A program made the translations under genes and the position numbers. A stretch of 64,000 nucleotides of DNA from Candidatus Hydrogenedentota bacterium (GTDB lineage Bacteria > Hydrogenedentota > Hydrogenedentia > Hydrogenedentales > SLHB01). The notes below the pieces were generated by a model, which worked only from the letters and a program-made list of their open reading frames with translations, did not search any database and was not told the origin of the DNA. The stretch spans positions 248,001-312,000 of the forward strand of contig JAKPDK010000070.1 of the NCBI GenBank assembly GCA_029552745.1, given 5' to 3'. This document shows, piece after piece, positions 1 through 64,000 of the stretch. Each line of letters begins with the position of its first letter. Position 1 is the first letter of the stretch.

Positions 1-1313
1 GCCAGTATTCTGCCGCGAATGGTGTAAAACACGGGTCCGCTCGCATTTAGTTGGACGGCACGGTCAGACGCCTCCAAGGCAAGACCAGGTTCATTGGTTT
101 GTAAATATAAGCGAGACGCTTGTACCGCGGCTTCCGCTGCAAGGGGTCCCTCAGTTCGGCTGAGGGCTTCAAACTCCGCTAACGCCTCTCGTGAAGCACG
201 CTGTTGCGCCAGGCACACTGCCCGATAAAACCGAGCCTGGGCATTGGCGGAGTCGGTAGCCAATATTTGCTCCAGTCGGCTTTGAGCTTCCGAGATTTTT
301 CCTTGGGCGATGAGTAAAAGACTTAGGTGAAGTAATGCCCGGTTTTTTAAGGAAGCGCCCGAGTCAGCGGCGGTCGCGAGTTCCCGACTGGCGGTGTCCA
401 AATCACCTTTCAGACTGTAAACAAGTCCTCGTGCTGCAGCCACCATGGGCTCTGCGGTGGCACCACCTCGGGCGGAAGAGGAAAGGTCTTCAATTGCTCC
501 GGCAGTGTTTCCTGAAAGGGCTTTGCATAATGCGAGCAACGTCTTCGCACGGGTATTATTGGGTTCGAGAGCCACCGCTCGGGCAAGGGCTTCTGTCTGC
601 CCCTGCAAATCATTTTGTACTCCGCGAAGATGAGCAAGAAGAAAATAGGTCTCGAATGTTGGGGCTCGCGAAGCCAATTGTTCCAGCAGGGCCGCGGCTT
701 TCGCCAAGGATGCATTATCTTGTTGTAGTGCGTAGCAGAGCGCTGCATTCATGGCGGCATCCGTGTTAGATGGATCCAATCGAGCGGCACGTTCAAATGA
801 TTCTGCCGCACCGTCAACCACGTCCATTTGCCACTGCAATTTTCCTAAAAGGTAGTGCGCTCGGGCATTGTCTGGGCGCTTTGCCACATAGGCTTTCAGG
901 TAGTCAGTTGCTTGGATGGTTTGCCCTGCCGCGACCAGCTTTTCTGCATGCGCAACGGCGTCGCGTGACATCAGCACAACAAGGAAAACGATGACGGCTA
1001 AAATGATTAACGCGATTACCAACCCGATAATCCAAGTTTTTGAACCGGCCGATTCTTGAGGAGCAGCCGCAGGGGGTGGCGTTTCATTCAGGATTTTTTG
1101 TCCGGTTAACAAATTCGTGCCGCAAGCCACACAGATGATATCTCCGTCTTGTACGAGCGCGTGGCAATTCGGACATGTCTGGCTCGGGGCGCTGCGTTTC
1201 GGGTTTTGCGGTCGCGATTGAGGTGCGGCGGGACGTTGAATGGGTCCACCGCAGTGAACACAGCTTTCCAGTTTCGGGTCTGTCAGTTTTCCGCAAAGTG
1301 GACAATTGATCAT
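1..1313 (-). CDS. Zinc-ribbon / transmembrane / TPR protein (C-terminus off window)
   Basis: An uninterrupted minus-strand frame runs from an ATG at 1313 to the window edge with no stop (437 codons seen). The N-terminus has two zinc ribbons: Cys 4/7/18/21 (CPLC...CVHC) and Cys 47/50/61/64 (CPNC...CVAC). A Pro/Ala-rich linker and one strong membrane segment (about residues 93-115) follow. The rest is a solenoid of TPR-like helices with the usual pattern of A, L, Y and P at unit ends (for example RAARLDPSNTDAAMNAALCY). By the positive-inside rule the zinc ribbons should be cytosolic and the TPRs extracytoplasmic. This layout is common in proteins of unknown function that probably scaffold complexes. 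A GGGGGG stretch about 10-15 nt before the ATG may serve as ribosome binding site. The gene follows the small zinc-ribbon gene at 1389-1562 on the same strand, 75 nt away. The specific function is unknown. Confidence 0.85.
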   Translation of the reverse strand, partial: MINCPLCGKLTDPKLESCVHCGGPIQRPAAPQSRPQNPKRSAPSQTCPNCHALVQDGDIICVACGTNLLTGQKILNETPPPAAAPQESAGSKTWIIGLVIALIILAVIVFLVVLMSRDAVAHAEKLVAAGQTIQATDYLKAYVAKRPDNARAHYLLGKLQWQMDVVDGAAESFERAARLDPSNTDAAMNAALCYALQQDNASLAKAAALLEQLASRAPTFETYFLLAHLRGVQNDLQGQTEALARAVALEPNNTRAKTLLALCKALSGNTAGAIEDLSSSARGGATAEPMVAAARGLVYSLKGDLDTASRELATAADSGASLKNRALLHLSLLLIAQGKISEAQSRLEQILATDSANAQARFYRAVCLAQQRASREALAEFEALSRTEGPLAAEAAVQASRLYLQTNEPGLALEASDRAVQLNASGPVFYTIRGRIL

Positions 1314-1388
1314 GGGTGCCACGAGTAGTCCCCCCAACGTTGTGTTTTTACATCTAGCAAAACATAGGTTTCTACTTGACGAATATTT

Positions 1389-1562
1389 TCAACTGACCTT
1401 GTCATCTGAAAACAGTATACCGCATTCTCTACACTTTTGCGATTCTATCCAATTACGTTTTCCGCACTTTGGGCATTTCTTACTTAATAATGACGGTATG
1501 GACACGAGGGCGACAACAACAATCAAAGTCACCATAATAACAAAGTAAAGATTAAATTCCAT
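1389..1562 (-). CDS. Small membrane protein with one zinc ribbon (57 aa)
   Basis: A 57-residue frame starts at ATG 1562 and ends with TGA at 1389-1391. Residues 5-25 form a hydrophobic membrane helix. Directly behind it is a four-cysteine zinc ribbon (Cys 30, 33, 44, 47, pattern CPKC-x10-CREC), followed by a short acidic tail. The same two ingredients, ribbon and single helix, occur in reverse order in the next gene (1-1313), 75 nt downstream on the same strand, so the two are probably co-transcribed and may act together at the membrane. GGGTGA about 10 nt before the ATG is a possible ribosome binding site. The regular cysteine spacing and in-frame helix argue that this is coding rather than chance. 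Function is unknown. Confidence 0.62.
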   Translation of the reverse strand: MEFNLYFVIMVTLIVVVALVSIPSLLSKKCPKCGKRNWIESQKCRECGILFSDDKVS

Positions 1563-2310
1563 TCTGTGTCACCCAAGTTGCTAGCTCGTACCATTTGTTT
1601 TTTCTGTAAGGGATTTTAGAAACGGCTTCTATCGGATGTCAAGACCTTGTATTCGTTTAATACCTTTGGCGTGCTCTGTTTGTTTTGCCCGCGATTCCTT
1701 CGAGTATTTTCCGTAAAATTAGGAAGAACATACGCGTACCCGCTATAAGCAAATCTGGTTTCTCTACCCATTCCACGGGTTTTCTGAAACACTATCGTCT
1801 GCGCACTTCGCTTCCAAGCGGCCGTGCGCCGAACAGCATTAACGGGAGGAGTGTCGACGGGACAATGTCCCCTTGTGATAAACGGTTAAAAGCTTTGCTT
1901 CGCTGCTAAAGGACTTTTTCCTCGCCATAACAGCGGCGGTAATTCGCTGAAATAAGGGGCGTGCCGGGTGAGGACAAGAACGGACAAGTCACCGTTTTCC
2001 GCCTGCTAGAGGGCACAGGCAGCGGCCGGCTCCAGCCCAATATGGGCATTACACGAGCGCTCTCCAGGGTACCCTATTTCCCCTGGTTTCTTATGAGGAA
2101 GAACAAATTCAAATAAACCGGGCTCAGGCATAACTATTCCGTATATGATTTAAGACCGTGGGCTTGTTCGTGGATTACTTTTCTGCTAAGTCTATCATTA
2201 TCAATGGCTTATGTTACTGAATCCGGCAAGAATCTGTTGTTGATTTTTGGATAATAACGGGTTAAAATGACCTTATCTTTGGGAATGCCTTTGTCCCAAG
2301 GAGAGAAGAC
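1563..2310. other. Intergenic region without a recognisable gene
   Basis: About 750 nt lie between the divergent zinc-ribbon gene and the flgM promoter. Short frames exist on both strands (for example 1685-1909 plus) but none has a ribosome binding site, a familiar domain or protein-like composition. I searched for landmarks of tmRNA, RNase P RNA, SRP RNA and tRNA and found none. Several GC-rich short palindromes occur near 2000-2090, which could be structure in an RNA or decayed coding sequence. The promoter of the minus-strand zinc-ribbon operon should lie at the left end of this region. Confidence 0.4.
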
Positions 2311-2337
2311 TAAAGTTTTCCACCATCTTGCCGATAA
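2311..2337 (+). promoter_or_regulatory. Sigma-28 (FliA) promoter of flgM
   Basis: TAAAGTTT (2311-2318), 11 nt, then GCCGATAA (2330-2337) is an exact match to the textbook FliA consensus TAAAGTTT-N11-GCCGATAA. It sits 42 nt before the flgM start codon, in the right orientation, and flgM is a classic sigma-28 target. Sequence and context support each other. Confidence 0.9.
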
Positions 2338-2379
2338 TACGATGTGAGATAGGGATCAAAAGAATAGGGAGTTAAGGTT

Positions 2380-2670
2380 ATGGCTGGTATACAGGGAATA
2401 AACGGCATACCTGAGCCGACGCCCGAGCGACCGGCCTCTTTGCGCAAGCGTGAAGAAGCGCGCACGACGCCCTCACGCGACGATGTGCAAATCAGTCGCG
2501 CGGCAAAAGATGCCGCTAATGTGAAACGGCTTGTCGAGCAAGCTCAGCAAGATCCCGAGATACGCATGGACCGTGTGGCTGAGGCGCAAGCGGCACTGGA
2601 AAACGGAAAGTATAAAGACTTGAATGTCCTTCGTGAAGTGGCTCGTAATCTCCTTAAGTATTTGACTTGA
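2380..2670 (+). CDS. flgM: FlgM-like anti-sigma-28 factor
   Basis: This 96-residue protein has the FlgM layout: a disordered, charged N-terminal half, the DDVQISRAAKDAANVKRL segment, then a helical half containing RMDRVAEAQAALENGKY and a final VARNLLKYL helix. Members bind FliA (sigma-28) and block late flagellar genes until the hook is finished, when FlgM is exported. Length matches the family (about 90-110). The ATG at 2380 follows a GGGAGTTAAGG ribosome binding site. The gene has its own exact sigma-28 promoter (2311-2337) and is closed by a hairpin terminator (2693-2723), so it looks monocistronic and under feedback by the sigma factor it inhibits. No flagellar structural genes are in the window. 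The family call rests on motif pattern, not on a database search. Confidence 0.88.
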   Translation: MAGIQGINGIPEPTPERPASLRKREEARTTPSRDDVQISRAAKDAANVKRLVEQAQQDPEIRMDRVAEAQAALENGKYKDLNVLREVARNLLKYLT

Positions 2671-2692
2671 TGGACGTTTTAGCGTTGTCTCC

Positions 2693-2723
2693 ATGGCGTG
2701 GGTTTCGATCCCGCGCCATTTTT
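2693..2723 (+). terminator. Rho-independent terminator of flgM
   Basis: A 10-bp stem (ATGGCGTGGG 2693-2702 with CCCGCGCCAT 2710-2719, one G-U pair) with a 7-nt loop is followed by a run of five T (2719-2723). It lies 22 nt after the flgM stop. It also covers the earliest possible in-frame start (2698) of the next gene, which argues for a later start there. Confidence 0.88.
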
Positions 2724-2766
2724 GTTATTGTTCCTTTGGTGGCATCAACTCCTGCTTAACATCGGG

Positions 2767-4119
2767 GTGAAGTTTGGGGTGACTACGCTCGGGATTATTA
2801 TGATTGTCAAGAATGAGGAGCGATGGCTTCCGGACTGCCTCAAAAGCGTACAACCTATAGCTGATGAGATCGTCATTGCCGATACAGGTTCTACAGACCG
2901 TTCCAAAGAAATCGCTCGTGAATTCGGCGCCAGAGTCTTTGATATCCCGTGGCACGACGATTTTGCCGAGGCGCGCAACCGTGGCATGAGTTTTGCCGAA
3001 AGTGATTGGCTCCTTCATCTTGATGCGGATGAAGTTCTGGATCCGTCCGGACGAGATTTGATTCGGAGTCTCGTGGACTACGACGGTGCTGGCGCTGACG
3101 CTATCGAAGTTACGCTTGCCAATTACTGCAATGAAATTCGGTCGCACCGCTGGGTATCCGTGCCGCCCGATGACCCGATGGCACGGGGTTGTGCAGGATA
3201 TATTGGTGTGCAACTTGTTCGGCTTTTCAGAAACCATTGTGGAGTAGAATACCGGGAAGCGGTGCACGAGAATGTGGGGGAGAGTCTTATCGAAAGAGGA
3301 CTGGTTGTTCGGAGAGAGCCCATCATTATTCACCATTATGGTATGGCGGCACGTCCCAAAGGTCCAGGACCCAAAGATTATTTTTATCTCCGACTGAACG
3401 AGAAAAAAGTAAGGCAACGTCCGAACGATGCAAAAACATGGCAGGATTACGGCGCACAGCTCATTGCAGTTGGAGAATTGGAGGCCGGTGAAAAGGCTTG
3501 CCGAAGGGCATTGGAGTTACGTCCTGACTTTCTAGATGCGGCGGTGTCCTTGTGCAATGTGCTACTTCTAAGGAATGCGATAGAAGAGGCACGACGGGTG
3601 ATTATGCCCTTTATGTCAACTGCTCAACCCAATCCGCAGCTCGCTACCGCACTTGCCACCATTTATCTGTTGCGAGGAGCTTACGGCGAGGCGTACGAGT
3701 TGCTGCGACGGGTTTTGAATTGTTCGCCCGATTCTGTTGTGGTTTGGCTTTATCTTGCGAGGGTGCTTGATTTGTTGGGCCAGCCGGAGGGAGCGCGAAC
3801 TGCCTTAGAGACGGCATGTGCGCTTGCACCGGCTTTGGAAGAGACTCGAAACCGTTTGAATGCGTTAACTCAACGGGAAGAGGGACGTACCCGTTTTTCT
3901 CAAGGTGATATGCAGGGGGCGCTCGAGAAGTTCGTCAGGGCGTTAACATTGGACCCTGAGGACCCCACGGTTCACAATGATATCGGGGTTGTGCTTGCTC
4001 GAATGGGTTTTCGGGAAAAGGCAATGGAAAGTTTTCGACGGGCGTTGCAATTAGCCCCAGTCTTTCATGATGCAGCGCAAAATCTAGCGTCGCTTACAAC
4101 CCAAGAATCCTCATCCTAA
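2767..4119 (+). CDS. Family 2 glycosyltransferase with C-terminal TPR repeats
   Basis: The N-terminal GT-A domain opens with TLGIIMIVKNEERWLPDCL and has the DTGSTD nucleotide-sugar motif and the metal-binding DAD in LLHLDADEVLDP. This is the GT2 subgroup often annotated as TPR-containing glycosyltransferase. From about residue 210 onward TPR-like helices follow (for example EKACRRALELRPDFLDAAVSL and FREKAMESFRRALQLAP). The enzyme probably transfers a sugar from a nucleotide donor in the cytoplasm; the acceptor is unknown. The frame could open at GTG 2698, but that codon is inside the flgM terminator hairpin and would add a non-family N-terminus, so GTG 2767 (or GTG 2779) is preferred; neither has a strong ribosome binding site. 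Its last 4 nt overlap the convergent rluB stop. Confidence 0.87.
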   Translation: MKFGVTTLGIIMIVKNEERWLPDCLKSVQPIADEIVIADTGSTDRSKEIAREFGARVFDIPWHDDFAEARNRGMSFAESDWLLHLDADEVLDPSGRDLIRSLVDYDGAGADAIEVTLANYCNEIRSHRWVSVPPDDPMARGCAGYIGVQLVRLFRNHCGVEYREAVHENVGESLIERGLVVRREPIIIHHYGMAARPKGPGPKDYFYLRLNEKKVRQRPNDAKTWQDYGAQLIAVGELEAGEKACRRALELRPDFLDAAVSLCNVLLLRNAIEEARRVIMPFMSTAQPNPQLATALATIYLLRGAYGEAYELLRRVLNCSPDSVVVWLYLARVLDLLGQPEGARTALETACALAPALEETRNRLNALTQREEGRTRFSQGDMQGALEKFVRALTLDPEDPTVHNDIGVVLARMGFREKAMESFRRALQLAPVFHDAAQNLASLTTQESSS

Positions 4120-4838
4120 TGCATCCCCACTAGTTTTTTCAAGTCTTCCACTTCGCTAGGGCGTAGAAACCGCCATTGTCCGGGCTGAATGCCTCCTAAG
4201 TGGATATTCCCAATGGAAATGCGTCTTAACTCAAGGACATCATGTCCAATTCGAGAGCACATGCGTTTGATTTCCCGCTTACGGCCTTCCTTCATGGTGA
4301 TTTCGATCAACGTAGATGTCTTACCCTGGTTCAAAATCACCACTCGGCTGGGTTTAGCCAAACCATCTTCCAATTTGACACCTTTTTCCAATCGTATGGC
4401 GGCTTCCGTTGACATTCTGCCCTTCACCCATGCCAGGTAAACCTTTTCAATGCCATGTTTCGGGTGGGTTAAGCGATAAGCGAGGTCGCCGTCATTGGTC
4501 AGAAGCAAGGCCCCTTCCACATCAATATCGAGTCTACCTACCGGAAACACCCGTGCCGAAATACCATTGAGACAATCCAAAATGGTGTGGTCATGGTGCG
4601 GATCTCTCAGGCTCGTGATCACCCCTCTCGGTTTGTTAAGCAATATGTAGACCTTTGGCTCGGGTCGAACAATCGTGGTATCGAATTGCACGGTGTCACG
4701 TTCCGTGTCGACCGTGGTTCCTAATTCGGCTGGAACTTGGTTTACGAGGACTCTTCCTTGCCGAATTAGCTCTTCGCAATACCTGCGTGACCCAATCCCA
4801 CACTCTGCGAGGAATCTTTGTAACCTGACTACTGGCAT
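4116..4838 (-). CDS. rluB: RluB/RsuA-family ribosomal RNA pseudouridine synthase
   Basis: This 240-residue protein starts with an S4 RNA-binding domain (RLQRFLAECGIGSRRYCEELI, about residues 5-50). The RsuA/RluB/RluE catalytic core follows, with GRLDIDVEGALLLTNDG holding the catalytic Asp104 and a typical C-terminal REGRKREIKRM-like segment. The family converts uridine to pseudouridine in 23S or 16S rRNA; the combination with an upstream scpB is most typical of RluB (23S helix 80 region), but the exact target cannot be read from sequence. It is the last gene of aroF-scpB-rluB, 31 nt after scpB. Convergent with the glycosyltransferase gene, overlapping its stop by 4 nt. Confidence 0.93.
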   Translation of the reverse strand: MPVVRLQRFLAECGIGSRRYCEELIRQGRVLVNQVPAELGTTVDTERDTVQFDTTIVRPEPKVYILLNKPRGVITSLRDPHHDHTILDCLNGISARVFPVGRLDIDVEGALLLTNDGDLAYRLTHPKHGIEKVYLAWVKGRMSTEAAIRLEKGVKLEDGLAKPSRVVILNQGKTSTLIEITMKEGRKREIKRMCSRIGHDVLELRRISIGNIHLGGIQPGQWRFLRPSEVEDLKKLVGMH

Positions 4839-4869
4839 TGAGGATATATCAAGTATCTATTGCAGATGG

Positions 4870-5448
4870 TTATCTTATTTCTCGAAGTTCTTCAATTGAC
4901 GGCAATTCTTTAAGACTACTAATACCGAAATGTACTAAGAATTCATCTGTTGTTCGATATAGTTTGGGTCTCCCTGGCACTTCTGCTACCCCCGCCACTT
5001 TGATCAATCTTTTTTCCAACAGAATCTCGAAAGCGTGAGACACGCTCACGCCTCGAATTTCTTCCACTTGCGTCTTGGTGCAGGGTTGTTTGTATGCGAT
5101 GATTGCCAAGGTCTCCAGGACGGCTTTCGAGAGCCGATTCTTCTGTTTGATTTGGAGTAATCGTCGTATAAATGGTGCGTGTTCCGGTCTCGTAATAAGT
5201 TGGTATCCGCCCGCAATTTCCCGTAGTGTGTAGGGCAACTGGCTAGCTTCAAATTCATCCCTTAACTCAGACAACAACGTAACCACCATCTCACGGTCGA
5301 TATCGCCCAAGGCTTCCGCGAGTCGCTCTGCGCTCACAGGACGATCGGCGACAAACAGCAGGGCATGCAAAACTGCCCTCGTTTCCTCTCGACCCAAGGT
5401 CTCAGGCATTTGTTCTGATGGCTCTAGTTCTGTGTTGGCGCTCGTCAT
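4870..5448 (-). CDS. scpB: Segregation and condensation protein B
   Basis: ScpB is the winged-helix kleisin-partner of the SMC-ScpA-ScpB chromosome condensation complex. The 192 residues include two winged-helix domains with the family hallmarks ALLFVADRPVSAERLAEAL and VLETLAIIAYKQPCTKTQVEEIRGV, and KLYRTTDEFLVHFGI near the C-terminus. Length is normal. It lies 3 nt after aroF and 31 nt before rluB, all on the minus strand; scpB-rluB adjacency is widespread in bacteria and supports both calls. scpA is not in the window, which is notable because it normally sits directly upstream of scpB; here aroF takes that place. Confidence 0.95.
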   Translation of the reverse strand: MTSANTELEPSEQMPETLGREETRAVLHALLFVADRPVSAERLAEALGDIDREMVVTLLSELRDEFEASQLPYTLREIAGGYQLITRPEHAPFIRRLLQIKQKNRLSKAVLETLAIIAYKQPCTKTQVEEIRGVSVSHAFEILLEKRLIKVAGVAEVPGRPKLYRTTDEFLVHFGISSLKELPSIEELREIR

Positions 5449-5451
5449 AGG

Positions 5452-6468
5452 TTACTGCAAGCTTTTTCCCATTAACTCCACAAAGGGCCGAATCTCATTC
5501 ATCAATTGTTTGAACCGTTTTGGCTTCAAGGATTGCATACCGTCAGAAAATGCCTCTTCGGGACGGGGGTGGACTTCGACCATTAGTCCATCGGCACCGG
5601 CTGCAACAGCCGCTTTGGCTGCGGGGATGATTAAATCCCATCTTCCGGTTGCATGACTGGGGTCAACAAAGATGGGAAGATGAGTTAGCTTTTTCAGCAC
5701 GGGAACCGCGCTAATGTCCAGTGTGTTCCTGGTTTCTGTTTCAAATGTTCGGATACCGCGCTCGCATAGGATTACCTGTTTATTTCCTTCGGACATAATA
5801 TATTCGGCAGACATCAAAAGTTCATTGATAGTTGACATCATACCTCGTTTAAGAAATACGGGTTTGTTCGTTTTACCAACCGCCTTCAGAAGACCGTAAT
5901 TCTGCATGTTTCGTGCGCCGATTTGGAGCACATCAGCGTGGTCTGCCACAAGCCCAACTTGTTCTGGGGTTAACACTTCGGTGACGATGGGCAATCCCGT
6001 TTGTCTCGAAGCCTCCTGAAGGAGGTGTAGTCCTTCTTCTTCTAAACCTTGAAAACTGTACGGCGACGTTCTGGGTTTGTACGCGCCCCCCCGAAGCATG
6101 TTACCTCCAGCTTCCTTCACAAAACGGGCAGTCTCAAGAATCTGTTCCAAAGATTCCACCGAACAGGGTCCGGCAATGACGCAAAATCGGTCTCCCCCAA
6201 CTTGCACTTGGCCCACGTTATATACCGAATCATGCGGCACGAGCTCTCTGCCAGCCAACTTGAAAGGTTTTAGAATAGGGACGACCTTTTCGACGCCCGG
6301 AAGCGACTCAAGTGATAGTAGTCTACCTTTGGTGCGTTCGTCACCAACGGCGCCAATGACGACACGTTCGACGCCCCAAATGATGTGTGCCTTATATCCA
6401 AATTCTTCGATTTTTTGTACTACTCGATCGACGTCTTCTTCTTCGCGTGAAGACATTACAATAATCAT
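5452..6468 (-). CDS. aroF: 3-deoxy-7-phosphoheptulonate (DAHP) synthase, type I-beta
   Basis: Catalyses the first step of the shikimate pathway, condensing phosphoenolpyruvate with erythrose 4-phosphate. The 338-residue length and the N-terminal ferredoxin-like domain (about 1-70, [20 protein letters not shown]) match the Thermotoga-type enzyme, where that domain mediates feedback inhibition by Tyr/Phe. The barrel shows [47 protein letters not shown] and [12 protein letters not shown], all conserved in AroA-I-beta/KDO8P-type synthases. First gene of aroF-scpB-rluB. The ATG at 6468 is preceded by AGGAGCA, a plausible ribosome binding site. A shikimate kinase gene lies at 14756-15286, but no other shikimate gene is in the window. 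Feedback specificity is inferred from the family. Confidence 0.95.
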
Positions 6469-6571
6469 AGATTGCTCCTGAACTTATAAATCTTTGCCAA
6501 GCCAAGAAATGGAGGAATCACTTCTTTGACAGGCGGAATTATAACACGAAAACATGACACATGCGAATGAT

Positions 6572-7121
6572 TGTATAAGTTCAGTACCTTTGGCACTTTT
6601 TGTTTTGGTGGATGCGGAATTAAAGAGAGGATTTTCTATGAAGGTTATTAATAGAAAGGCATTGACGCGTAGCGTCATAGGTAGGTTTGATCTATCTATG
6701 ACGCCCTTAGTCCCCCCCGCACGCGGGGGGATGGCAGCACCCGAATGCGAAATTGACGTGACGCCAATTTAGTCTCCTTGCACGCGGGGGTGATGGTTCC
6801 CCACCGTGTTGTTCTTCTGTCATCTCTTCTTACTCCCCCGCATGCAGGTGGACACAGAAGGCTGAACCCCGCGGATGGGATAGAAAGCCGTTCCCCTTTG
6901 TCATTGCGAGGAACCCCGAAGGGGCGACGTGGCAATCCCCTCAGGTATCCGGGGATTACCGCGACCCATGCCCTATGTCATCTTGCGCTACGCGGTTGAG
7001 GGGAAGGGCGAGGCATGTCTCGCCTCTACAAGGGGGATAGATTTGCTCCTCGCAATGACAACCGTGCGTACAAGCCTAGTCTACGTCCTCGATGCAGTGC
7101 CAAAGGTTTGTGAACTTTTGC
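6572..7121 (+). mobile_element. MITE-like element, copy A, with terminal inverted repeats
   Basis: A roughly 550-bp non-coding unit. The left end (6572-6596) reads through TAAGTTCA...CCTTTGGCAC and the right end (7097-7121) is its imperfect inverse, GTGCCAAAGG...TGAACTT. AATGAT is found immediately outside both ends (6566-6571 and 7122-7127), as expected for a 6-bp target-site duplication. Two further copies lie at 49801-50336 and 51338-51658. Shared modules are the CCTTTGGCACTTTTTGTT end, a central TCATTGCGAGGA...CGACGTGGCAATCC block, a CTCCTCGCAATGAC block that pairs with it, and the GTCTACGTCCTCGA...GCCAAA end. Copy A alone carries an extra stretch (about 6710-6860) with repeated CCCCGCACGCGGGG-like palindromes. 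Short open frames inside are artefacts of the repeat; no transposase is encoded, so movement would need one elsewhere. Confidence 0.7.
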
Positions 7122-7169
7122 AATGATCGACGCGTGGTGGTGCTGTCTGATTTCGCTAATGCCTCATCA

Positions 7170-7198
7170 TTGAAAACGACAGCGCTTGTCTTTATCCT
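7170..7198 (+). promoter_or_regulatory. Candidate sigma-70 promoter of the beta-CASP RNase gene
   Basis: TTGAAA (7170-7175), a 17-nt spacer and TATCCT (7193-7198) lie 35 nt before the start codon at 7233, just downstream of element A. Five of six and four of six bases match the consensus, with optimal spacing. Confidence 0.5.
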
Positions 7199-7232
7199 TT
7201 CATGAAACACCAAACAACCAAAGGAGACCGAC

Positions 7233-8612
7233 ATGCAAATTACCACGTTTGGCGCCGGCGAAGGTGTAACCGGAAGCAAACACCTGCTACAGATTAACGG
7301 ACACCAACTTTTGCTCGATTGTGGCATGCATCAGGGAAAACGGGAGGAATCCGCGAGAAAGAATCGGTTTTTGCCGTTTGACGTCGATCCCATACGCACT
7401 GTGTTGCTCAGCCATGCTCACATTGATCACAGTGGGACCTTGCCCGTTTTGGTGCAGAAGAATTACGAGGGGAAAATCTTTTGCACACCGGCGACTCGGG
7501 ATTTGTGTGCGATTATGTTACTTGACAGCGCTCACATCCAGGAAAGGGATGCCGAATGGCTGTCTAAGAAGAGCCGCTCTTTTATACCGCCGATTTACAC
7601 GGATAACGAGGCACGCGCCATTATGCGGCGGTTTATTTCGATCCCGTATGACATTCCTATGGACGTCGGGCCCGATATTACAGCCACCTTCAAAGATGCC
7701 GGTCATATCTTGGGTTCCGCGATGATTCTGATTGAATACAAGGAAAACGGGCGTAGAAAACGGCTACTGTACAGCGGCGACATCGGAAGAAAAAATATGC
7801 CGATTCTCAAGGATCCTTGGGAACCGGACGAAGCCGACATCGTGATCATGGAAAGCACCTATGGGAACAGGGAACACGACCCTATCGAGACGCTTGACGA
7901 CAAGCTCGCGGACATTATTAATCGAACCTACGAGCGAAGAGGGAAAATTATTGTGCCGTCGTTTGCGTTGGAACGTGCCCAAGAGTTTATCTATGCCTTG
8001 AAGCGATTGGAGATGAATCATCGTGTTCCATCAATACCTGTATATGTGGACAGTCCACTTACGGTGAATATTACGGAAGTTTTTCGCTTGCACGCAGACT
8101 CTTTTGATGATGAGATCCGCAAAGTTATGGAGGAATCAGGCGACCCATTTGAACTGCAACGCATTGAATACATTCGAAATGTCGAACGCAGCATGCAGCT
8201 GAACAACCTAAAAGAGCCCGCAATCATTATCTCAGCCTCGGGTATGTGTGAATATGGTCGTATCCTTCACCATTTGCGAAATAATGTTGCTGACGAACGC
8301 AATTCGATTCTCATCATAGGATTTCAGGCACAAAACACGTTAGGAAGGCGAATCGTCGAAAGAGAGAGAGAGATAAAGATTTTTGGCGTGAAACACCCAT
8401 TGCGGGCTGAAGTGAAGGTGTTAAATGCGTTGAGCGCGCATGCGGGCAGGACGGAACTAATTGAATATGGAATGAAATTCAAAGATAAAGCGGAAAAAGT
8501 CCTCCTTGTGCACGGCGAAGACGATGCCCGCAATGCTCTTTACAAAGCGCTCGTCGACAGCGGATGCCAGAACGTGCAGCTTCAACTCGAAGCCACCCCC
8601 CTGGAGGTGTGA
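7233..8612 (+). CDS. Metallo-beta-lactamase/beta-CASP RNA-processing nuclease
   Basis: A 459-residue protein of the CPSF73-like bacterial family (TTHA0252 type), zinc-dependent RNA endo/exonucleases. The MBL signature HAHIDHSG is at residues 61-68; further metal ligands appear in DAGHILGSA and YSGDIGR. The beta-CASP insert shows ESTYGNREH, the VDSPLTVNITEVF segment, SASGMCEYGRILHHL and the LSAHAGR histidine. A strong AAAGGAGA ribosome binding site precedes the ATG at 7233. The gene is alone on the plus strand between element A and a convergent operon. The family is well characterised; the RNA targets here are unknown. Confidence 0.92.
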   Translation: MQITTFGAGEGVTGSKHLLQINGHQLLLDCGMHQGKREESARKNRFLPFDVDPIRTVLLSHAHIDHSGTLPVLVQKNYEGKIFCTPATRDLCAIMLLDSAHIQERDAEWLSKKSRSFIPPIYTDNEARAIMRRFISIPYDIPMDVGPDITATFKDAGHILGSAMILIEYKENGRRKRLLYSGDIGRKNMPILKDPWEPDEADIVIMESTYGNREHDPIETLDDKLADIINRTYERRGKIIVPSFALERAQEFIYALKRLEMNHRVPSIPVYVDSPLTVNITEVFRLHADSFDDEIRKVMEESGDPFELQRIEYIRNVERSMQLNNLKEPAIIISASGMCEYGRILHHLRNNVADERNSILIIGFQAQNTLGRRIVEREREIKIFGVKHPLRAEVKVLNALSAHAGRTELIEYGMKFKDKAEKVLLVHGEDDARNALYKALVDSGCQNVQLQLEATPLEV

Positions 8613-8637
8613 AGAGCGAGCACTTGTCTCAGAAACC

Positions 8638-9828
8638 TCAGAGTTCCAGGGTGGGATGTTGTCCTTGGTATTCGCTAATAATGCGAAAGACATTGGTTAC
8701 AGTTTTCTTACAATCTTGGAGAGCAGCTTCTTGTTCGGCGGTCACCTGACCGATTTCTTCAGCCAACATAAGATCAAAGTACCCGAGCAGTGCTGTTAGG
8801 GGAGAACCGAGTTTTTTTACAAGTTCCGTTGCTTGGGTGGATTGAGTCGCGTAGAGGTTGCGGAGTTGTTGCGCAAGATTATCTAGTTGTTTTCTACATT
8901 GTTCTAGGTCCTGTTCGAGCTCATATTGAGATGTTGTCTCGAGACAAACCGCCACATAATAACGTTTGTCATCTATAACGTACTGACTAAGCCGAATGGA
9001 AAAACGTCTCTTTTCATTTGCGGCGTCCAGGACGGTTTCTTCGGCTTGCGTTTCTTGAGTGTCTTTCATCCGCCTAATAACAGACCATATGCTTCCTCCT
9101 CTGAGCGGGAGACTTTCGAAGTGTTTTCCGAGAGCCGGAGACGTTGTGAGCCCCGACATTTTTTCCATGGGCGGATTCGTGGCATGCAGAAAGCCGTCTT
9201 CGTCAAATACAGCAACAGGGCAGGGCAAACTGTTTAAGACTTGTTTAGCCAGCGCGTCCACGTAGGCGAATTTTCGCGAAAGTTCGGACATTATCCGCTC
9301 TTGCTCGCGCTTGTTTCTTGTAAAAATACTAAGAAAATAGCCACCGGCGCAGAGAAATATAAACTGCGCAAAGACGGCACCAAACATTTCTTTATGTATG
9401 CCCTGCGTAACATATTCATGTGCAACGACCAACAGATAAGCGGAGCAACATAACCCAGTTACTCCAAGGACCTGTTTGGGGGTCCCAGCTTGTAGCGCAT
9501 AGGCCGTGATAAGTAGCAGATAAATGCAAAAGACAGGAGATGTTTCCGTGCTGGTAAAGCGAAGAATGATAGAAATCTCAACCAGATAAAGTGAAAAATT
9601 GGTACGAGAACCTATCCAGGTTGTCCAAGATGGGCGGAGAAAACAAAACGAAATGGCTGACCGAACAGCCACAATTACGGAAATGATTACAAAGTCACTC
9701 GTCGTACCGCGTAAAAAACCGAAAAGGAAAAGAGTTCCCAAAACAAGGTAGGCAATGATCCGTCCATAAAAGGCTGTTTTTTCAAACGCGCATAAGGTAC
9801 GTGTTCGGTTCCACTGAGAATCACTCAT
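8638..9828 (-). CDS. Membrane PAS sensor with degenerate HisKA-like domain, no ATPase domain
   Basis: About 396 residues. The N-terminal half has five or six membrane segments (for example GRIIAYLVLGTLFLFGFL and FAQFIFLCAGGYFLSIF). A PAS-like domain follows (about 205-310, VLNSLPCPVAVFDEDGFLHATN). The C-terminal helix pair resembles HisKA: ATELVKKLGSPLTALLGYFD. The phosphoacceptor His of the usual HELRTPL motif is absent, and the protein ends without any HATPase_c domain (no N, G1 or G2 boxes). It cannot be a normal histidine kinase by itself; it may be a signal-binding partner or dimerisation platform for another kinase. ATG 9828 (GGATGA just upstream) is preferred; it overlaps the rsmI stop by 8 nt, suggesting translational coupling. 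Last gene of greA-carB-rsmI-sensor. Confidence 0.72.
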   Translation of the reverse strand: MSDSQWNRTRTLCAFEKTAFYGRIIAYLVLGTLFLFGFLRGTTSDFVIISVIVAVRSAISFCFLRPSWTTWIGSRTNFSLYLVEISIILRFTSTETSPVFCIYLLLITAYALQAGTPKQVLGVTGLCCSAYLLVVAHEYVTQGIHKEMFGAVFAQFIFLCAGGYFLSIFTRNKREQERIMSELSRKFAYVDALAKQVLNSLPCPVAVFDEDGFLHATNPPMEKMSGLTTSPALGKHFESLPLRGGSIWSVIRRMKDTQETQAEETVLDAANEKRRFSIRLSQYVIDDKRYYVAVCLETTSQYELEQDLEQCRKQLDNLAQQLRNLYATQSTQATELVKKLGSPLTALLGYFDLMLAEEIGQVTAEQEAALQDCKKTVTNVFRIISEYQGQHPTLEL

Positions 9829-10672
9829 GGTTTTCATCCATTGCCGCCGCGTACACGACACGGCGGGGTAATCCTAAACGCGTCGCTACTTCCCGTACCG
9901 CTTCGGTCCGGGAGATTCCTCGTTCCATCATAGCGCGTTGAACTGAGTTTCGCAGCTCCGTTGCGGAAAAGGATTCTACTGTTTTTTGTTCCGTCCATAT
10001 AATTACTACGCACTCTCCCCGCACGGGGGAGCGGCTGAAGTGCGCTAGAACGTTGGCTGGAGAATCTGTCACGACTTCTTCGAAGATTTTTGTCAATTCA
10101 CGGGCAACGCAAACTTTTGCGTTGGGCAGGCAATTCGTCAAGGCTTGTAGCGTTTTGGGCAATCGGTGGGGAGATTCAAAAAAGATGTGAGTTCCTCCCA
10201 AGTAAGCGATGTGCTCAAACCAATCTTTCATTTCGGAAGATTTTCGCGGTGCGAAGCCATGAAACGTGAAACGGTCGCAGGGCAAGCCACTCACGCTGAG
10301 CGCCGCGATTACTGCAGAGGGGCCGGGTATGGAAAGGACCGGTATTTTTTTCTCATGCGCTGCTTTTACGAGGCGATAGCCCGGGTCAGAGACACACGGG
10401 GTGCCGGCATCCGAAACGAGGGCAATGGACTCACCGTGGAGAAGTCTTTCGATGAGCTCCTTTGTTTTGGTGATCTCATTGTGTTCGTGGTAACTGGTCA
10501 GAGGGGTTGTGATACCGAAACGGTCAAGAAGTTTCAGCGTGGTGCGGGTATCCTCCGCGGCGATGAGATTAACTTCGCGAAGGACGCGCAGCGTGCGCTC
10601 AGAAATGTCCTGTAAATTCCCAATGGGAGTTGCTACCACATACAATCGCCCGGCAGTCGGCTCAATGTTCAT
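9821..10672 (-). CDS. rsmI: 16S rRNA (cytidine1402-2'-O)-methyltransferase RsmI
   Basis: Uses S-adenosylmethionine to methylate the ribose 2'-O of C1402 in the ribosomal P site. The 283 residues show the tetrapyrrole-methylase fold: RLYVVATPIGNLQDISERTL at the N-terminus, LIAAEDTRTTLKLL, SYHEHNE, VSDAGTPCVSDPGYRLV and IPGPSAVIAALSVSGLP. Length matches the family. It lies 39 nt after carB and overlaps the downstream sensor gene, all on the minus strand. Confidence 0.96.
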   Translation of the reverse strand: MNIEPTAGRLYVVATPIGNLQDISERTLRVLREVNLIAAEDTRTTLKLLDRFGITTPLTSYHEHNEITKTKELIERLLHGESIALVSDAGTPCVSDPGYRLVKAAHEKKIPVLSIPGPSAVIAALSVSGLPCDRFTFHGFAPRKSSEMKDWFEHIAYLGGTHIFFESPHRLPKTLQALTNCLPNAKVCVARELTKIFEEVVTDSPANVLAHFSRSPVRGECVVIIWTEQKTVESFSATELRNSVQRAMMERGISRTEAVREVATRLGLPRRVVYAAAMDENHE

Positions 10673-10711
10673 AGTTGCTTTGCCCTAACCGAAAGCAACA
10701 TCCCTTTTTCG

Positions 10712-13700
10712 TCACGCATAGTGCTCCTGTAAAGACAGAACAGAAAGACTATTTTCTTTCATTGCCTTTATCGCTGCAATTCCTGCTCGCGCAGCGGAAA
10801 CGGTCGTCATGATGGGGATGCCGCGCTCGATAGCGGTTCGTCGTATGACTTTCTCGTCCACTTTGGCTTCTCCCCCTAATGGGGTGTTGATGACCCAATC
10901 CACCTCACCGTTGATCATTCTATCGACGATGTGAGGTCGATTCTCACCCACTTTATATACCTTTTCGACGGCTATGCCTTTTTCCTGAAGGACCTTCGCG
11001 GTGCCTTGGGTTGCCAAGATTCTGAAACCAAGTTCAGATAAATCCTTCCCGATGGAGGGCGCGTGGTTTTTGTCCCGATCGTTAAGGCTTAAAAATACCG
11101 CGCCTTTCTGAGGGATACGGTTGCCAGCCGCAATTTGGCTTTTCGCATATGCTAGGCCCATGTTCCAATCAATACCCATTACCTCTCCCGTGCTGCGCAT
11201 CTCTGGGCCCAGAACAATGTCAACGCCGGGAAACTTAATAAATGGCAGAACGACCTCTTTTGCCGCGTAATGGCGGGGTTTAGGATCGCCGAAAATGCCC
11301 ATATCCTTTAACTTTTTCCCGGTCATACAGCGCGCGGCTACTTTTGCAAGGGGTAACCCAGTCGCTTTGCTTACAAAGGGCACCGTTCGTGATGCTCGAG
11401 GATTTACTTCCAAGAGATATACCTGTCCGTCGCAGATAGCAAATTGGATATTCATGAGCCCCACGACTTCGAGTTCCTTTGCTAAAGCAATGGTTTGTTC
11501 CCGAATTTTCGTGATAACTCCTTTAGGAAGGTCGTAAGGCGGGAGGATACAGGCACTATCCCCAGAATGAATCCCCGCTTCTTCAATATGTTGCATGATG
11601 CCCGCAATGATCACGTCTTCTCCGTCGGAGACAGCATCCACATCGATTTCGATGGCATTTTCCAAAAATCGGTCGATGAGAACGGGATGTTCCGGCGAGG
11701 CATCAACGGCAGCTCGCATATATCGTTCAAGCGCCGTTTGATCGTATACAATCTCCATGGCGCGCCCTCCTAATACAAACGAAGGGCGAACGACGACTGG
11801 ATAACCAATATTTTTGGCAGCAGCGCATGCTTCCTCTACGGAACGGGCGGTCTCATTAGCAGGCTGAAGCAGACCAAGTTTTACGACAACGTCTCGAAAC
11901 AGTTTGCGATCTTCAGCGCGAGCGATGTTTCTTGGGGTTGTGCCGATGATGGGCGCGCCGGCAGCCCAGAGGGCTTCTGCCAGGTTCAAAGGGGTTTGAC
12001 CCCCAAATTGAACAATCACCCCCTTAGGTTTTTCTCGTTCTACGATATGCATAACATCTTCGAAAGTGACCGGCTCAAAATAGAGACGGTCGGACGTATC
12101 GTAATCGGTGGAAACCGTTTCCGGATTGCTATTCACCATAATGGTTTCGTAGCCATCTTCTCGGAGGGCAATTGAGGCATGGCAGCAACAATAGTCGAAT
12201 TCGATACCTTGACCGATACGATTGGGCCCGCCTCCCAAAATCACAATCCTGTCTTTGTCAGAAGGGCGTGCTTCGTCCTCGTCATCGTAACAGGAGTAGT
12301 AATAAGGTGTATAAGCCTCGAATTCAGCGGCACACGTGTCGACGAGTTTGTATGCTGGGATGATTCGGTGCTGGTATCGCAAATTTCGTATCTCTGCTGG
12401 TTCCGTATTCCAAATAAATGCCAGCTGACGATCCGAGAAACCGAGTTTCTTTGCGCGGCGCAAGACCTGAGGTATTTTACCGTTTTTTGCTTTTCTTATC
12501 TCTTTTTCTTCGTTGACAATTTCCAAAATATGGCGCAGGAACCATGGGTCAATGTGGGTTGATGCATGAATCTCTTCAACAGTGGCGCCGGCGCGAAATG
12601 CCTCGGCAATTTGGAACAGTCGGTCGGGACGCGGTATACGTACGTACCGTAATAATGCCTCTTTGTCTCCCTGAAGGGCAGGATTGCCGCTGAGGGGTTT
12701 GTCTTTTCCGTCATAGCCCAATCCCGCTCGTCCAATCTCCAGCCCCCGGAGGGCTTTTTGCAGCGATTCCTTAAAGGTTCGCCCGATGCTCATGACTTCT
12801 CCCACGCTCTTCATTTGCACAGTTAGGAGATCGTCGGCGCCGGGGAATTTTTCGAATGCCCAACGAGGCACTTTCGTGACAACATAGTCAATGGTGGGTT
12901 CAAAAGATGCCGGGGTTTCACGAGTAATGTCATTCGGGATTTCGTCCAAGGTATATGCAACCGCCAGTTTGGCAGCAATTTTTGCGATGGGGAAGCCGGT
13001 TGCTTTCGATGCTAATGCCGAACTTCGAGATACTCGTGGGTTCATTTCGATTAGAACCATGCGTCCCGTTTCGGGATGAACCGCAAACTGAATATTGGAC
13101 CCACCCGTGTCGACGCCGATTTCCCGTATGCACGCAATCGCTGCGTCGCGCATGCGTTGATACTCTTTGTCTGTTAGAGTTTGTGCGGGAGCGATGGTGA
13201 TGCTGTCTCCCGTGTGTATTCCCATTGGATCGAGGTTTTCAATGGAGCAAATAATCACGACGTTATCGTTCAAATCGCGCATCACCTCGAGTTCGAACTC
13301 TTTCCAACCCAAAACAGATTCCTCAATCAATACTTCATGAATTGGGCTAGCATCCAACCCCCATTGGACAACCCCGTCGAACTCCTCACGGTTAAAGGAG
13401 ATTCCTGCCCCCGAACCGCCCAGGGTGAAGGCAGGACGTACAATCACGTTGTAATTCAGCGAGGCGCCGAAGTCTCTTGCTTCTTCCAGAGAGTGTACAA
13501 CCTTGCTTCGAGGGACCTCCAGGCCGCAGCGCAACATGGCTTCTTTGAATAGACCGCGGTCTTCTGCCTTGCGGATGGCGTCCTGTTTGGCGCCGATGAG
13601 TTCAACGCCGTATCTGTCCAAAATCCCGGCTTCGGCAAGATCCATTGCCAGGTTCAAGCCCGTTTGTCCGCCGACGGTCGGAAGCAATGCATCCGGTCTC

Positions 13701-13942
13701 TCACGTTGAATGATCTTTTCACAAGTCTCAACGGTGAGTGGCTCAACATAAGTTCTATCTGCCATTTCGGGGTCAGTCATAATGGTTGCGGGATTACTAT
13801 TAATGAGGATGACCTCATAACCTTCTTCCCGCAGCGCTTTGCAGGCTTGGCTGCCCGAATAGTCAAATTCACATGCTTGCCCAATGACAATGGGCCCCGA
13901 ACCAATGATGAAAATTCGGTGAAGATCTGTCCGCTTCGGCAT
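10712..13942 (-). CDS. carB: Carbamoyl-phosphate synthase large subunit
   Basis: Makes carbamoyl phosphate from bicarbonate, ammonia (delivered by CarA from glutamine) and two ATP, for arginine and pyrimidine synthesis. At 1076 residues it is full length, with two homologous ATP-grasp halves, each opening with the family motif ([20 protein letters not shown] near the N-terminus and [20 protein letters not shown] in the middle), and a C-terminal MGS-like allosteric domain ([19 protein letters not shown]). The GAGAGGAG ribosome binding site fits ATG 13942. It follows greA by 80 nt and precedes rsmI. carA is not in the window; no PyrR or ArgR site was recognised. Confidence 0.98.
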
Positions 13943-14022
13943 ATTCTCCTCTCTGTTACCGCATGATGCGGAGATAAAGGGGCGATCGTGTTGGGATAAA
14001 AGAAAACAGGGAAACGACGAAC

Positions 14023-14490
14023 CTACCGGGAAATCTCAAGAATTTCCAGCTCCAATTCTCCCGCAGGAACTTTTGCCTTTACAATTTCTCCCACCTGTTT
14101 TCCAGACAAGGCTTGCCCCACGGGGGACTTGATAGATATTTTCCCGGAAGCGATATCTGCTTCCACTGGGCTCACCAGAACGTAAGTGTATTCTCTCTGT
14201 TTTTTGCGGTCGCGGACACGTACGGTGGCACCAACATAGGCACGACTACCGTCTATCCGTGAGTCATCTATGATGACTGCACGGGCGATTTTGTCTTCCA
14301 AATCCCGGATGCGTGCTTGCATCTTTGCCTGTGCTTCTTTCGCTGCATGGTATTCCGCGTTCTCGCTCAGATCGCCATAGCTTCGCGCATGTTCAATTTC
14401 GTCCGCAATAATGCGCGTCTGGGCTCTACACTCTGCAAGCTCAGCTTTCAACCGTTCCAAACCTTCACGGGTTACGTGTATTTTGTCCAT
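14023..14490 (-). CDS. greA: Transcription elongation factor GreA
   Basis: GreA binds stalled RNA polymerase and stimulates cleavage of backtracked transcripts. From ATG 14490 the protein has 155 residues, matching the family (about 158). The N-terminal coiled coil has the tip acidic pair in [16 protein letters not shown], and the FKBP-like C-terminal domain has [20 protein letters not shown] and [15 protein letters not shown] longer in-frame start at 14565 adds 25 residues absent from the family and is rejected. First gene of the greA-carB-rsmI-sensor run. Confidence 0.96.
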
Positions 14491-14755
14491 TGCTTGTTCA
14501 TTCCTGTTTGGGTTAGCTCCGTATTTTAGGATTGATAGAGGCAGAGAAGCCCGCGTAGTCCACATAACTGGGACTATCGGATTCCGATTTTTTCGCCAAA
14601 CGCCCGCTCTTTAATTATCATAGCAAATTGATCTGGATGAGCCCAACCTGGTCACTTTTTCAGAATCTTCCCTGCGGGTCTGTGGGGCAGAATTCCAGAA
14701 TCATGTGTTGGTGTTGTGCTAGGCTATAAGCGTGAGAAAGACTACCGAGGTGGAG

Positions 14756-15286
14756 ATGTCTTCTTATCTCATTGATAAAAAGGCAATTGTACTCATTGGG
14801 ATGCCGGGCGCGGGAAAAAGTACCATTGGGGTATTGCTGGCTAAAACCCTATCGCGGGGCTTCCTTGACACCGATATTTGGATCCAATCCCAAGAGGGGA
14901 AACGTCTCCAGGAGATCCTTGATGAGCTAGGTCCGCAAGACTTTTGTAAGATGGAAGAGGAATACCTATGTTCCATCAAACCCGAGCCCATCGTCATTGC
15001 CACGGGGGGAAGCGCCGTGTATTGTCAGCGCGGCATGGGTTACTTAAAAACCTTTGGGACGATCATTCTTCTTGACATTCTGTTGCATACCTTGAAAGAA
15101 CGACTGTCCGACCTTGGCACACGGGGGGTCGTCATGGAGAAAGGGCAAAGTTTCGAGAAGCTCTATGCCGATCGAATGCCATTGTACAAAAAATTCGCGG
15201 ATTTCACTGTAGATTGTTCTGGGTTACGCCACGAAGAAGTAGTGGACATGATTGTTGAGTATCTGGGAAAAAGGGGGATGCTATGA
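14756..15286 (+). CDS. aroK: Shikimate kinase-like protein
   Basis: A 176-residue P-loop kinase with IVLIGMPGAGKSTIGVLLA (Walker A, near residue 15), the substrate-binding FLDTD, and IATGGSAVY, as in shikimate kinases, which phosphorylate shikimate at O-3. The C-terminal part RMPLYKKFADFTVDCSG resembles the RxPxYxxxAD motif. The lid region is less standard, so related small-molecule kinases remain possible. The ATG at 14756, with GAGG about 8 nt upstream, is preferred over an upstream GTG at 14732. Its last codon overlaps the start of the DUF362 gene by 4 nt, so the two are translationally coupled. Confidence 0.85.
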   Translation: MSSYLIDKKAIVLIGMPGAGKSTIGVLLAKTLSRGFLDTDIWIQSQEGKRLQEILDELGPQDFCKMEEEYLCSIKPEPIVIATGGSAVYCQRGMGYLKTFGTIILLDILLHTLKERLSDLGTRGVVMEKGQSFEKLYADRMPLYKKFADFTVDCSGLRHEEVVDMIVEYLGKRGML

Positions 15287-16164
15287 AACCGACCATTGCC
15301 TTGGCATGGCACCCGGAAAAACTGGAGACAGATGCCGTGAAAGTCCGTTCTCCCAGTCTTGTTGTTTGTTTGCCATATACATCATACGAGAAGACCGTCA
15401 CGGAGGCTCTGGATGCCCTCAATGCTCCGGAGATTTTACGGCTCCAGCGCAAAATAGTAATCAAACCGAATTTGGTGCAATCTTCCCCTTTTCCTGTTAC
15501 CACACCACCTGAATGTGTGGGTGCGATTGTCGAATACTGCAGAAGGAATGCCATCGCAGAGATTTACATAGCTGAAGGCTCCGGTGGGGGAGACACCATG
15601 GAAGTTTTCCGTGATTTAGGGTATCTGGAACTTTCAAGAGAATATAGGGTTTCATTAATAGACCTGGACAAAGAGCCGGTGATGCACCTACGCAATGAAA
15701 AATGTAAGTTATTGAAAGATTTTTACTTACCACAAATCTTACGGGATGGATTCTTGATATCGGTTCCCGTGTTAAAGGCACATTCCATGTCCAAGGTGAC
15801 GCTTAGCCTCAAGAATATGATAGGGGTTGCGCCGGCTTCGCGATATAAAGCAAGTGCTTTCCGAAAGTCCCGTTTACACGGGAAAAACAACGGTCAGCTC
15901 CATCAGTACATCGTCGATTTGAATTGCTACCGCAAGCCCGATTTGACGGTGATTGACGCCACAGTAGGAATGGCAGAGGCGCATTTGTGGGGACCGCCGT
16001 GTGACCCACCTGTCAATCGAATCGTGGCAGCTTATGACCCGGTCGCGGCAGATGCAAAGGGTTCCCAACTGCTTGGAATAGACTGGAAGACCGTGGAACA
16101 CATATCTTTAGCTAATGGTGTATTGGGAAGGGTCTGCGATGAAGACCTTTGTGAGAAAGAATAG
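15283..16164 (+). CDS. DUF362 domain protein
   Basis: The 293 residues match DUF362 (PF04015): KIVIKPNLVQSSPFPVTTPP, the PECVGAIVEYCRR segment, VPVLKAHSMSKVTLSLKNMIG, and a C-terminal YDPVAADAKGSQLLGID. Family members are often found with ferredoxin domains and redox genes; this one lacks a C-terminal iron-sulfur cluster. The biochemical role of the family is not established. It overlaps the shikimate-kinase-like gene (ATGA), an odd pairing worth noting because it implies a shared mRNA with an amino-acid pathway gene. Confidence 0.88.
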   Translation: MKPTIALAWHPEKLETDAVKVRSPSLVVCLPYTSYEKTVTEALDALNAPEILRLQRKIVIKPNLVQSSPFPVTTPPECVGAIVEYCRRNAIAEIYIAEGSGGGDTMEVFRDLGYLELSREYRVSLIDLDKEPVMHLRNEKCKLLKDFYLPQILRDGFLISVPVLKAHSMSKVTLSLKNMIGVAPASRYKASAFRKSRLHGKNNGQLHQYIVDLNCYRKPDLTVIDATVGMAEAHLWGPPCDPPVNRIVAAYDPVAADAKGSQLLGIDWKTVEHISLANGVLGRVCDEDLCEKE

Positions 16165-16194
16165 CCGAGCTTACTATCATGAGGAGTTATTGAG

Positions 16195-17055
16195 ATGAGA
16201 AACGCTATTATTGCCGTTTTGGCTGTTACAATTGGGGCAGCCGCCGGTGCCTGGATCATGCGGTTGCAGATGGATGGTCAACTGACCGCGGCGCTCGCAG
16301 AACAAGAGAACCTCAAGAAACAGCTCGAAGAGGCACGGGCTGATTCCATGCTTCCAGCCGAGCGGGAAAAGGCACTCATGTCTGAAATTGAAGCCCTCCA
16401 AGCCCGTTTGAATTCTATGGAAGCGCAACAAAAGGCGCAAAGTTCCGCAGCGGTTTCTTTTGAGGCAAGTCCAAATCCCGATACCAATTTGGGTGATGCC
16501 GTGGGCCAGCCTCCATCGCAAGACGCAGCCATCGCAGACGGCGAACGTCGTCGGGGACCGCGTGACAGGGATGAAAACTTGAGCGAGGAGGAACGGCAGC
16601 AACGTGCAGAGCGATGGAGAGAATTTCAGCAGCAGTTTCAGGATCGTATGAACAATTTCTTTCAGGAGCAATATAACGCGGCGCCCGATGCAGCATCAAA
16701 AGAGCGTATTGCCCAGCTGCAACAGTATGCGGAATACATGATGCAGCTGCGCGAATCGATGAGGAACGCGGCTACCGAGGAGGAGCGGGAATCGCTGCGT
16801 CAAGCCATGCGCGATACGGGCGCAAACATGGCGGAACTTGCTCGACAACAACGAGACCATATGATGAGGCAATTGGCACAGCAATTCGGCATTCAAGATC
16901 CTTCTCAGCAGGAGGCCTTCATTTCCCAACTTCAAAGCCTGGAGTCCAACCCCTTATATCGCGGCGGTGGGATGCTTGGGCCACGAGGTTTCGGCGGTCC
17001 TCCTGGCGGTCCTCCTGGTGGAGGCCCCGGAGGAGAGAGCGCTCGCCGTAGGTAG
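16195..17055 (+). CDS. Membrane-anchored coiled-coil protein with Gly/Pro-rich tail
   Basis: Not recognised as a known family. Residues 4-21 form a single membrane helix or signal anchor. A coiled coil follows (about 28-80, rich in heptad Leu, Glu and Gln), then a charged linker (GERRRGPRDRDENLSEEERQ) and a helical Q/M-rich region whose MMQLRESMRNAATEEERESL pattern is reminiscent of periplasmic CpxP/Spy-like chaperones. The last 35 residues are low complexity (GFGGPPGGPPGGGPGG). Probably an extracytoplasmic protein held at the inner membrane. It has an AGGAG ribosome binding site and lies 30 nt after the DUF362 gene on the same strand. No function is assigned. Confidence 0.78.
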   Translation: MRNAIIAVLAVTIGAAAGAWIMRLQMDGQLTAALAEQENLKKQLEEARADSMLPAEREKALMSEIEALQARLNSMEAQQKAQSSAAVSFEASPNPDTNLGDAVGQPPSQDAAIADGERRRGPRDRDENLSEEERQQRAERWREFQQQFQDRMNNFFQEQYNAAPDAASKERIAQLQQYAEYMMQLRESMRNAATEEERESLRQAMRDTGANMAELARQQRDHMMRQLAQQFGIQDPSQQEAFISQLQSLESNPLYRGGGMLGPRGFGGPPGGPPGGGPGGESARRR

Positions 17056-17185
17056 TGGGGCTACGTTTTCAAGTTACAGCCTTTTTTGATGAGTCGGGAG
17101 AAAGAACGACGTATTCAGGTTGTCTTTCCGCTCTATAAGGCTGACATTTTTGGTACCACCGACTCGTTTGGCGTAAAATCTCTTC

Positions 17186-19492
17186 ATGAAGAGAAATACG
17201 TCTGCCTGCAACGCATTGTTGTATTTTGTGTGTTTCTTCTTAATAGCGTTACCCACAATCTCTGAAAATGTTCCTTTAGCACCACTATGCCGAGAAGTGG
17301 ATTCCGACCATCCTTTGTTCATTTTCTCTGTGAAGAATGCGGGGGGCGTTGTTTCATCTCAAGACCTTATTGACGCATGGGAGACCTGTCCCGCAGAGCT
17401 GCAACCTTTTGCGGAAATATTGCTCCGGAAAACTACCAGCGGTTCTTCTAACGACTGCGTTGCAGAATACAAAACGGTGTTGGACGCCCTTCAACCCCTC
17501 AGCATTCCTATTGCACTTGTCATTTGCGAAAAAGAGCCGCGGTATAGGGTCTCAACGACCGCAATCGGCGACCTTTTAAATGACTATACTTGCATAAAGT
17601 CAGTCCTCGTCCGGGGTATTACATTTGATGAGTACTACCCATTTTTCGACTGCGAAGAAGACGTGCCTTTGCCTGATCTGCCTTGGTTACTGAATCTTTT
17701 AGACGTGGTACCTCAATATGGACGGCATGTGGTGATTGAGTTTGATGCCCTAAACATGTGCCGTATGATGTCCCATGCTGCGTGCAAATCTTTATACGAC
17801 AAAATACGTAGTCGAGCTAGTTACGTTCTGCCTGTTATCTCCTACCGAGGAACGCACCTTCTTCCCCAACTGTCCGCAGGCATGGGGTTTTGGCTCGAAG
17901 GCGCTGTGGCACAGTGGGGAGTAGCGCCTAGTTCTCAGTGGTACGTTGACGCCCGCTATATTGCCCCAGGTGTATTCGGCGTTCCAAGCGGTCCTGATTG
18001 TATGCCATCGGCCCTGTATAGGGCGATGATTTTGAACGGTACCATGATGGGTGCGTCGGTGTACCTCTTTGAACGTGCAGATGACCTTTGGAAAGGTGTT
18101 TCTTCTCGCACGTGGTCAGAGGCTATCTACCCAACCCTGCTGGATATCCTGTATAAACGTCTCGTGCCATCTCATGACCTCGTTCAGGAAAAAGCAAAGG
18201 TTGTCTATCAACTTGCCTTATCGCGTACGCCCGAAGATTTTCATTTTAACCTGCGAGACATCGATGCCGAATACGATCAAGGTCTTTTGCTATATGGCGC
18301 CTATGGTTTGGAGAAGCCCGGACAGGTTTCGGAAATCATTCCGAATTCAGGAAGACACTATTGGGTGCCTTTGGTCTCATCTTTTGCTCCCGCTGATGTT
18401 CTACAATCATTTACCCGCGTTGTCCAGCCTGGGATTTACAACACCGCGCAGTCTTGGACGGGATTTCTTGACCAGGTATACGAACCGGATGGCGAGGGGG
18501 CGGCATTTATTTGCCGGGTAGGTAGGGGTATTTATATATGGAACACCCGGGAGAATATGCCCGAGCCACAACGGTTTCGTATTCCTTCCGTACCTAGTCC
18601 AGTTCGGCAAATCGAAGCACGTCGGACTCCTGAAGGAGTGGTTTTGTCCTGGCCTTTTCGCGAGGGAGATGTAGGTTATAGGGTTTACAAAAGGATCTTG
18701 CCTGATACGCTGTTTCGGCGTGTGGTGGACGACCAAAGCGAACGGACATGGACCGATACCTCGGTAGGGCAAGGGGAAGAGGTGAGTTACTCGGTAACGG
18801 CTCTGACAAATGAGGAAGAGCCGTACGAGGGTTCGGTGTCTTTTGGTGAATACTTAGCTCTTAGCACGGTGGAAAGCCGTCTCGCAGAGGAAGTGGTTAT
18901 GGGGCCTCTGCTGGATACGGCGAAGAGTCGTCCCATCGAAACAAGCCCCCAATTGCTTCCTGTCCGGGAATCATGGTGGGATTCGGGTCAGGCTCTTAAC
19001 GATGCTCAAAAGGTAGTCGCTGAAGAAATTGCGCGTCGTATAGAATCCTTGGATACAGCCTTCGCTGGAGAAAACCTCGAAGGCGTCATGGATTTGTACC
19101 ATCCTGATTACTCCGATGCCCAGGGGTGGGGTCTTCAGTACGTACGACGTGCGTATCAGTGGTTTTTTGAGCGTTACACCCGCTGCAAGATGGCAAGACA
19201 AGTCCGAAATTGGCATTTTCCGGACGAAGAAACGCCGCAGGAAGTTGATGTCGTACTATATTGTCGTTTTTCAGGGGTTGCTGTAAGCGACGTGACCGGG
19301 AGGTTCGCAGACCAGGAAGCCTATTTTCCACGCACTGGGAATGGTGAAGTAAGGCTGACATTTACGAAGGACGCGGGGGATTGGCGCATTCGTTATACAG
19401 AACCTTCATTGCCGAATATGAAAGAGATTCTCAGCTTTTCAATCGGACCTTATGATCGGTTTGAATTGGGTGAGGATAAGTACCAAAATTAA
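17186..19492 (+). CDS. Secreted GH98-like / FN3 / NTF2-like multidomain protein
   Basis: A 768-residue exported protein: signal peptide at 1-26, then a large domain (about 35-450) whose end resembles the catalytic barrel of glycoside hydrolase family 98, with GASVYLFERADDLW, TLLDILYKRLVPSHDLVQEK and a trailing LLYGAYGLEKPG segment. A fibronectin type III-like domain follows (about 460-550, GVVLSWPFREGDVGYRVYKR). A C-terminal SnoaL/NTF2-like domain (about 640-755, FAGENLEGVMDLYHPDYSD) closes it. GH98 enzymes are endo-beta-galactosidases acting on complex glycans; if the match holds, this would be a glycan-degrading or glycan-binding protein. The GH98 match is my reading of motif pattern and could be a different TIM-barrel family. 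No other carbohydrate genes adjoin. Confidence 0.6.
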   Translation: MKRNTSACNALLYFVCFFLIALPTISENVPLAPLCREVDSDHPLFIFSVKNAGGVVSSQDLIDAWETCPAELQPFAEILLRKTTSGSSNDCVAEYKTVLDALQPLSIPIALVICEKEPRYRVSTTAIGDLLNDYTCIKSVLVRGITFDEYYPFFDCEEDVPLPDLPWLLNLLDVVPQYGRHVVIEFDALNMCRMMSHAACKSLYDKIRSRASYVLPVISYRGTHLLPQLSAGMGFWLEGAVAQWGVAPSSQWYVDARYIAPGVFGVPSGPDCMPSALYRAMILNGTMMGASVYLFERADDLWKGVSSRTWSEAIYPTLLDILYKRLVPSHDLVQEKAKVVYQLALSRTPEDFHFNLRDIDAEYDQGLLLYGAYGLEKPGQVSEIIPNSGRHYWVPLVSSFAPADVLQSFTRVVQPGIYNTAQSWTGFLDQVYEPDGEGAAFICRVGRGIYIWNTRENMPEPQRFRIPSVPSPVRQIEARRTPEGVVLSWPFREGDVGYRVYKRILPDTLFRRVVDDQSERTWTDTSVGQGEEVSYSVTALTNEEEPYEGSVSFGEYLALSTVESRLAEEVVMGPLLDTAKSRPIETSPQLLPVRESWWDSGQALNDAQKVVAEEIARRIESLDTAFAGENLEGVMDLYHPDYSDAQGWGLQYVRRAYQWFFERYTRCKMARQVRNWHFPDEETPQEVDVVLYCRFSGVAVSDVTGRFADQEAYFPRTGNGEVRLTFTKDAGDWRIRYTEPSLPNMKEILSFSIGPYDRFELGEDKYQN

Positions 19493-19909
19493 GGAGTCTT
19501 GAGAACTCGATCGAAATAGTTTTTTTAGGATTCTCGCGAAAAACCTCTTTGTGGGGTTAATGACGTTAGTTTCTCATGCCCTTTGAGTCGTCTGTGCCCG
19601 TTAGTGGCTGCCAACAAAAGGACAAAGAGGCGCGAACGACCGATGCTCAATCGAATTACGGGGTGAGGCAGAGTTTTTCGGATGAGCGGTAGGTGCGATG
19701 TGCATGGCGCCTCTTTGTCCGTTAGAACCTACATAAAAGCGTTTTTTGCAAACTGTTTCTTAGTTTGACCCCTTGTGGCCTATCTATCGTTACGTTTTCT
19801 ACGGAACTTCATCGGACTTGTTTTGTGCTTACGTTGGGTTTCTCGTACTCAAAACGTCCTTCTCTTGATCTTTCGAATGATTGGGCGAAACCTCTTTTAG
19901 CGTCTTTGA
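19493..19909. other. Intergenic region with a long inverted repeat, no gene seen
   Basis: Lies between two convergent genes. A plus frame at 19765-19971 has no ribosome binding site or recognisable domain and overlaps the end of the pseudopilin gene. The only structure is the inverted repeat at 19620-19720, annotated separately. Confidence 0.45.
19620..19720. repeat. Perfect 14-bp inverted repeat with 73-nt loop
   Basis: GGACAAAGAGGCGC (19620-19633) and its exact reverse complement GCGCCTCTTTGTCC (19707-19720) flank a 73-nt loop. GTTAGAAC follows the right arm and GCCAAC precedes the left arm. It could be the ends of a short degenerate mobile element, an RNA hairpin, or superficially an integron attC-like site, but the outer boxes do not match attC well and no integrase gene is present. 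Confidence 0.6.
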
Positions 19910-19942
19910 GAAGAGGGCGACCTGGGAGAGATCGCCCTCTTC
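19910..19942 (-). terminator. Hairpin downstream of the DUF1559 pseudopilin gene
   Basis: GAAGAGGGCGA (19910-19920) pairs perfectly with TCGCCCTCTTC (19932-19942), 14 nt past the stop of the minus-strand gene. There is no T run after the stem on the minus strand, so it may be a 3'-end stabiliser rather than an intrinsic terminator. Confidence 0.5.
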
Positions 19943-19955
19943 GAACAAGACAGCA

Positions 19956-21077
19956 TCATGTATTGCCGTAGCGGACGTAGGCTTCGCAAACGGGCCACAA
20001 GCGGTTGCCCCACGTGCCGGACGGATAGCGCGCAAATTCCACGTGCCCATCCATGAACAGGATGTTGGCGCCGCCGGGGATGTGGTTAAACTGCCACTGC
20101 TTCTGCATGGAGGACCCTTGGTGGACTTTCGTCAGGTCGTGCATCACGACGATGTCGGATTGAGCCGCCGTTGAAGCCGCTGGATTGTTGATGTCGGTGA
20201 TGAAGAACCGCTCAATCCCTTCCCGCAAGCGCATTAGATTGACCGTGGGCCCACCCGGCGTGACAGCCGTGTTTGGTGCGTCATTGATATTCGACGTCCA
20301 AGACGCAGGCCATAGGGTGACGGTCTTATCTTTATTGCGGTTAATATACTTCGTGTTTTGGGTAACACCGGCCGCATCGGTTCGTGTAGAGCGTGTCCAG
20401 AGACGGACGATTTCTTGGGCGTTCGTTGTGTTGGTAATCCATTCACCTTTGATGGCGAAGGGATAATACATGTAGGACCATGAGCTGCCACATGCCAACC
20501 AGGTTTGAGGGCCGTACCCTTTGTCATTGTGGATACTGGCTTGGAAGTTGGAATCGATCGGCACCATGAAGGCCTGCATGTTTGCTGCCTGATCTTTTGC
20601 CCATTGGAATGCCGGATTGATATTATCTGCTTGGAGCAAGGGGTGAGGGCCGGCGAAGAAGTCGTGCGGCCGATCATTGTCTGAAGGACATGCGAAAATA
20701 TTCATGTCATTCATATAATCCGGCCACAGTTCCTCCATGGCAATCTGGTCATAACTGCCGGGTCCCTCAGCGCTCGACCAATCCGACCTCGGATTTCCAG
20801 AGTAGTATCCGCCTTCGTCGAAGCTCGGCACGTAAGGTACTGTACTGAACCAATTCTTGTTCAAACCTCCAATACGATAGTTACGCGCTGGAAATAGCTT
20901 GTTCTCCGTAGAATGCATTTTCAGCACGAGGCCAAGTTGTTTCAGGTTGTTCTGGCAGCTGGCACGACGAGCGGCTTCCCGAGCGCGTGCTAACGCCGGC
21001 AACAAGATCGCCGCTAAAATGGCAATGATCGCGATCACCACCAGAAGCTCAATTAAAGTGAAGCCTTTCTTATGCAT
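19956..21077 (-). CDS. DUF1559-type prepilin-like protein (H-X-DG C-terminus)
   Basis: The 373 residues open with a type III signal [20 protein letters not shown], cut by prepilin peptidase after Gly; the hydrophobic helix then anchors the pilin. The body matches the DUF1559 group expanded in Planctomycetes, Lentisphaerae and related phyla, ending with the processing-associated motif [17 protein letters not shown]. In the named H-X9-DG motif nine residues separate His and Asp; here there are ten because of an extra Pro. Such proteins are thought to assemble at the cell surface; their role is unknown. A LacI-type regulator gene lies 160 nt upstream on the same strand. Confidence 0.9.
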
Positions 21078-21236
21078 GTCATTTTCCTCCGTTTTACCGG
21101 CATTAAGGACTAATCCGGTACACTTTTATTACAGTTACTAACCCCTCAACTTGAAATCTTGCTGTGGTTGGGCATTTGCCTGTCAGGCCCTGCGGTCTGC
21201 GGCGCCAAGACGCAAAGGCCACAACCTCAAAAGGCG

Positions 21237-22406
21237 CTATGAGATCTTGATGGCCACCTCCTTTCTTAATTCGGGAGTCGAGTCTTGTACGAGGTATTTA
21301 ATAAAGCTCTCTCCAAGCTGACACGACTCCCTTTCGTTGTACTGCCAAGGGATGACGACCTTTACAGGGTCTTTCACTTTTCCCTCGACAATATCAAGCA
21401 CCAAACGTGCGGCTTCTTCCCCTGCTCTGACATACGGGTACCGAAGAGCCGTTAGACTGGGAGATAGATAGGGGAAAATTGGGTCGTCGCCGATCACTAT
21501 TAGTTCCAGGTCCCGCGGACACACGAGCCCTCTTTCGTGCAAACACTCGATGAAATAATGGGCGACTTCGGGTCTGCCGATGATCATGGCCGTCGGCCTT
21601 GGCCATAGGTCGAAAAGACGCTCCACAAGCGCCTTGGTGGGTGTTTGTCCTAGACGTTCGGTGGGCATCAAGGCTGGGTCATAAGGGATTTCCGCCTCAT
21701 CCAGAGCGGTACGGTAGCCCTGACGCCTCAGCAAAGTTTCTAGAGGTGGGTCATTCGGGTGACAAATGAAACAGGCAATTCGATGGTGCCCCTTGGCAAT
21801 CAGAGCTTTGGTTAGGACGTAAAAGTCTTGGCAGTCATCAGGGGATACGGAAAATCCCGCGGGGTGTACGGGACTGGGACCCATCGTTACCAAAGGTACA
21901 CCGGCTGCGACCAGCTCAGTGTAAAAATCGTAGTGTTGGTTCGGTTCCACGTAGATGAGACCGTCAATGAAGTCAGGACATATATCTTTGGGGGCGTTGG
22001 GGTGGCCATAATCATGTTCCACCCGATTGAAGATATGAACTTCGTATCCCCTCATCTGAGTAATGTGTTGTACACCAGAGACCATTGCCCCAAACGAAAG
22101 CCAAGTGACTTCTCTATGTTCCAGCTGGCCGCTGGGCTCGGTAATCGGGAAATACATTCCAATGACGTGCGTCTTGGACATGGCTAGGCTACGGGCGAGT
22201 CGGTTAGGGCGGTATCCAAGTTCTTTGACGGCTTCGATGACCCTTTTTCGAGTATGTTCTGCGATAGGGAAAGCCAGTTCGCGGTTGTTGAGAATTCGCG
22301 AAACCGTGGAAGGGGTCACCCCAGCACGTCTTGCGACGTCCCTGATGGTTGCTCTTCTATGTCCTCCGTCTGAACCCGTAGTCATGATCCATAAAACCAT
22401 TTGCAT
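21237..22406 (-). CDS. LacI-family transcriptional regulator
   Basis: The N-terminal helix-turn-helix ATIRDVARRAGVTPSTVSRI and hinge-region GYRPNRLARSLA are textbook LacI/GalR features, followed by a periplasmic-binding-like effector domain with VIGMYFP, DGLIYVEP and LPTERLGQTPTKAL segments. Such regulators usually bind a sugar or related metabolite and repress nearby genes. The drawn start (22406) adds about 18 residues before the HTH; an ATG at 22385 is equally possible and closer to the family. Candidate operators: the CGGTTGC/GCAACCG inverted pair at 22425-22431 and 22460-22466, just upstream of its own gene, which would suit autoregulation. Downstream is the DUF1559 gene. Effector unknown. 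Confidence 0.92.
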   Translation of the reverse strand: MQMVLWIMTTGSDGGHRRATIRDVARRAGVTPSTVSRILNNRELAFPIAEHTRKRVIEAVKELGYRPNRLARSLAMSKTHVIGMYFPITEPSGQLEHREVTWLSFGAMVSGVQHITQMRGYEVHIFNRVEHDYGHPNAPKDICPDFIDGLIYVEPNQHYDFYTELVAAGVPLVTMGPSPVHPAGFSVSPDDCQDFYVLTKALIAKGHHRIACFICHPNDPPLETLLRRQGYRTALDEAEIPYDPALMPTERLGQTPTKALVERLFDLWPRPTAMIIGRPEVAHYFIECLHERGLVCPRDLELIVIGDDPIFPYLSPSLTALRYPYVRAGEEAARLVLDIVEGKVKDPVKVVIPWQYNERESCQLGESFIKYLVQDSTPELRKEVAIKIS

Positions 22407-22665
22407 AAAACAATGTTAAGCATACGGTTGCCACAAATGCTTGGTTACAATGCATTGCCGCAACCGATTGTATGTATCTTACAGCATCGTTTGGGTTTTG
22501 TCAAGAGGTTTTTTTCGCCTCTGGAACGTTTTCAGATCGGTTAGAATTAAGCCTGACGAAAGTGTCGAAGGGATTGTGTGAACGTTTATTGCAGAGAAAT
22601 CGGTTGTTTATCTTTGCTTTTATAGGATAGAATGCCTTGTTAAGGCGGAAAAAGGAGTCTTTAGA

Positions 22666-23733
22666 ATGCATAAATGCTATGCTACGGTGTTTTCGTTAGC
22701 TGTGTTGTCCCTGGCATGTAGCACGTCTTCTCCGGGATTCCGCACCATGTCCGAGTCGCAGAGTTTCACTTCAGCAAAAAAGGTTGAAATGGCTGAGGCG
22801 GAAGCGGCACTTCGGCAGGCGGCGCTTTCGGGCGTTTTAGGGACAAGCCCCTATGAGTTTTGCCTGGCGGAGGAATATCTGTTTTTGGCGCGGGAAATGA
22901 AGACGCGTGGGGATACGCAAGCGATGTATGATTACCTCGCGTTGTCTAAGGAAATGTCGGAGACCAGCCTACGCAAACCAGGCGTGGTATCACTCGACGC
23001 TGCGTCTTTGCCGTCGGATAGGGAGGCTTGCGAATCGGAGTTTGCGCGTCTAAAGGAATGTTATCTGTCAATAGATACGAACAAAGCGATTACAGTTGCT
23101 CCCATGCTATATGCGCGGCTGAAGGGTGCCCTGAGTTTGGCTGAATATGAAATTCAGGTAATGCGTTATAAACAGGCGGGTGAAGCGTTGGGTCTGGCAG
23201 GTGGTCACTTAAACGCCCTTTTGGCTCAGGACACGGACAGCGACGGGGTGGCCGATCTATTTGATGGAGCACCTTTAGCACCGGAAGACAAAGACGGGTT
23301 TGAAGATGAGGACGGTATACCGGACTTAGACAACGACCAAGATGGTGTGTTGGACGCCAATGATGTAGCGCCAAACACTCCAGAGACGAAGAATCGGTGG
23401 CATGATGAAGATGGTGCCCCGGATGAGTACCCAATTTTAGAGACGCTTTCTTTTGAGACGGGAAGCGACACCCTGTCTGGGGAATCAAAGGGGTACTTAC
23501 GTGGGTTGGCGATAGTTCTTGAGGAGTGGCCCTTACTGAAATTACGTATTGTGGGCTATCCTGATGCGAATGGGGACCCCCAAGGTAGTTTTGATTTGGC
23601 GCAACGTCGCTCCACGGCTGTCAGAGACTACTTGGCATCTGTCGGGCTGAGTTCCGGTCAGTTGGAAGTGGCTTTTTCCGAAGGGGGCGCGGACGGGGCT
23701 AATAAGTCCTGCGTGAGCTTGGAGTTCCGTTAA
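22666..23733 (+). CDS. OmpA-family outer-membrane lipoprotein with TSP3-type calcium repeats
   Basis: The 355 residues begin with a lipoprotein signal (lipobox LSLAC, Cys18). A helical region (about 35-180) precedes a block of Asp-rich repeats (DTDSDGVADLFDGAP, DEDGIPDLDNDQDGV, about 188-255) of the thrombospondin type 3 kind, which bind calcium. The C-terminal OmpA/MotB-like domain (about 260-355) has LSFETGSDTLSGESKGYL and FDLAQRRSTAVRDYLASVGL, the peptidoglycan-binding pattern. It probably links outer membrane and peptidoglycan. The AAAGGAG ribosome binding site fits ATG 22666. The gene precedes apbE by 46 nt on the same strand. Confidence 0.9.
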   Translation: MHKCYATVFSLAVLSLACSTSSPGFRTMSESQSFTSAKKVEMAEAEAALRQAALSGVLGTSPYEFCLAEEYLFLAREMKTRGDTQAMYDYLALSKEMSETSLRKPGVVSLDAASLPSDREACESEFARLKECYLSIDTNKAITVAPMLYARLKGALSLAEYEIQVMRYKQAGEALGLAGGHLNALLAQDTDSDGVADLFDGAPLAPEDKDGFEDEDGIPDLDNDQDGVLDANDVAPNTPETKNRWHDEDGAPDEYPILETLSFETGSDTLSGESKGYLRGLAIVLEEWPLLKLRIVGYPDANGDPQGSFDLAQRRSTAVRDYLASVGLSSGQLEVAFSEGGADGANKSCVSLEFR

Positions 23734-23779
23734 CAAGTCGTGTGAATAAGTGACACCTTTGGTTCGTCTTCTCTGTGAC

Positions 23780-24907
23780 ATGTTTTACCGTAAAGATATA
23801 CAACGGAAGTTGAAAGCAATCTTTTCAAACTTTTTTTTCCTAATCCTCCTCTTTATTCTCTTGAGTCCTGTTGGCTTGTCCGTTGAGAAAAATGAAAGTC
23901 CCTCTCGCTCTGCTGTTTCTACTGTGGAATATGACACGAACGGGGATCAAGGCGAATACTTTCGTTTTGAACATGGGGCTATGGCAACGACATTCGCCAT
24001 TACTTTTTACACGGAGAACAAGGGTACTCCACCGGACGACTTTGGCCGGCTGGCACAAGAGGCCTTTGACCTTATTGATGATATAGAGGGACGAATGAGC
24101 CGCTATCGTCCGGATAGTGAGATTACGTTTATCAATCATCGTGCTGTCCAAGAGCCTGTGCGGTTGTCGGCGGATCTCCTGGAGCTTGTTACCACAGTTC
24201 AGGTGATTTATAAGGACACACAAGGTGCTTTTGACCCGACAGTAGGTCCCTTGCTCAAGTTGTGGGGCTTTTATCAGAAAGACGGAATTTTGCCTGACCG
24301 CCATACTATTGAAGAAACCTTGGCATGTGTGGGCTTCGATAAGGTACAAATTAGCCCGAAAGAGAGGACTGTTTTTTTCACCAGAGAGGGTATGCAGTTG
24401 GACCTGGGGGGGATAGCCAAAGGATATGCGGTAGACCAGGTAGTGGCACTGCTCCGGCGGTACGGTATAAAGACGGCAGCTGTGGACGCCGGTACAAGTA
24501 GCATTTTTGTTTTGGGGGCGCCGATGGGGAAAATGGGATGGCGGGTTCGGTTGAGACATCCGTATGATCCAGCGCGTTTTGTTGCGGAAGTTACTCTAAA
24601 AGATGTCTCTTTTTCGGCTTCCGGACTGGGAGAACGTTATGTCGAAATAGACGGAAAACGGTATGGTCATATTTTCGATCCCAGGACAGGATTTCCGGTG
24701 GAGGGTTTTGCATCTACGGTCGCCATTGCTCCTTCGGCGACGGTAAGTGATGCGCTGAGCACAGCCTTTTTTGTAATGGGTATGGAGAATGTGATACAAT
24801 ATACTAGGAATCATCCGGACGTCCGGGCTATATTAGTGCCCAGGTCGGATTCAGGCGATTGTGAGGCCGTGTGGATAAACTTTTCGAAAAGCGAGGATCA
24901 ACCATGA
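23780..24907 (+). CDS. apbE: FAD:protein FMN transferase (ApbE)
   Basis: ApbE attaches FMN covalently to Thr/Ser of exported flavoproteins (RnfG, NqrC and FMN-binding-domain proteins) using FAD and Mg2+. The sequence has a membrane-spanning signal (FFFLILLFILLSPVGLS), then HGAMATTFAI, MSRYRPDSEI, AFDPTVGPLLKLWGFYQ, LDLGGIAKGYAVD, AVDAGTSSIFVLG, GHIFDPRTG and SDALSTAFFVMG, covering all conserved motifs. No lipobox Cys is visible. ATG 23780 is chosen; an in-frame GTG at 23750 is possible and neither has a clear ribosome binding site. Its stop overlaps the start of the next gene (ATGA). No recognisable FMN-binding target gene is nearby; the cytochrome at 26441 does not show the FMN-binding motif. 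Confidence 0.94.
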   Translation: MFYRKDIQRKLKAIFSNFFFLILLFILLSPVGLSVEKNESPSRSAVSTVEYDTNGDQGEYFRFEHGAMATTFAITFYTENKGTPPDDFGRLAQEAFDLIDDIEGRMSRYRPDSEITFINHRAVQEPVRLSADLLELVTTVQVIYKDTQGAFDPTVGPLLKLWGFYQKDGILPDRHTIEETLACVGFDKVQISPKERTVFFTREGMQLDLGGIAKGYAVDQVVALLRRYGIKTAAVDAGTSSIFVLGAPMGKMGWRVRLRHPYDPARFVAEVTLKDVSFSASGLGERYVEIDGKRYGHIFDPRTGFPVEGFASTVAIAPSATVSDALSTAFFVMGMENVIQYTRNHPDVRAILVPRSDSGDCEAVWINFSKSEDQP

Positions 24908-26331
24908 AGACAGAGGTGTCAAGAAGGGGATTTATTAAAACAGCCGGCGCGGCAACAGGTGTCATGCTGGCCACCGGGTTTTCTCCATTTTCCTATGCGC
25001 AAAATGAGAAGGTGCGCGTAGCGAGCATAGGTACAGGCGGCCAGGGTTCGTTTCATTTACGAGACGGATTATCCCGCGCCAATAACATCAAGATTATTGC
25101 TGTATGCGATGTTTACAAACCCCATTTGGAGGGTGGTTACAAGAATGCGGGTGGGGGCGATGTCAAAAAATATATGGATTACCGCGAGATGATAGAAAAG
25201 GAACAATTGGACGCGGTAGTCATCTCTACGCCGTTGGCGACCCACTACCAGATCACGATGGACTGTCTGGATGCGGGGCTTTACTGTTTTACAGAAAAAA
25301 CGATGTGTTTCACGATTGAGCAGTGTCGTGACGTCGTGAAGAAAGCCCATGAAAAGGGCCTGTTTGTTCAAGTAGGCCATCAGCGGCGGTACAATCCGGT
25401 GTATAACCATGCCCTGAAACTGGCTCGCGAAGAGGGAGTGCTTGGACGGATAACGCACATTGATTGTCAGTGGCATCGAAACAATGATTGGCGGCGGCCT
25501 GTTGACAAGAATTACGTGCTCTCTCCGGAGGAGAGTCGGTGGATTAAGGATTTGGAGCGACACCTGAATTGGCGGTTGTATCATGAGACATCGGGTGGGT
25601 TGATGACCGAACTTGGCACGCATGCTTTTGACGTGGTGAACTGGTTTCTTGGTGCGCGGCCGACTCGCGTGCATGGGTACGGTTCGCTCGATTATTGGCG
25701 TGATGGTCGGGACGTGTTCGATCATGTGAATGTGGTGTTTGAATACCGTGTTACCCCGGAATGTCCGGGATATCGAGAAATTGAGCCGAGGACCACACAG
25801 CAAAAGGAATACGGAAAATACAATGAGCCCTATAATGTCGGCGTGACGTATTCCAGCATTTGCACGAATATGAACCGTGGTGCGTCGGAATGTATCCAAG
25901 GTGACGAAGGAACGTTTGTTCTGGCGGAGATGATGACGCCGCGGTATTACCGGGAGCCGAATTCACGAGTGAAATGGGCGGAAAGCGGCGCTCGGGGTGC
26001 TGCAGAAGCCAACGCAACCATTATCAGTGAAGGTAAGACACTAACCATCAGTAACAAGGCGCAGACTGAATATGAGCCGATTCTAGTAGACACTGATAAA
26101 TCAGTAGATCAGATTCAGTTTGAGCATTTTGCCCGTGACATTCAAAAGGGTGGCCCGAAAAATGGTGCGGTGCCGCGTGCCAATGAGATGGTCGGTCTGG
26201 AATCGGCGATATGCGCTTTGGCTGCGGAAAAAGCGATGTGGGAGAGGTCGGAAGTCATTATTGACCCGAAGTGGTATGAGTTTGATTTCGAAACCCCGAG
26301 TACAACTCTGTACGGGCCTATCGAAGTCTAA
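24904..26331 (+). CDS. Gfo/Idh/MocA oxidoreductase, twin-arginine exported
   Basis: The 475 residues start with a twin-arginine signal (SRRGFIKTAGAATGVML). The NAD(P)-binding fold follows (VRVASIGTGGQGSFHLRDGL), then VISTPLATH and the characteristic FTEKTMCF; the usual EKP triad at this point is EKT here. The C-terminal Gfo/Idh domain includes SGGLMTELGTHAFDVVNWFLGA. Members oxidise sugars or cyclitols; export by Tat means folding with NAD(P) in the cytoplasm. Substrate unknown. The start ATG overlaps the apbE stop by 4 nt (GAGGATC upstream), so expression is coupled. The next gene is the cytochrome c/b fusion, 109 nt on. Confidence 0.92.
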   Translation: MKTEVSRRGFIKTAGAATGVMLATGFSPFSYAQNEKVRVASIGTGGQGSFHLRDGLSRANNIKIIAVCDVYKPHLEGGYKNAGGGDVKKYMDYREMIEKEQLDAVVISTPLATHYQITMDCLDAGLYCFTEKTMCFTIEQCRDVVKKAHEKGLFVQVGHQRRYNPVYNHALKLAREEGVLGRITHIDCQWHRNNDWRRPVDKNYVLSPEESRWIKDLERHLNWRLYHETSGGLMTELGTHAFDVVNWFLGARPTRVHGYGSLDYWRDGRDVFDHVNVVFEYRVTPECPGYREIEPRTTQQKEYGKYNEPYNVGVTYSSICTNMNRGASECIQGDEGTFVLAEMMTPRYYREPNSRVKWAESGARGAAEANATIISEGKTLTISNKAQTEYEPILVDTDKSVDQIQFEHFARDIQKGGPKNGAVPRANEMVGLESAICALAAEKAMWERSEVIIDPKWYEFDFETPSTTLYGPIEV

Positions 26332-26348
26332 ATAAATCCTCAAGGAAG

Positions 26349-26354
26349 TATAAT
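26349..26354 (+). promoter_or_regulatory. Candidate -10 element before the cytochrome gene
   Basis: A perfect TATAAT, 87 nt before the start codon and 17 nt after the stop of the previous gene. The corresponding -35 position reads GTCTAA, a poor match, so a regulator may be needed. A hairpin follows directly (26355-26393). Confidence 0.35.
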
Positions 26355-26393
26355 GCGCAGAAGGAGACGATGGGGCACTTGCCTTCTCCGCGC
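26355..26393 (+). promoter_or_regulatory. Leader stem-loop before the cytochrome gene
   Basis: GCGC-AGAAGG (26355-26364) pairs with CCTTCT-CC-GCGC (26382-26393), with a 2-nt bulge and a 17-nt loop. It has no T run, so it could be an mRNA structure element rather than a terminator. Confidence 0.4.
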
Positions 26394-26440
26394 GTGAGGT
26401 TTATAGCAGCGCTCATCTCGTAAAGAAAGGTGGAGAATGT

Positions 26441-29400
26441 ATGCGTAAGACGACTGTGGGAGGGTTGCTTTGTTTTCTTGTTTGCGGTGTATTCCTGGTT
26501 GTGTCCTCAGCATGGGGGCAACCGCAAGAGACTTCTGTCGGTGAGAATCTCGACAAATATATAGGTAAATACCTTGCCACCAAGAACCGTGCGGCACGGG
26601 CGGGGGTATCTCGACTTTATCCTCAGTCTTGTCCTCCGTTTTTTCTCCGAGACGAATTTGATCGAGTGATTGATGAGAATAGCACGCAACCCGTGAGTCT
26701 TGTGCAGACTTGTGGAAAATGTCACAGCGTGGAAACCGTTACGGGCGGTTATCATTTTCAAATGGGACGGGACGAGTTATACCCAACACAAAAGCTTGGT
26801 GAGCCCGTACCTCTTCACAAGAGTCCTGGTGTTTACGGGAAATGGCAGTTATTGTATCAACGCGAGTTGGCGCCAAAGACGTTTGAGCATCCCGATCAAG
26901 TTGATATGACATCATTTGACTTTGTGGCGACGTGCGGGATTTGTCACCCCGGCGGTGGTCCCACCCTTTTTGACAGAGGCGGTCTGCGCTATGACACGGT
27001 CATGTTGCAAGACCCGGCGGTAGGGTTGACCAATGATGGGGACTACTATCAGGCGATGTGGCATAAGTCCGGTGCATTGGAACCCGATTGTCTGATTTGT
27101 CATTTGGAACACTATGAATATTCAGATCGCGCTCAACAAATAAAAAAGCTCAACTTCAAGTGGGCGGCAACGGTTGCCGGCGGTTTTGGGGATGTCGAGG
27201 GGGCGGTCAAAAACGGCGAGGTTCCAAAGGTCAAATACGACAAGAATGTTTTCAGGCCGGATGGTAAGGTTTATCTGAAGATTCAGCGACCCGATGATCG
27301 GGCTTGTCTTTTCTGTCACGATATTTCAGGGGTACAGAAACGGGGCACAACCTGGACGAGCAATTACTTGTCGGATGTGCATACGGACATTGGGCTTTCC
27401 TGCATCGATTGTCACCCGGGTGACATTCGTCACAATTTTGCCAAGGGCTACTCTTCATCTCAATCGGTGCGGGACGATATTGATGGAAGTGCCTTGTCTT
27501 GTAAGCAATGTCATTATGAGACAGGAGACTTCGGCGCGCCCGCTTTCGACCATCGAGGTCTGCCCCCGCTGCACTTGGAACGCTTGAGTTGCGAAGCGTG
27601 TCATATCACCAAACGTCCTTTCTTGTCGGCACGCACTGTGGATGTTCTCACAGGTAAGGCGATAGAGCTTGCCAATGAGCCAGACCCCGTGCCTCCGAAA
27701 AACCTGATGTTTGGTGCCCTTTGGGGAAAAGTCAAGGTTATCAGCCCCGAAGCCCCGATGGAACCGTTTAGCCGCGAGGAGTTGGAATCGGCTGCGGAGA
27801 TGGTAGTTTCAACGGATTCGCCTATTCGTAAAGCCTTTGCGGTTCTGGGCGATGAGTGGAAGCTGCCCGAAAATGCTTTTAAGGTTCGGGAGTTTATCAA
27901 AGGAAACCCGGCTATCGTGGAAACCCCTGCGGAAAGAGCGCTTATGTTGCTTGCTCTGCAGCAGGGTCTCGACAAAGACGTTACGGCAGTGGCTGTTTTT
28001 CGCAACAAAGCCTATAAGATGACGTCAGAAGGGCTCCGCGAGACAAAGGCTTCTTGGCCTGTGAAACGGGTGGGTGCCATCGCCGAATATCCCGTCGCGA
28101 ATGCTGTTCACGAGCGCAACGGTCAGAAAGTCATTGCTCCAGAGGGATATCAATTGGGCGTTTTTTGGGCTTATGAAGATAAGTCAGGGGATAAGACGGT
28201 TGTTCGGCCGTTGTTATTGAAAGATATGCAGGTCGCCTGGGAGTTTCTGAGAGACAATGCTGTGACTCTGTATCCGGGAAAGGCTGACGGCGCTAATTCT
28301 GGTGACATGTCATCCGAAGAGGCTGTTCGGACGGCAATTAAGGAGAGGTTGGCTGCGTACACAGACGCCGAAGCCAAGAGGCTGGGGGTATATGACGATA
28401 ATTTTGACACATGGCCTGAAGTCAATACCGAAGACGAGATAAAACTTGTCGCGTGGGCGCTGGTGCAAACGGTAAAACGTCTACCCTCACCGCAGCTCTA
28501 TTTCATCAATGGCGAGACGGCGCGGCGGGTCACCATTGAGAACTGGGATGATCCGTTTGCTGTTTCTTTGACAGAAGCGGTCCTCCCAGCCGAGGACAAG
28601 CCTTTTGTCGCCATAAAACGTGTAATGGAACGCGACGATAAAGGCGCGCCAAAGCACGAAGAGCTTCGCCTCGCAAAACCCTTCGAAGTGAAGATCGAGC
28701 CTGTGGACACTTCGGCAAATACGGCGCTGGCGGAGCTTGCTCAACGTTTGCCCTGGACTATATCCCATGGCGTGGAGCCCGCCAAGTCAGCTCTGGGCGC
28801 CAACACGTGTGCGGATTGCCATTCCCTGGATTCACCGTTCTTTTTCACGGCGGCAACCGTGGTTCCCTTTGGTGATGATGGTTTGCCAAAGACGCAGCCA
28901 GTTTATGCGCGTCTTGGATACAACCTCAGCGGCATACAGATTGGAGCGTGGCGCGAGTCTGTGTTGAAACCTTACGCCAAATGGGTGGTTTTGGTAGTTC
29001 TTGTCGTTATGTTGCTTCACTATATGCTTTTTGGTAGTCGGGACAAACGCAAAGACTTTGTGCCCGATGTGTTGCGGTTCAGCTTACACGAGCGAGTGGG
29101 TCACCTGATTTTGATGGTTACCGTTACGTATTTGGCGGCGTCTGGATTTTGTTTCCTACTCGGCAAACACGACCCACTAGGGGAGACAGCCCGCTATGTC
29201 CACACCGTTTTGGGTTATGTCGCGGTGGCAGGCTATGTCATTATCTTCCTGTCGTGGACCCGGGACATGATCTTAAATAAGCGGGACATTCATTGGCTTA
29301 AAGGATTTGGTGGTTACTTGGGCGGAGCCGGACATCTTCCTGCCGGTAAGTTTAACGCCGGTCAAAAGATACTGTACTGGCTAACTATTCTTTTGGGTGT

Positions 29401-29653
29401 TGTTCTGATATATACGGGCATTATCATGGGGTTAAATCGAGAAGCACACTTTGCTGGCCAAGAATGGATATATACCATCCACGATGTCGCAGCGTTCCTG
29501 ATGATTTTGGTCTTGCTGGGACACATCTACTTGGCGGTTTTTGTAGTGCCTCACAGCCTGAAGAGCCTGTTCGGTGGTTGGGTGAGTTCTTTATGGGCAC
29601 AGGAGCACCATCCGGACTGGAAACCTGCAAAGAGAATAAAATCAGACGTTTAG
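26441..29653 (+). CDS. Octahaem cytochrome c fused to a cytochrome b membrane domain
   Basis: A 1070-residue protein with a signal peptide (cut near residue 26). Eight CxxCH haem sites lie at residues 91, 165, 217, 289, 321, 354, 384 and 790. The middle part (about 420-780) has none. The C-terminus has four membrane helices typical of formate-dehydrogenase gamma/cytochrome b556 subunits: FSLHERVGHLILMVTVTYLAASG, YVHTVLGY, KFNAGQKILYW, IHDVAAFLMILVLLGHIYLA and WAQEHHPDW, with the His ligands for two b haems. The design suggests electron flow between the quinone pool and the periplasm on one polypeptide; direction and partner are unknown. No catalytic dehydrogenase subunit is nearby. Two hairpin terminators follow. 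Confidence 0.9.
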   Translation: MRKTTVGGLLCFLVCGVFLVVSSAWGQPQETSVGENLDKYIGKYLATKNRAARAGVSRLYPQSCPPFFLRDEFDRVIDENSTQPVSLVQTCGKCHSVETVTGGYHFQMGRDELYPTQKLGEPVPLHKSPGVYGKWQLLYQRELAPKTFEHPDQVDMTSFDFVATCGICHPGGGPTLFDRGGLRYDTVMLQDPAVGLTNDGDYYQAMWHKSGALEPDCLICHLEHYEYSDRAQQIKKLNFKWAATVAGGFGDVEGAVKNGEVPKVKYDKNVFRPDGKVYLKIQRPDDRACLFCHDISGVQKRGTTWTSNYLSDVHTDIGLSCIDCHPGDIRHNFAKGYSSSQSVRDDIDGSALSCKQCHYETGDFGAPAFDHRGLPPLHLERLSCEACHITKRPFLSARTVDVLTGKAIELANEPDPVPPKNLMFGALWGKVKVISPEAPMEPFSREELESAAEMVVSTDSPIRKAFAVLGDEWKLPENAFKVREFIKGNPAIVETPAERALMLLALQQGLDKDVTAVAVFRNKAYKMTSEGLRETKASWPVKRVGAIAEYPVANAVHERNGQKVIAPEGYQLGVFWAYEDKSGDKTVVRPLLLKDMQVAWEFLRDNAVTLYPGKADGANSGDMSSEEAVRTAIKERLAAYTDAEAKRLGVYDDNFDTWPEVNTEDEIKLVAWALVQTVKRLPSPQLYFINGETARRVTIENWDDPFAVSLTEAVLPAEDKPFVAIKRVMERDDKGAPKHEELRLAKPFEVKIEPVDTSANTALAELAQRLPWTISHGVEPAKSALGANTCADCHSLDSPFFFTAATVVPFGDDGLPKTQPVYARLGYNLSGIQIGAWRESVLKPYAKWVVLVVLVVMLLHYMLFGSRDKRKDFVPDVLRFSLHERVGHLILMVTVTYLAASGFCFLLGKHDPLGETARYVHTVLGYVAVAGYVIIFLSWTRDMILNKRDIHWLKGFGGYLGGAGHLPAGKFNAGQKILYWLTILLGVVLIYTGIIMGLNREAHFAGQEWIYTIHDVAAFLMILVLLGHIYLAVFVVPHSLKSLFGGWVSSLWAQEHHPDWKPAKRIKSDV

Positions 29654-29700
29654 CCGATTAGCCCGTATATCACCATTCTGAATGTTAGAACTGAAGTGGG

Positions 29701-29732
29701 AGCCGCTATGTACAGCGGCTTTTACTTTTTTT
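29701..29732 (+). terminator. Rho-independent terminator 1 after the cytochrome gene
   Basis: AGCCGCT (29701-29707) pairs with AGCGGCT (29714-29720) and is followed by TTTTACTTTTTTT, 48 nt after the stop codon. Confidence 0.85.
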
Positions 29733-29749
29733 GATAGTTCACATTCTTT

Positions 29750-29782
29750 CGTCTTGCGTCCGGCCGAACGCAAGACGTTTTT
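29750..29782 (+). terminator. Rho-independent terminator 2 after the cytochrome gene
   Basis: A perfect 10-bp stem, CGTCTTGCGT (29750-29759) with ACGCAAGACG (29768-29777), an 8-nt loop and a following T5. Tandem terminators like this insulate the unit from downstream sequence. Confidence 0.85.
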
Positions 29783-29977
29783 CACGTTAAGGGAACAGAA
29801 TGAAATCTTGCTTGAAAGATTAGTCGTGTCTCCTACCTATTCCCGTCTTATTTTCCTGTTCTGATAACAAACACTTGGAAGCAAAAGCGGTTCAGCCGTC
29901 GTGTGCTGTAGGGGAGGTAGCGAACCTGTTCACATTGTGTTCCGTATCTGACTATGTAATTTAGTCGCGAACACGGT

Positions 29978-30994
29978 CTACTCGGGAACGTTGGAGCGGG
30001 CAAATTCCACCAAAGCTTTCATGTTTTCATGTGGAGTATCCCGGGGCACTTCACAACCCGCGCCCACAATGTAATGAGGTTGAGCCTTAAGGTAGCACTC
30101 CGCCAAACTTTCTTTTATCTTAACCGGGTTGCTGTTTCGCAACGTGTCCACGGGTGCGATATTTCCACAAAGCACTTGTTGCGCTCCTGTGTGAGTTCTC
30201 GCTTCTTTCATAGGAACGGGGTAGTCAATATCTACGATGTCGCATCCCAGCCGTCCCATTCCATCCAATATAGCCCTTGTGTTTCCGCAAATGTGGAGTC
30301 GTACGAGCCCTCCGGCTGCGTGTATGTTGTCAACCAACTGTTTTTCAAAAGGAAAAACAAACTCGTCGTACATGTTTTTCCCAACGAGTGAAGCGGCAGC
30401 GTCTCCAATTCCAATGATGTCTGCGCCAGCCTCAATTTGAGCTTTGGCGAATCCCGATTCCATGAGAAGCACGAACTCGAACAAGTCGTTTACGAACCCC
30501 GGGTTTTCGTAAAAATCCATCATAAGCATATTGATGCCCCGGAGATCGGCCGCCTCCGCGCAGGGGCCCTCCACCCACCCTTCGACGAGCCTATCATTTT
30601 CAGCCTTCTCTTTTAGTAAGGCAGCAGCCCGTATTCGATCACTCATGCGCGGACTAACATACGGGTCTGGAATACGTAAGCGAACGAGGCGGGTTTTGTC
30701 GATGAGTAGGGCGTCCGATTCGATGATTGCTGGAGGCTGATTTTCAAAGAACTGGATTTTTGCGCCACAATCTGCCGCTTCTCGTGCAGGGTCTGAAATG
30801 CAGGAAACATGGTCAATACCAAAAACCTCTGCTACCCGTAATTGAGCATCGACCAAGGTCTTATAATCGGTCACATAATCAAGGTAAGCAACACCTGCAA
30901 GGTCTGCAGCGAACATCATTGTAATAGGCATGCAGGCTAGATGGTCGGTCTGTTCTCTTGAAATGGTCCTGAGAATGCGTTCTCGTCCAGTCAT
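29978..30994 (-). CDS. Uroporphyrinogen-decarboxylase-family methyltransferase (MtaA-like)
   Basis: The 338 residues match the URO-D fold as used by MtaA/MtbA/CmuA corrinoid methyltransferases: RERILRTISREQTDHLA at the N-terminus, GWVEGPCAEAADLRG, ADIIGIGDAAASLVG, and the zinc-binding HIC motif (His234, Cys236) with a third Cys at 314 (GAGCEVPRDTP). Real uroporphyrinogen decarboxylases lack this Cys/His set. Such enzymes transfer methyl groups between a corrinoid protein and coenzyme M or tetrahydrofolate; no corrinoid protein is in the window. Formate-THF ligase at 51763 would fit one-carbon use, but the link is inference. It sits downstream of the porin terminator, on the same strand. Confidence 0.85.
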   Translation of the reverse strand: MTGRERILRTISREQTDHLACMPITMMFAADLAGVAYLDYVTDYKTLVDAQLRVAEVFGIDHVSCISDPAREAADCGAKIQFFENQPPAIIESDALLIDKTRLVRLRIPDPYVSPRMSDRIRAAALLKEKAENDRLVEGWVEGPCAEAADLRGINMLMMDFYENPGFVNDLFEFVLLMESGFAKAQIEAGADIIGIGDAAASLVGKNMYDEFVFPFEKQLVDNIHAAGGLVRLHICGNTRAILDGMGRLGCDIVDIDYPVPMKEARTHTGAQQVLCGNIAPVDTLRNSNPVKIKESLAECYLKAQPHYIVGAGCEVPRDTPHENMKALVEFARSNVPE

Positions 30995-31012
30995 AGTTAC
31001 TTTTCCCTAAAT

Positions 31013-31047
31013 AAAATGCGTCCACCAAAGGTATCTTTGGTAGACGC
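31013..31047 (-). terminator. Rho-independent terminator of the symporter-porin operon
   Basis: On the minus strand GCGTCTACCAAAG (31047-31035) pairs with CTTTGGTGGACGC (31030-31018) with one mismatch and a 4-nt loop, and is followed by ATTTTATTT. It ends 25 nt past the porin stop. Confidence 0.88.
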
Positions 31048-31071
31048 TCCAGATCAAGTCAGGAATGGATT

Positions 31072-32640
31072 CTAGAATTTCAACACGGACATCAAGAATA
31101 CATAGTCAGCGTCTTCATCATCGGAGCCGCCTGAGAAATCCGTGCCATTGAACTGAATAAACGCGCCTCGGGCCAATCCTTCACCCGTAAACAGGTGGTT
31201 GTAGTACAGCAGGAAGTATAGGTCGGGTGAATAGTTGTATTTCGCCCAGAATGCCACCTCCCAACCGATATCGTCACTTCCTTCCTCCGTCCAGAAGCTC
31301 AAGGCGGGGGCAATCGGGACTCGGAACCTGCCTAACTTAAACGAAACAGGATAATCGAAAGGCGCCACGATCCAATCTTTTGCAACGTGGAAGTGAAGGC
31401 GAACTGCCTCGGTGGGTTGGAGTTCGACTCCCAAACCTGCCTGGGCAAAATTAGACAGCCACCCGTTATCATTTACAACGGGAAGATGGTTAATATCGGA
31501 AAAGAGGCGATTAAACGATACGCTGGCATCGGGCTTGTAGAACGGATTAAGCCAGTCCCAAAAGCTGATGTCGCGGTTGTCGTGGCCTTGGAAATAGTTC
31601 CCGAAAGCACAAACTCGTGGGCTCCAAGTGGTGTCGAAGGTGTATCCTACGGTGAGCTCGGCAGCCCAGTTGTCAAAGTCGGCGTCTGTTACGCCGTATC
31701 GAAGTCCGAACGGTCTAAATCCGGGTCCGTAGAAATCGGCGTTCCCAAACTGGTATGCCGTCTCCAAGTCATAATCGAACCCTGCCGCATTCCCAAACAA
31801 CCTGACACCGACCGTGTGGAGATTTGTCACATCGTAATCATCCACGCCGAAAATGTCCTCTAGCCACTCGACAAACCACGGGAAATTCGTGTCGTTAAGG
31901 CTTCTTGCATCACGCAACCATAACCAATAGGCTGACACTTGAAGCGGCTTAAAGGCTTCATATGTGCCGTAAATGCCATAGAAATCGGCGTCGCCGTCTT
32001 CTTCTGTGACTCCGTTTTCGAGTAGTTTAGCCGCAAAGGCGTCCACGCTGAAGGCATCGACGTCATAGGTAAGGCGGATTGCATCAAAAGAGAGACGTTG
32101 CGTGGGGGTTAACATGTCCGAAATGAGCCACCCTTTACCGAACTTAAGGGCTTGACGGCCTATGCGCAATCGAAGAGGCATCCCAAACATTTCGTTTGTT
32201 TCTATATAGGCCTGATTGAACTCCACGTCGTCGGCGGTACGTGCGCGGTTATCGGCACCGGTTATCCAGTTAGAACGGAAGTCTTCTCCCCACTGATTGA
32301 AGTCATAAAGCTCAACGAAAGCAGACACGTTATTGGTGAAGTCCGCTTTCACATTGAGCAACGTGGCGGTCTCGGAAAGGTGCCAATCCGCGCCTCTTCC
32401 GTTCCAGTCAAAAATCGACGACACACCGCGGGGCCCAATAGGACGCTTGACGAGAAAGAAATTGGGAATTCGAATTTCTCGCCGAAAACCGCCGAGCCCC
32501 GGATTTTGGTCGGTAAACGTGTTGCGATAGTAGCGATAACGTACACGCAGTTCCCCCCCGATTTGAACATTCTGTAGCTCTGAATAGGCGAGACCGCAGA
32601 GCAGCAATAACACCAACGCTACTGTCCATTTCTTTGTCAT
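31072..32640 (-). CDS. Outer-membrane beta-barrel protein (alginate-export/porin type)
   Basis: The 522 residues begin with a signal peptide (KWTVALVLLLLCGLAYS), followed by alternating amphipathic beta strands. Features of the alginate-export/long-chain-porin group are the start VQIGGELRVRYRYY, the IGRQALKFGKGWLISD segment and a C-terminal Phe (LMSVLKF), the signal for BAM-dependent insertion. It most likely forms a diffusion channel for the solute carried by the adjacent symporter. GGAGGGAG precedes the ATG. It is the last gene of accessory-symporter-porin, with a clear terminator after it. The substrate is unknown; family names based on alginate should not be taken literally. Confidence 0.87.
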   Translation of the reverse strand: MTKKWTVALVLLLLCGLAYSELQNVQIGGELRVRYRYYRNTFTDQNPGLGGFRREIRIPNFFLVKRPIGPRGVSSIFDWNGRGADWHLSETATLLNVKADFTNNVSAFVELYDFNQWGEDFRSNWITGADNRARTADDVEFNQAYIETNEMFGMPLRLRIGRQALKFGKGWLISDMLTPTQRLSFDAIRLTYDVDAFSVDAFAAKLLENGVTEEDGDADFYGIYGTYEAFKPLQVSAYWLWLRDARSLNDTNFPWFVEWLEDIFGVDDYDVTNLHTVGVRLFGNAAGFDYDLETAYQFGNADFYGPGFRPFGLRYGVTDADFDNWAAELTVGYTFDTTWSPRVCAFGNYFQGHDNRDISFWDWLNPFYKPDASVSFNRLFSDINHLPVVNDNGWLSNFAQAGLGVELQPTEAVRLHFHVAKDWIVAPFDYPVSFKLGRFRVPIAPALSFWTEEGSDDIGWEVAFWAKYNYSPDLYFLLYYNHLFTGEGLARGAFIQFNGTDFSGGSDDEDADYVFLMSVLKF

Positions 32641-32738
32641 TTTTCTCCCTCCGCGATTTTGTTTTTGGTTAAGTCCTTTTGGCGTCTATGAAAAGTTGCC
32701 AAGATTCTCCTTAGCAAACGTTTCCCCTTTTCACCTGT

Positions 32739-34634
32739 TTATTTGCCGAAACATTTTGAGATATGAGACTCATCCATAGGTTTCGTGAAAAACGTCACGA
32801 TTGCCGCTACTATAACAGATATTGGTAAACCAATTACAAGGGGGTCAACAACAGTCCATGTCACACTCCAACCCTCAGGGACCAACACGGCTTTGTGGAA
32901 AAGCTTGCTGCACAGGCCAATTCCTACTGCGGTTTTTGCATTGACAAAGAGTAACCAGAACAAACTCGTGAAAAACCCAGCGACAACGGAGGAAATTGCA
33001 GCGGCTTTTGTTATACGTTTTGAAAAAAGGCCGCCGATGAATGCAGGCAGAAACGAGGCAGCACAAAGACCGAAAAAGATTGCCGTTGCCAAGGCGATGA
33101 TGTTGTCTCCCAAGATCCGTCCGAGAACTATGGCAACGATAAGTCCGATTCCAATACCAATCCGAGTGACAAGAACCGATCGTTCGGGTTTAGCGCTGGT
33201 GACCTGTTGTAATACATCGCGTCCAATCGCGGTACCTATCGTATGAAATTGTCCAGCCAAGGTGCTCATCGCCGCTGCGAGCAAGGTAAGCATGAAGATA
33301 ACCCCGAACCAGCGGGGCATCGCGCTATTTACATATGTTGGAATGATGCGGTCCACATTACCTTGCATGGTTGTCTCATTACTGATTGTACGGGCAATGG
33401 AAATGAGTCCCGGTCTTATCACGTCTGGGGCATTTGCTGATCCGCGTTCAATTTGTGTTTTAGGTGTAAAGAGCACATAGTGCGGCGGAGCTGTACTGGG
33501 CTCATTTAATAGTCTGTAAGTAATGAAGCGTTTTGCTCTTGCCTTGACATCATCTGAGGCATCCGCCGAGATTGGCTTAAGTTTCTGTTTGCCGCCGGGC
33601 CCGGGATCCATGAGCACGGAGTCGTCAAGGATTCGGCAGGTGATAACTTCTTTATCATGAAAGTAAACGTTTGATAGGGCGCCGACAGTAAATGCTACCC
33701 CAGTCATCATGAGAATGAAAGCGCCGCCCACACCTACGGCACGGTTTAAGGATTGTTGAGATTTTACAGTCATAAAACGCACGATGAGTTGCGGTTGAGC
33801 AAGCACACCAATGCCTACTCCAAGGATGATGGTTGTTACCATAATCCACCACAGGTTATGGGGGTCTGGTGGAATGGGAGAGCCGGCCGGTGGCATTTTA
33901 GTGGAAGCCCAACCAAATAACGGCATGGATGTCCAACCGCGATGGCCTATCGCAGCCAAACTTTGGGGAACTTCACTCTTCAGTGCAGTCAATGACTGGT
34001 GGGCATCGATCACACCGCCTAACATAAAATATGTTGAAAAGATCAGAATCGTCATGCCGATGAGCATAATGATTCCCTGTAACGCATCGGTAAGCATGAC
34101 TCCTTTTAGTCCGCCGGGAATAACGTAGGCGGCGACAATGAGTGCAAAGATATATAGAGCAATTTCTGGCGAGACATGGAATACGGCGGCAATGAATTCT
34201 GCGCCGCCTTTTATCACCGCCATTGCGTATAAAGGCATGAATACGAAGATGACCAATGCCGAAAATACATGCAAAAAGCGACTTTGAAATCGACGTCCAA
34301 GAAATTCAGGAAACGTGTGAGCATCCAGTAAGTGTCCCATGCGCCGGGTTCTGCCGCCGAAGAACACAAACGCGATGAATACGCCCACAAAGATGTTTAG
34401 AAAGGTTAACCACAAGAGCCCCATGCCGAAGTTCGCCGCAACACCGCCGAAACCCACGATAGCGGACGTGCTGATGAAAGCGGCGCCATACGATAGCGCC
34501 ATTACAGCGGGATGCGCCTTGCGGCCGGCAATGAGATAGTCTGTTGCGGTCTTTGTCTGTGTATATCCCCGATATCCGAGATATGCCGTGATGAGCAAGT
34601 ATCCGATAATGATGACGATGGTCAACAGATCCAT
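32739..34634 (-). CDS. Sodium:solute symporter (SSS family)
   Basis: A 631-residue transporter of the SSS (LeuT-fold) family: about 13 membrane helices with YLGYRGYTQTKTATDYLIAG in helix 1, the GVMLTDALQGIIMLIG region, and GVFIAFVFFGGRTRRMGHL. A large hydrophilic insert (about 325-415, rich in Gly, Pro and Lys, including DDSVLMDPGPGGKQKLKP) is not typical of the core family and is presumably extracytoplasmic. It imports a carboxylate, amino acid or sugar with Na+. The 58-residue accessory gene is 37 nt upstream and the porin 98 nt downstream. The substrate cannot be deduced. Confidence 0.92.
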   Translation of the reverse strand: MDLLTIVIIIGYLLITAYLGYRGYTQTKTATDYLIAGRKAHPAVMALSYGAAFISTSAIVGFGGVAANFGMGLLWLTFLNIFVGVFIAFVFFGGRTRRMGHLLDAHTFPEFLGRRFQSRFLHVFSALVIFVFMPLYAMAVIKGGAEFIAAVFHVSPEIALYIFALIVAAYVIPGGLKGVMLTDALQGIIMLIGMTILIFSTYFMLGGVIDAHQSLTALKSEVPQSLAAIGHRGWTSMPLFGWASTKMPPAGSPIPPDPHNLWWIMVTTIILGVGIGVLAQPQLIVRFMTVKSQQSLNRAVGVGGAFILMMTGVAFTVGALSNVYFHDKEVITCRILDDSVLMDPGPGGKQKLKPISADASDDVKARAKRFITYRLLNEPSTAPPHYVLFTPKTQIERGSANAPDVIRPGLISIARTISNETTMQGNVDRIIPTYVNSAMPRWFGVIFMLTLLAAAMSTLAGQFHTIGTAIGRDVLQQVTSAKPERSVLVTRIGIGIGLIVAIVLGRILGDNIIALATAIFFGLCAASFLPAFIGGLFSKRITKAAAISSVVAGFFTSLFWLLFVNAKTAVGIGLCSKLFHKAVLVPEGWSVTWTVVDPLVIGLPISVIVAAIVTFFTKPMDESHISKCFGK

Positions 34635-34671
34635 ATTGACGGTTCTCCTTCTGCGAAAACGGTCTGCAAAA

Positions 34672-34848
34672 CTAGTTTGTCAAACCGTTGTCGCTTTGTT
34701 TCTCTTTTTTCGCCCATTGTTCATCTTCCGGCCTGATCGATTCATCGCCTTTGTTCCATGTGAGTGCACCGTAGGCAATACATAAGGCTGCACTACCGAT
34801 ACACAACACATACGCCAAGAATACACCGAAACCTTCAAGACCGAGCAT
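34672..34848 (-). CDS. Symporter small accessory protein (58 aa)
   Basis: The frame begins at ATG 34848 and ends with TAG at 34672-34674. It has one membrane helix (about 6-28, FGVFLAYVLCIGSAALCIAY) ending in GALTWNKG, then a charged cytosolic tail. This layout and the WNKG end match the small accessory proteins that precede SSS-family symporters in many genomes. A strong ribosome binding site (GGAGGGGG) lies about 8 nt before the ATG. The gene lies 37 nt upstream of the symporter in the same operon. It probably stabilises or regulates the transporter. Confidence 0.85.
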   Translation of the reverse strand: MLGLEGFGVFLAYVLCIGSAALCIAYGALTWNKGDESIRPEDEQWAKKEKQSDNGLTN

Positions 34849-35616
34849 AAAGCCCCCTCCTTCGTGAAAATACGGTAACCTACAATAACCCCGTCGTGCT
34901 TGACTTCAAAATGCTGAAGCTAAGTAACATCTCCTACTTTATTGTTTTGATTACTTTAAATTCAAGTCAATGTATTCGTCCTACGCTTTGTAACGATCTG
35001 TTTGTTCTTGTGAGTAATTCTTGTGAAGATATTTCGTTATCGTCATGAGTAAAAAGTGCAAGTGCGCAATCGTCACAAGTGCATCTGAGCCATCTGCGAC
35101 TTTCTTCGGTCGTTCGAGGATCCCCAGCGTCTCCACACGATGTCCCCCGCGCTTATCAACTGAGAAGATTGCTTCGTCGTTCAGAAGATTCTGCTCCTCG
35201 CAATGAGCATGCTGCGGAGAACTAAATATAGGTCGAACTATTTGTGCGAAATCTCGGAGATTCGTAGCATCACATCCGAATTAACTTATCTAAGAGTACA
35301 CATCAAAACTACTCAGATGTTGAGGTATAGGAAAACTCTTTTTTACAGGATAAAAGATAGTGAAAAGCAACACTTTGTTGAAAAGACTTTTGGGGACGTA
35401 TTGAGAATTACGCGATACGTAGAAATCATGGCCGGTACAAGCGGCGTCTGGTTATCGCTTTGGAGAAAGTTTCGCCGAGGTTTACTTTAGCTTGATTACT
35501 CAGGCTCTGTTTGACAAGTGAGAGCTTCCAAGCATACATTATAGTGTTGTTTTGGCACGAGTCAAAGTGAAAGAAATAGGTCAAGGTGCCGTAACCGAAA
35601 AGCAAAGGGTAAAGTT
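34849..35616. other. Intergenic region with a decayed repeat fragment
   Basis: About 770 nt between the symporter operon and the divergent Gfo/Idh gene. It must hold both promoters, but none could be picked with confidence. A plus frame at 35203-35490 (95 codons) lacks a ribosome binding site and a recognisable domain, and it begins within the repeat fragment, so I do not call it. Confidence 0.4.
35164..35207 (+). repeat. Decayed fragment (D) of the 49801-type repeat
   Basis: Reads GATTGCTTCGTCGTTCAG and CTGCTCCTCGCAATGAGC, matching the ACTACTTCGTCGTTC...CTCGCTCCTCGCAATGG module of the copy at 49801-50336. The terminal modules are missing, so this is a remnant. Confidence 0.6.
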
Positions 35617-37002
35617 ATGAGACAAGTAAAATTTTCAAGGCGTGTTTTTATTTTTGGGACAGCCCTCGCAGCGACAGGTTGTGTCTCAAGCAAACCAAAA
35701 ATCCGCCGAGTTTCTGCGAATGAGAAGTTGAACATCGCGGGTATAGGTGTGGGCGGCCAGGGAAAGGGAGACCTCAGGAATTGTGGCACGGAGAATATCG
35801 TCGCTCTGTGTGATGTAGATTGGAATCGCGCTGCCGACACATTCAAGACGTTTCCAAACGCGAAACGCTACAAAGATTTTCGGGTGATGCTGGAAAAAGA
35901 GAAGGACATAGATGCGGTTGTCATCAGCACACCGGACCACACGCATGCGGTTGCAGCCATGGCCGCTATGGAGCTGGGGAAGCACGTTCGGGTGCAGAAG
36001 CCGTTAACCCACTCTATCTATGAGGCGCGAAAACTTATGGAGGCGGCGAGAAGATATGGTGTATCGACGGCCATGGGGAATCAGGGGCATTCGGGGGATG
36101 GTGTTCGACAAATGTGTGAGATTCTGTGGTCGGACGCAATAGGTTTTGTGCGAGAGGTGCATATTTGGACGAATCGTCCGGTATGGCCTCAAGGCATAAA
36201 ACGCCCGGCGAAAACTGATCCGGTTCCTGATTATCTCGATTGGGATCTCTGGTTGGGTCCAGCTCCGGAACGTCCGTATGTCAATATCCATCCCGATACA
36301 AATCAACCTTGTTATTGTCCGTTTGTGTGGCGTGGCTGGTGGGATTTTGGATGTGGGGCTCTTGGAGACATGGCTTGTCACATCATGGATCCAGCGTACT
36401 GGTCTTTACAATTAGGTTTGCCCACAAAAGTGGAATGTGTGACTCAAGAAGGCAACAACAGTGAGACATGTCCTGTCAAGTCTATTATCAAGTACGAATT
36501 TCCGGCTCGTCCTTTCAGGGAGAACTATCCGAGTGTCAAGTGGTATGGCAAGACACTGCCTCCGGTCACGGTCTACTGGTACGACGGGGGATTAATGCCG
36601 CCGAGACCAGAGGGGGTATCGCCGGATGAAAAGTTGGGCGATGGAGATAACGGTTCGTATTTTGTGGGAGAGAAAGGTGTCGCGACAACCGGCTGCTATG
36701 GCGGTGACACTCGCCTAGTGCCCGCAGCGAAGATGCAAGATTTCAAGATGCCGGACCCGGTTATTCCGCGAGTTCCGGATGGCAATTCCCACCAGGACTG
36801 GATCCGTTCGTGCAAGGACGGCAAACCTCACTGTGCGAATTTCGACTATGCTTCGCCGTTTACGGAAGTGGTTTTGCTGGGTAATTTGGCAGTACGGAGC
36901 GGTGCCCCTATTGAATGGGACAGTGGTAACATGCGGGTAACAAACGTGCCGGAAGCCAATCAGTTTGTGAAGCGTGAATATCGCAAAGGTTGGACACTTT
37001 AA
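35617..37002 (+). CDS. Gfo/Idh/MocA oxidoreductase, exported paralogue 1
   Basis: A 461-residue protein with a twin-arginine-like N-terminus (FSRRVFIFGTALAATGC) whose hydrophobic stretch ends in Cys22, a likely lipoprotein site. The NAD(P)-binding domain has LNIAGIGVGGQGKGDLRN and VISTPDHTHAVAAMAAM, then the catalytic HVRVQKPLTHS; the EKP triad is QKP. The C-terminal part contains MGNQGHSGDGVRQMCE, DYLDWDLWLGPAP, CPFVWRGWWDFGCGALGDM and YWYDGGLMPPRP, seen in a subgroup expanded in Planctomycetes-like bacteria. It probably oxidises a sugar or polyol; substrate unknown. Closed by a terminator at 37024-37050. Confidence 0.93.
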   Translation: MRQVKFSRRVFIFGTALAATGCVSSKPKIRRVSANEKLNIAGIGVGGQGKGDLRNCGTENIVALCDVDWNRAADTFKTFPNAKRYKDFRVMLEKEKDIDAVVISTPDHTHAVAAMAAMELGKHVRVQKPLTHSIYEARKLMEAARRYGVSTAMGNQGHSGDGVRQMCEILWSDAIGFVREVHIWTNRPVWPQGIKRPAKTDPVPDYLDWDLWLGPAPERPYVNIHPDTNQPCYCPFVWRGWWDFGCGALGDMACHIMDPAYWSLQLGLPTKVECVTQEGNNSETCPVKSIIKYEFPARPFRENYPSVKWYGKTLPPVTVYWYDGGLMPPRPEGVSPDEKLGDGDNGSYFVGEKGVATTGCYGGDTRLVPAAKMQDFKMPDPVIPRVPDGNSHQDWIRSCKDGKPHCANFDYASPFTEVVLLGNLAVRSGAPIEWDSGNMRVTNVPEANQFVKREYRKGWTL

Positions 37003-37023
37003 GACACTTGCATTTACCAGGAT

Positions 37024-37050
37024 GCCCCTCTTCGGAGGGGCTTTTTATTT
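37024..37050 (+). terminator. Rho-independent terminator after Gfo/Idh paralogue 1
   Basis: GCCCCTC (37024-37030), a TTCG loop and GAGGGGC (37035-37041) are followed by TTTTTATTT. The stable TTCG tetraloop and T run make it strong. Confidence 0.92.
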
Positions 37051-37074
37051 GTCTATTTTGTAGTTGTTAATTTT

Positions 37075-37103
37075 TTGATTAGCCGCATTCTCAGGCGTAT
37101 CGT
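37075..37103 (+). promoter_or_regulatory. Candidate sigma-70 promoter of Gfo/Idh paralogue 2
   Basis: TTGATT (37075-37080), 17 nt and TATCGT (37098-37103), 54 nt before the start codon and after the upstream terminator. Four of six bases match in each box. Confidence 0.35.
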
Positions 37104-37157
37104 AATTAGTTTGAATTCGAGCATGTCCGAAACATTTTTGGGTTGTCATAGGAGAAA

Positions 37158-38552
37158 ATGAAAATGAGTAAAAGAGGTTTTTCCAGGCGTGTGTTTCTGT
37201 TTGGAAGCGTGGTACTTGCAGCAGGTTGTAAAACAACACCACGGAGGGCATTGCGGCGTATTTCCCCGAACGAAAAACTAAACATTGCCGGAATTGGCGC
37301 AGGGGGAAAGGGTAGAGGTGATATTCGAAACTGCGCATCGGAAAACATTGTAGCCCTGTGTGATGTTGATGATAATCGAGCTGCGGAGTCTTTCAAGACC
37401 TTCCCAAATGCCAAGCGCTATCGGGATTATCGGCAGATGCTCGAAAAAGAACGAGACATAGACGCTGTTCTCGTGTCTACGCCTGACCATTCGCATTTTC
37501 CTGCCGCTATGATTGCTATGGAGCTCGGAAAACATGTTTTCGTACAGAAACCTCTCACACACTCGGTTTATGAAGCACGGCGAATTACGGAAGCGGCACG
37601 CAAGTACCAGGTTGTTACTCAAATGGGAAATCAGGGGCATGCGGGGGACGGAGTGCGTGAACTATGCGAGCTCCTTTGGACGAATACCATTGGTTTTGTG
37701 CGCGAAGTGCACATCTGGACCGATCGTCCTTTGTGGTTACAAGGGGGCACACGTCCCAAAGGAAGTGATCCCGTTCCGGACTACCTTGACTGGGATTTGT
37801 GGTTAGGTCCTGCACCTAAACGTCCGTATGTAAGTAAATATCCTGGAACAGACAAAGATTGTTATTGTCCTTGGGTATGGAGAGGCTGGTGGGATTTCGG
37901 GTGCGGTGCGCTAGGCGATATGGGCTGCCACATCATGGATCCAGCAAATTGGGCGCTTCAGCTTGGTTCCCCCACAAGTGTGGAGTGTGTGAAGCAGGAA
38001 GGTATGACCGACGAAATGGGACCGACGAAGTCCATTATTAAGTATGAGTTCCCTGCGCGCAAATTCCGAGAGAATTTTCCACAAGTTGCTTGGTATGGCA
38101 AGACGTTGCCACCTGTGACGGTATATTGGTATGACGGAGGATATATGCCGCCGCGACCGAACGGAGTTCCTGAGACCGAGCAATTGGGCGAAGGCGCGAA
38201 CGGTTCGTACTTTGTCGGCGAGAGCGGGATTGTAACCACGGGTTGTTATGGAAACGACACAAGGCTTGTTCCTGCAACGCAAAATGCGCAAATAAAAAAG
38301 CCCGACCCGTTTATTCCGCGGATACCTGGTGGGAGTCCACATGCTGAGTGGATAGCGGCAATCAAAGAGGGGCGCCAACCTGGGTCAAATTTCAATTATG
38401 CTGGGCCTTTGACGGAGATGGTGTTGCTCGGAAATGTTGCGGTTCGGGCGGGCGTCAAGCTGGAATGGGATCCCGTTGCCTTGAGAATTCCGAATTGTCC
38501 CGATGCGGAACGTTTCTTGCGTCGGGAACCACGTCGTGGGTGGCGTGTCTAG
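37158..38552 (+). CDS. Gfo/Idh/MocA oxidoreductase, exported paralogue 2
   Basis: A 464-residue close paralogue of the preceding gene over the whole length. The Tat/lipoprotein-like start is FSRRVFLFGSVVLAAGC, the Rossmann motif LNIAGIGAGGKGRGDIRN, then VSTPDHSHFPAAMIAM, HVFVQKPLTHS (again QKP), MGNQGHAGDGVRELCE, CPWVWRGWWDFGCGALGDM and YWYDGGYMPPRP. AGGAGAAA precedes the ATG. Between the two genes lie a terminator and a candidate promoter, so they appear separately regulated despite arising by tandem duplication. Substrate unknown. Confidence 0.93.
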   Translation: MKMSKRGFSRRVFLFGSVVLAAGCKTTPRRALRRISPNEKLNIAGIGAGGKGRGDIRNCASENIVALCDVDDNRAAESFKTFPNAKRYRDYRQMLEKERDIDAVLVSTPDHSHFPAAMIAMELGKHVFVQKPLTHSVYEARRITEAARKYQVVTQMGNQGHAGDGVRELCELLWTNTIGFVREVHIWTDRPLWLQGGTRPKGSDPVPDYLDWDLWLGPAPKRPYVSKYPGTDKDCYCPWVWRGWWDFGCGALGDMGCHIMDPANWALQLGSPTSVECVKQEGMTDEMGPTKSIIKYEFPARKFRENFPQVAWYGKTLPPVTVYWYDGGYMPPRPNGVPETEQLGEGANGSYFVGESGIVTTGCYGNDTRLVPATQNAQIKKPDPFIPRIPGGSPHAEWIAAIKEGRQPGSNFNYAGPLTEMVLLGNVAVRAGVKLEWDPVALRIPNCPDAERFLRREPRRGWRV

Positions 38553-38696
38553 CATAAAACACCGCTATTAACCTTCATCGGACGGGATTGGCGTAGAAGT
38601 CCACTCTCCTGCCCATTTATCAATGTTTTCTGTCGCCGATTTGAGATTTTGTAAAATGTCGTGTCAAGTTCTTGTTTTTGGAAAGGTACCTGAACC

Positions 38697-41009
38697 TTGG
38701 TGCAAGAAGAAGAAACTGGAGTCATTGATCCAATCTGCGGTATGACAGTTTTTCCGAGCAAGGCGCGTTTCTCTTGCGAGCGCAATGGAGAGACGTACTA
38801 CTTTTGCTCGGAGTATTGTTTGAAAAAATTTCGCGAATCTAGCACCGTTTCGCCGCGCACGGACTCTTTAGCCCACTCCCAAACGGGTACGACTTATTTT
38901 TGCCCCATGTGTCCGGACGTTCGGCAGGAGACCCCAGGCGCGTGTCCGCATTGTGGTATGTCTCTTCAACCGGAGTCGGCGGATGCAGGTATTTCACCTG
39001 AATACAAGGATATGCAGCGACGCTTATGGTTAGGCGTCGTCTTGACTTTTCCGATTGTTCTGCTGGCAATGGGTGAGATGAGTTCGCAGGACAAAGTCTT
39101 TTTCTTTGTGCCACGTTATTTATCGCCATGGATACAGTTTGCACTTGCGACAGCCGTTCTGATTTGGAGTGGACAACCGATTTTTCTTCGGGCGGTTCAA
39201 TCTGTGCGGAATCATTCATGGAACATGTTTACGCTAATTGGTCTCGGCTCCAGTGTGGCTTATTTGGTAAGTGTGGTCGGACTATTTGTTCCCCATGTTT
39301 TCCCCGAGACTTTTTTGGGGCATCATGGTCAGGTCCCCATTTATTTCGAAGCGGCTGCCGTCATTGTCACACTGGTAATACTGGGACAAGTGATTGAGCT
39401 TCGCGCTCGACTGAAAACAGGAGACGCCATTCGTTCGCTCCTTGAAATGGTACCTGCAAAAGCTCATGTTATCTCGTCATCTGGCAGCGAAGCAGATGTT
39501 CCTCTGGACAAAGTTTGTGTTGGGGACAAATTACGTGTTTTGCCCGGAGAAAGGGTGCCTGTCGACGGAACCATTGTGGAGGGTTTCGCTACGATCGATG
39601 AGTCCGCATTCACCGGTGAGTCCATCCCCGTGGAAAAATCTCCGGGCGATGCAGTCATCGGCGGGAGCATGAACGGGATGGGTGCCTTTGTGATGATTGC
39701 GGAACGGGTAGGTTCTGACACGCTTCTTGCCCAGATTATTCAAACAGTTCGCGAGACACAACGGAGTCGTGCGCCGATTCAACGCACAGTGGACAAAGTG
39801 GCGGCGTTTTTTGTTCCCGCTGTAGTGGGGATTTCCATGTTGGCTTTTGTGGTTTGGTTGATATGGGGACCCGAACCACGTTTCTCTCATGCTTTATTGA
39901 GTGCAGTCTCGGTACTGATTATAGCTTGCCCGTGTGCACTAGGTTTGGCGACACCTATGTCGATTATGGTCGCTGTCGGCGTTGGGGCTCGCCACGGTAT
40001 CCTTGTGCGCAAGGCAGAAGTGTTTGAATTATTGAGTCGCGTGGACACTCTTGTCATGGACAAAACAGGAACGCTCACCGAGGGAAAACCCAAGCTTGTG
40101 AGCGTCATTAATCTCGCTTGGTGTCCGCAGAGCGAACTTTTGGCTTTGGCTGCTGGCTTGGAGCAGTCAAGTGAGCATCCCCTGGCTGGCGCTATTGTTC
40201 AGGGTGTTCGGGCAAGAGGAGTAGCGTTGCCGGCATCCGCCGAATCCTTTTCTTACCATCCTGGGAAAGGTGTTGAGGGAATTGCTTCAGGGAGAAAAGT
40301 TGTTTTGGGGAATCGGCGTTTTCTTGAGGAACAAAATGTAGTATTGACGGAGCTTGATCGGCAAGCGGAGATACTGCGTCAAGAAGGACAAACCGTTGTT
40401 TATGTGGCTGTCGACGGCAGACCTGCCGGCATACTCGGGATTGCAGATAGCCTACGTGTATCAGCGCCGGAGGCAGTTCAGATACTTCAGAAACATGGAA
40501 TTCAGGTTATTATGGCGACGGGAGACAATTTGAAAACCGCCCAAACGATAGCGTCTCAATTGCGAATAACCGAAGTTTATTCTGATTTATTGCCGAATGA
40601 TAAGCGGGATATTGTGCTCCAACTGAAGAAAAAAGGTCAGAAAGTGGCTATGGCGGGCGACGGGGTGAACGATGCCCCCGCGTTGGCATGTGCCGATGTA
40701 GGGTTAGCAATGGGAACGGGGGCAGCTTTGGCTGTCGAAAGCGCCGGCGTGACGGTTTTGCGTGGGGATGTTTTGGGTATCGTAAAGGCGTACCTTCTTA
40801 GCCGAGCTACTGTGCGAAATGTGTGGGAAAATCTTTTCTTTGCATTTGCGTATAACCTAGTCTGTGTACCCGTAGCGGCTGGGGTGTTGTATCCTTATTG
40901 GGGAATCGTGCTGAACCCTATGTTTGGTGCCTTTGCCATGAGTTTTAGTTCTGTGTCCGTAGTGCTGAATGCGCTACGACTCCGCAAAGTAAAGTTGAAT
41001 GTAGTTTGA
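38697..41009 (+). CDS. Copper-type P1B ATPase with YHS and CPxC N-terminal metal domains
   Basis: The 770 residues start with a YHS-type domain (VIDPICGMTVFPSKARFSC, then YYFCSEYCLKKF), followed by a heavy-metal-binding domain YFCPMCPDVRQETPGACPHC. The transporter core has the intramembrane CPC motif (IIACPCALGLATP), the phosphorylation site DKTGTLT, TGES, the HP motif (SSEHPLAGAIV) and GDGVNDAPALA. CPC plus these N-terminal domains indicates a Cu(I) or Ag(I) ATPase of the CopA/CtpA kind. There is no classic HMA domain. It could start at TTG 38697 or GTG 38700; GGAAAGG lies upstream. The dehydrogenase gene follows after 4 nt. Confidence 0.95.
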   Translation: MVQEEETGVIDPICGMTVFPSKARFSCERNGETYYFCSEYCLKKFRESSTVSPRTDSLAHSQTGTTYFCPMCPDVRQETPGACPHCGMSLQPESADAGISPEYKDMQRRLWLGVVLTFPIVLLAMGEMSSQDKVFFFVPRYLSPWIQFALATAVLIWSGQPIFLRAVQSVRNHSWNMFTLIGLGSSVAYLVSVVGLFVPHVFPETFLGHHGQVPIYFEAAAVIVTLVILGQVIELRARLKTGDAIRSLLEMVPAKAHVISSSGSEADVPLDKVCVGDKLRVLPGERVPVDGTIVEGFATIDESAFTGESIPVEKSPGDAVIGGSMNGMGAFVMIAERVGSDTLLAQIIQTVRETQRSRAPIQRTVDKVAAFFVPAVVGISMLAFVVWLIWGPEPRFSHALLSAVSVLIIACPCALGLATPMSIMVAVGVGARHGILVRKAEVFELLSRVDTLVMDKTGTLTEGKPKLVSVINLAWCPQSELLALAAGLEQSSEHPLAGAIVQGVRARGVALPASAESFSYHPGKGVEGIASGRKVVLGNRRFLEEQNVVLTELDRQAEILRQEGQTVVYVAVDGRPAGILGIADSLRVSAPEAVQILQKHGIQVIMATGDNLKTAQTIASQLRITEVYSDLLPNDKRDIVLQLKKKGQKVAMAGDGVNDAPALACADVGLAMGTGAALAVESAGVTVLRGDVLGIVKAYLLSRATVRNVWENLFFAFAYNLVCVPVAAGVLYPYWGIVLNPMFGAFAMSFSSVSVVLNALRLRKVKLNVV

Positions 41010-41013
41010 ACAC

Positions 41014-41967
41014 ATGTGTCGTAAAAAGCTGCTCCTGATTTCTCCATTGCCTGAGGAATATATCCACCGGCTTGCTGCGCATTTCCCGCATCTTGTGATT
41101 GCCGATTGTACGCAAGATAGGGATCGTGTGCTGGATGAGATACGGGATGCGTCGTATGTTTTTGGTAGACCCACCCGGGAGCAGTTCCTGGCCGCCACAC
41201 GACTCGAATTCATTCAAGTCTGGACGCAAGGCGTTGAGAGCATTCTTTTCCCGGAACTCTTGGCGAGTAAGGTGATTGTCTCGAATGGCAAAGGCGTTTG
41301 GAGTCCCGCCATTGCGGAACACATTCTCGCCATGATTTTGGCATTGTACCGTGCCATACCGACTTATCTCTCTTTTCAGCATGAGAAACGATGGATACAA
41401 AAAGGGGTCACTTTGGACCGACTTGCCGGCAAGACGGTATGTTTTGTGGGAACAGGCGATATTGCAATGCATACCGTTCGACTACTTCAGGGGTTTGACT
41501 GCGCCATTATCGGTGTGAACCGGACGGGTGCCGTGCCGCCCGGCTTCGCGAAAGTGGTCGGCCGGGAAGGTTTACTGGATTTTTTGTCTTTGGCTGACAT
41601 TGTGTGTTGCGCATTACCCTTTACTCCAGAGACATATCATTTCATAAACGACGCCGCTTTTTCTGTTATGAAAAATACGGCGCTTTTTATCAACGTGGGC
41701 AGGGGAAAAACCGTGGATGAAAACGCTCTGATTCGGGCGCTTCAGGAGGACAAAATTGCTGGTGCCGGTTTGGACGTTTTCGAACAGGAACCACCCGCGC
41801 CTGACAGTCCCCTTTGGACGATGCCCAATGTGATCATCACACCGCACATCGCCGGTTTGGATTTGGAGCACTCCTCGCGGGCATTTGACTTGCTCGTCGA
41901 CAACCTGCAGCGAATAATGGAAAACCGCCCTGTGCGAAATCAGATTGACAAGTCAAGGGGATATTGA
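41014..41967 (+). CDS. D-isomer-specific 2-hydroxyacid dehydrogenase
   Basis: A 317-residue NAD(P)-dependent enzyme of the 2-hydroxyacid family. The catalytic domain has SNGKGVWSPAIAEHILAMIL; the NAD-binding site reads VCFVGTGDIAMHTVRLL (GxGxxA rather than GxGxxG). The NVGRGKTVDENALIRAL, GAGLDVFEQEP and ITPHIAG segments hold the catalytic Arg, Glu and His. It reduces a 2-oxoacid or oxidises a D-2-hydroxyacid; substrate unknown. It begins 4 nt after the P-ATPase stop, so the two are in one operon, although a functional link is not obvious. Confidence 0.94.
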   Translation: MCRKKLLLISPLPEEYIHRLAAHFPHLVIADCTQDRDRVLDEIRDASYVFGRPTREQFLAATRLEFIQVWTQGVESILFPELLASKVIVSNGKGVWSPAIAEHILAMILALYRAIPTYLSFQHEKRWIQKGVTLDRLAGKTVCFVGTGDIAMHTVRLLQGFDCAIIGVNRTGAVPPGFAKVVGREGLLDFLSLADIVCCALPFTPETYHFINDAAFSVMKNTALFINVGRGKTVDENALIRALQEDKIAGAGLDVFEQEPPAPDSPLWTMPNVIITPHIAGLDLEHSSRAFDLLVDNLQRIMENRPVRNQIDKSRGY

Positions 41968-41992
41968 CGTCTCTCGACAGGATGAAGCGGTA

Positions 41993-42949
41993 TTAAGAAG
42001 ATGTTCTTGCGTTTCGCATACGCGTGGCACAGTATGCAATACCCGCCGCGTTGATTCGGATGTCGCCGGCTAACCACTCCGCGTCTTCAGCGGTAGCGGT
42101 TATACCAGAGTCTTCCATTTGTCGATGCACGGCGCGCCTCACTTTTTCCTCGCACAGCGCGACCAGTGCCTCGCCTTCCAGGGGAGATTCTGCGACTTCA
42201 TGAAGAATCGCCGCCATATCTTCAATGGAACGCAACAAGGACGGGGCTGCAGCGGGGACGTTATCTAGGATACCAAAGTGTGTCAACGCTGCACGATGGG
42301 CGCCTATGTCGAGAATGCGTTTCACGCTTTCGCGGGCTTTGTCGGGCTCAAACTCGGTCGGTGCGGTGGAGCAAAGTACAAAGGGTCTTGTGCCGCGCAT
42401 AAACCTGGGATGGGAAACCCCGAAAGTATCTCCTGTGAAAGCGGTTTTCGATGTTTCGTCAAAGATGGTTATGTGATGTCTGGCATGTCCTGCGGTATGC
42501 AGGAAAACGAGTGTGCGTCCATTTAGGCTGATCTGTTCGTTATCATTTACTGCCCGTACCCGCTCTTCCGGCACGGCTTGAACCGTCCCATACAGGCGAG
42601 CAAAAAGCTCTTTCCCATACACTTGCTTTGCGCTTTTCACTAATCGGGTCGGATCGACCAAGTGGCGGACAGCACGGGGATGTGCCAACACAACAGCGTT
42701 TGGACATGCCTCCAGTAAGGCGGCCGTGCCTGCTGCATGGTCCAAGTGTATGTGAGTTACAATGAGGTATTTGACGGAGTCCGGAGTGTGCCCCGCATGT
42801 TTTAAGGCGTCCAGTAGAAGGGGAACTGCTTTGGGCGTGTTGTTGTCTACGAAGGCCGTTTCACCCTGTGAGATAATGAGGTACGCTGCAGCTCGCTCCG
42901 ACTTAACATAGTTACAGTCTATCGTTACAAGGTTATCGATCGTTTTCAT
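41993..42949 (-). CDS. Metallo-beta-lactamase-fold hydrolase
   Basis: From the preferred ATG at 42949 the protein has 318 residues. It opens with DNLVTIDCNYVKSERAAAYL and carries the MBL zinc motif THIHLDHAAG, then FLHTAGHARHHITIF, FTGDTFGVSHPRF and ALTHFGILDN, the ligands of the two-zinc site. The fold covers glyoxalase II, lactonases and other esterases; the closest features suggest a general MBL hydrolase with a C-terminal helical extension. An upstream in-frame start at 43030 adds 27 unlikely residues. It is convergent with the dehydrogenase gene and divergent from the YncE-phosphoesterase gene. Substrate unknown. Confidence 0.88.
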   Translation of the reverse strand: MKTIDNLVTIDCNYVKSERAAAYLIISQGETAFVDNNTPKAVPLLLDALKHAGHTPDSVKYLIVTHIHLDHAAGTAALLEACPNAVVLAHPRAVRHLVDPTRLVKSAKQVYGKELFARLYGTVQAVPEERVRAVNDNEQISLNGRTLVFLHTAGHARHHITIFDETSKTAFTGDTFGVSHPRFMRGTRPFVLCSTAPTEFEPDKARESVKRILDIGAHRAALTHFGILDNVPAAAPSLLRSIEDMAAILHEVAESPLEGEALVALCEEKVRRAVHRQMEDSGITATAEDAEWLAGDIRINAAGIAYCATRMRNARTSS

Positions 42950-43075
42950 ACCCGTTATTGTACGAAGAGAGACGGCCATTTTCCAAAATGGGTATGTTGG
43001 GGTGGGGTGGTGCGTTCGGTTGTGGTACACTGTAACGGCAGTTCAATAAATTTAAAGGTCTAGGAAAATCACACC

Positions 43076-45532
43076 ATGCGTCACGTCCGTTCAACCATTT
43101 TTTTCTTGTCTTGTGTCCTTGTTTCGGTGGGCTGGCATTTTGAAACGGTGGCGGAACTTACTCTGCCGGCTGAGAAGCCCGGCGGTATGATCCAACTTCC
43201 CAATCAATGGCGTCTTGACCCTGCTGGAAAAGGATACGCATTAGGCCTGTTCCCAATGAACATGAAGCTGTCGCCGGATGGCAAATACCTTGCTGTGTTG
43301 CATTGTGGAGGAGGGGATCACGAGATCATGGTATTTGACACACGTACCATGCAACGTATTTTTCATACGGTCGTGCCCAACGCGTTCTATGGTATCACAT
43401 TTTCGAAATCCGGTGACCGAATTTATGTGAGCGGCGGTGAATCCGAAGTAGTTTGGATTTACGGATTTGAGGCAGGCTACTTGTTTAAACCTAAAGCCGT
43501 TTCTCTTGCACCGGAGAAAGAGCAATATGTCCCTTGTGGCGTGGAAGTGAGTCCGGATGGAAAATTGCTAGCCGTTGCGGAAACTTGGGGTAATCGAATC
43601 ACGATTCTGGACACGACAACCACGGCAACGCGGGCACAATTTCAGTTAGAGCCAGAAACGCGGCCTTACGACTGCAAATTCTCTCGCGACGGAAAGATGC
43701 TTTATGTAAGTCTTTGGGGCAAGGCATCTGTATATTTAGTTTATCTCGGCGGAAGTAGCCCTGAATTTTACGGGAAAATCCCTACGGGTGCGCATCCTAA
43801 CGAGATGGTATTGGATGGAAACGGCGCAAGGCTGTTTGTAGCCAACGCAAATGATAACACCGTTTCGGTGATCGATACGATTACCATGAGAGTGGTGGAG
43901 ACCCTGCAAACGGCAATCTATCCCGATGCCCCCGAAGGGAGCACTCCAAATTCGCTTACTGTCAGCCCGGACGGGTCGAAGCTCTATGTAGCGAATGCAG
44001 ATAACAACTGCCTTGCCGTGTTCGATATTTCACAGGCGGGCCGCACCGTTCCTGTGGGGTTCATACCTGTAGGATGGTATCCTACTTCCGTGCGGATTTC
44101 TCCGGATGGTTTGACGTTGTACGTCGCTAACGCAAAAGGTTTTTCCTCAAATGCCAATCGGCATGGCCCTAATCCTTATTGGCGAGGAGAACAAAGGAGG
44201 ACGCTGGAGCAACACGTGCGGCTTCTGTTGCAAGGTACGCTTTCTGTCATACCCGTGCCGTCGTCTGAGGAATATCCGTCTTATACGGCTCGCGTATACG
44301 CCAGTTCTCCATATCGCCCGGATAAACTGCCTGTAGCGACACCTCCCAAGGGAAGCCCGATTCCTGGCAGAGTGGGTGAGCCGTCGCCGATCAAGTACTG
44401 TATTTACATCATCAAAGAAAATAGAACGTACGACCAAGTGCTTGGTGATATGCCCGAGGGCAATGGTGATCCGAGTTTATGCCTGTTTCCAGAAAAATAT
44501 ACCCCGAATCATCATGCGCTTGCCCGCGAGTTTGTTTTGTTAGACAATTTTTATGTAGAAGCGCAAGTGAGTGCTGACGGGCATGAGTGGACAACGGGGG
44601 CGTATGCGACGGATTTTGTACAAAAAACGTGGCCTAGCAATTATGGTGGGCATGGACTTTCCTACCCATCCGAAGGTGCCTATCCAACGGCTTTCCCTTC
44701 CGCGGGTTATATCTGGGACAAATGTCGGGAAAAAGGTATTTCGTACCGCAGTTATGGAGAGTTCATCGATCCCCCGGCAAAGAAAGGGGAACCCTGCACG
44801 ACGGCGGTTGAGTCGTTGCAGGGGCATTTTCATCCGTTTTTCGTCGGGTGGGACATGTCCATTCCAGACGTCGAGCGCGCTCGTCTATTCATTGAAGAGT
44901 TTCGCTCCCTGGTAGTTCAGAACGCATGGCCTCGTTTTATTGTGATGCGTCTACCGAATGATCACACCCAAGGTTCTAAAGCGGGTGCTTTAACGCCGCG
45001 TGCGATGGTTGCAGACAACGATCTTGCGTTAGGTATGGTAATAGAGGAAATTTCGCGGAGTTCTATCTGGAAAGAAACCGCGGTGTTTGTTGTGGAAGAC
45101 GATGCGCAAAATGGGCCGGACCATGTAGATGCGCATAGAACTGTGGCTTTCGTCATCAGTCCTTATACGCGAGGACGAGGAAGAGACAGTACATTTTATT
45201 CAACGGCAAGTATGCTGAGGACTATGGAATTGATTCTTGGATTGGAGCCGATGAGTCAATATGATGCCGCGGCGCTCCCTATGTACAACACGTTTCGGTC
45301 GCGTCCCAACGCGCGTTCCTATAAGTGCAAACCGGTGCCTGAAGAGTTGCGCTCTGTGCGTAATTCTCCCGACGGGTGGGGTGCAGACCTTTCCGCCAAG
45401 CTGAATTTTGAAAAAGAGGATGCAGCAGACGACCTGCTCTTCAATGAAATCATCTGGCGTTCTATTCGCGGTGCTTCCTCTACGATGCCGGCTCCCGTAC
45501 GGGCAGCGTTTGTGTTCCCGCAAGGGGATTAA
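43076..45532 (+). CDS. YncE-type beta-propeller fused to phosphoesterase (exported)
   Basis: An 818-residue exported protein. After a signal peptide, residues about 50-370 form a WD/YVTN-like seven-bladed propeller (blade ends such as LSPDGKYLAVLH, VSPDGKLLAVAE and VSPDGSKLYVANADN). The C-terminal half (about 440-760) belongs to the alkaline-phosphatase superfamily phosphoesterases: IYIIKENRTYDQVLGDM, NFYVEAQVSADGHEW, RLPNDHTQGSK, VVEDDAQNGPDHVDAHRT. Such fusions are known in several phyla; they probably hydrolyse phosphate esters or phospholipids outside the cytoplasm. The gene is single, and its stop (45530-45532) abuts the stop of the convergent permease gene exactly. Confidence 0.92.
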   Translation: MRHVRSTIFFLSCVLVSVGWHFETVAELTLPAEKPGGMIQLPNQWRLDPAGKGYALGLFPMNMKLSPDGKYLAVLHCGGGDHEIMVFDTRTMQRIFHTVVPNAFYGITFSKSGDRIYVSGGESEVVWIYGFEAGYLFKPKAVSLAPEKEQYVPCGVEVSPDGKLLAVAETWGNRITILDTTTTATRAQFQLEPETRPYDCKFSRDGKMLYVSLWGKASVYLVYLGGSSPEFYGKIPTGAHPNEMVLDGNGARLFVANANDNTVSVIDTITMRVVETLQTAIYPDAPEGSTPNSLTVSPDGSKLYVANADNNCLAVFDISQAGRTVPVGFIPVGWYPTSVRISPDGLTLYVANAKGFSSNANRHGPNPYWRGEQRRTLEQHVRLLLQGTLSVIPVPSSEEYPSYTARVYASSPYRPDKLPVATPPKGSPIPGRVGEPSPIKYCIYIIKENRTYDQVLGDMPEGNGDPSLCLFPEKYTPNHHALAREFVLLDNFYVEAQVSADGHEWTTGAYATDFVQKTWPSNYGGHGLSYPSEGAYPTAFPSAGYIWDKCREKGISYRSYGEFIDPPAKKGEPCTTAVESLQGHFHPFFVGWDMSIPDVERARLFIEEFRSLVVQNAWPRFIVMRLPNDHTQGSKAGALTPRAMVADNDLALGMVIEEISRSSIWKETAVFVVEDDAQNGPDHVDAHRTVAFVISPYTRGRGRDSTFYSTASMLRTMELILGLEPMSQYDAAALPMYNTFRSRPNARSYKCKPVPEELRSVRNSPDGWGADLSAKLNFEKEDAADDLLFNEIIWRSIRGASSTMPAPVRAAFVFPQGD

Positions 45533-47203
45533 TCAGGTCTTCATTCCGGTGAGGGTAATGCCTTGGATAAACTGCCTCTGGGCAGCGAAAAACAATATAA
45601 TGATAGGTAGTGTCATGAGTACGGACGCTGCCATCATAAGTCCATAATTACCACCTTGTACGACTTTTAATGCAAATAACCCAAGGCTTAGTGGATACAA
45701 TTCCTGATCGCTCAAGTAAATCAATGGTCCCATGAAATCATTCCATGTTCCCATAAAGGTGAAAATACCGATAGTCGCCAGCGCGGGTTTGATAAGTGGG
45801 AGAATAATTCTGGCGTAGATACCAAAGAAACCGCAGCCGTCAATTTTGGCGCTGTCTTCAAGGTCTGCCGGGATCGTCCGCATAAATTGTCTTAGCAAGA
45901 ATATGAAAAAAGCCCCCCCGAAAAAAGACGGTACCCATAACGGCAAAAGGGTATTGTACCACCCGATATTCTTGTAGATGAGAAACACAGGAATCATCGT
46001 AACTTGGGGAGGAATCATCAGTGTGGACAGCACCAGCAAGAAGCAGAATTCTCGCCCGGGCCAGCGTAGGCGTGCAAACGAAAAAGCGACAAGCGACGAA
46101 CCTATGATTTGACCTATGACAGAAAGCACGACGAGAAAGATGCTGTTCTTAACGTACATGAGCAGAGGGACTCGTCGAACTGCATCACGGTAGTTAAAAA
46201 ATATTTTATTAAACCCTGCGATTAGACGAGAACCATAGCGACAGGTCAACGTGAGGCGCAGCGCATGCGGGTTGGTGAAATCGGATAAGCCCGTGGGCTG
46301 AAGAGATAGCCAGGTTTTCATTTTCAACCGGTCGTCATCTTCACTGGGAAACTGCCAAGTAATGTCCTGAGCACGGTCGCTTTGAAGATAAGCGGCTTCC
46401 ACCGATTCGTATTTTTTCCCTGCCAATTCTACAGTTGCCCAGATTTCATGCCACGAACGATCCCCTTGTAAACTGACCACCAGTTTTTTCAAATTTTCGC
46501 TAGGCATATGCAAGGGAAGTACGATTTGAAGGGCGAAATTCTTCTTTTCCTTGAAGGAATAATGAACCTCGAGATTGGGGCGTAAGAGCCCGGTCATTCG
46601 TGGAACAAGCTCGGCATCGCCTGAGATAACACGCCAGGGAAAATTCTGGTTGGCTGTGGGATACTCCACAGAAACAACGTCCCAACCATGTAGAACAACG
46701 TCGGAAACGGCCATACGCCGATATACGGTTTCGAAGACCTCAGATACCATCTCTTGAGTGACGTTTTTTGAAAACCAAGTTGCTGCTTCTTGTTCAGAAG
46801 CCTGGAAGATCTCATCGGGAGCTCTTTTTAAGAGGCGGTTGAAGATCCCTTCTGCCAGATCACGTTCCTCAAGATATGGTGCAAAAAAATCTGGCAGCGA
46901 GCCACGAAGTTCTCCGACTTGTGCCTTTATTCCAGATAAAATGTTCTCGTAATTCCTGTTCCAGTCTTCCAACGCTACGTTAGTGGGTTTTTGAGGTCGT
47001 TCATTTGCACGTAGCTGGATATATGGGGATTGCCGCACGCCACTAGGGAGTTCAGGAATCCATTTCGGCGGGTACATTTCATCGGGTTGTTTGCAGCTCG
47101 TGCTGAATAACCAAATGAAAGGAACGGCAAACAGAAACGAACCTGCTATCAGCACACTGTGCAGACAAAGCTTGCCCAAGATTTTCCGTGCCTGTAGATT
47201 CAT
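45533..47203 (-). CDS. ABC importer permease (MalG type) with a large periplasmic insert
   Basis: The 556 residues hold a first membrane helix (about 15-33), then roughly 310 mostly hydrophilic residues (about 36-345) before the standard five helices (from 349). The last 208 residues are typical of MalG-class permeases, with the ATPase-contacting EAA loop DLEDSAKIDGCGFFGIYARI and TWNDFMGPLIYL. Normal MalG has a loop of only about 50 residues at this point. The insert has alternating predicted helices and strands (for example ERDLAEGIFNRLL and VHYSFKEKKNFALQIVLPL) and no domain I recognise. It pairs with the upstream fused gene (21 nt apart). No ATPase gene adjoins. Confidence 0.9.
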   Translation of the reverse strand: MNLQARKILGKLCLHSVLIAGSFLFAVPFIWLFSTSCKQPDEMYPPKWIPELPSGVRQSPYIQLRANERPQKPTNVALEDWNRNYENILSGIKAQVGELRGSLPDFFAPYLEERDLAEGIFNRLLKRAPDEIFQASEQEAATWFSKNVTQEMVSEVFETVYRRMAVSDVVLHGWDVVSVEYPTANQNFPWRVISGDAELVPRMTGLLRPNLEVHYSFKEKKNFALQIVLPLHMPSENLKKLVVSLQGDRSWHEIWATVELAGKKYESVEAAYLQSDRAQDITWQFPSEDDDRLKMKTWLSLQPTGLSDFTNPHALRLTLTCRYGSRLIAGFNKIFFNYRDAVRRVPLLMYVKNSIFLVVLSVIGQIIGSSLVAFSFARLRWPGREFCFLLVLSTLMIPPQVTMIPVFLIYKNIGWYNTLLPLWVPSFFGGAFFIFLLRQFMRTIPADLEDSAKIDGCGFFGIYARIILPLIKPALATIGIFTFMGTWNDFMGPLIYLSDQELYPLSLGLFALKVVQGGNYGLMMAASVLMTLPIIILFFAAQRQFIQGITLTGMKT

Positions 47204-47224
47204 CGTTTGGAGTTATTTGCCTGT

Positions 47225-49681
47225 CTATTTTTCCGATTCGTAATATACCCAGTGTTTGGAGATATACAGCTGCAATGCAGTCAAGGCCAACACAATAACA
47301 AACAAGACCCATGCCATTGCCGAAGCGTAACCCATCTTGAGGAATTTGAATGCGTTGTTAAAAAGGGCGTAGGCATAGAAAAGCGTGGAGTTAACCGGTC
47401 CACCTTGGGTCATGACATAGGCTTGCGTGAAAATTTGGAAAGTTCCAATGACGCCCATGATGAGGTTTAATAAGATGTAGGGACTGAGCATCGGAATGGT
47501 TATGCTAAAAAATCGGCGCCAACGGCCCGCCCCGTCAATTTCCGCTGCTTCGTACAAATGTTTTGGAATGCCTTTCAGCCCGGCTAGCCAGATAATCATG
47601 CCGCCGCCCGAGCCCCAAAGTCCCATGAGGATCAAAGCGGGTTTCGCCCACACGGGGTCTTGAAGCCAGCGTGGGCCGGAAATACCGAATTTTTGGAGAA
47701 GGGCATTCAGTATGCCCTCTTGGGGGTTAAATATCCAAAGCCAAAGAATCGACGCAGCCACGGCAGGCATAATAGTCGGGAGGTAGAAAAATGTGCGATA
47801 GATAGCCATGCCGCGGATTTCGAAGCTTAAGAGCATGGCTATCCCCAAACTGACAGCCATTCCTAACGGTATTCCAATGGCCATAAACAAGGTGTTACCC
47901 ATCGATTTGTAGAAAAGATCGTCGTGAAGAAACATTTCCACATAGTTCTTCAGGCCCACCCAGCGGGGTGGGTGAAAAATGTCATACTCACAGAAACTCA
48001 TGAAGAAGGAGAACAAAATGGGACCTCCCCCAAAGATTAGAAAGCCCAGAAACCAAGGGGCAGCAAAGAGATATCCGGCGCGAAACTCTCGCCTAAAATA
48101 CCCACGGGCTCGCATTTGTCGGTTGAAATAAATGTATCCTGTGGCGGTACTCAAAATAACGAGCAAAATATAGGTGAGCAAAACAGGTCGCCAGTCCAAG
48201 ACAGGATAGTTTTGGGGTTTGTAGATCTTGTCCAGTTCACGCTGGACTGTAGCGGTGGCATTGTCCAAAGCAATTTGAGCATTTCGTTGAATGTCGTTTT
48301 TGTCGTACTGTTTATAGATACCCTGTTCCAGGGCATCAACTTGTTTCTTCCACAACAGCTGTCCAACGGGGGTCACAGGTCGGTACTTGGAAAAGGGCAT
48401 CGAGTCAACAAACACCCGTTTTGCTTCTTTGAATCTGGGGCTGATGGTAGGATCGCTATATAGATACTCCTCCATTAGCCATTCCGTGATATCTTTTCGA
48501 GCGCTAATATTGGGTATCCACACGTTTCCTGAGGCTCGGGCGCTTTGGCGTTGGGCATCCGACTTGATTTTAGTAGCGCGTTTGGAAACCATGTATTTGA
48601 TGAATTCCCAAGCCTCTTCGGGATGTTCTGCGCCTGCTGGTATTACCAGTGACCATCCACCGCACCAGCCCAGGGGTTTTTTCCCTTCTGGAGCGGGCGC
48701 TAAAGTGACTCCAAAACGCATATCTCTCCGGAGATTGATGATGTTGTTAATATACATGTCTCCATCAATACGCATGGCAATTTTGTTCGCCAAGAAGGGA
48801 TCGAGGTCAGCACCTTCTTGGCTGGTCTGAAAAGCATTCACTTCTGCCGCGCCGCCCATAATGTCGTAAAGCTTTGTCATGAAAGCGAGTGCTTCCACAA
48901 TGGCAGGCTCGTTTAAGGTACAGGTTTTTCCATCGTCGCTCATAAACGTCCCGCCATTGAGCCAACCGAAGATATAAAGCCAAGAATTGCCATAATTTGG
49001 GATTATCCCGACTCGGATCAGGCGTCCTTGGCTATCACGTTCGGTCAGGATGCGCGTGGCTTTTTCCCACTGTTCCCAGGTTCGTGGCGGTCCGACTTTC
49101 GTCGGGTCTTCCGGATCGACACAACCAGCCGCTATCAACTCATCGGCATGTTTTTCAAACAAATCGATGTTGTAATACATTGCCCGATTGTCTGTGTCCG
49201 TGGGAATAGCGAAAAGTTCACCGTTATAACATGCTTCTGCCCAACAGGGTGGATAGAACTGCTCTTCATATAATGTGAAGGGGTCGGTGGGGCGTTCTTT
49301 TTGGTCTTTTTCCAAGAACCGCTGCAGCGACATGAAAGCCCCTTTGGATGCCCATTCGCCAACGGCAAACCTATCGAAGAAGACGACATCCGGAGGATCA
49401 CCACCGGCGATTCCACACAAGAGGCGCTGCGGGTCTTCTGTCTTATTCACCGAAGCACTTTGAGCCATAATAACTTTAATGGGGCGTCGGCCGTCTTTAC
49501 CGTCATGAAGGGTTTCGAAGTCTTGCACCAGATCGGAAGCAAGGATGTCTCCTTCATTGCCCCAATAGTAAAGTGTTACGGGTGGGTCAGCTTGGTCCGC
49601 ACATGAAAGGGAGATAAATAGGTTCAGGAGTACCACGGCCAGAATTATTTGTTTGGATGCGGTATTTTTTCTCTCGTGCAT
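47225..49681 (-). CDS. ABC importer: solute-binding protein fused to MalF-type permease
   Basis: One 818-residue polypeptide joins an extracellular binding protein (about 1-490) to a MalF-class permease (about 491-818). The N-terminus has a signal/anchor helix ending in SLSC. The binding domain shows VTLYYWGNEGDILASDLV, GGDPPDVVFFDRFAVGEW, PTDTDNRAMYYN, and GGWSLVIPAGAEHPEEAW, typical of family 1 sugar binding proteins. The permease part has the EAA loop YEAAEIDGAGRWRRFFSITI. ATG 49681, with GAGG 8-11 nt upstream, is preferred over GTG 49693. It leads the two-gene operon. A permanently tethered binding protein means one substrate trap per transporter. The ATPase must be encoded elsewhere. Confidence 0.92.
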   Translation of the reverse strand: MHERKNTASKQIILAVVLLNLFISLSCADQADPPVTLYYWGNEGDILASDLVQDFETLHDGKDGRRPIKVIMAQSASVNKTEDPQRLLCGIAGGDPPDVVFFDRFAVGEWASKGAFMSLQRFLEKDQKERPTDPFTLYEEQFYPPCWAEACYNGELFAIPTDTDNRAMYYNIDLFEKHADELIAAGCVDPEDPTKVGPPRTWEQWEKATRILTERDSQGRLIRVGIIPNYGNSWLYIFGWLNGGTFMSDDGKTCTLNEPAIVEALAFMTKLYDIMGGAAEVNAFQTSQEGADLDPFLANKIAMRIDGDMYINNIINLRRDMRFGVTLAPAPEGKKPLGWCGGWSLVIPAGAEHPEEAWEFIKYMVSKRATKIKSDAQRQSARASGNVWIPNISARKDITEWLMEEYLYSDPTISPRFKEAKRVFVDSMPFSKYRPVTPVGQLLWKKQVDALEQGIYKQYDKNDIQRNAQIALDNATATVQRELDKIYKPQNYPVLDWRPVLLTYILLVILSTATGYIYFNRQMRARGYFRREFRAGYLFAAPWFLGFLIFGGGPILFSFFMSFCEYDIFHPPRWVGLKNYVEMFLHDDLFYKSMGNTLFMAIGIPLGMAVSLGIAMLLSFEIRGMAIYRTFFYLPTIMPAVAASILWLWIFNPQEGILNALLQKFGISGPRWLQDPVWAKPALILMGLWGSGGGMIIWLAGLKGIPKHLYEAAEIDGAGRWRRFFSITIPMLSPYILLNLIMGVIGTFQIFTQAYVMTQGGPVNSTLFYAYALFNNAFKFLKMGYASAMAWVLFVIVLALTALQLYISKHWVYYESEK

Positions 49682-49800
49682 GCACGTCCTCACGCAGCAA
49701 ACAAGCCGTTACTTCTTTTAGGTTGAACTCGTTTTAGAAGCGAATCGGTACGTTGCCAAAAAGCAATGAAACCATAGTACCGTTGACTTTTTCAAGAAAA

Positions 49801-50336
49801 TGTATTTGTCCAGCACCTTTGGCACTTTTTATTATGTTAAATGAGGAGTTGAAGAGGGGTTTTTCCTCTCAGGGTAGTTATTTAGGAAAAGGCACAGACG
49901 TATAGCGCCCATAGGTACATCTGAGTCATTTACGCTCCTCTTGAGCATACGTTTAAGACACGCCCGTTTCCGGACAATGTGCTCTTGTGCTACGCGCCGC
50001 CGACCACTGTCATTGCGCGGAGCCCCGAAGGGGCGACGTGGCAATCCTCTTAGGTATCCGGAGATTACTTAGACCTCTGCCCGTTGGCCTCTTGCGCTGC
50101 GCGGGTCGAGGGACTACTTCGTCGTTCGTGGACTCGCTCCTCGCAATGGCCATTGGGGCACTGTGTGGGAAGGGATTGGCTTTGGCTAGGGTGTGGTTGG
50201 GCGCAGCGTCTTGCGCCCCTACAAAAAACATGGGGACTACTTCGTCACTCGGGGATTCGCTCTACGCAATTACAACCGGGCGTATAACCCCACGTCTACG
50301 TCCTCGACGCACGGCCACACGATTGTGAGCTCGTGC
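49801..50336 (+). mobile_element. MITE-like element, copy B
   Basis: About 536 bp matching copy A in its left end (TGTATTTGTCCAGCACCTTT), the TCATTGCG-CGGAGCCCC-GGGGCGACGTGGCAATCC block, the CTCCTCGCAATGG block and the right end (TCTACGTCCTCGACG...TTGTGAGC). One module is duplicated inside: ACTACTTCGTCGTTCG... (about 50112-50150) recurs as ACTACTTCGTCACTCG... (about 50236-50275). The right terminus is more diverged than in A, and no flanking direct repeat was found. Short frames in it are not genes. Confidence 0.68.
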
Positions 50337-50374
50337 ATATTTGGTCGGCAAGAACGACAGTGCTCCGGGTCAAA

Positions 50375-51193
50375 TCAATCCTGATGGAAAATGATGGGAC
50401 CGGGACCGTTGGTTCCGTCGGGGAGCAACCGAAGGTCGGGATTGCTGTAACTTTCAGGTTTGGCTTCGCCCTGTCGCGTTCTGGCGCGATAGTCGAAGTC
50501 AAGAAGTCCGTTCTTATTTATGTCCCTTGTCGCGAGATAGTAGGCACGAAGGGCGGCCGCCTGATACTTAAAGTTTTGGTCAGGAAGAGAGGCAATGAAG
50601 GCGTTCTCATTTGGAGCCTCAACGATTCCCGCTGTACTTTGATAGGGTCCCACCGAAATAAGGACAAACGCATCGTACCGGGGTGCTAGCAAGTTCAACG
50701 AACTTGCCGCGGCAGGCCAAGTGGAACCGTCCCAGTTTTCCCCTACGGCTCGGCGGAAACGTTCGAAGGTTTCCTTATTAACCGGGGCGTAGATAAACGG
50801 GCGTTTTTTCAGATTCGGGGGTTCGCCGGGGGACTCTTCTAGTAGCCCAATATGGCCATTTCCATCAGTGTCGAGGCCAAGACCGTCGGAGAAATAGTCA
50901 TACATTTTCTCTTCGCCATGGTGGCCAATCAGTTGCATATAAGGTATGGTGTTTATTTCTCCCTGGGGATTCCTTTTCACAAAGCCATATCCGAGCGGAT
51001 AGGTTTTGTACTGGGTAAAATACCCCGTCAGCGCCGTACGCATCTGGTTTAAAGTATTCTCTGTGTCAGCAATGCGTGCGCGTTCTAACACTCGCGGCAG
51101 AGTAGTCGCGGTAAAGGCCGCTAAAATCGCGATTATTGCGATCACGGTCAGCAATTCGATCAGCGTGAACCCCGACAGTTGTGTATGTTTCAT
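50375..51193 (-). CDS. Type II secretion/type IV pilin-like pseudopilin (GspG-like)
   Basis: The 272 residues from ATG 51193 carry the prepilin signal [20 protein letters not shown], cut after Gly, and an N-terminal helix of major-pseudopilin type. The GspG-like segment RARIADTENTLNQMRTALTGYF is followed by an Asp/Gly-rich, calcium-site-like stretch (DGLGLDTDGNGHIGLLEE) and a long tail with repeated Asn, Asp and Gly. GGAGG about 10 nt before ATG 51193 decides the start; an earlier in-frame start at 51223 is rejected. No secretion ATPase or platform gene is nearby, so it is an orphan. Copies B and C of the repeat flank it in opposite orientation. Confidence 0.88.
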   Translation of the reverse strand: MKHTQLSGFTLIELLTVIAIIAILAAFTATTLPRVLERARIADTENTLNQMRTALTGYFTQYKTYPLGYGFVKRNPQGEINTIPYMQLIGHHGEEKMYDYFSDGLGLDTDGNGHIGLLEESPGEPPNLKKRPFIYAPVNKETFERFRRAVGENWDGSTWPAAASSLNLLAPRYDAFVLISVGPYQSTAGIVEAPNENAFIASLPDQNFKYQAAALRAYYLATRDINKNGLLDFDYRARTRQGEAKPESYSNPDLRLLPDGTNGPGPIIFHQD

Positions 51194-51337
51194 CTTCGGG
51201 TACCTCCCCGTTTGTTTAAGCATTCTCTAATGCGATAATACCATGCAACCTAGGTGTTTTGCCAACGGTATGTCGATAAAACTTGATGTGCGGACTTCAC
51301 TTTAGTGCCACATGCCAGTCCCAGAAAAGCGGAGGAT

Positions 51338-51658
51338 GCATAAGTTCACAAACGTTTGGCTCTGCCTCAGGGAGATAGACCAGGCGTATACGCCCGGTCG
51401 TTATTGCGAGGGGCGAGTCTCCGAGCAACGAAGTAATCCTCTCTACCGCGCAGCGCGAGGAGACGTGGGACATGGGTCGGGGTAATCTCCGAATACCTAA
51501 GGGGATTGCCACGTCGCTCCTTCGGGGCTCCTCGCAATGACAGCCTGGTGTCGTAGCGTAAGGATTGGTATTTTTCTTTTAATGACCTTCCTGGAAAATC
51601 GTCTCTCCAATTCTTCATACAACATAACAAAAAGTGCCAAAGGTACCGGAATTATGAA
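51338..51658 (-). mobile_element. MITE-like element, copy C (short form)
   Basis: About 320 bp in inverted orientation to A and B. On the minus strand it starts near TTCATAATTCCGGTACC TTTGGCACTTTTTG and ends GCCAAACGTTTGTGAACTT. It has the central TCATTGCGAGGAGCCCC and GACGTGGCAATCCCC block but lacks the palindrome-rich part of A and the internal duplication of B. It lies about 100 nt upstream of the formate-THF ligase start, so it may form part of that promoter region. Confidence 0.68.
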
Positions 51659-51762
51659 CAAGATTGAACGAACCGACTATTTCTCATATCATTTTCGTGC
51701 TGCGGAAAATTCGAACTTTTTTGTGGCAGTGGGCCTATTTGTGCAAAAAGGGGATATGTTTC

Positions 51763-53460
51763 ATGGAATCTGACTTGGAAATTGCTCAACGTGTTACCCT
51801 CAAACCCATTTGGCAAATTGCGGAGAGCATTGGCCTAAGTGACGAGGATCTTTTCCCATACGGTAAATACAAGGCGAAGGTTTCTTTGGACGTAATGAAG
51901 CGCGTCTCGAGGGCGCCGTTGGGTAAGTATATTGACGTCACTGCGTTAACGCCGACTCCATTGGGTGAAGGCAAGACCGTAACAACGGTTGGTTTGGGAC
52001 TGGCACTGAACAAGATTGGGAAGCGTGCCGTGGTTTGTCTTCGCCAACCCTCGATGGGGCCTACGTTCGGTATAAAGGGCGGAGCGGCCGGTGGCGGTTA
52101 TGCCCAGGTTGTTCCCATGGAGGAGTTTAACTTACATCTTACAGGGGACATACATGCGGTTGGAATTGCACATAATTTGTTAGCGGCGTTAATTGATAAC
52201 CATATTCATCACGGGAATGCGCTTGGCTTTGATATCAGAGAAATCTCCTGGCGACGAGTTGTGGATGTCTCAGACAGGGCGTTACGAAATATCGTAACGG
52301 GACTCGGAGGCAAAGCCCATGGCGTGTGCCGCGAAACTGGTTTTGACATTACGGTAGCGTCTGAACTCATGGCGATTTTAGCTCTGACGAGCGGGATTCA
52401 AGACCTTCGGCAGCGCATTGGGCGTGTGGTTGTGGGACGTTCCGCGGAGGGACGCCCAATTACCGCCGAAGAGCTCCAGGCGGCGGGCGCTATGACAGTG
52501 CTCCTTAAAGAGGCAATTATGCCCACGCTCATGCAGACAACCGAGAACACGCCTGTCTTTGTTCATACGGGACCTTTTGCGAATATCGCACACGGGAACA
52601 GTTCGATCCTAGCGGATCAGATTGCTTTGCGTTTGGCGGACTATGTAGTTACTGAAAGTGGTTTTGGTGCCGACATGGGGTTTGAAAAGTTCGCCAACAT
52701 CAAGTGTCGCTATAGCGGTCTGAAACCCGATGCCGCGGTTTTGGTAGCGTCTGTGCGTGCGTTGAAGGTGCATAGTGGTCAATTTGTCGTCAAAGCAGGA
52801 AAACCTCTTGACCCAGCTCTGACTGCGGAAAATCCGGAAGCGGTGCGCAAGGGCGCCGGAAATCTTGTGAAACAAATCGAGAATGTGCGGATGCATGGCG
52901 TGCCTGTGGTGGTAGCGATCAACCGGTTTCCAACCGATACGGAGAAGGAATTATCTCTTCTTAAAGAGTTGTCCCTGGAGGCCGGAGCAGCTGCGGCTGA
53001 GGTGAGTGAGGTGCACCAGCATGGGGGAGAAGGGGGTGTTGCTCTGGCTGAAAAAGTGATCGACGTTGCCGAGCATGCCATCAAAGAGTTCCGGCATTTG
53101 TATCCTCTAAAAGCCTCCATAAAAGAAAAAATCCATACCATAGCGACCCATATGTACGGTGCAGAGGGGGTGACGTTTGATGCTTTGGCAGAAAAACAAA
53201 TTGCTTGGTTAACGGAGCATGGTTTTTCCGATTTGCCCATTTGTATGGCAAAGACCCAGCTTTCTTTATCTCACGATCCTGGCTTGAAAGGAAGACCAGT
53301 CGGGTTTAAGGTGCCCGTAAGAGAGGTCCGGGCATCTATAGGGGCAGGGTTTCTCGTGCCCGTTTGTGGGGACATGATGCTTATGCCCGGACTACCTTCG
53401 CATCCGGCGGCAGCTCGCGTGGATATAGATGCTGAAGGGCGGACGGTCGGGTTGTTTTAG
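51763..53460 (+). CDS. fhs: Formate-tetrahydrofolate ligase
   Basis: Converts formate, tetrahydrofolate and ATP to 10-formyl-THF. The 565-residue length from ATG 51763 matches the family (about 555). The P-loop PTPLGEGKTVTTVGLG lies at about 64-79; CLRQPSMGPTFGIKGGAAGG, TGDIHAVGIAHNLLAALIDNH, FANIAHGNSS, ESGFGADMGFEKFANIKC and IGAGFLVPVCGDMMLMPGLP are conserved. AAAGGGGAT precedes the start; an earlier start at 51664 would add 33 unlikely residues. The gene stands alone between repeat C and the kinase gene. It may serve general one-carbon supply or a formate-using pathway; other Wood-Ljungdahl genes are not in the window. Confidence 0.97.
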   Translation: MESDLEIAQRVTLKPIWQIAESIGLSDEDLFPYGKYKAKVSLDVMKRVSRAPLGKYIDVTALTPTPLGEGKTVTTVGLGLALNKIGKRAVVCLRQPSMGPTFGIKGGAAGGGYAQVVPMEEFNLHLTGDIHAVGIAHNLLAALIDNHIHHGNALGFDIREISWRRVVDVSDRALRNIVTGLGGKAHGVCRETGFDITVASELMAILALTSGIQDLRQRIGRVVVGRSAEGRPITAEELQAAGAMTVLLKEAIMPTLMQTTENTPVFVHTGPFANIAHGNSSILADQIALRLADYVVTESGFGADMGFEKFANIKCRYSGLKPDAAVLVASVRALKVHSGQFVVKAGKPLDPALTAENPEAVRKGAGNLVKQIENVRMHGVPVVVAINRFPTDTEKELSLLKELSLEAGAAAAEVSEVHQHGGEGGVALAEKVIDVAEHAIKEFRHLYPLKASIKEKIHTIATHMYGAEGVTFDALAEKQIAWLTEHGFSDLPICMAKTQLSLSHDPGLKGRPVGFKVPVREVRASIGAGFLVPVCGDMMLMPGLPSHPAAARVDIDAEGRTVGLF

Positions 53461-53601
53461 GGTCAAAAATGCGTGAATAATAAGTTACTTATTTTTCGTA
53501 TACTTCAAAGTATCGAGAAAAACAAGGGGTACTGAGTAAGATGTAACCAGCATATAGCCGAATTACTTGGGGTCCTACGTAACTTTTGAGGGGAAAACCA
53601 T

Positions 53602-55419
53602 ATGCCTCAAGCCGATTTTCTTGAGACTCGTCTCGAAGATATTATAGTCGCCACCGTGGAACTCGCCGACGTGGAGGGTTTCGAGGACGCGTTGCGAGAA
53701 ATTGTTCCGCAGTTAAGAGGCTGTGTGGAAGGGGCGTGTCTTGTAAATACCTCGGACTTGCTTCAGCGCGGGGCGGACTCTTTCACGGTCTCAAAACTTT
53801 TGCGCGCCCTGCAGGCAATTTGTATCGAAGAGGCAAGAAAAGCGTGTCCGCCCGGAGAATTTCCAGAATTTGTTGCTTCTCTGCGCCGTTGTATTCGCAA
53901 GACCTTACCCTCTTCTTCGGAAGACAAGGACCGGCTTCAGAAATTTCAGTGTTTTTTAGAAACTGGGACAACCATGGGGGTGGAGGGGGCCCCGATGTTG
54001 CCAATGTTCCAGTGCATTATGGAGACGTTACGCGACTTGGTTTTTGTTCATGACAGTGTGGGGACGTTGTTATATTTAAATCCTTTCGGCATGGAGATGC
54101 TTCGTTGTTCCGCGGAAGACCTCAGAGAAGGATTAAATATTTTTGATTTCATTGTCCCAGAATATCGCGATGTGGTAGCGGCTCAGTTGGATGCCCCCGG
54201 GGGAATGTTAAGGGCGCCGTATACCATCGAGATTTGCACAATGGACGGGGAACGTATCCCTGTTGAAATCAGTTGGCGGGCGATGACACAGGAGAATCCC
54301 GACAACCATCCCATTGTGGGCGTGGCGCGTGATCTGAGGTTAGGAAGACGCTTGCATGAAGAGATTCGCAAGGCACATGCGTATTTAGGCAGTCTCACTC
54401 AGAATGCACCTATTGGTATTTTGCTGACCGATGAAAACTTTGTGATTCAGGATGCAAACCCGATGGCGGCGGCTTTGTGTGGAGTGCCTGATGCCAAATC
54501 GCTCGTCGGAATGCCTGCCTATAAAGTGGGTGGCGATGAAACTTTGCTTGATGAGTCCGCTTTTCGGCGTGTTTTGTCGGGTGTGGGCACGTTACATGAA
54601 CGAGTGAGGTTGCGTTCCTGTCTCGGCGGTACGATGACTTGTGATGTCTTTGTGTCGCCGGTGATGGAACACGGTGAGGCGCAGGGTGTTCTTGTTCTTT
54701 TGGTTGACGTATCTCAGGAGACTGCCCTTCGTGAACACCTGGTGCAATCTGAAAAGCTTTCTGCTTTGGGCGAAACAGTGGGGGGGATTGCGCATGAACT
54801 CAATAATCCCCTGACCGGCATTTTGGGTCTTGCAGAGTTACTTGCTCAAGAGGGAGATCAGTCTGTCCGTACGAGGTCACAACGTATCGTCGAAGAAGCT
54901 ACTCGCTGCAAGCAAATCATCTCTACGTTAATGGCGTTTGCGCGTCAGTGTAGGCTTGAAAAAACAAAGCAGGACATTAACAACATCTTACGAGATACAT
55001 TGGCGCTGTATGAATATCAACTGAATGTTGACCAGATTCAGGTGGTGTATGACCTTCAAAAGGATTTACCGCTGATTGAGGTGGCTGTACGTGAGATGAT
55101 GCGTGTGGTGCTCAACCTGGTGAATAATGCGCATCGGGCGCTGACGGCTGTAAATGACCGAGACCGGATTCTTAAGGTTTCTACTCGGTTTACGGAAGGA
55201 AAGGTGTTGTTACGGTTTGAAGACAATGGCTGTGGTATTCCCAAGAGACTTCTCCCTCGAGTTTTCGATCCTTTCTTCACAACGCGCGAGGTGGGTCATG
55301 GCGCGGGGTTAGGATTGACCCTAGCCTACGGCATCGTAGAGTCACATGGGGGTACGATCTCAATCGATTCGGAAGAGGGCCGGGGTACGACCGTAACGAT
55401 TTGTTTGCCGGTAGAGTAG
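53602..55419 (+). CDS. Cytosolic PAS-PAS sensor histidine kinase
   Basis: A 605-residue kinase without membrane segments. An N-terminal helical region (1-130) precedes two PAS domains (about 140-245 and 265-380, opening with LRDLVFVHDSVGTLLYLN and QNAPIGILLTDENFVIQDAN). HisKA has GGIAHELNNPLTGILG with phosphoacceptor His398. The ATPase domain is complete: N box MMRVVLNLVNNAHRAL, G1 FEDNGCGIP, F box FDPFFTT, G2 GAGLGLTLAYGIV. NtrB-like organisation suggests partnership with an NtrC-type regulator, but no response regulator lies nearby, so it is an orphan. The signal is unknown; PAS domains could hold haem, flavin or small ligands. Confidence 0.94.
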   Translation: MPQADFLETRLEDIIVATVELADVEGFEDALREIVPQLRGCVEGACLVNTSDLLQRGADSFTVSKLLRALQAICIEEARKACPPGEFPEFVASLRRCIRKTLPSSSEDKDRLQKFQCFLETGTTMGVEGAPMLPMFQCIMETLRDLVFVHDSVGTLLYLNPFGMEMLRCSAEDLREGLNIFDFIVPEYRDVVAAQLDAPGGMLRAPYTIEICTMDGERIPVEISWRAMTQENPDNHPIVGVARDLRLGRRLHEEIRKAHAYLGSLTQNAPIGILLTDENFVIQDANPMAAALCGVPDAKSLVGMPAYKVGGDETLLDESAFRRVLSGVGTLHERVRLRSCLGGTMTCDVFVSPVMEHGEAQGVLVLLVDVSQETALREHLVQSEKLSALGETVGGIAHELNNPLTGILGLAELLAQEGDQSVRTRSQRIVEEATRCKQIISTLMAFARQCRLEKTKQDINNILRDTLALYEYQLNVDQIQVVYDLQKDLPLIEVAVREMMRVVLNLVNNAHRALTAVNDRDRILKVSTRFTEGKVLLRFEDNGCGIPKRLLPRVFDPFFTTREVGHGAGLGLTLAYGIVESHGGTISIDSEEGRGTTVTICLPVE

Positions 55420-55441
55420 TGAGGCTATTTGCGCCAGCCGT

Positions 55442-56908
55442 TCATAATGTTGAGTCTGTCCAGAGTGAAAGGACAGGGCAATTACGGCAAGACGGGTTTC
55501 TTTCACACCAATCATGATGTATTTGCATTAGGCCCTGCTGAATCCTAAAGTCTATTTGTGGGTGAGTGTCCTTTCCCCAAAAACGTTCTATCATGGCGCG
55601 GTAAACGGTATTTACGGGTTCTTGGGGCAGATGGGCGAAGAAGTCGAAGACCTTTTCTTCTTCAATTCGGTTGTTACTCATACGAGCCAGGGCGAGAGCG
55701 TGAGGTACAAAGACATTTCCGATCAAAGACAGTATGCGGCCTTTGCCGAAAAGGGGCAAGGCGCGTTTTCTAGTTTTGCTTGCCCATGAATAATGCCATG
55801 AATAATGATATGCCCAAAACCCCGCTGCCGGCGGGAAAAGTTTCTCGAAAAGCCTTCTCCGTTCTTGGGAAGAGCATTCTTCTGACCAGATCCGTTTTAG
55901 TCTCTCATGGAGTCCGTCGTTGGCTGTACGTGTTATAACGCACGCAGCTCCTGCTAATCTGCGTTCTGGATAGCTGGGGGGACGGACGCCATATCTAGGC
56001 CAATCCATCAAGAGTTTCTTAAGACCGCCGAGCACACTTTCGCGTTCTCTCATTAGTTCCCGAAGGTGTTCAGGCATATTTGGTTGATCCGTTTCTGTGG
56101 GCAAAAGCCCTGCAATCTGCAAAAATGCCGCCTCGAGAAGATTAGGACTTTGCAGTGCCAGTTGCCGAGCTCTATCGTAGGGTAGGTGACGAGCAATACG
56201 ATGGAAGTTGTTCTTGTAACGGCTATAACCGCAAGCTCTCATAAAGCATTCGTAGGTGGCTTGTCCTTCGCCATATCGCTCCATGTCTTCCTGCAACAGG
56301 TTGGCTTTGTGGAGCATTCGCCATTCTCCTGCCAAGCGCAGAAACCTCTCGAACCGTGCAAGATGTTGGCGATCTCCGAGTAACTTGCAGCATGTCGTTG
56401 TGTTGCTTTTCTCTGGGTTACTCTTTTCGTCCGACAGTTGTGAGAGGTGCAGGGCAGCTGGGGGAATAAACCGGTTCAACAATAGACAAGGTATCGGCTT
56501 GTTTTTGGATGTACGGGGGAGGTCCTTGGGTGGGTCTGATTCTGTCACCACGACAAGAATCACATTGTTGTATCGAGGATCTGTGTGGTGTCCGTGAGCA
56601 TTCCAATGGGTATGCTTCCAATGAATCTCGACATCACCCGTAATCAACTTGCCGTGTATTTCAAGTTGGGCGTTTTTGAAATCCGGCCCTTCTCCTCGGT
56701 TCCACCATCCGGGTGAAATGATGCGCAGCGCACGGCCATCATGCGTGCGGAACTCCTCTTCGTTCCAGAGTCCTTGCTGCCAGATTTTTTGAAGTCGCTC
56801 TTCGTCGTTGTGTTCATGATTCTCATGTGCTGCCATCGTGGTTTGCCAGGAGCCAGGCTTTTCGCGGAACGCCCCATAACAGGCTGAGAAAACAGCGGTC
56901 TCTTTCAT
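55442..56908 (-). CDS. DUF2851 family protein
   Basis: A 488-residue protein with the DUF2851 hallmarks: RLQKIWQQGLWNEEEFRT, the core RIISPGWWNRGEGPDFKNAQLEI, then GDVEIHWKHTHWNAHGHHTD and YNNVILVVVTESDP. Family members occur in Bacteroidetes, Planctomycetes and others, often annotated as hypothetical; the conserved E, H and D residues suggest a nuclease-like fold, which is unproven. The C-terminus has a Cys cluster (CERNPSCRNC), also seen in the family. The first 24 residues may not be translated (alternative ATG at 56836); neither start has a clear ribosome binding site. No operon partners. Confidence 0.82.
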   Translation of the reverse strand: MKETAVFSACYGAFREKPGSWQTTMAAHENHEHNDEERLQKIWQQGLWNEEEFRTHDGRALRIISPGWWNRGEGPDFKNAQLEIHGKLITGDVEIHWKHTHWNAHGHHTDPRYNNVILVVVTESDPPKDLPRTSKNKPIPCLLLNRFIPPAALHLSQLSDEKSNPEKSNTTTCCKLLGDRQHLARFERFLRLAGEWRMLHKANLLQEDMERYGEGQATYECFMRACGYSRYKNNFHRIARHLPYDRARQLALQSPNLLEAAFLQIAGLLPTETDQPNMPEHLRELMRERESVLGGLKKLLMDWPRYGVRPPSYPERRLAGAACVITRTANDGLHERLKRIWSEECSSQERRRLFEKLFPPAAGFWAYHYSWHYSWASKTRKRALPLFGKGRILSLIGNVFVPHALALARMSNNRIEEEKVFDFFAHLPQEPVNTVYRAMIERFWGKDTHPQIDFRIQQGLMQIHHDWCERNPSCRNCPVLSLWTDSTL

Positions 56909-57097
56909 AGTAGGACAGTCAATTTTCGCCCGAATCTACCTTAGGAAACATCCCAATTACGTTATTACCCACAATTCTTGCCGGTAATCCATTTTCAGCA
57001 GTTTTGGAGAATCAAACAAATAGCCCTTGTTTTTTTCCAAAAAGCCGGTTATGTTGTACGCCTCTTCGGAGTGCCCGACTTATAGGTATCCATTCGG

Positions 57098-57739
57098 TTA
57101 TTTTTCCACGATGGCAAATAGCCGGCAGGGATTTGAGTCGATGCCGTAGACTTTGGTCGGCACAGCGAACAGGTAGAACAGATTCTTATCAATCGCGCTG
57201 CCATTGTCGGGAAATTCAACCAAAAGGATATCGCGGCTCATCAGTAGATCATGAAAGGTTCTTCCGTCTTCGTCTGTTTCGCCAAATCCCACTGTTACGT
57301 CGAAAATGAACAGTTTTATGCCCAGTTGCGCAAAATAAGGTATACATTCCATGTGATAGCGAATGGGGCGGCGTTCCGTCGAGTTACGGACGTATAGGAT
57401 CTCAAACTTTCCGCGTAAAGGCTCAAGAATAGATTTGACGGACGTCAACCTTACTAAAAGCTCGTCAGGAGGGGGGACTGGGTCAAGCAGGGCAGCCGGC
57501 CCCATAAAATATTCCAAAGGGTACTCTGCACACGTTTTTCCTTTACCATAGAAATGCCAAGGCGACTCAACATGGGTCCCCACATGGGTGTGGGTGTGGA
57601 TGATATCGAATTTATTTGTACCATCACCCAATTTGCCGAGACGTACTTCGAACGGTCTATCCGGGGTCGTTTGATTCGCCGTTACTGTCCAAGAAAGATC
57701 GATGCATTTGTAGCGGTTCCAGTCAATGTTGAATGTCAT
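57098..57739 (-). CDS. Cyclase-family (kynurenine formamidase-like) metal hydrolase
   Basis: The 213 residues match the cyclase family (PF04199). The metal-binding motif HxGTHxDxPxH is present as HVGTHVESPWH (residues 52-62), with Glu replacing the middle Asp. Other features are IDLSWTVTANQTTPD at the N-terminus and FVAKRDI-like DILLVEFPDNGSAI near the C-terminus. Members include arylformamidase and hydrolases of cyclic amides or esters, usually with Zn2+ or Mn2+. Substrate unknown. It follows the two Kdo-kinase-like genes on the same strand by 53 nt, possibly in one operon. Confidence 0.85.
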   Translation of the reverse strand: MTFNIDWNRYKCIDLSWTVTANQTTPDRPFEVRLGKLGDGTNKFDIIHTHTHVGTHVESPWHFYGKGKTCAEYPLEYFMGPAALLDPVPPPDELLVRLTSVKSILEPLRGKFEILYVRNSTERRPIRYHMECIPYFAQLGIKLFIFDVTVGFGETDEDGRTFHDLLMSRDILLVEFPDNGSAIDKNLFYLFAVPTKVYGIDSNPCRLFAIVEK

Positions 57740-57792
57740 GTCTCTGTCCTTTCATGTTGTTTTCTTATGGTACTGCTTATTTTGATTTGTAT

Positions 57793-58617
57793 TTAACAAA
57801 TTGGGTCCGGATCACTGGAACAATGCATCTTTTTGAGTTTTTGCAGATGTTTTTGTCTGCGTTTCATTTGTTTGTCTTTTATGAGAGACAACATTTTGCG
57901 TGTCCGCCACTCAGGGGGAAGAAAACTGTACAAGAAGGGCTCCAAAACTTCGTCACTAACCATATCACAGAAAGAATCGTAGACCTGGACTGCATTTTTC
58001 AGGACTTTTCTTTTAGTGTACCGGGCACGGACATTGACTGCTTCCAGGTCTATAAAAAAGAAATTCTTCCCGTCAGCGGTAAGAATGTTTTTCCCGGACA
58101 AGTCGCTATGGTAAACGTCGGAGGCTAGGAGCTGGCGAAGCACGTTGCCCAGCTCTTGAAAGAACTGTGTAAGACCGTTTTCAGGAGCGGGGGTCTTTAT
58201 TATGTCCCGAATGTATTGCTCAACCGAGACGCTATTGGGCAGATACTGGGAAATTACGCACTCACGCCTTACCATTCCCAGCAGTCGCCATTCCACGACA
58301 GCATATATTTCGGGACAAGGGAGATTGCGCTTACGCATATACTGCGATACGTGGCAGATATCTACGGCGTTTTTTCGAGACATGCTACGTCTGACCATTG
58401 TAAAAACGCCTGCTTCATTCGATGTTTTCAGAACCCAGTCCTTATAACGTGTGACCTGCCATTTGGGCGAGATCTTTAGTACATGACCCTGTTCCTTAAT
58501 GGCAGCCAGTATATCCTTTACGGAGATATCTGTTCGCCTTAGAACCGCAAAGTCTTCGGTCTGTTCCCACAAGAATCTAGGGGGTAACTCCGTTCTTTTC
58601 TTAGCGCATTTCAACAT
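57793..58617 (-). CDS. WaaP/Kdo-kinase-like protein kinase-fold enzyme 2
   Basis: A 274-residue protein of the lipopolysaccharide kinase superfamily. The catalytic loop is VYHSDLSGKNIL (Asp172 is the expected base, Asn177 the metal ligand), and the metal-binding Asp lies in FFFIDLEA (Asp190). A likely nucleotide-binding Lys is in WVLKTSNEAG. Such enzymes phosphorylate heptose or Kdo of the lipid A core. It overlaps the upstream gene by 17 nt and probably forms a pair with it. Sequence similarity between the two is limited to the kinase motifs; the exact acceptor (heptose, Kdo or other) cannot be told. Confidence 0.82.
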   Translation of the reverse strand: MLKCAKKRTELPPRFLWEQTEDFAVLRRTDISVKDILAAIKEQGHVLKISPKWQVTRYKDWVLKTSNEAGVFTMVRRSMSRKNAVDICHVSQYMRKRNLPCPEIYAVVEWRLLGMVRRECVISQYLPNSVSVEQYIRDIIKTPAPENGLTQFFQELGNVLRQLLASDVYHSDLSGKNILTADGKNFFFIDLEAVNVRARYTKRKVLKNAVQVYDSFCDMVSDEVLEPFLYSFLPPEWRTRKMLSLIKDKQMKRRQKHLQKLKKMHCSSDPDPIC

Positions 58618-59386
58618 CAGGACGATTCTTTTGACCTAACCCAACTTTCGAATAGATCTTGCACAAGGACGGAAAAGCAGATCGCCAGTCATATCCGACA
58701 ACTACCGTACGAAAGAAATTAAGCGGTATACGGTGTTTCCGAAACGATCGATAAAGCCTCATCAGATTCTGGGCGCGTTTTCTTTGGTCTAATGTGCCGA
58801 ATTGCTTCGCTTTGTCGAAGTCGATCAGATACGCTCCCTGATTTACCAAAATAATGTTCCCGATATGCAAATCTGCGTGGTAGACGCCGAGATCGTGCAT
58901 CCTTCGAATGAGAACGCCGATCTCATGGAAAACACGTTCGTCGAGTGGAGCCCCACCTGTTACCAAGTGTAAGAGGTTTTCTCCTTCTATGAAACGCGTG
59001 GCAATGGCCCCACGAAAAATGGGTCCCACGCATTCCCAACGTATTCCGAGAGGTTCTGGACAGGGAAAACCGTGTAAGAAAAGATACTCGAGGACAGCAA
59101 GTTCACGGAGCGGACGGTTTACCAGAAGAAACGATCTGGTTGTAAACCATCTTATAGCGCCGCCCCGGCAATACTCCCGCAACAGGGCTTTACTGTCCTC
59201 AAAATCAAACGTGTAGACCGTATCTCTACCAGAAGTAGAAGACAAAGGAACCATGTCCCCCTTATTCAGTAGCGCAGCCCCCAGTGACTCCTGCCAATGC
59301 TTACGCACCAGGAGTCGGGTCTTGCCTTGTTCCAGATAGGCGTATTCCAAATGCAAGTACGATGGGGTTATAAACATGTACTTCAT
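58601..59386 (-). CDS. Kdo kinase-like protein (KdkA type)
   Basis: A 261-residue member of PF06293. It has the KdkA-like opening EYCRGGAIRWFTTRSFLLVN, the RPLRELAVLEYLFLHGFPCP segment (91-110), the catalytic loop GVYHADLHIGNIIL (His170, Asp172) and the metal-binding AYLIDFDKA (Asp189). KdkA phosphorylates the 4-position of Kdo in lipid A-Kdo of the inner core, at the cytosolic face. Its presence is one reason to call the organism a diderm with LPS. It leads the three-gene minus run kdkA-like, kinase 2, cyclase, divergent from the gat operon. The symbol is withheld because the exact substrate is inferred. Confidence 0.85.
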   Translation of the reverse strand: MKYMFITPSYLHLEYAYLEQGKTRLLVRKHWQESLGAALLNKGDMVPLSSTSGRDTVYTFDFEDSKALLREYCRGGAIRWFTTRSFLLVNRPLRELAVLEYLFLHGFPCPEPLGIRWECVGPIFRGAIATRFIEGENLLHLVTGGAPLDERVFHEIGVLIRRMHDLGVYHADLHIGNIILVNQGAYLIDFDKAKQFGTLDQRKRAQNLMRLYRSFRKHRIPLNFFRTVVVGYDWRSAFPSLCKIYSKVGLGQKNRPDVEMR

Positions 59387-59538
59387 GATGCGCTATCAGG
59401 GCTTTTGTTGCAAATCGGGGATAATTGACAGGAACAACGAGGTGAGAAACATATCTTTCGTTTTCGCTCTCTTGGAATGTCTCCGAGGCGCTGTGATATT
59501 ATTTTGTCGATACACTATGGTTGACTCGAGGGGAAGCC

Positions 59539-59835
59539 ATGCCAAAATTGACAGTGAAAGACGTAGAATATGTAGCAGAGCTTGCTCATCTTACGTTGGA
59601 TGGGGCTACAAAGGAACGTTTGGCTCAAGAATTGGGCAGCATCTTGGAATACATGGACAAATTGAATGAACTGGATACCTCCCAGGTAGAACCGATGATG
59701 CATGCCCTAGAAATGACCAATATATTCCGATGTGATGAGGTGCAACCTTCCCTTTCCCGGGATGTGGCTCTTCAGAATGCTCCCAAGACTGACGGCGAGT
59801 ATTTTCTGGTGCCCAAAATTCTGGATACGGAGTGA
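59539..59835 (+). CDS. gatC: Asp/Glu-tRNA amidotransferase subunit C
   Basis: GatC holds GatA and GatB together in the GatCAB amidotransferase, which converts Glu-tRNA(Gln) and Asp-tRNA(Asn) to the amidated form. From ATG 59539 (GAGG upstream) it has 98 residues and the family pattern VKDVEYVAELAHLTL, ELGSILEYMDKLNELDTS, and PLREDV-like LSRDVALQNAPKTDGEYF. The earlier start at 59521 is rejected because it precedes the ribosome binding site. First gene of gatC-gatA-gatB-rsfS; 3 nt before gatA. Confidence 0.95.
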   Translation: MPKLTVKDVEYVAELAHLTLDGATKERLAQELGSILEYMDKLNELDTSQVEPMMHALEMTNIFRCDEVQPSLSRDVALQNAPKTDGEYFLVPKILDTE

Positions 59836-59838
59836 TAG

Positions 59839-61308
59839 ATGGCTAAGGAGTGGTTTCGTCTTACAGCGCATGAGATACGTGACGCCGTCCTTGGAGGTGC
59901 CGTATCGGCAGAGGAAGTTACACGTAGTTTCCTGTCGCGAATAGAACAAGTGGATTCTAAAGTATGTGCGTACGTGGATGTGTGGCGGGATGCCGCAATT
60001 TCCCGCGCCCGAGAAATTGATGCACGTATTCGAAAGGAAGGTTTTCGAGGGGCGCTGGCGGGCGTGCCGATTTCCATTAAAGACGTGCTCTGTACCAAGC
60101 AAGGATATACCACGTGTTGTTCGAAAATCCTCCGTGGATATCGTAGCCCCTTTGATGCCACCGTTGTGGAGCGGCTCTGGGAGGCAGGCGCTATTTTTCT
60201 GGGAAAGACAAACATGGACGAATTTGCTATGGGGTCTTCTACGGAAAACAGTGCTGTCCAATTGACGCGTAACCCTTGGAACCTGGACTACGTCCCTGGC
60301 GGTTCGAGCGGGGGATCAGCAGCTTCGGTGGCAGCGGATGAAGCAGCCTGTTCTTTGGGGAGCGACACCGGCGGTTCAATCAGGCAACCTGCCGCCTGTT
60401 GCGGCTGTGTCGGATTAAAACCTACGTACGGTCGCGTATCTCGCTATGGGCTTGTGGCGTTTGCATCTTCTCTCGATCAAATTGGGCCCTTTACGAAGGA
60501 TGTGGAAGACTGTGCTTTGATGCTTGGGACGATTGCAGGACGAGACCCTCGTGATTCAACGTCGGTAGATTTGCCTGTGCCCGATTACTGCCAAGCGCTT
60601 AACAAAGATATCAAGGGTCTACGAGTTGGCATGCCCCGTGAATACTTCACCGAGGCGTTGGGCGGCGAGGTGCGGGAAAAAATTGAGGAAGCCATTCGTT
60701 CCCTGGAGAAGTTAGGCGCTGAAGTCGTCGAGGTCCGTTTGCCCCATACCGAATACGCGATAGCGGTCTATTACATCATTTGCACAGCAGAGGCAAGCGC
60801 CAATCTGGCGCGATTTGATGGCGTGCGTTATGGTTATCGTTCTCCGCGTGCTACGGATATGCGACAGATGTACCATCTTTCGCGTAGCGAAGGTTTTGGA
60901 CCCGAAGTTCGGCGACGGATCATTCTGGGCACATACGTCCTTTCAAGTGGGTATTACGATGCTTATTATCTCAAAGCGCAAAAAGTGAGGTCGCTCATTC
61001 GGCAGGATTTCGTCAAAGCATTTGAAATGTGTGACGTGATCGTCACGCCGACTTCACCCACGCCTGCCTTTCGCATAGGAGAAAAAACTGATGATCCACT
61101 TCAGATGTATTTGAGCGATATTTACACCATCTCGGTCAATTTGGCGGCAATACCTGGGTTGAGCATGCCCTGCGGCTTCACAAAGGGTGGCTTACCGGTA
61201 GGATTACAATTACTTGGAAAACATTTTGATGAAATGACTTTGTTGCGTGTGGCGGATGCTTACGAGAAAAACCGCGGTTTTGATATTGGACACCCGCCGA
61301 TAAATTGA
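59839..61308 (+). CDS. gatA: Asp/Glu-tRNA amidotransferase subunit A
   Basis: GatA releases ammonia from glutamine for GatCAB. The 489 residues carry the amidase signature with the Lys81-Ser156-Ser180 triad ([25 protein letters not shown]), matching the positions in characterised GatA. Length is normal. It begins 3 nt after gatC. Presence of gatCAB implies that this organism makes Gln-tRNA and/or Asn-tRNA by the indirect route; whether it also has GlnRS or AsnRS cannot be judged from this window. Confidence 0.98.
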
Positions 61309-61375
61309 ATATCTTTCGTGGCATAAGGAAAATGCGGTTTAGGAAGCAAGTAAATACGGTTTCCAGAGGGTGAGA

Positions 61376-62812
61376 ATGGATTACGAAGCAGTTATCGGTC
61401 TCGAGGTACACGTGGAGTTGAATACGAACTCCAAGATGTTTTGTGGATGTAGTACCACCTTCCACGCTCCTCCCAATACGTGCGTATGTCCCGTATGTTT
61501 GGGCATGCCTGGCGTGTTGCCCGCGATCAACCGTAAAGCAGTGGAATATGGCATTGCGGTTGGTCTTGTATTAAATTGCACGATTTCCAAGTGGTCTAAA
61601 ATGGACCGAAAGAACTATTTTTATCCTGATTTAGCTAAAAACTACCAAATTAGTCAGTATGATTTGCCTTTAGCCTATGGCGGTTGGCTCGACGTTGAGG
61701 TGGATGGCAGAACCAAACGGATTGGGATAACGCGGGCGCATTTGGAAGAAGACACTGCTCGGAACACGCACACGTTAGGGGGCGGTGACAGCGGTGTGGA
61801 TTTCAATCGCTCCGGAGTGCCGCTGCTGGAGATCGTCACAGAACCCGATATTCGCAGCGCCCAAGAAGCATATGCGTACCTCACTTTGCTGAAGCAAATT
61901 TTGTCCTATCTGGGTGTGAGCGACTGTAATATGGAAGAGGGGTCATTGCGCGCAGAGGCGAATGTCAGCGTTAGGCGCGTGGGTGACCCAAAACTGGGTG
62001 TGAAAACCGAGATCAAGAACGTTGCGTCTTTCAGCGGGACATACAAGGCGATAGAATATGAGATTGCCCGTCAGATAAGTGTTTTGTCCCGTGGGGAGTC
62101 TGTCGTACAAGAGACACGAGGGTGGGACCCTGATCGAGGCATAACCGTGTCTCAACGCAGCAAAGAATCCGCTCATGATTATCGTTATTTCCCTGAGCCT
62201 GACCTCGTTCCAATTGCCGTGAATGACGAATGGGTTGAAAAAATACGCGCATCCCTGCCGGAGCTTCCCAGGGCGCGTAAACAGCGGTTTGTCACACAAT
62301 ATAGTTTGTCAGAATATGATGCGGGGGTTTTGACGACTACCCGCGCCATGGCGGAGTACTTTGAGGAAACGGTTCGGGCGGGCGCTCCGCCAAAACCTGC
62401 CGCGAATTGGATTATGGGAGATCTCCAGGCGTTGTTAACGGAATCAAAACAGGAAATCTCCTCTTGTCGTATCGCCCCGTCTGACCTTGCCGAGATGATT
62501 ATCCTCATAGAAAAAGGCACGATCAGCGGGAAAATTGCTAAAGACCTGTTGCCCGAGATGTTTGCTACCGGAAGTCCCCCCGACAAATTGATCAAAGAGA
62601 AAAATCTTGTTCAGCTATCCGACATTTCGGAACTGGAGTCCATTGCACGCGAAGTGATCGCAGCGAATCCGGGTCCTGCCGCGGATTACCGTGCTGGCAA
62701 GACGAAGGCTCTAGGATTTTTGGTAGGCCAACTGATGAAAGCCACGCAGGGCAGAGCAAATCCCAAGCTCGCCAATGAACTTCTCATTAAGGAGTTGAAC
62801 AAAATATCGTGA
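61376..62812 (+). CDS. gatB: Asp/Glu-tRNA amidotransferase subunit B
   Basis: GatB binds the misacylated tRNA, activates the side chain with ATP and receives ammonia from GatA. The 478 residues have DYEAVIGLEVHVELNT, the zinc-binding cysteines in MFCGC and CPVCLGMPGVLP, RKNYFYPDLAKNYQISQYD and the C-terminal tail domain (PAADYRAGKTKALGFLVGQ). ATG 61376 with GAGG just upstream is chosen over GTG 61370. It lies 67 nt after gatA. Confidence 0.97.
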   Translation: MDYEAVIGLEVHVELNTNSKMFCGCSTTFHAPPNTCVCPVCLGMPGVLPAINRKAVEYGIAVGLVLNCTISKWSKMDRKNYFYPDLAKNYQISQYDLPLAYGGWLDVEVDGRTKRIGITRAHLEEDTARNTHTLGGGDSGVDFNRSGVPLLEIVTEPDIRSAQEAYAYLTLLKQILSYLGVSDCNMEEGSLRAEANVSVRRVGDPKLGVKTEIKNVASFSGTYKAIEYEIARQISVLSRGESVVQETRGWDPDRGITVSQRSKESAHDYRYFPEPDLVPIAVNDEWVEKIRASLPELPRARKQRFVTQYSLSEYDAGVLTTTRAMAEYFEETVRAGAPPKPAANWIMGDLQALLTESKQEISSCRIAPSDLAEMIILIEKGTISGKIAKDLLPEMFATGSPPDKLIKEKNLVQLSDISELESIAREVIAANPGPAADYRAGKTKALGFLVGQLMKATQGRANPKLANELLIKELNKIS

Positions 62813-62838
62813 CGAAAAAGGAGGCGTAGGAAACGGAA

Positions 62839-63228
62839 TTGGCAAGAACGAAGCCCCGCAAAATTAAGGAATCGGGACACTCCTCGGATTTTCTCAAAAT
62901 TGCTCACCGTATCATGAACGCCGCTCTTCAGCATAAAGCCCATCAACTGCGCGCTTATGATGTCCGTGGACTCACGCTCATTGCCGACAGTTTTGTGATT
63001 TGCAGTGCCATGAGCGAGCCTCAGATGAAAGCAATTCGCAATGCCGTGATAGAGTCTATGAGCGACATTGGGAGGCACCCTTTGCATGCAGAAGGGGAGG
63101 CGAATTCTGCATGGTTGGTTTTAGACTATGGCGATGTAATTTTTCATCTGTTCCGCGCCGAGGCTAGAGAGTATTACGACTTGGACGGTCTATGGGGGGA
63201 CGCCCCGCAGGTGGACTTCCCGCAATAG
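62839..63228 (+). CDS. rsfS: Ribosomal silencing factor RsfS
   Basis: RsfS binds ribosomal protein uL14 and blocks subunit joining when nutrients are scarce. The 129 residues match DUF143/RsfS: DVRGLTLIADSFVICSAMSEPQ, HPLHAEGEANSAWLVLDYGDV, and FHLFRAEAREYYDLDGLWGD. The start is a TTG (62839) preceded by AGGAGG 14 nt upstream and TAGGAA closer; it lies 26 nt after gatB and is part of the same operon. The usual neighbours nadD and rlmH are not here. Confidence 0.95.
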   Translation: MARTKPRKIKESGHSSDFLKIAHRIMNAALQHKAHQLRAYDVRGLTLIADSFVICSAMSEPQMKAIRNAVIESMSDIGRHPLHAEGEANSAWLVLDYGDVIFHLFRAEAREYYDLDGLWGDAPQVDFPQ

Positions 63229-63255
63229 AAGGCAGTATTGGGAGGTTTTGGGAAG

Positions 63256-64000
63256 ATGTCGCCTGAATTACCCGATAGGTTTCAAATCTATCAGTTCAAA
63301 GTGGATCTGATTCTCGGTAAGGGGGGAAGCGGAACGGTATACCGTGGAATAAACCCCGAGACGGGTCAAGTGGTGGCTATTAAATTGTTCCGCGAAGACT
63401 TCTTTAGCAGCCGATTTCATGTTCGTGACCTTGCAAGAAGTGTCAAAAAGTTTAAGGAGTTTGACCATCCAAATGTGGTCAAAATCTTTGATTTTATTTC
63501 GGGCAAGGAAGGTAGTTGTTTGATTCAGGAATACGTTGACGGTCCCGATATGCGCTGGTACCTTGAGCAGCGTCCGTGGAACCTTCACGAGCGATTGGTT
63601 ATTTGCGCGCAAATATGCAATGGTCTTCAATATATTCACGATCAAGGATTCCTGCATCATGACGTGAAACCTGGGAACGTACTTTTTACCCGAAAAGGTC
63701 AGGTCAAATTATCCGATTTTTCCCTGCGGCGAGCCCATTTTTTTGATTTTATAACGGGCGGATTGAAGGAACATGTCACACCGATGTTCGTCGCCCCGGA
63801 AATCATCAATAAACAAAAGGCGACTCCTCAAAGTGACATCTATTCCCTGGGTATCACTATGTATCTCATGTTTGCGGAGAAGCCCCCCTTTGAGGCAGAT
63901 ACACTTCAAAAATTGTATTTCTGCCACCTTAACGTTGTTCCACCTCATCCCAGCGACATCAATTCCAAATGTCCGAGACCGTTGGGCGATGTGATTATGC
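63256..64000 (+). CDS. Serine/threonine protein kinase, N-terminal part (runs off window)
   Basis: The frame starts at ATG 63256 (GGGAGG upstream) and continues past the window end; 248 codons are seen. It is an eukaryotic-like kinase (PknB-type fold): glycine loop GKGGSGTVYR (21-30), Lys43 in AIKLF, catalytic loop FLHHDVKPGNVL (Asp136), and APE at 180-182. The HRD motif is HHD, and the metal-binding DFG is DFS (154-156). Asp is kept, so activity is possible but regulation may differ. It may be joined to further domains beyond the edge. It follows rsfS by 27 nt. Confidence 0.88.
   Translation, partial: MSPELPDRFQIYQFKVDLILGKGGSGTVYRGINPETGQVVAIKLFREDFFSSRFHVRDLARSVKKFKEFDHPNVVKIFDFISGKEGSCLIQEYVDGPDMRWYLEQRPWNLHERLVICAQICNGLQYIHDQGFLHHDVKPGNVLFTRKGQVKLSDFSLRRAHFFDFITGGLKEHVTPMFVAPEIINKQKATPQSDIYSLGITMYLMFAEKPPFEADTLQKLYFCHLNVVPPHPSDINSKCPRPLGDVIM

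Follow-up and report, generated by a model that had tools for sequence, protein, structure and literature searches.

An octahaem c/dihaem b fusion protein encoded with ApbE and a Tat-signal Gfo/Idh oxidoreductase in Candidatus Hydrogenedentota: a candidate quinone-linked electron partner

What might a single polypeptide with eight c-type haem motifs and a membrane-embedded cytochrome b domain accomplish in a Hydrogenedentota bacterium, and is such a polypeptide a natural protein at all? The gene that raises this question occupies positions 26441..29653 of the 64,000-nt window, by which we mean the whole stretch of DNA analysed, and lies on the + strand, as do its domains, its operon neighbours and the terminator-like stems described below. 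It encodes 1070 residues from an ATG start with 0 internal stops.

Architecture and natural occurrence of the fusion

Translation of the open reading frame places eight CxxCH motifs at residues 91, 165, 217, 289, 321, 354, 384 and 790, in agreement with the sequence-only reading, which had described seven sites clustered in residues 91-388 and an eighth alone at 790. The seven-motif cluster (26711..27604) keeps its spacing in relatives, and the eighth motif (28808..28822) is preceded by an invariant histidine, H776. The hydrophobic N-terminus, modelled by AF2 as a helix over residues 2-24, points to a putative Sec-type signal peptide of approximately residues 1-27 (26441..26521). Towards the other end of the chain, a first transmembrane helix (residues 829-864, 28925..29032), weakly matched by PF09163 (the FDH-N membrane anchor family), precedes an FdnI-like dihaem cytochrome b domain (residues 877-1060, 29069..29620). 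Across this domain TIGR01583 (formate dehydrogenase gamma) scores 129.7 bits, above its cut-off of 115.85, a match to be read at domain level; PF01292 matches the C-terminus at 8.8e-19 and E. coli FdnI (1kqf_C) does so by sequence with an E-value of 1.5e-18, while the AF2 model of the domain aligns with 1kqf_C over 187 residues (VIA Z 11.7, rmsd 6.3). The formate-dehydrogenase-gamma-like C-terminus proposed from the sequence alone is thus borne out by both families and by the sequence and model matches to 1kqf_C. Furthermore, H888, H921, H1014 and H1028 align in sequence with FdnI His18, His57, His155 and His169, which we take to be the haem ligands in 1KQF, and all four transmembrane histidines expected for b haems are present. 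According to the Pfam/NCBIfam annotation of the neighbours, no formate dehydrogenase catalytic gene adjoins the fusion. One relative (L043, 4373-7948) carries a divergent C-terminal membrane domain without the H1028 ligand, which suggests that its b domain has been swapped or altered.

Because eight CxxCH motifs are present, TIGR01583 is matched above its cut-off and FdnI is matched by both sequence and model, eight c and two b haems on a single chain constitute a sound prediction, and the earlier idea that one such chain could link quinones to the periplasm is well supported by the same motifs and by an FdnI-like domain with all four haem-b histidines. The AF2 model of the whole fusion is poor across much of the haem domain, since the haems are absent from it, and yields no significant Foldseek match; TIGR04315, the octahaem tetrathionate reductase family, remains below its cut-off (26 bits versus 375).

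Could the join nevertheless be artificial, as the sequence-only reading had asked, with homologues encoded as separate proteins and a frameshift uniting them here? Distant relatives from the same family of genomes (L032-L035) do encode a c part with seven CxxCH motifs apart from the b part; split and fused states are therefore both natural. Yet a protein search (E <= 1e-60) recovers the stop-free fusion in 15 of 68 Hydrogenedentota genomes, one of the 15 ending at a contig edge; the Hydrogenedentota proteins measure about 990-1250 aa. Named relatives come from Candidatus Hydrogenedentota MAGs, and those of shorter form (about 740-907 aa) from Zixibacteria, GN15, Acidobacteria, Bryobacteraceae, Thermoanaerobaculales and Armatimonadetes. 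Because open fusions with the parts in the same order recur in 15 genomes and in other phyla, we rule out a frameshift or assembly error as the origin of the join and leave it next to no probability. The 7+1 haem spacing is preserved in the relatives except in L041 and L042, from related genomes, where the haem 1 motif reads CX4CH and that of haem 2, cysteines included, is gone (NEGVFHPGGGP). The L032-L035 loci belong to a separate Gfo/Idh subfamily without ApbE, in which the Gfo/Idh gene is directly followed by one gene for the seven-haem c part and another for cytochrome b. In one Zixibacteria cluster (L049) two different c/b fusions stand side by side: the 7+1-haem relative and a cytochrome with 21 CxxCH motifs that is joined to a PF01292 cytochrome b domain (2839-5757).

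Haem ligands and the haem-free region

The supply of histidines for an all-bis-His set of c haems is short in the fusion family: six non-CxxCH periplasmic histidines (H105, H314, H331, H371, H378 and H776) are invariant in 19/19 aligned proteins, for eight haems, a count that hinges on the alignment used. A seventh candidate column, at residue 306, has His in 12 of the 19 proteins and Thr in the fusion of this locus. With six invariant histidines for eight haems, at least one and perhaps two c haems may bind another ligand or keep an open site. In CbcL, ten conserved histidines serve nine haems, all of them inferred to be bis-His (PMC9129911).

The haem-free middle (residues 389-770, 27605..28750) had been described as lacking any known domain, and a Pfam search of these residues indeed returns none, but it is not an unexplained unique domain, because shorter relatives possess the same core. 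The haem-free region spans 152-160 aa in those relatives versus 306-525 aa in Hydrogenedentota, and in profile comparison the short form aligns with two stretches of its Hydrogenedentota counterpart at 96.5% and 88% probability. As far as these alignments indicate, the middle is a conserved family core that insertions and a variable linker rich in Pro and Ala have enlarged in Hydrogenedentota. An internal duplication, hinted at by predicted strands, was rejected, the left and right profiles matching with an E-value of 0.05 over 24 columns. Compared with the PDB, the AF2 model of the middle (pLDDT 73.7) gives no Foldseek E-value below 0.14, the best VIA Z being 3.3 with 43 residues aligned; this absence of PDB relatives should not be taken as a sign of a new fold. 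A 'DDNxDxxPExN' stretch within the middle, several positions of which are invariant among relatives, would appear to resemble calcium-binding loops.

A conserved operon and the exchange of its third gene

The fusion gene is probably the last of a predicted operon. The first gene on the same strand encodes an OmpA/DUF4398 protein (22666..23733) that has no match in the relatives' neighbourhoods; it is followed by an ApbE flavin transferase (23750..24907), the second of two in the source genome, and by a Tat-signal Gfo/Idh/MocA oxidoreductase (24904..26331) whose best NCBIfam matches fall far below cut-off. Alignment of homologues identifies ATG 24904 as the conserved Gfo/Idh start, which gives the gene a 4-nt overlap with the end of apbE. 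The Gfo/Idh and fusion genes are separated by a same-strand gap of 109 nt in which no terminator-like site was found, so the claim that the fusion forms a separately controlled unit is unsupported. The signals then invoked fare differently: the tandem terminator-like stems 3' of the gene (29693-29728 and 29750-29777) are real, with z = -4.83 for the region and 0/200 shuffles as good, and the leader hairpin is at chance level (z = -0.57, 47/200 shuffles as good). An Rfam search of positions 20000-36000 gave 0 matches. The sequence-only reading thus had the architecture right but missed both the operon context, with ApbE and a Tat-signal Gfo/Idh protein, and the published CbcL architecture.

The arrangement recurs across the phylum. 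At 13 loci from several families, the gene immediately upstream of the fusion, in the same orientation, encodes a Gfo/Idh protein, and ApbE adjoins this gene in 13/13 fusion loci examined, the present one included; ApbE is also found beside Gfo/Idh at nearly all of 16 further regions around Gfo/Idh genes. Where the fusion is absent, the next gene often encodes a lipoprotein or membrane-anchored YceI lipocalin (PF04264). Among 60 Gfo/Idh places, the next gene is the fusion in 13, YceI in 27, both in 0 and neither in 20, several of these last being at contig ends or unresolved. The exclusion holds per operon, with YceI encoded elsewhere in some fusion genomes; in the source genome none was found. 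In the Gfo/Idh tree, the fusion-linked proteins form one clade with 99/99 support, one contig-end member included, amid the YceI-linked proteins that lie around it, a topology that fits a single exchange of the third gene. Since YceI lipocalins bind isoprenoids, ubiquinone-8 among them (PMC9113575), a connection with quinones can be drawn for either third gene. The ApbE–Gfo/Idh–fusion operon and the replacement of its third gene by YceI are, like the fused architecture and the b-haem ligands, legible in the sequences themselves. Neither the ApbE–Gfo/Idh association nor the YceI exchange was found in the literature searched, a limited set and hence weak evidence; none of the papers in it treats YceI together with ApbE, and the term Gfo is absent from PMC8238504 and PMC11334425.

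The remainder of the source genome provides the respiratory background. The fusion is its sole PF14522 match and PF09699 has 0 matches, so by these two families no outer conduit of the usual type is visible. Within the window, the fusion is the only open reading frame with more than one CxxCH, and other c-type cytochrome neighbours are thus absent; cytochrome c assembly proteins have two matches in the genome. The contig that carries consecutive nqrB, C, D and E also holds nqrF and the apbE that goes with them, which points to a quinone pool and accounts for the second ApbE encoded in the genome. COX1 has no match in the source genome, and a survey of the phylum reports diverse quinone reductases and a patchy distribution of oxidases (PMC11406978). 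A first-look count gives 12-111 Gfo/Idh-like candidates per Hydrogenedentota genome. In the window itself, two more Gfo/Idh genes lie in tandem at 35617-38552, the first with a strong match to the BT_2158 glycoside 3-dehydrogenase family (510 of 750 bits, below cut-off); together with an alginate-export-like porin (31072-32640), a sodium/solute symporter (32739-34634) and a LacI regulator (21237-22406), they look like a carbohydrate-use neighbourhood.

Possible function and comparison with known systems

We propose, with middling confidence, that the fusion is a CbcL-kind inner-membrane quinone oxidoreductase and the electron partner of the Tat-exported Gfo/Idh dehydrogenase in Hydrogenedentota. 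In this scheme, whose substrate, electron direction, flavin step and complex formation we infer, the Gfo/Idh enzyme would oxidise a sugar-like substrate in the periplasm, with ApbE presumably supplying a covalent flavin for the conversion of hydride to single electrons. These would enter the seven-haem cluster and be passed by haem 8, next to the membrane, to the two b haems; from these, in the manner of formate dehydrogenase N, they would cross the membrane and reduce menaquinone close to its cytoplasmic face. The partnership is suggested by gene neighbourhood, which is an association rather than proof of a complex. In its favour, the distant split c and b genes also adjoin a Gfo/Idh gene; against it, the nearest named relatives outside the phylum lie in apparent extracellular-electron-transfer clusters.

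Those clusters, in which the Zixibacteria and GN15 relatives adjoin decahaem and 19-21-haem cytochromes and a protein of ~585 aa, together with a fused architecture like that of CbcL, MtrH and MtoC (PMC6295460), would suit a CbcL-like quinol oxidase for which menaquinol is the electron donor and periplasmic cytochromes are the route to an outer-membrane conduit. We regard such a role in extracellular electron transfer as unlikely: by PF14522 or PF09699 the source genome holds no other multihaem protein, and the conserved partner in Hydrogenedentota is Gfo/Idh. Distinctly improbable, in our estimate, is a terminal reductase in which one c haem without a second histidine would use quinol electrons to reduce a small periplasmic substrate. 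The shortfall of invariant histidines, six for eight haems against ten for nine in CbcL (PMC9129911), is consistent with it, as is a weak similarity to NrfA and octahaem reductases, but those matches span part of the haem cluster only and fall far below cut-off, and other ligands or poorly conserved histidines could occupy the site.

The dedicated ApbE next door might alternatively flavinylate the fusion itself, in its middle region, where an 'RPGAT' stretch is conserved in several relatives. The fusion of this locus, however, reads RVGA without the T, the versions elsewhere are PGAT or PAAT rather than the ApbE target motif [S/T]GA[S/T] (PMC11334425), and ApbE accompanies Gfo/Idh also at loci without the fusion, all of which makes us consider this target very improbable indeed. 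Neither [S/T]GA[S/T] nor PF04205 (FMN_bind) occurs in the fusion or the Gfo/Idh protein of this locus, and the operon encodes no FMN_bind protein. Elsewhere in the source genome (L063, 442-3231), a large open reading frame that combines an FMN_bind domain with a weakly NosR-like part is a candidate ApbE substrate.

The best reading of the fusion remains a quinone-linked partner of the periplasmic Gfo/Idh enzyme, not a component of extracellular electron transfer. The Gfo/Idh family usually works with NAD(P), and the ApbE–Gfo/Idh–(fusion or YceI) operon is a concrete candidate for coupling an extracytosolic NAD(P)-type enzyme to quinones. A bolder proposal, conceivable though doubtful, would see here a new type of respiratory dehydrogenase, in which a single-chain quinone reductase of ten haems receives electrons from an exported Gfo/Idh enzyme by way of a covalent flavin installed by the dedicated ApbE, and YceI, as a quinone binder, is the alternative partner in sister lineages. 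A CbcL-like fusion, moreover, need not mean extracellular respiration, which calls for caution in genome annotation.

The architecture as such is already known, because a multihaem c part joined to an FdnI-like b part is the published layout of the CbcL/MtrH/MtoC family, with 138 homologues from 15 phyla, 416-1034 aa in length and with 3-23 CxxCH motifs (PMC6295460). Like CbcL of Geobacter sulfurreducens, MtrH and MtoC, the fusion combines an N-terminal periplasmic multihaem c region with a C-terminal HydC/FdnI-like dihaem b domain (PMC6295460, PMC9129911), a likeness of published layout rather than of sequence alignment with CbcL. It departs from that family in its 7+1 haems around a haem-free region of ~400 residues and in its length (about 990-1250 aa in Hydrogenedentota versus the reported 416-1034), and from CbcL in its six rather than ten invariant extra periplasmic histidines and in an operon with ApbE and Gfo/Idh instead of c-type cytochromes. 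FdnI, the cytochrome b556 subunit of E. coli formate dehydrogenase N (1KQF), shares the membrane domain and the four haem ligands but partners an Fe-S subunit, whereas here the domain is joined to a multihaem c. Like ApbE flavinylation systems (PMC8238504, PMC11334425), the locus has its apbE in an operon for electron transfer outside the cytosol, although this operon has neither an FMN_bind protein nor the canonical motif. The LcoA/BcnA system likewise brings a membrane protein of the cytochrome b561 type into one functional theme with a YceI lipocalin (PMC9113575), but in the present operons the multihaem c/b fusion replaces YceI and does not accompany it. What is new relative to the known architecture is the operon of the fusion with ApbE and a Tat-exported Gfo/Idh protein, and the exchange with YceI.
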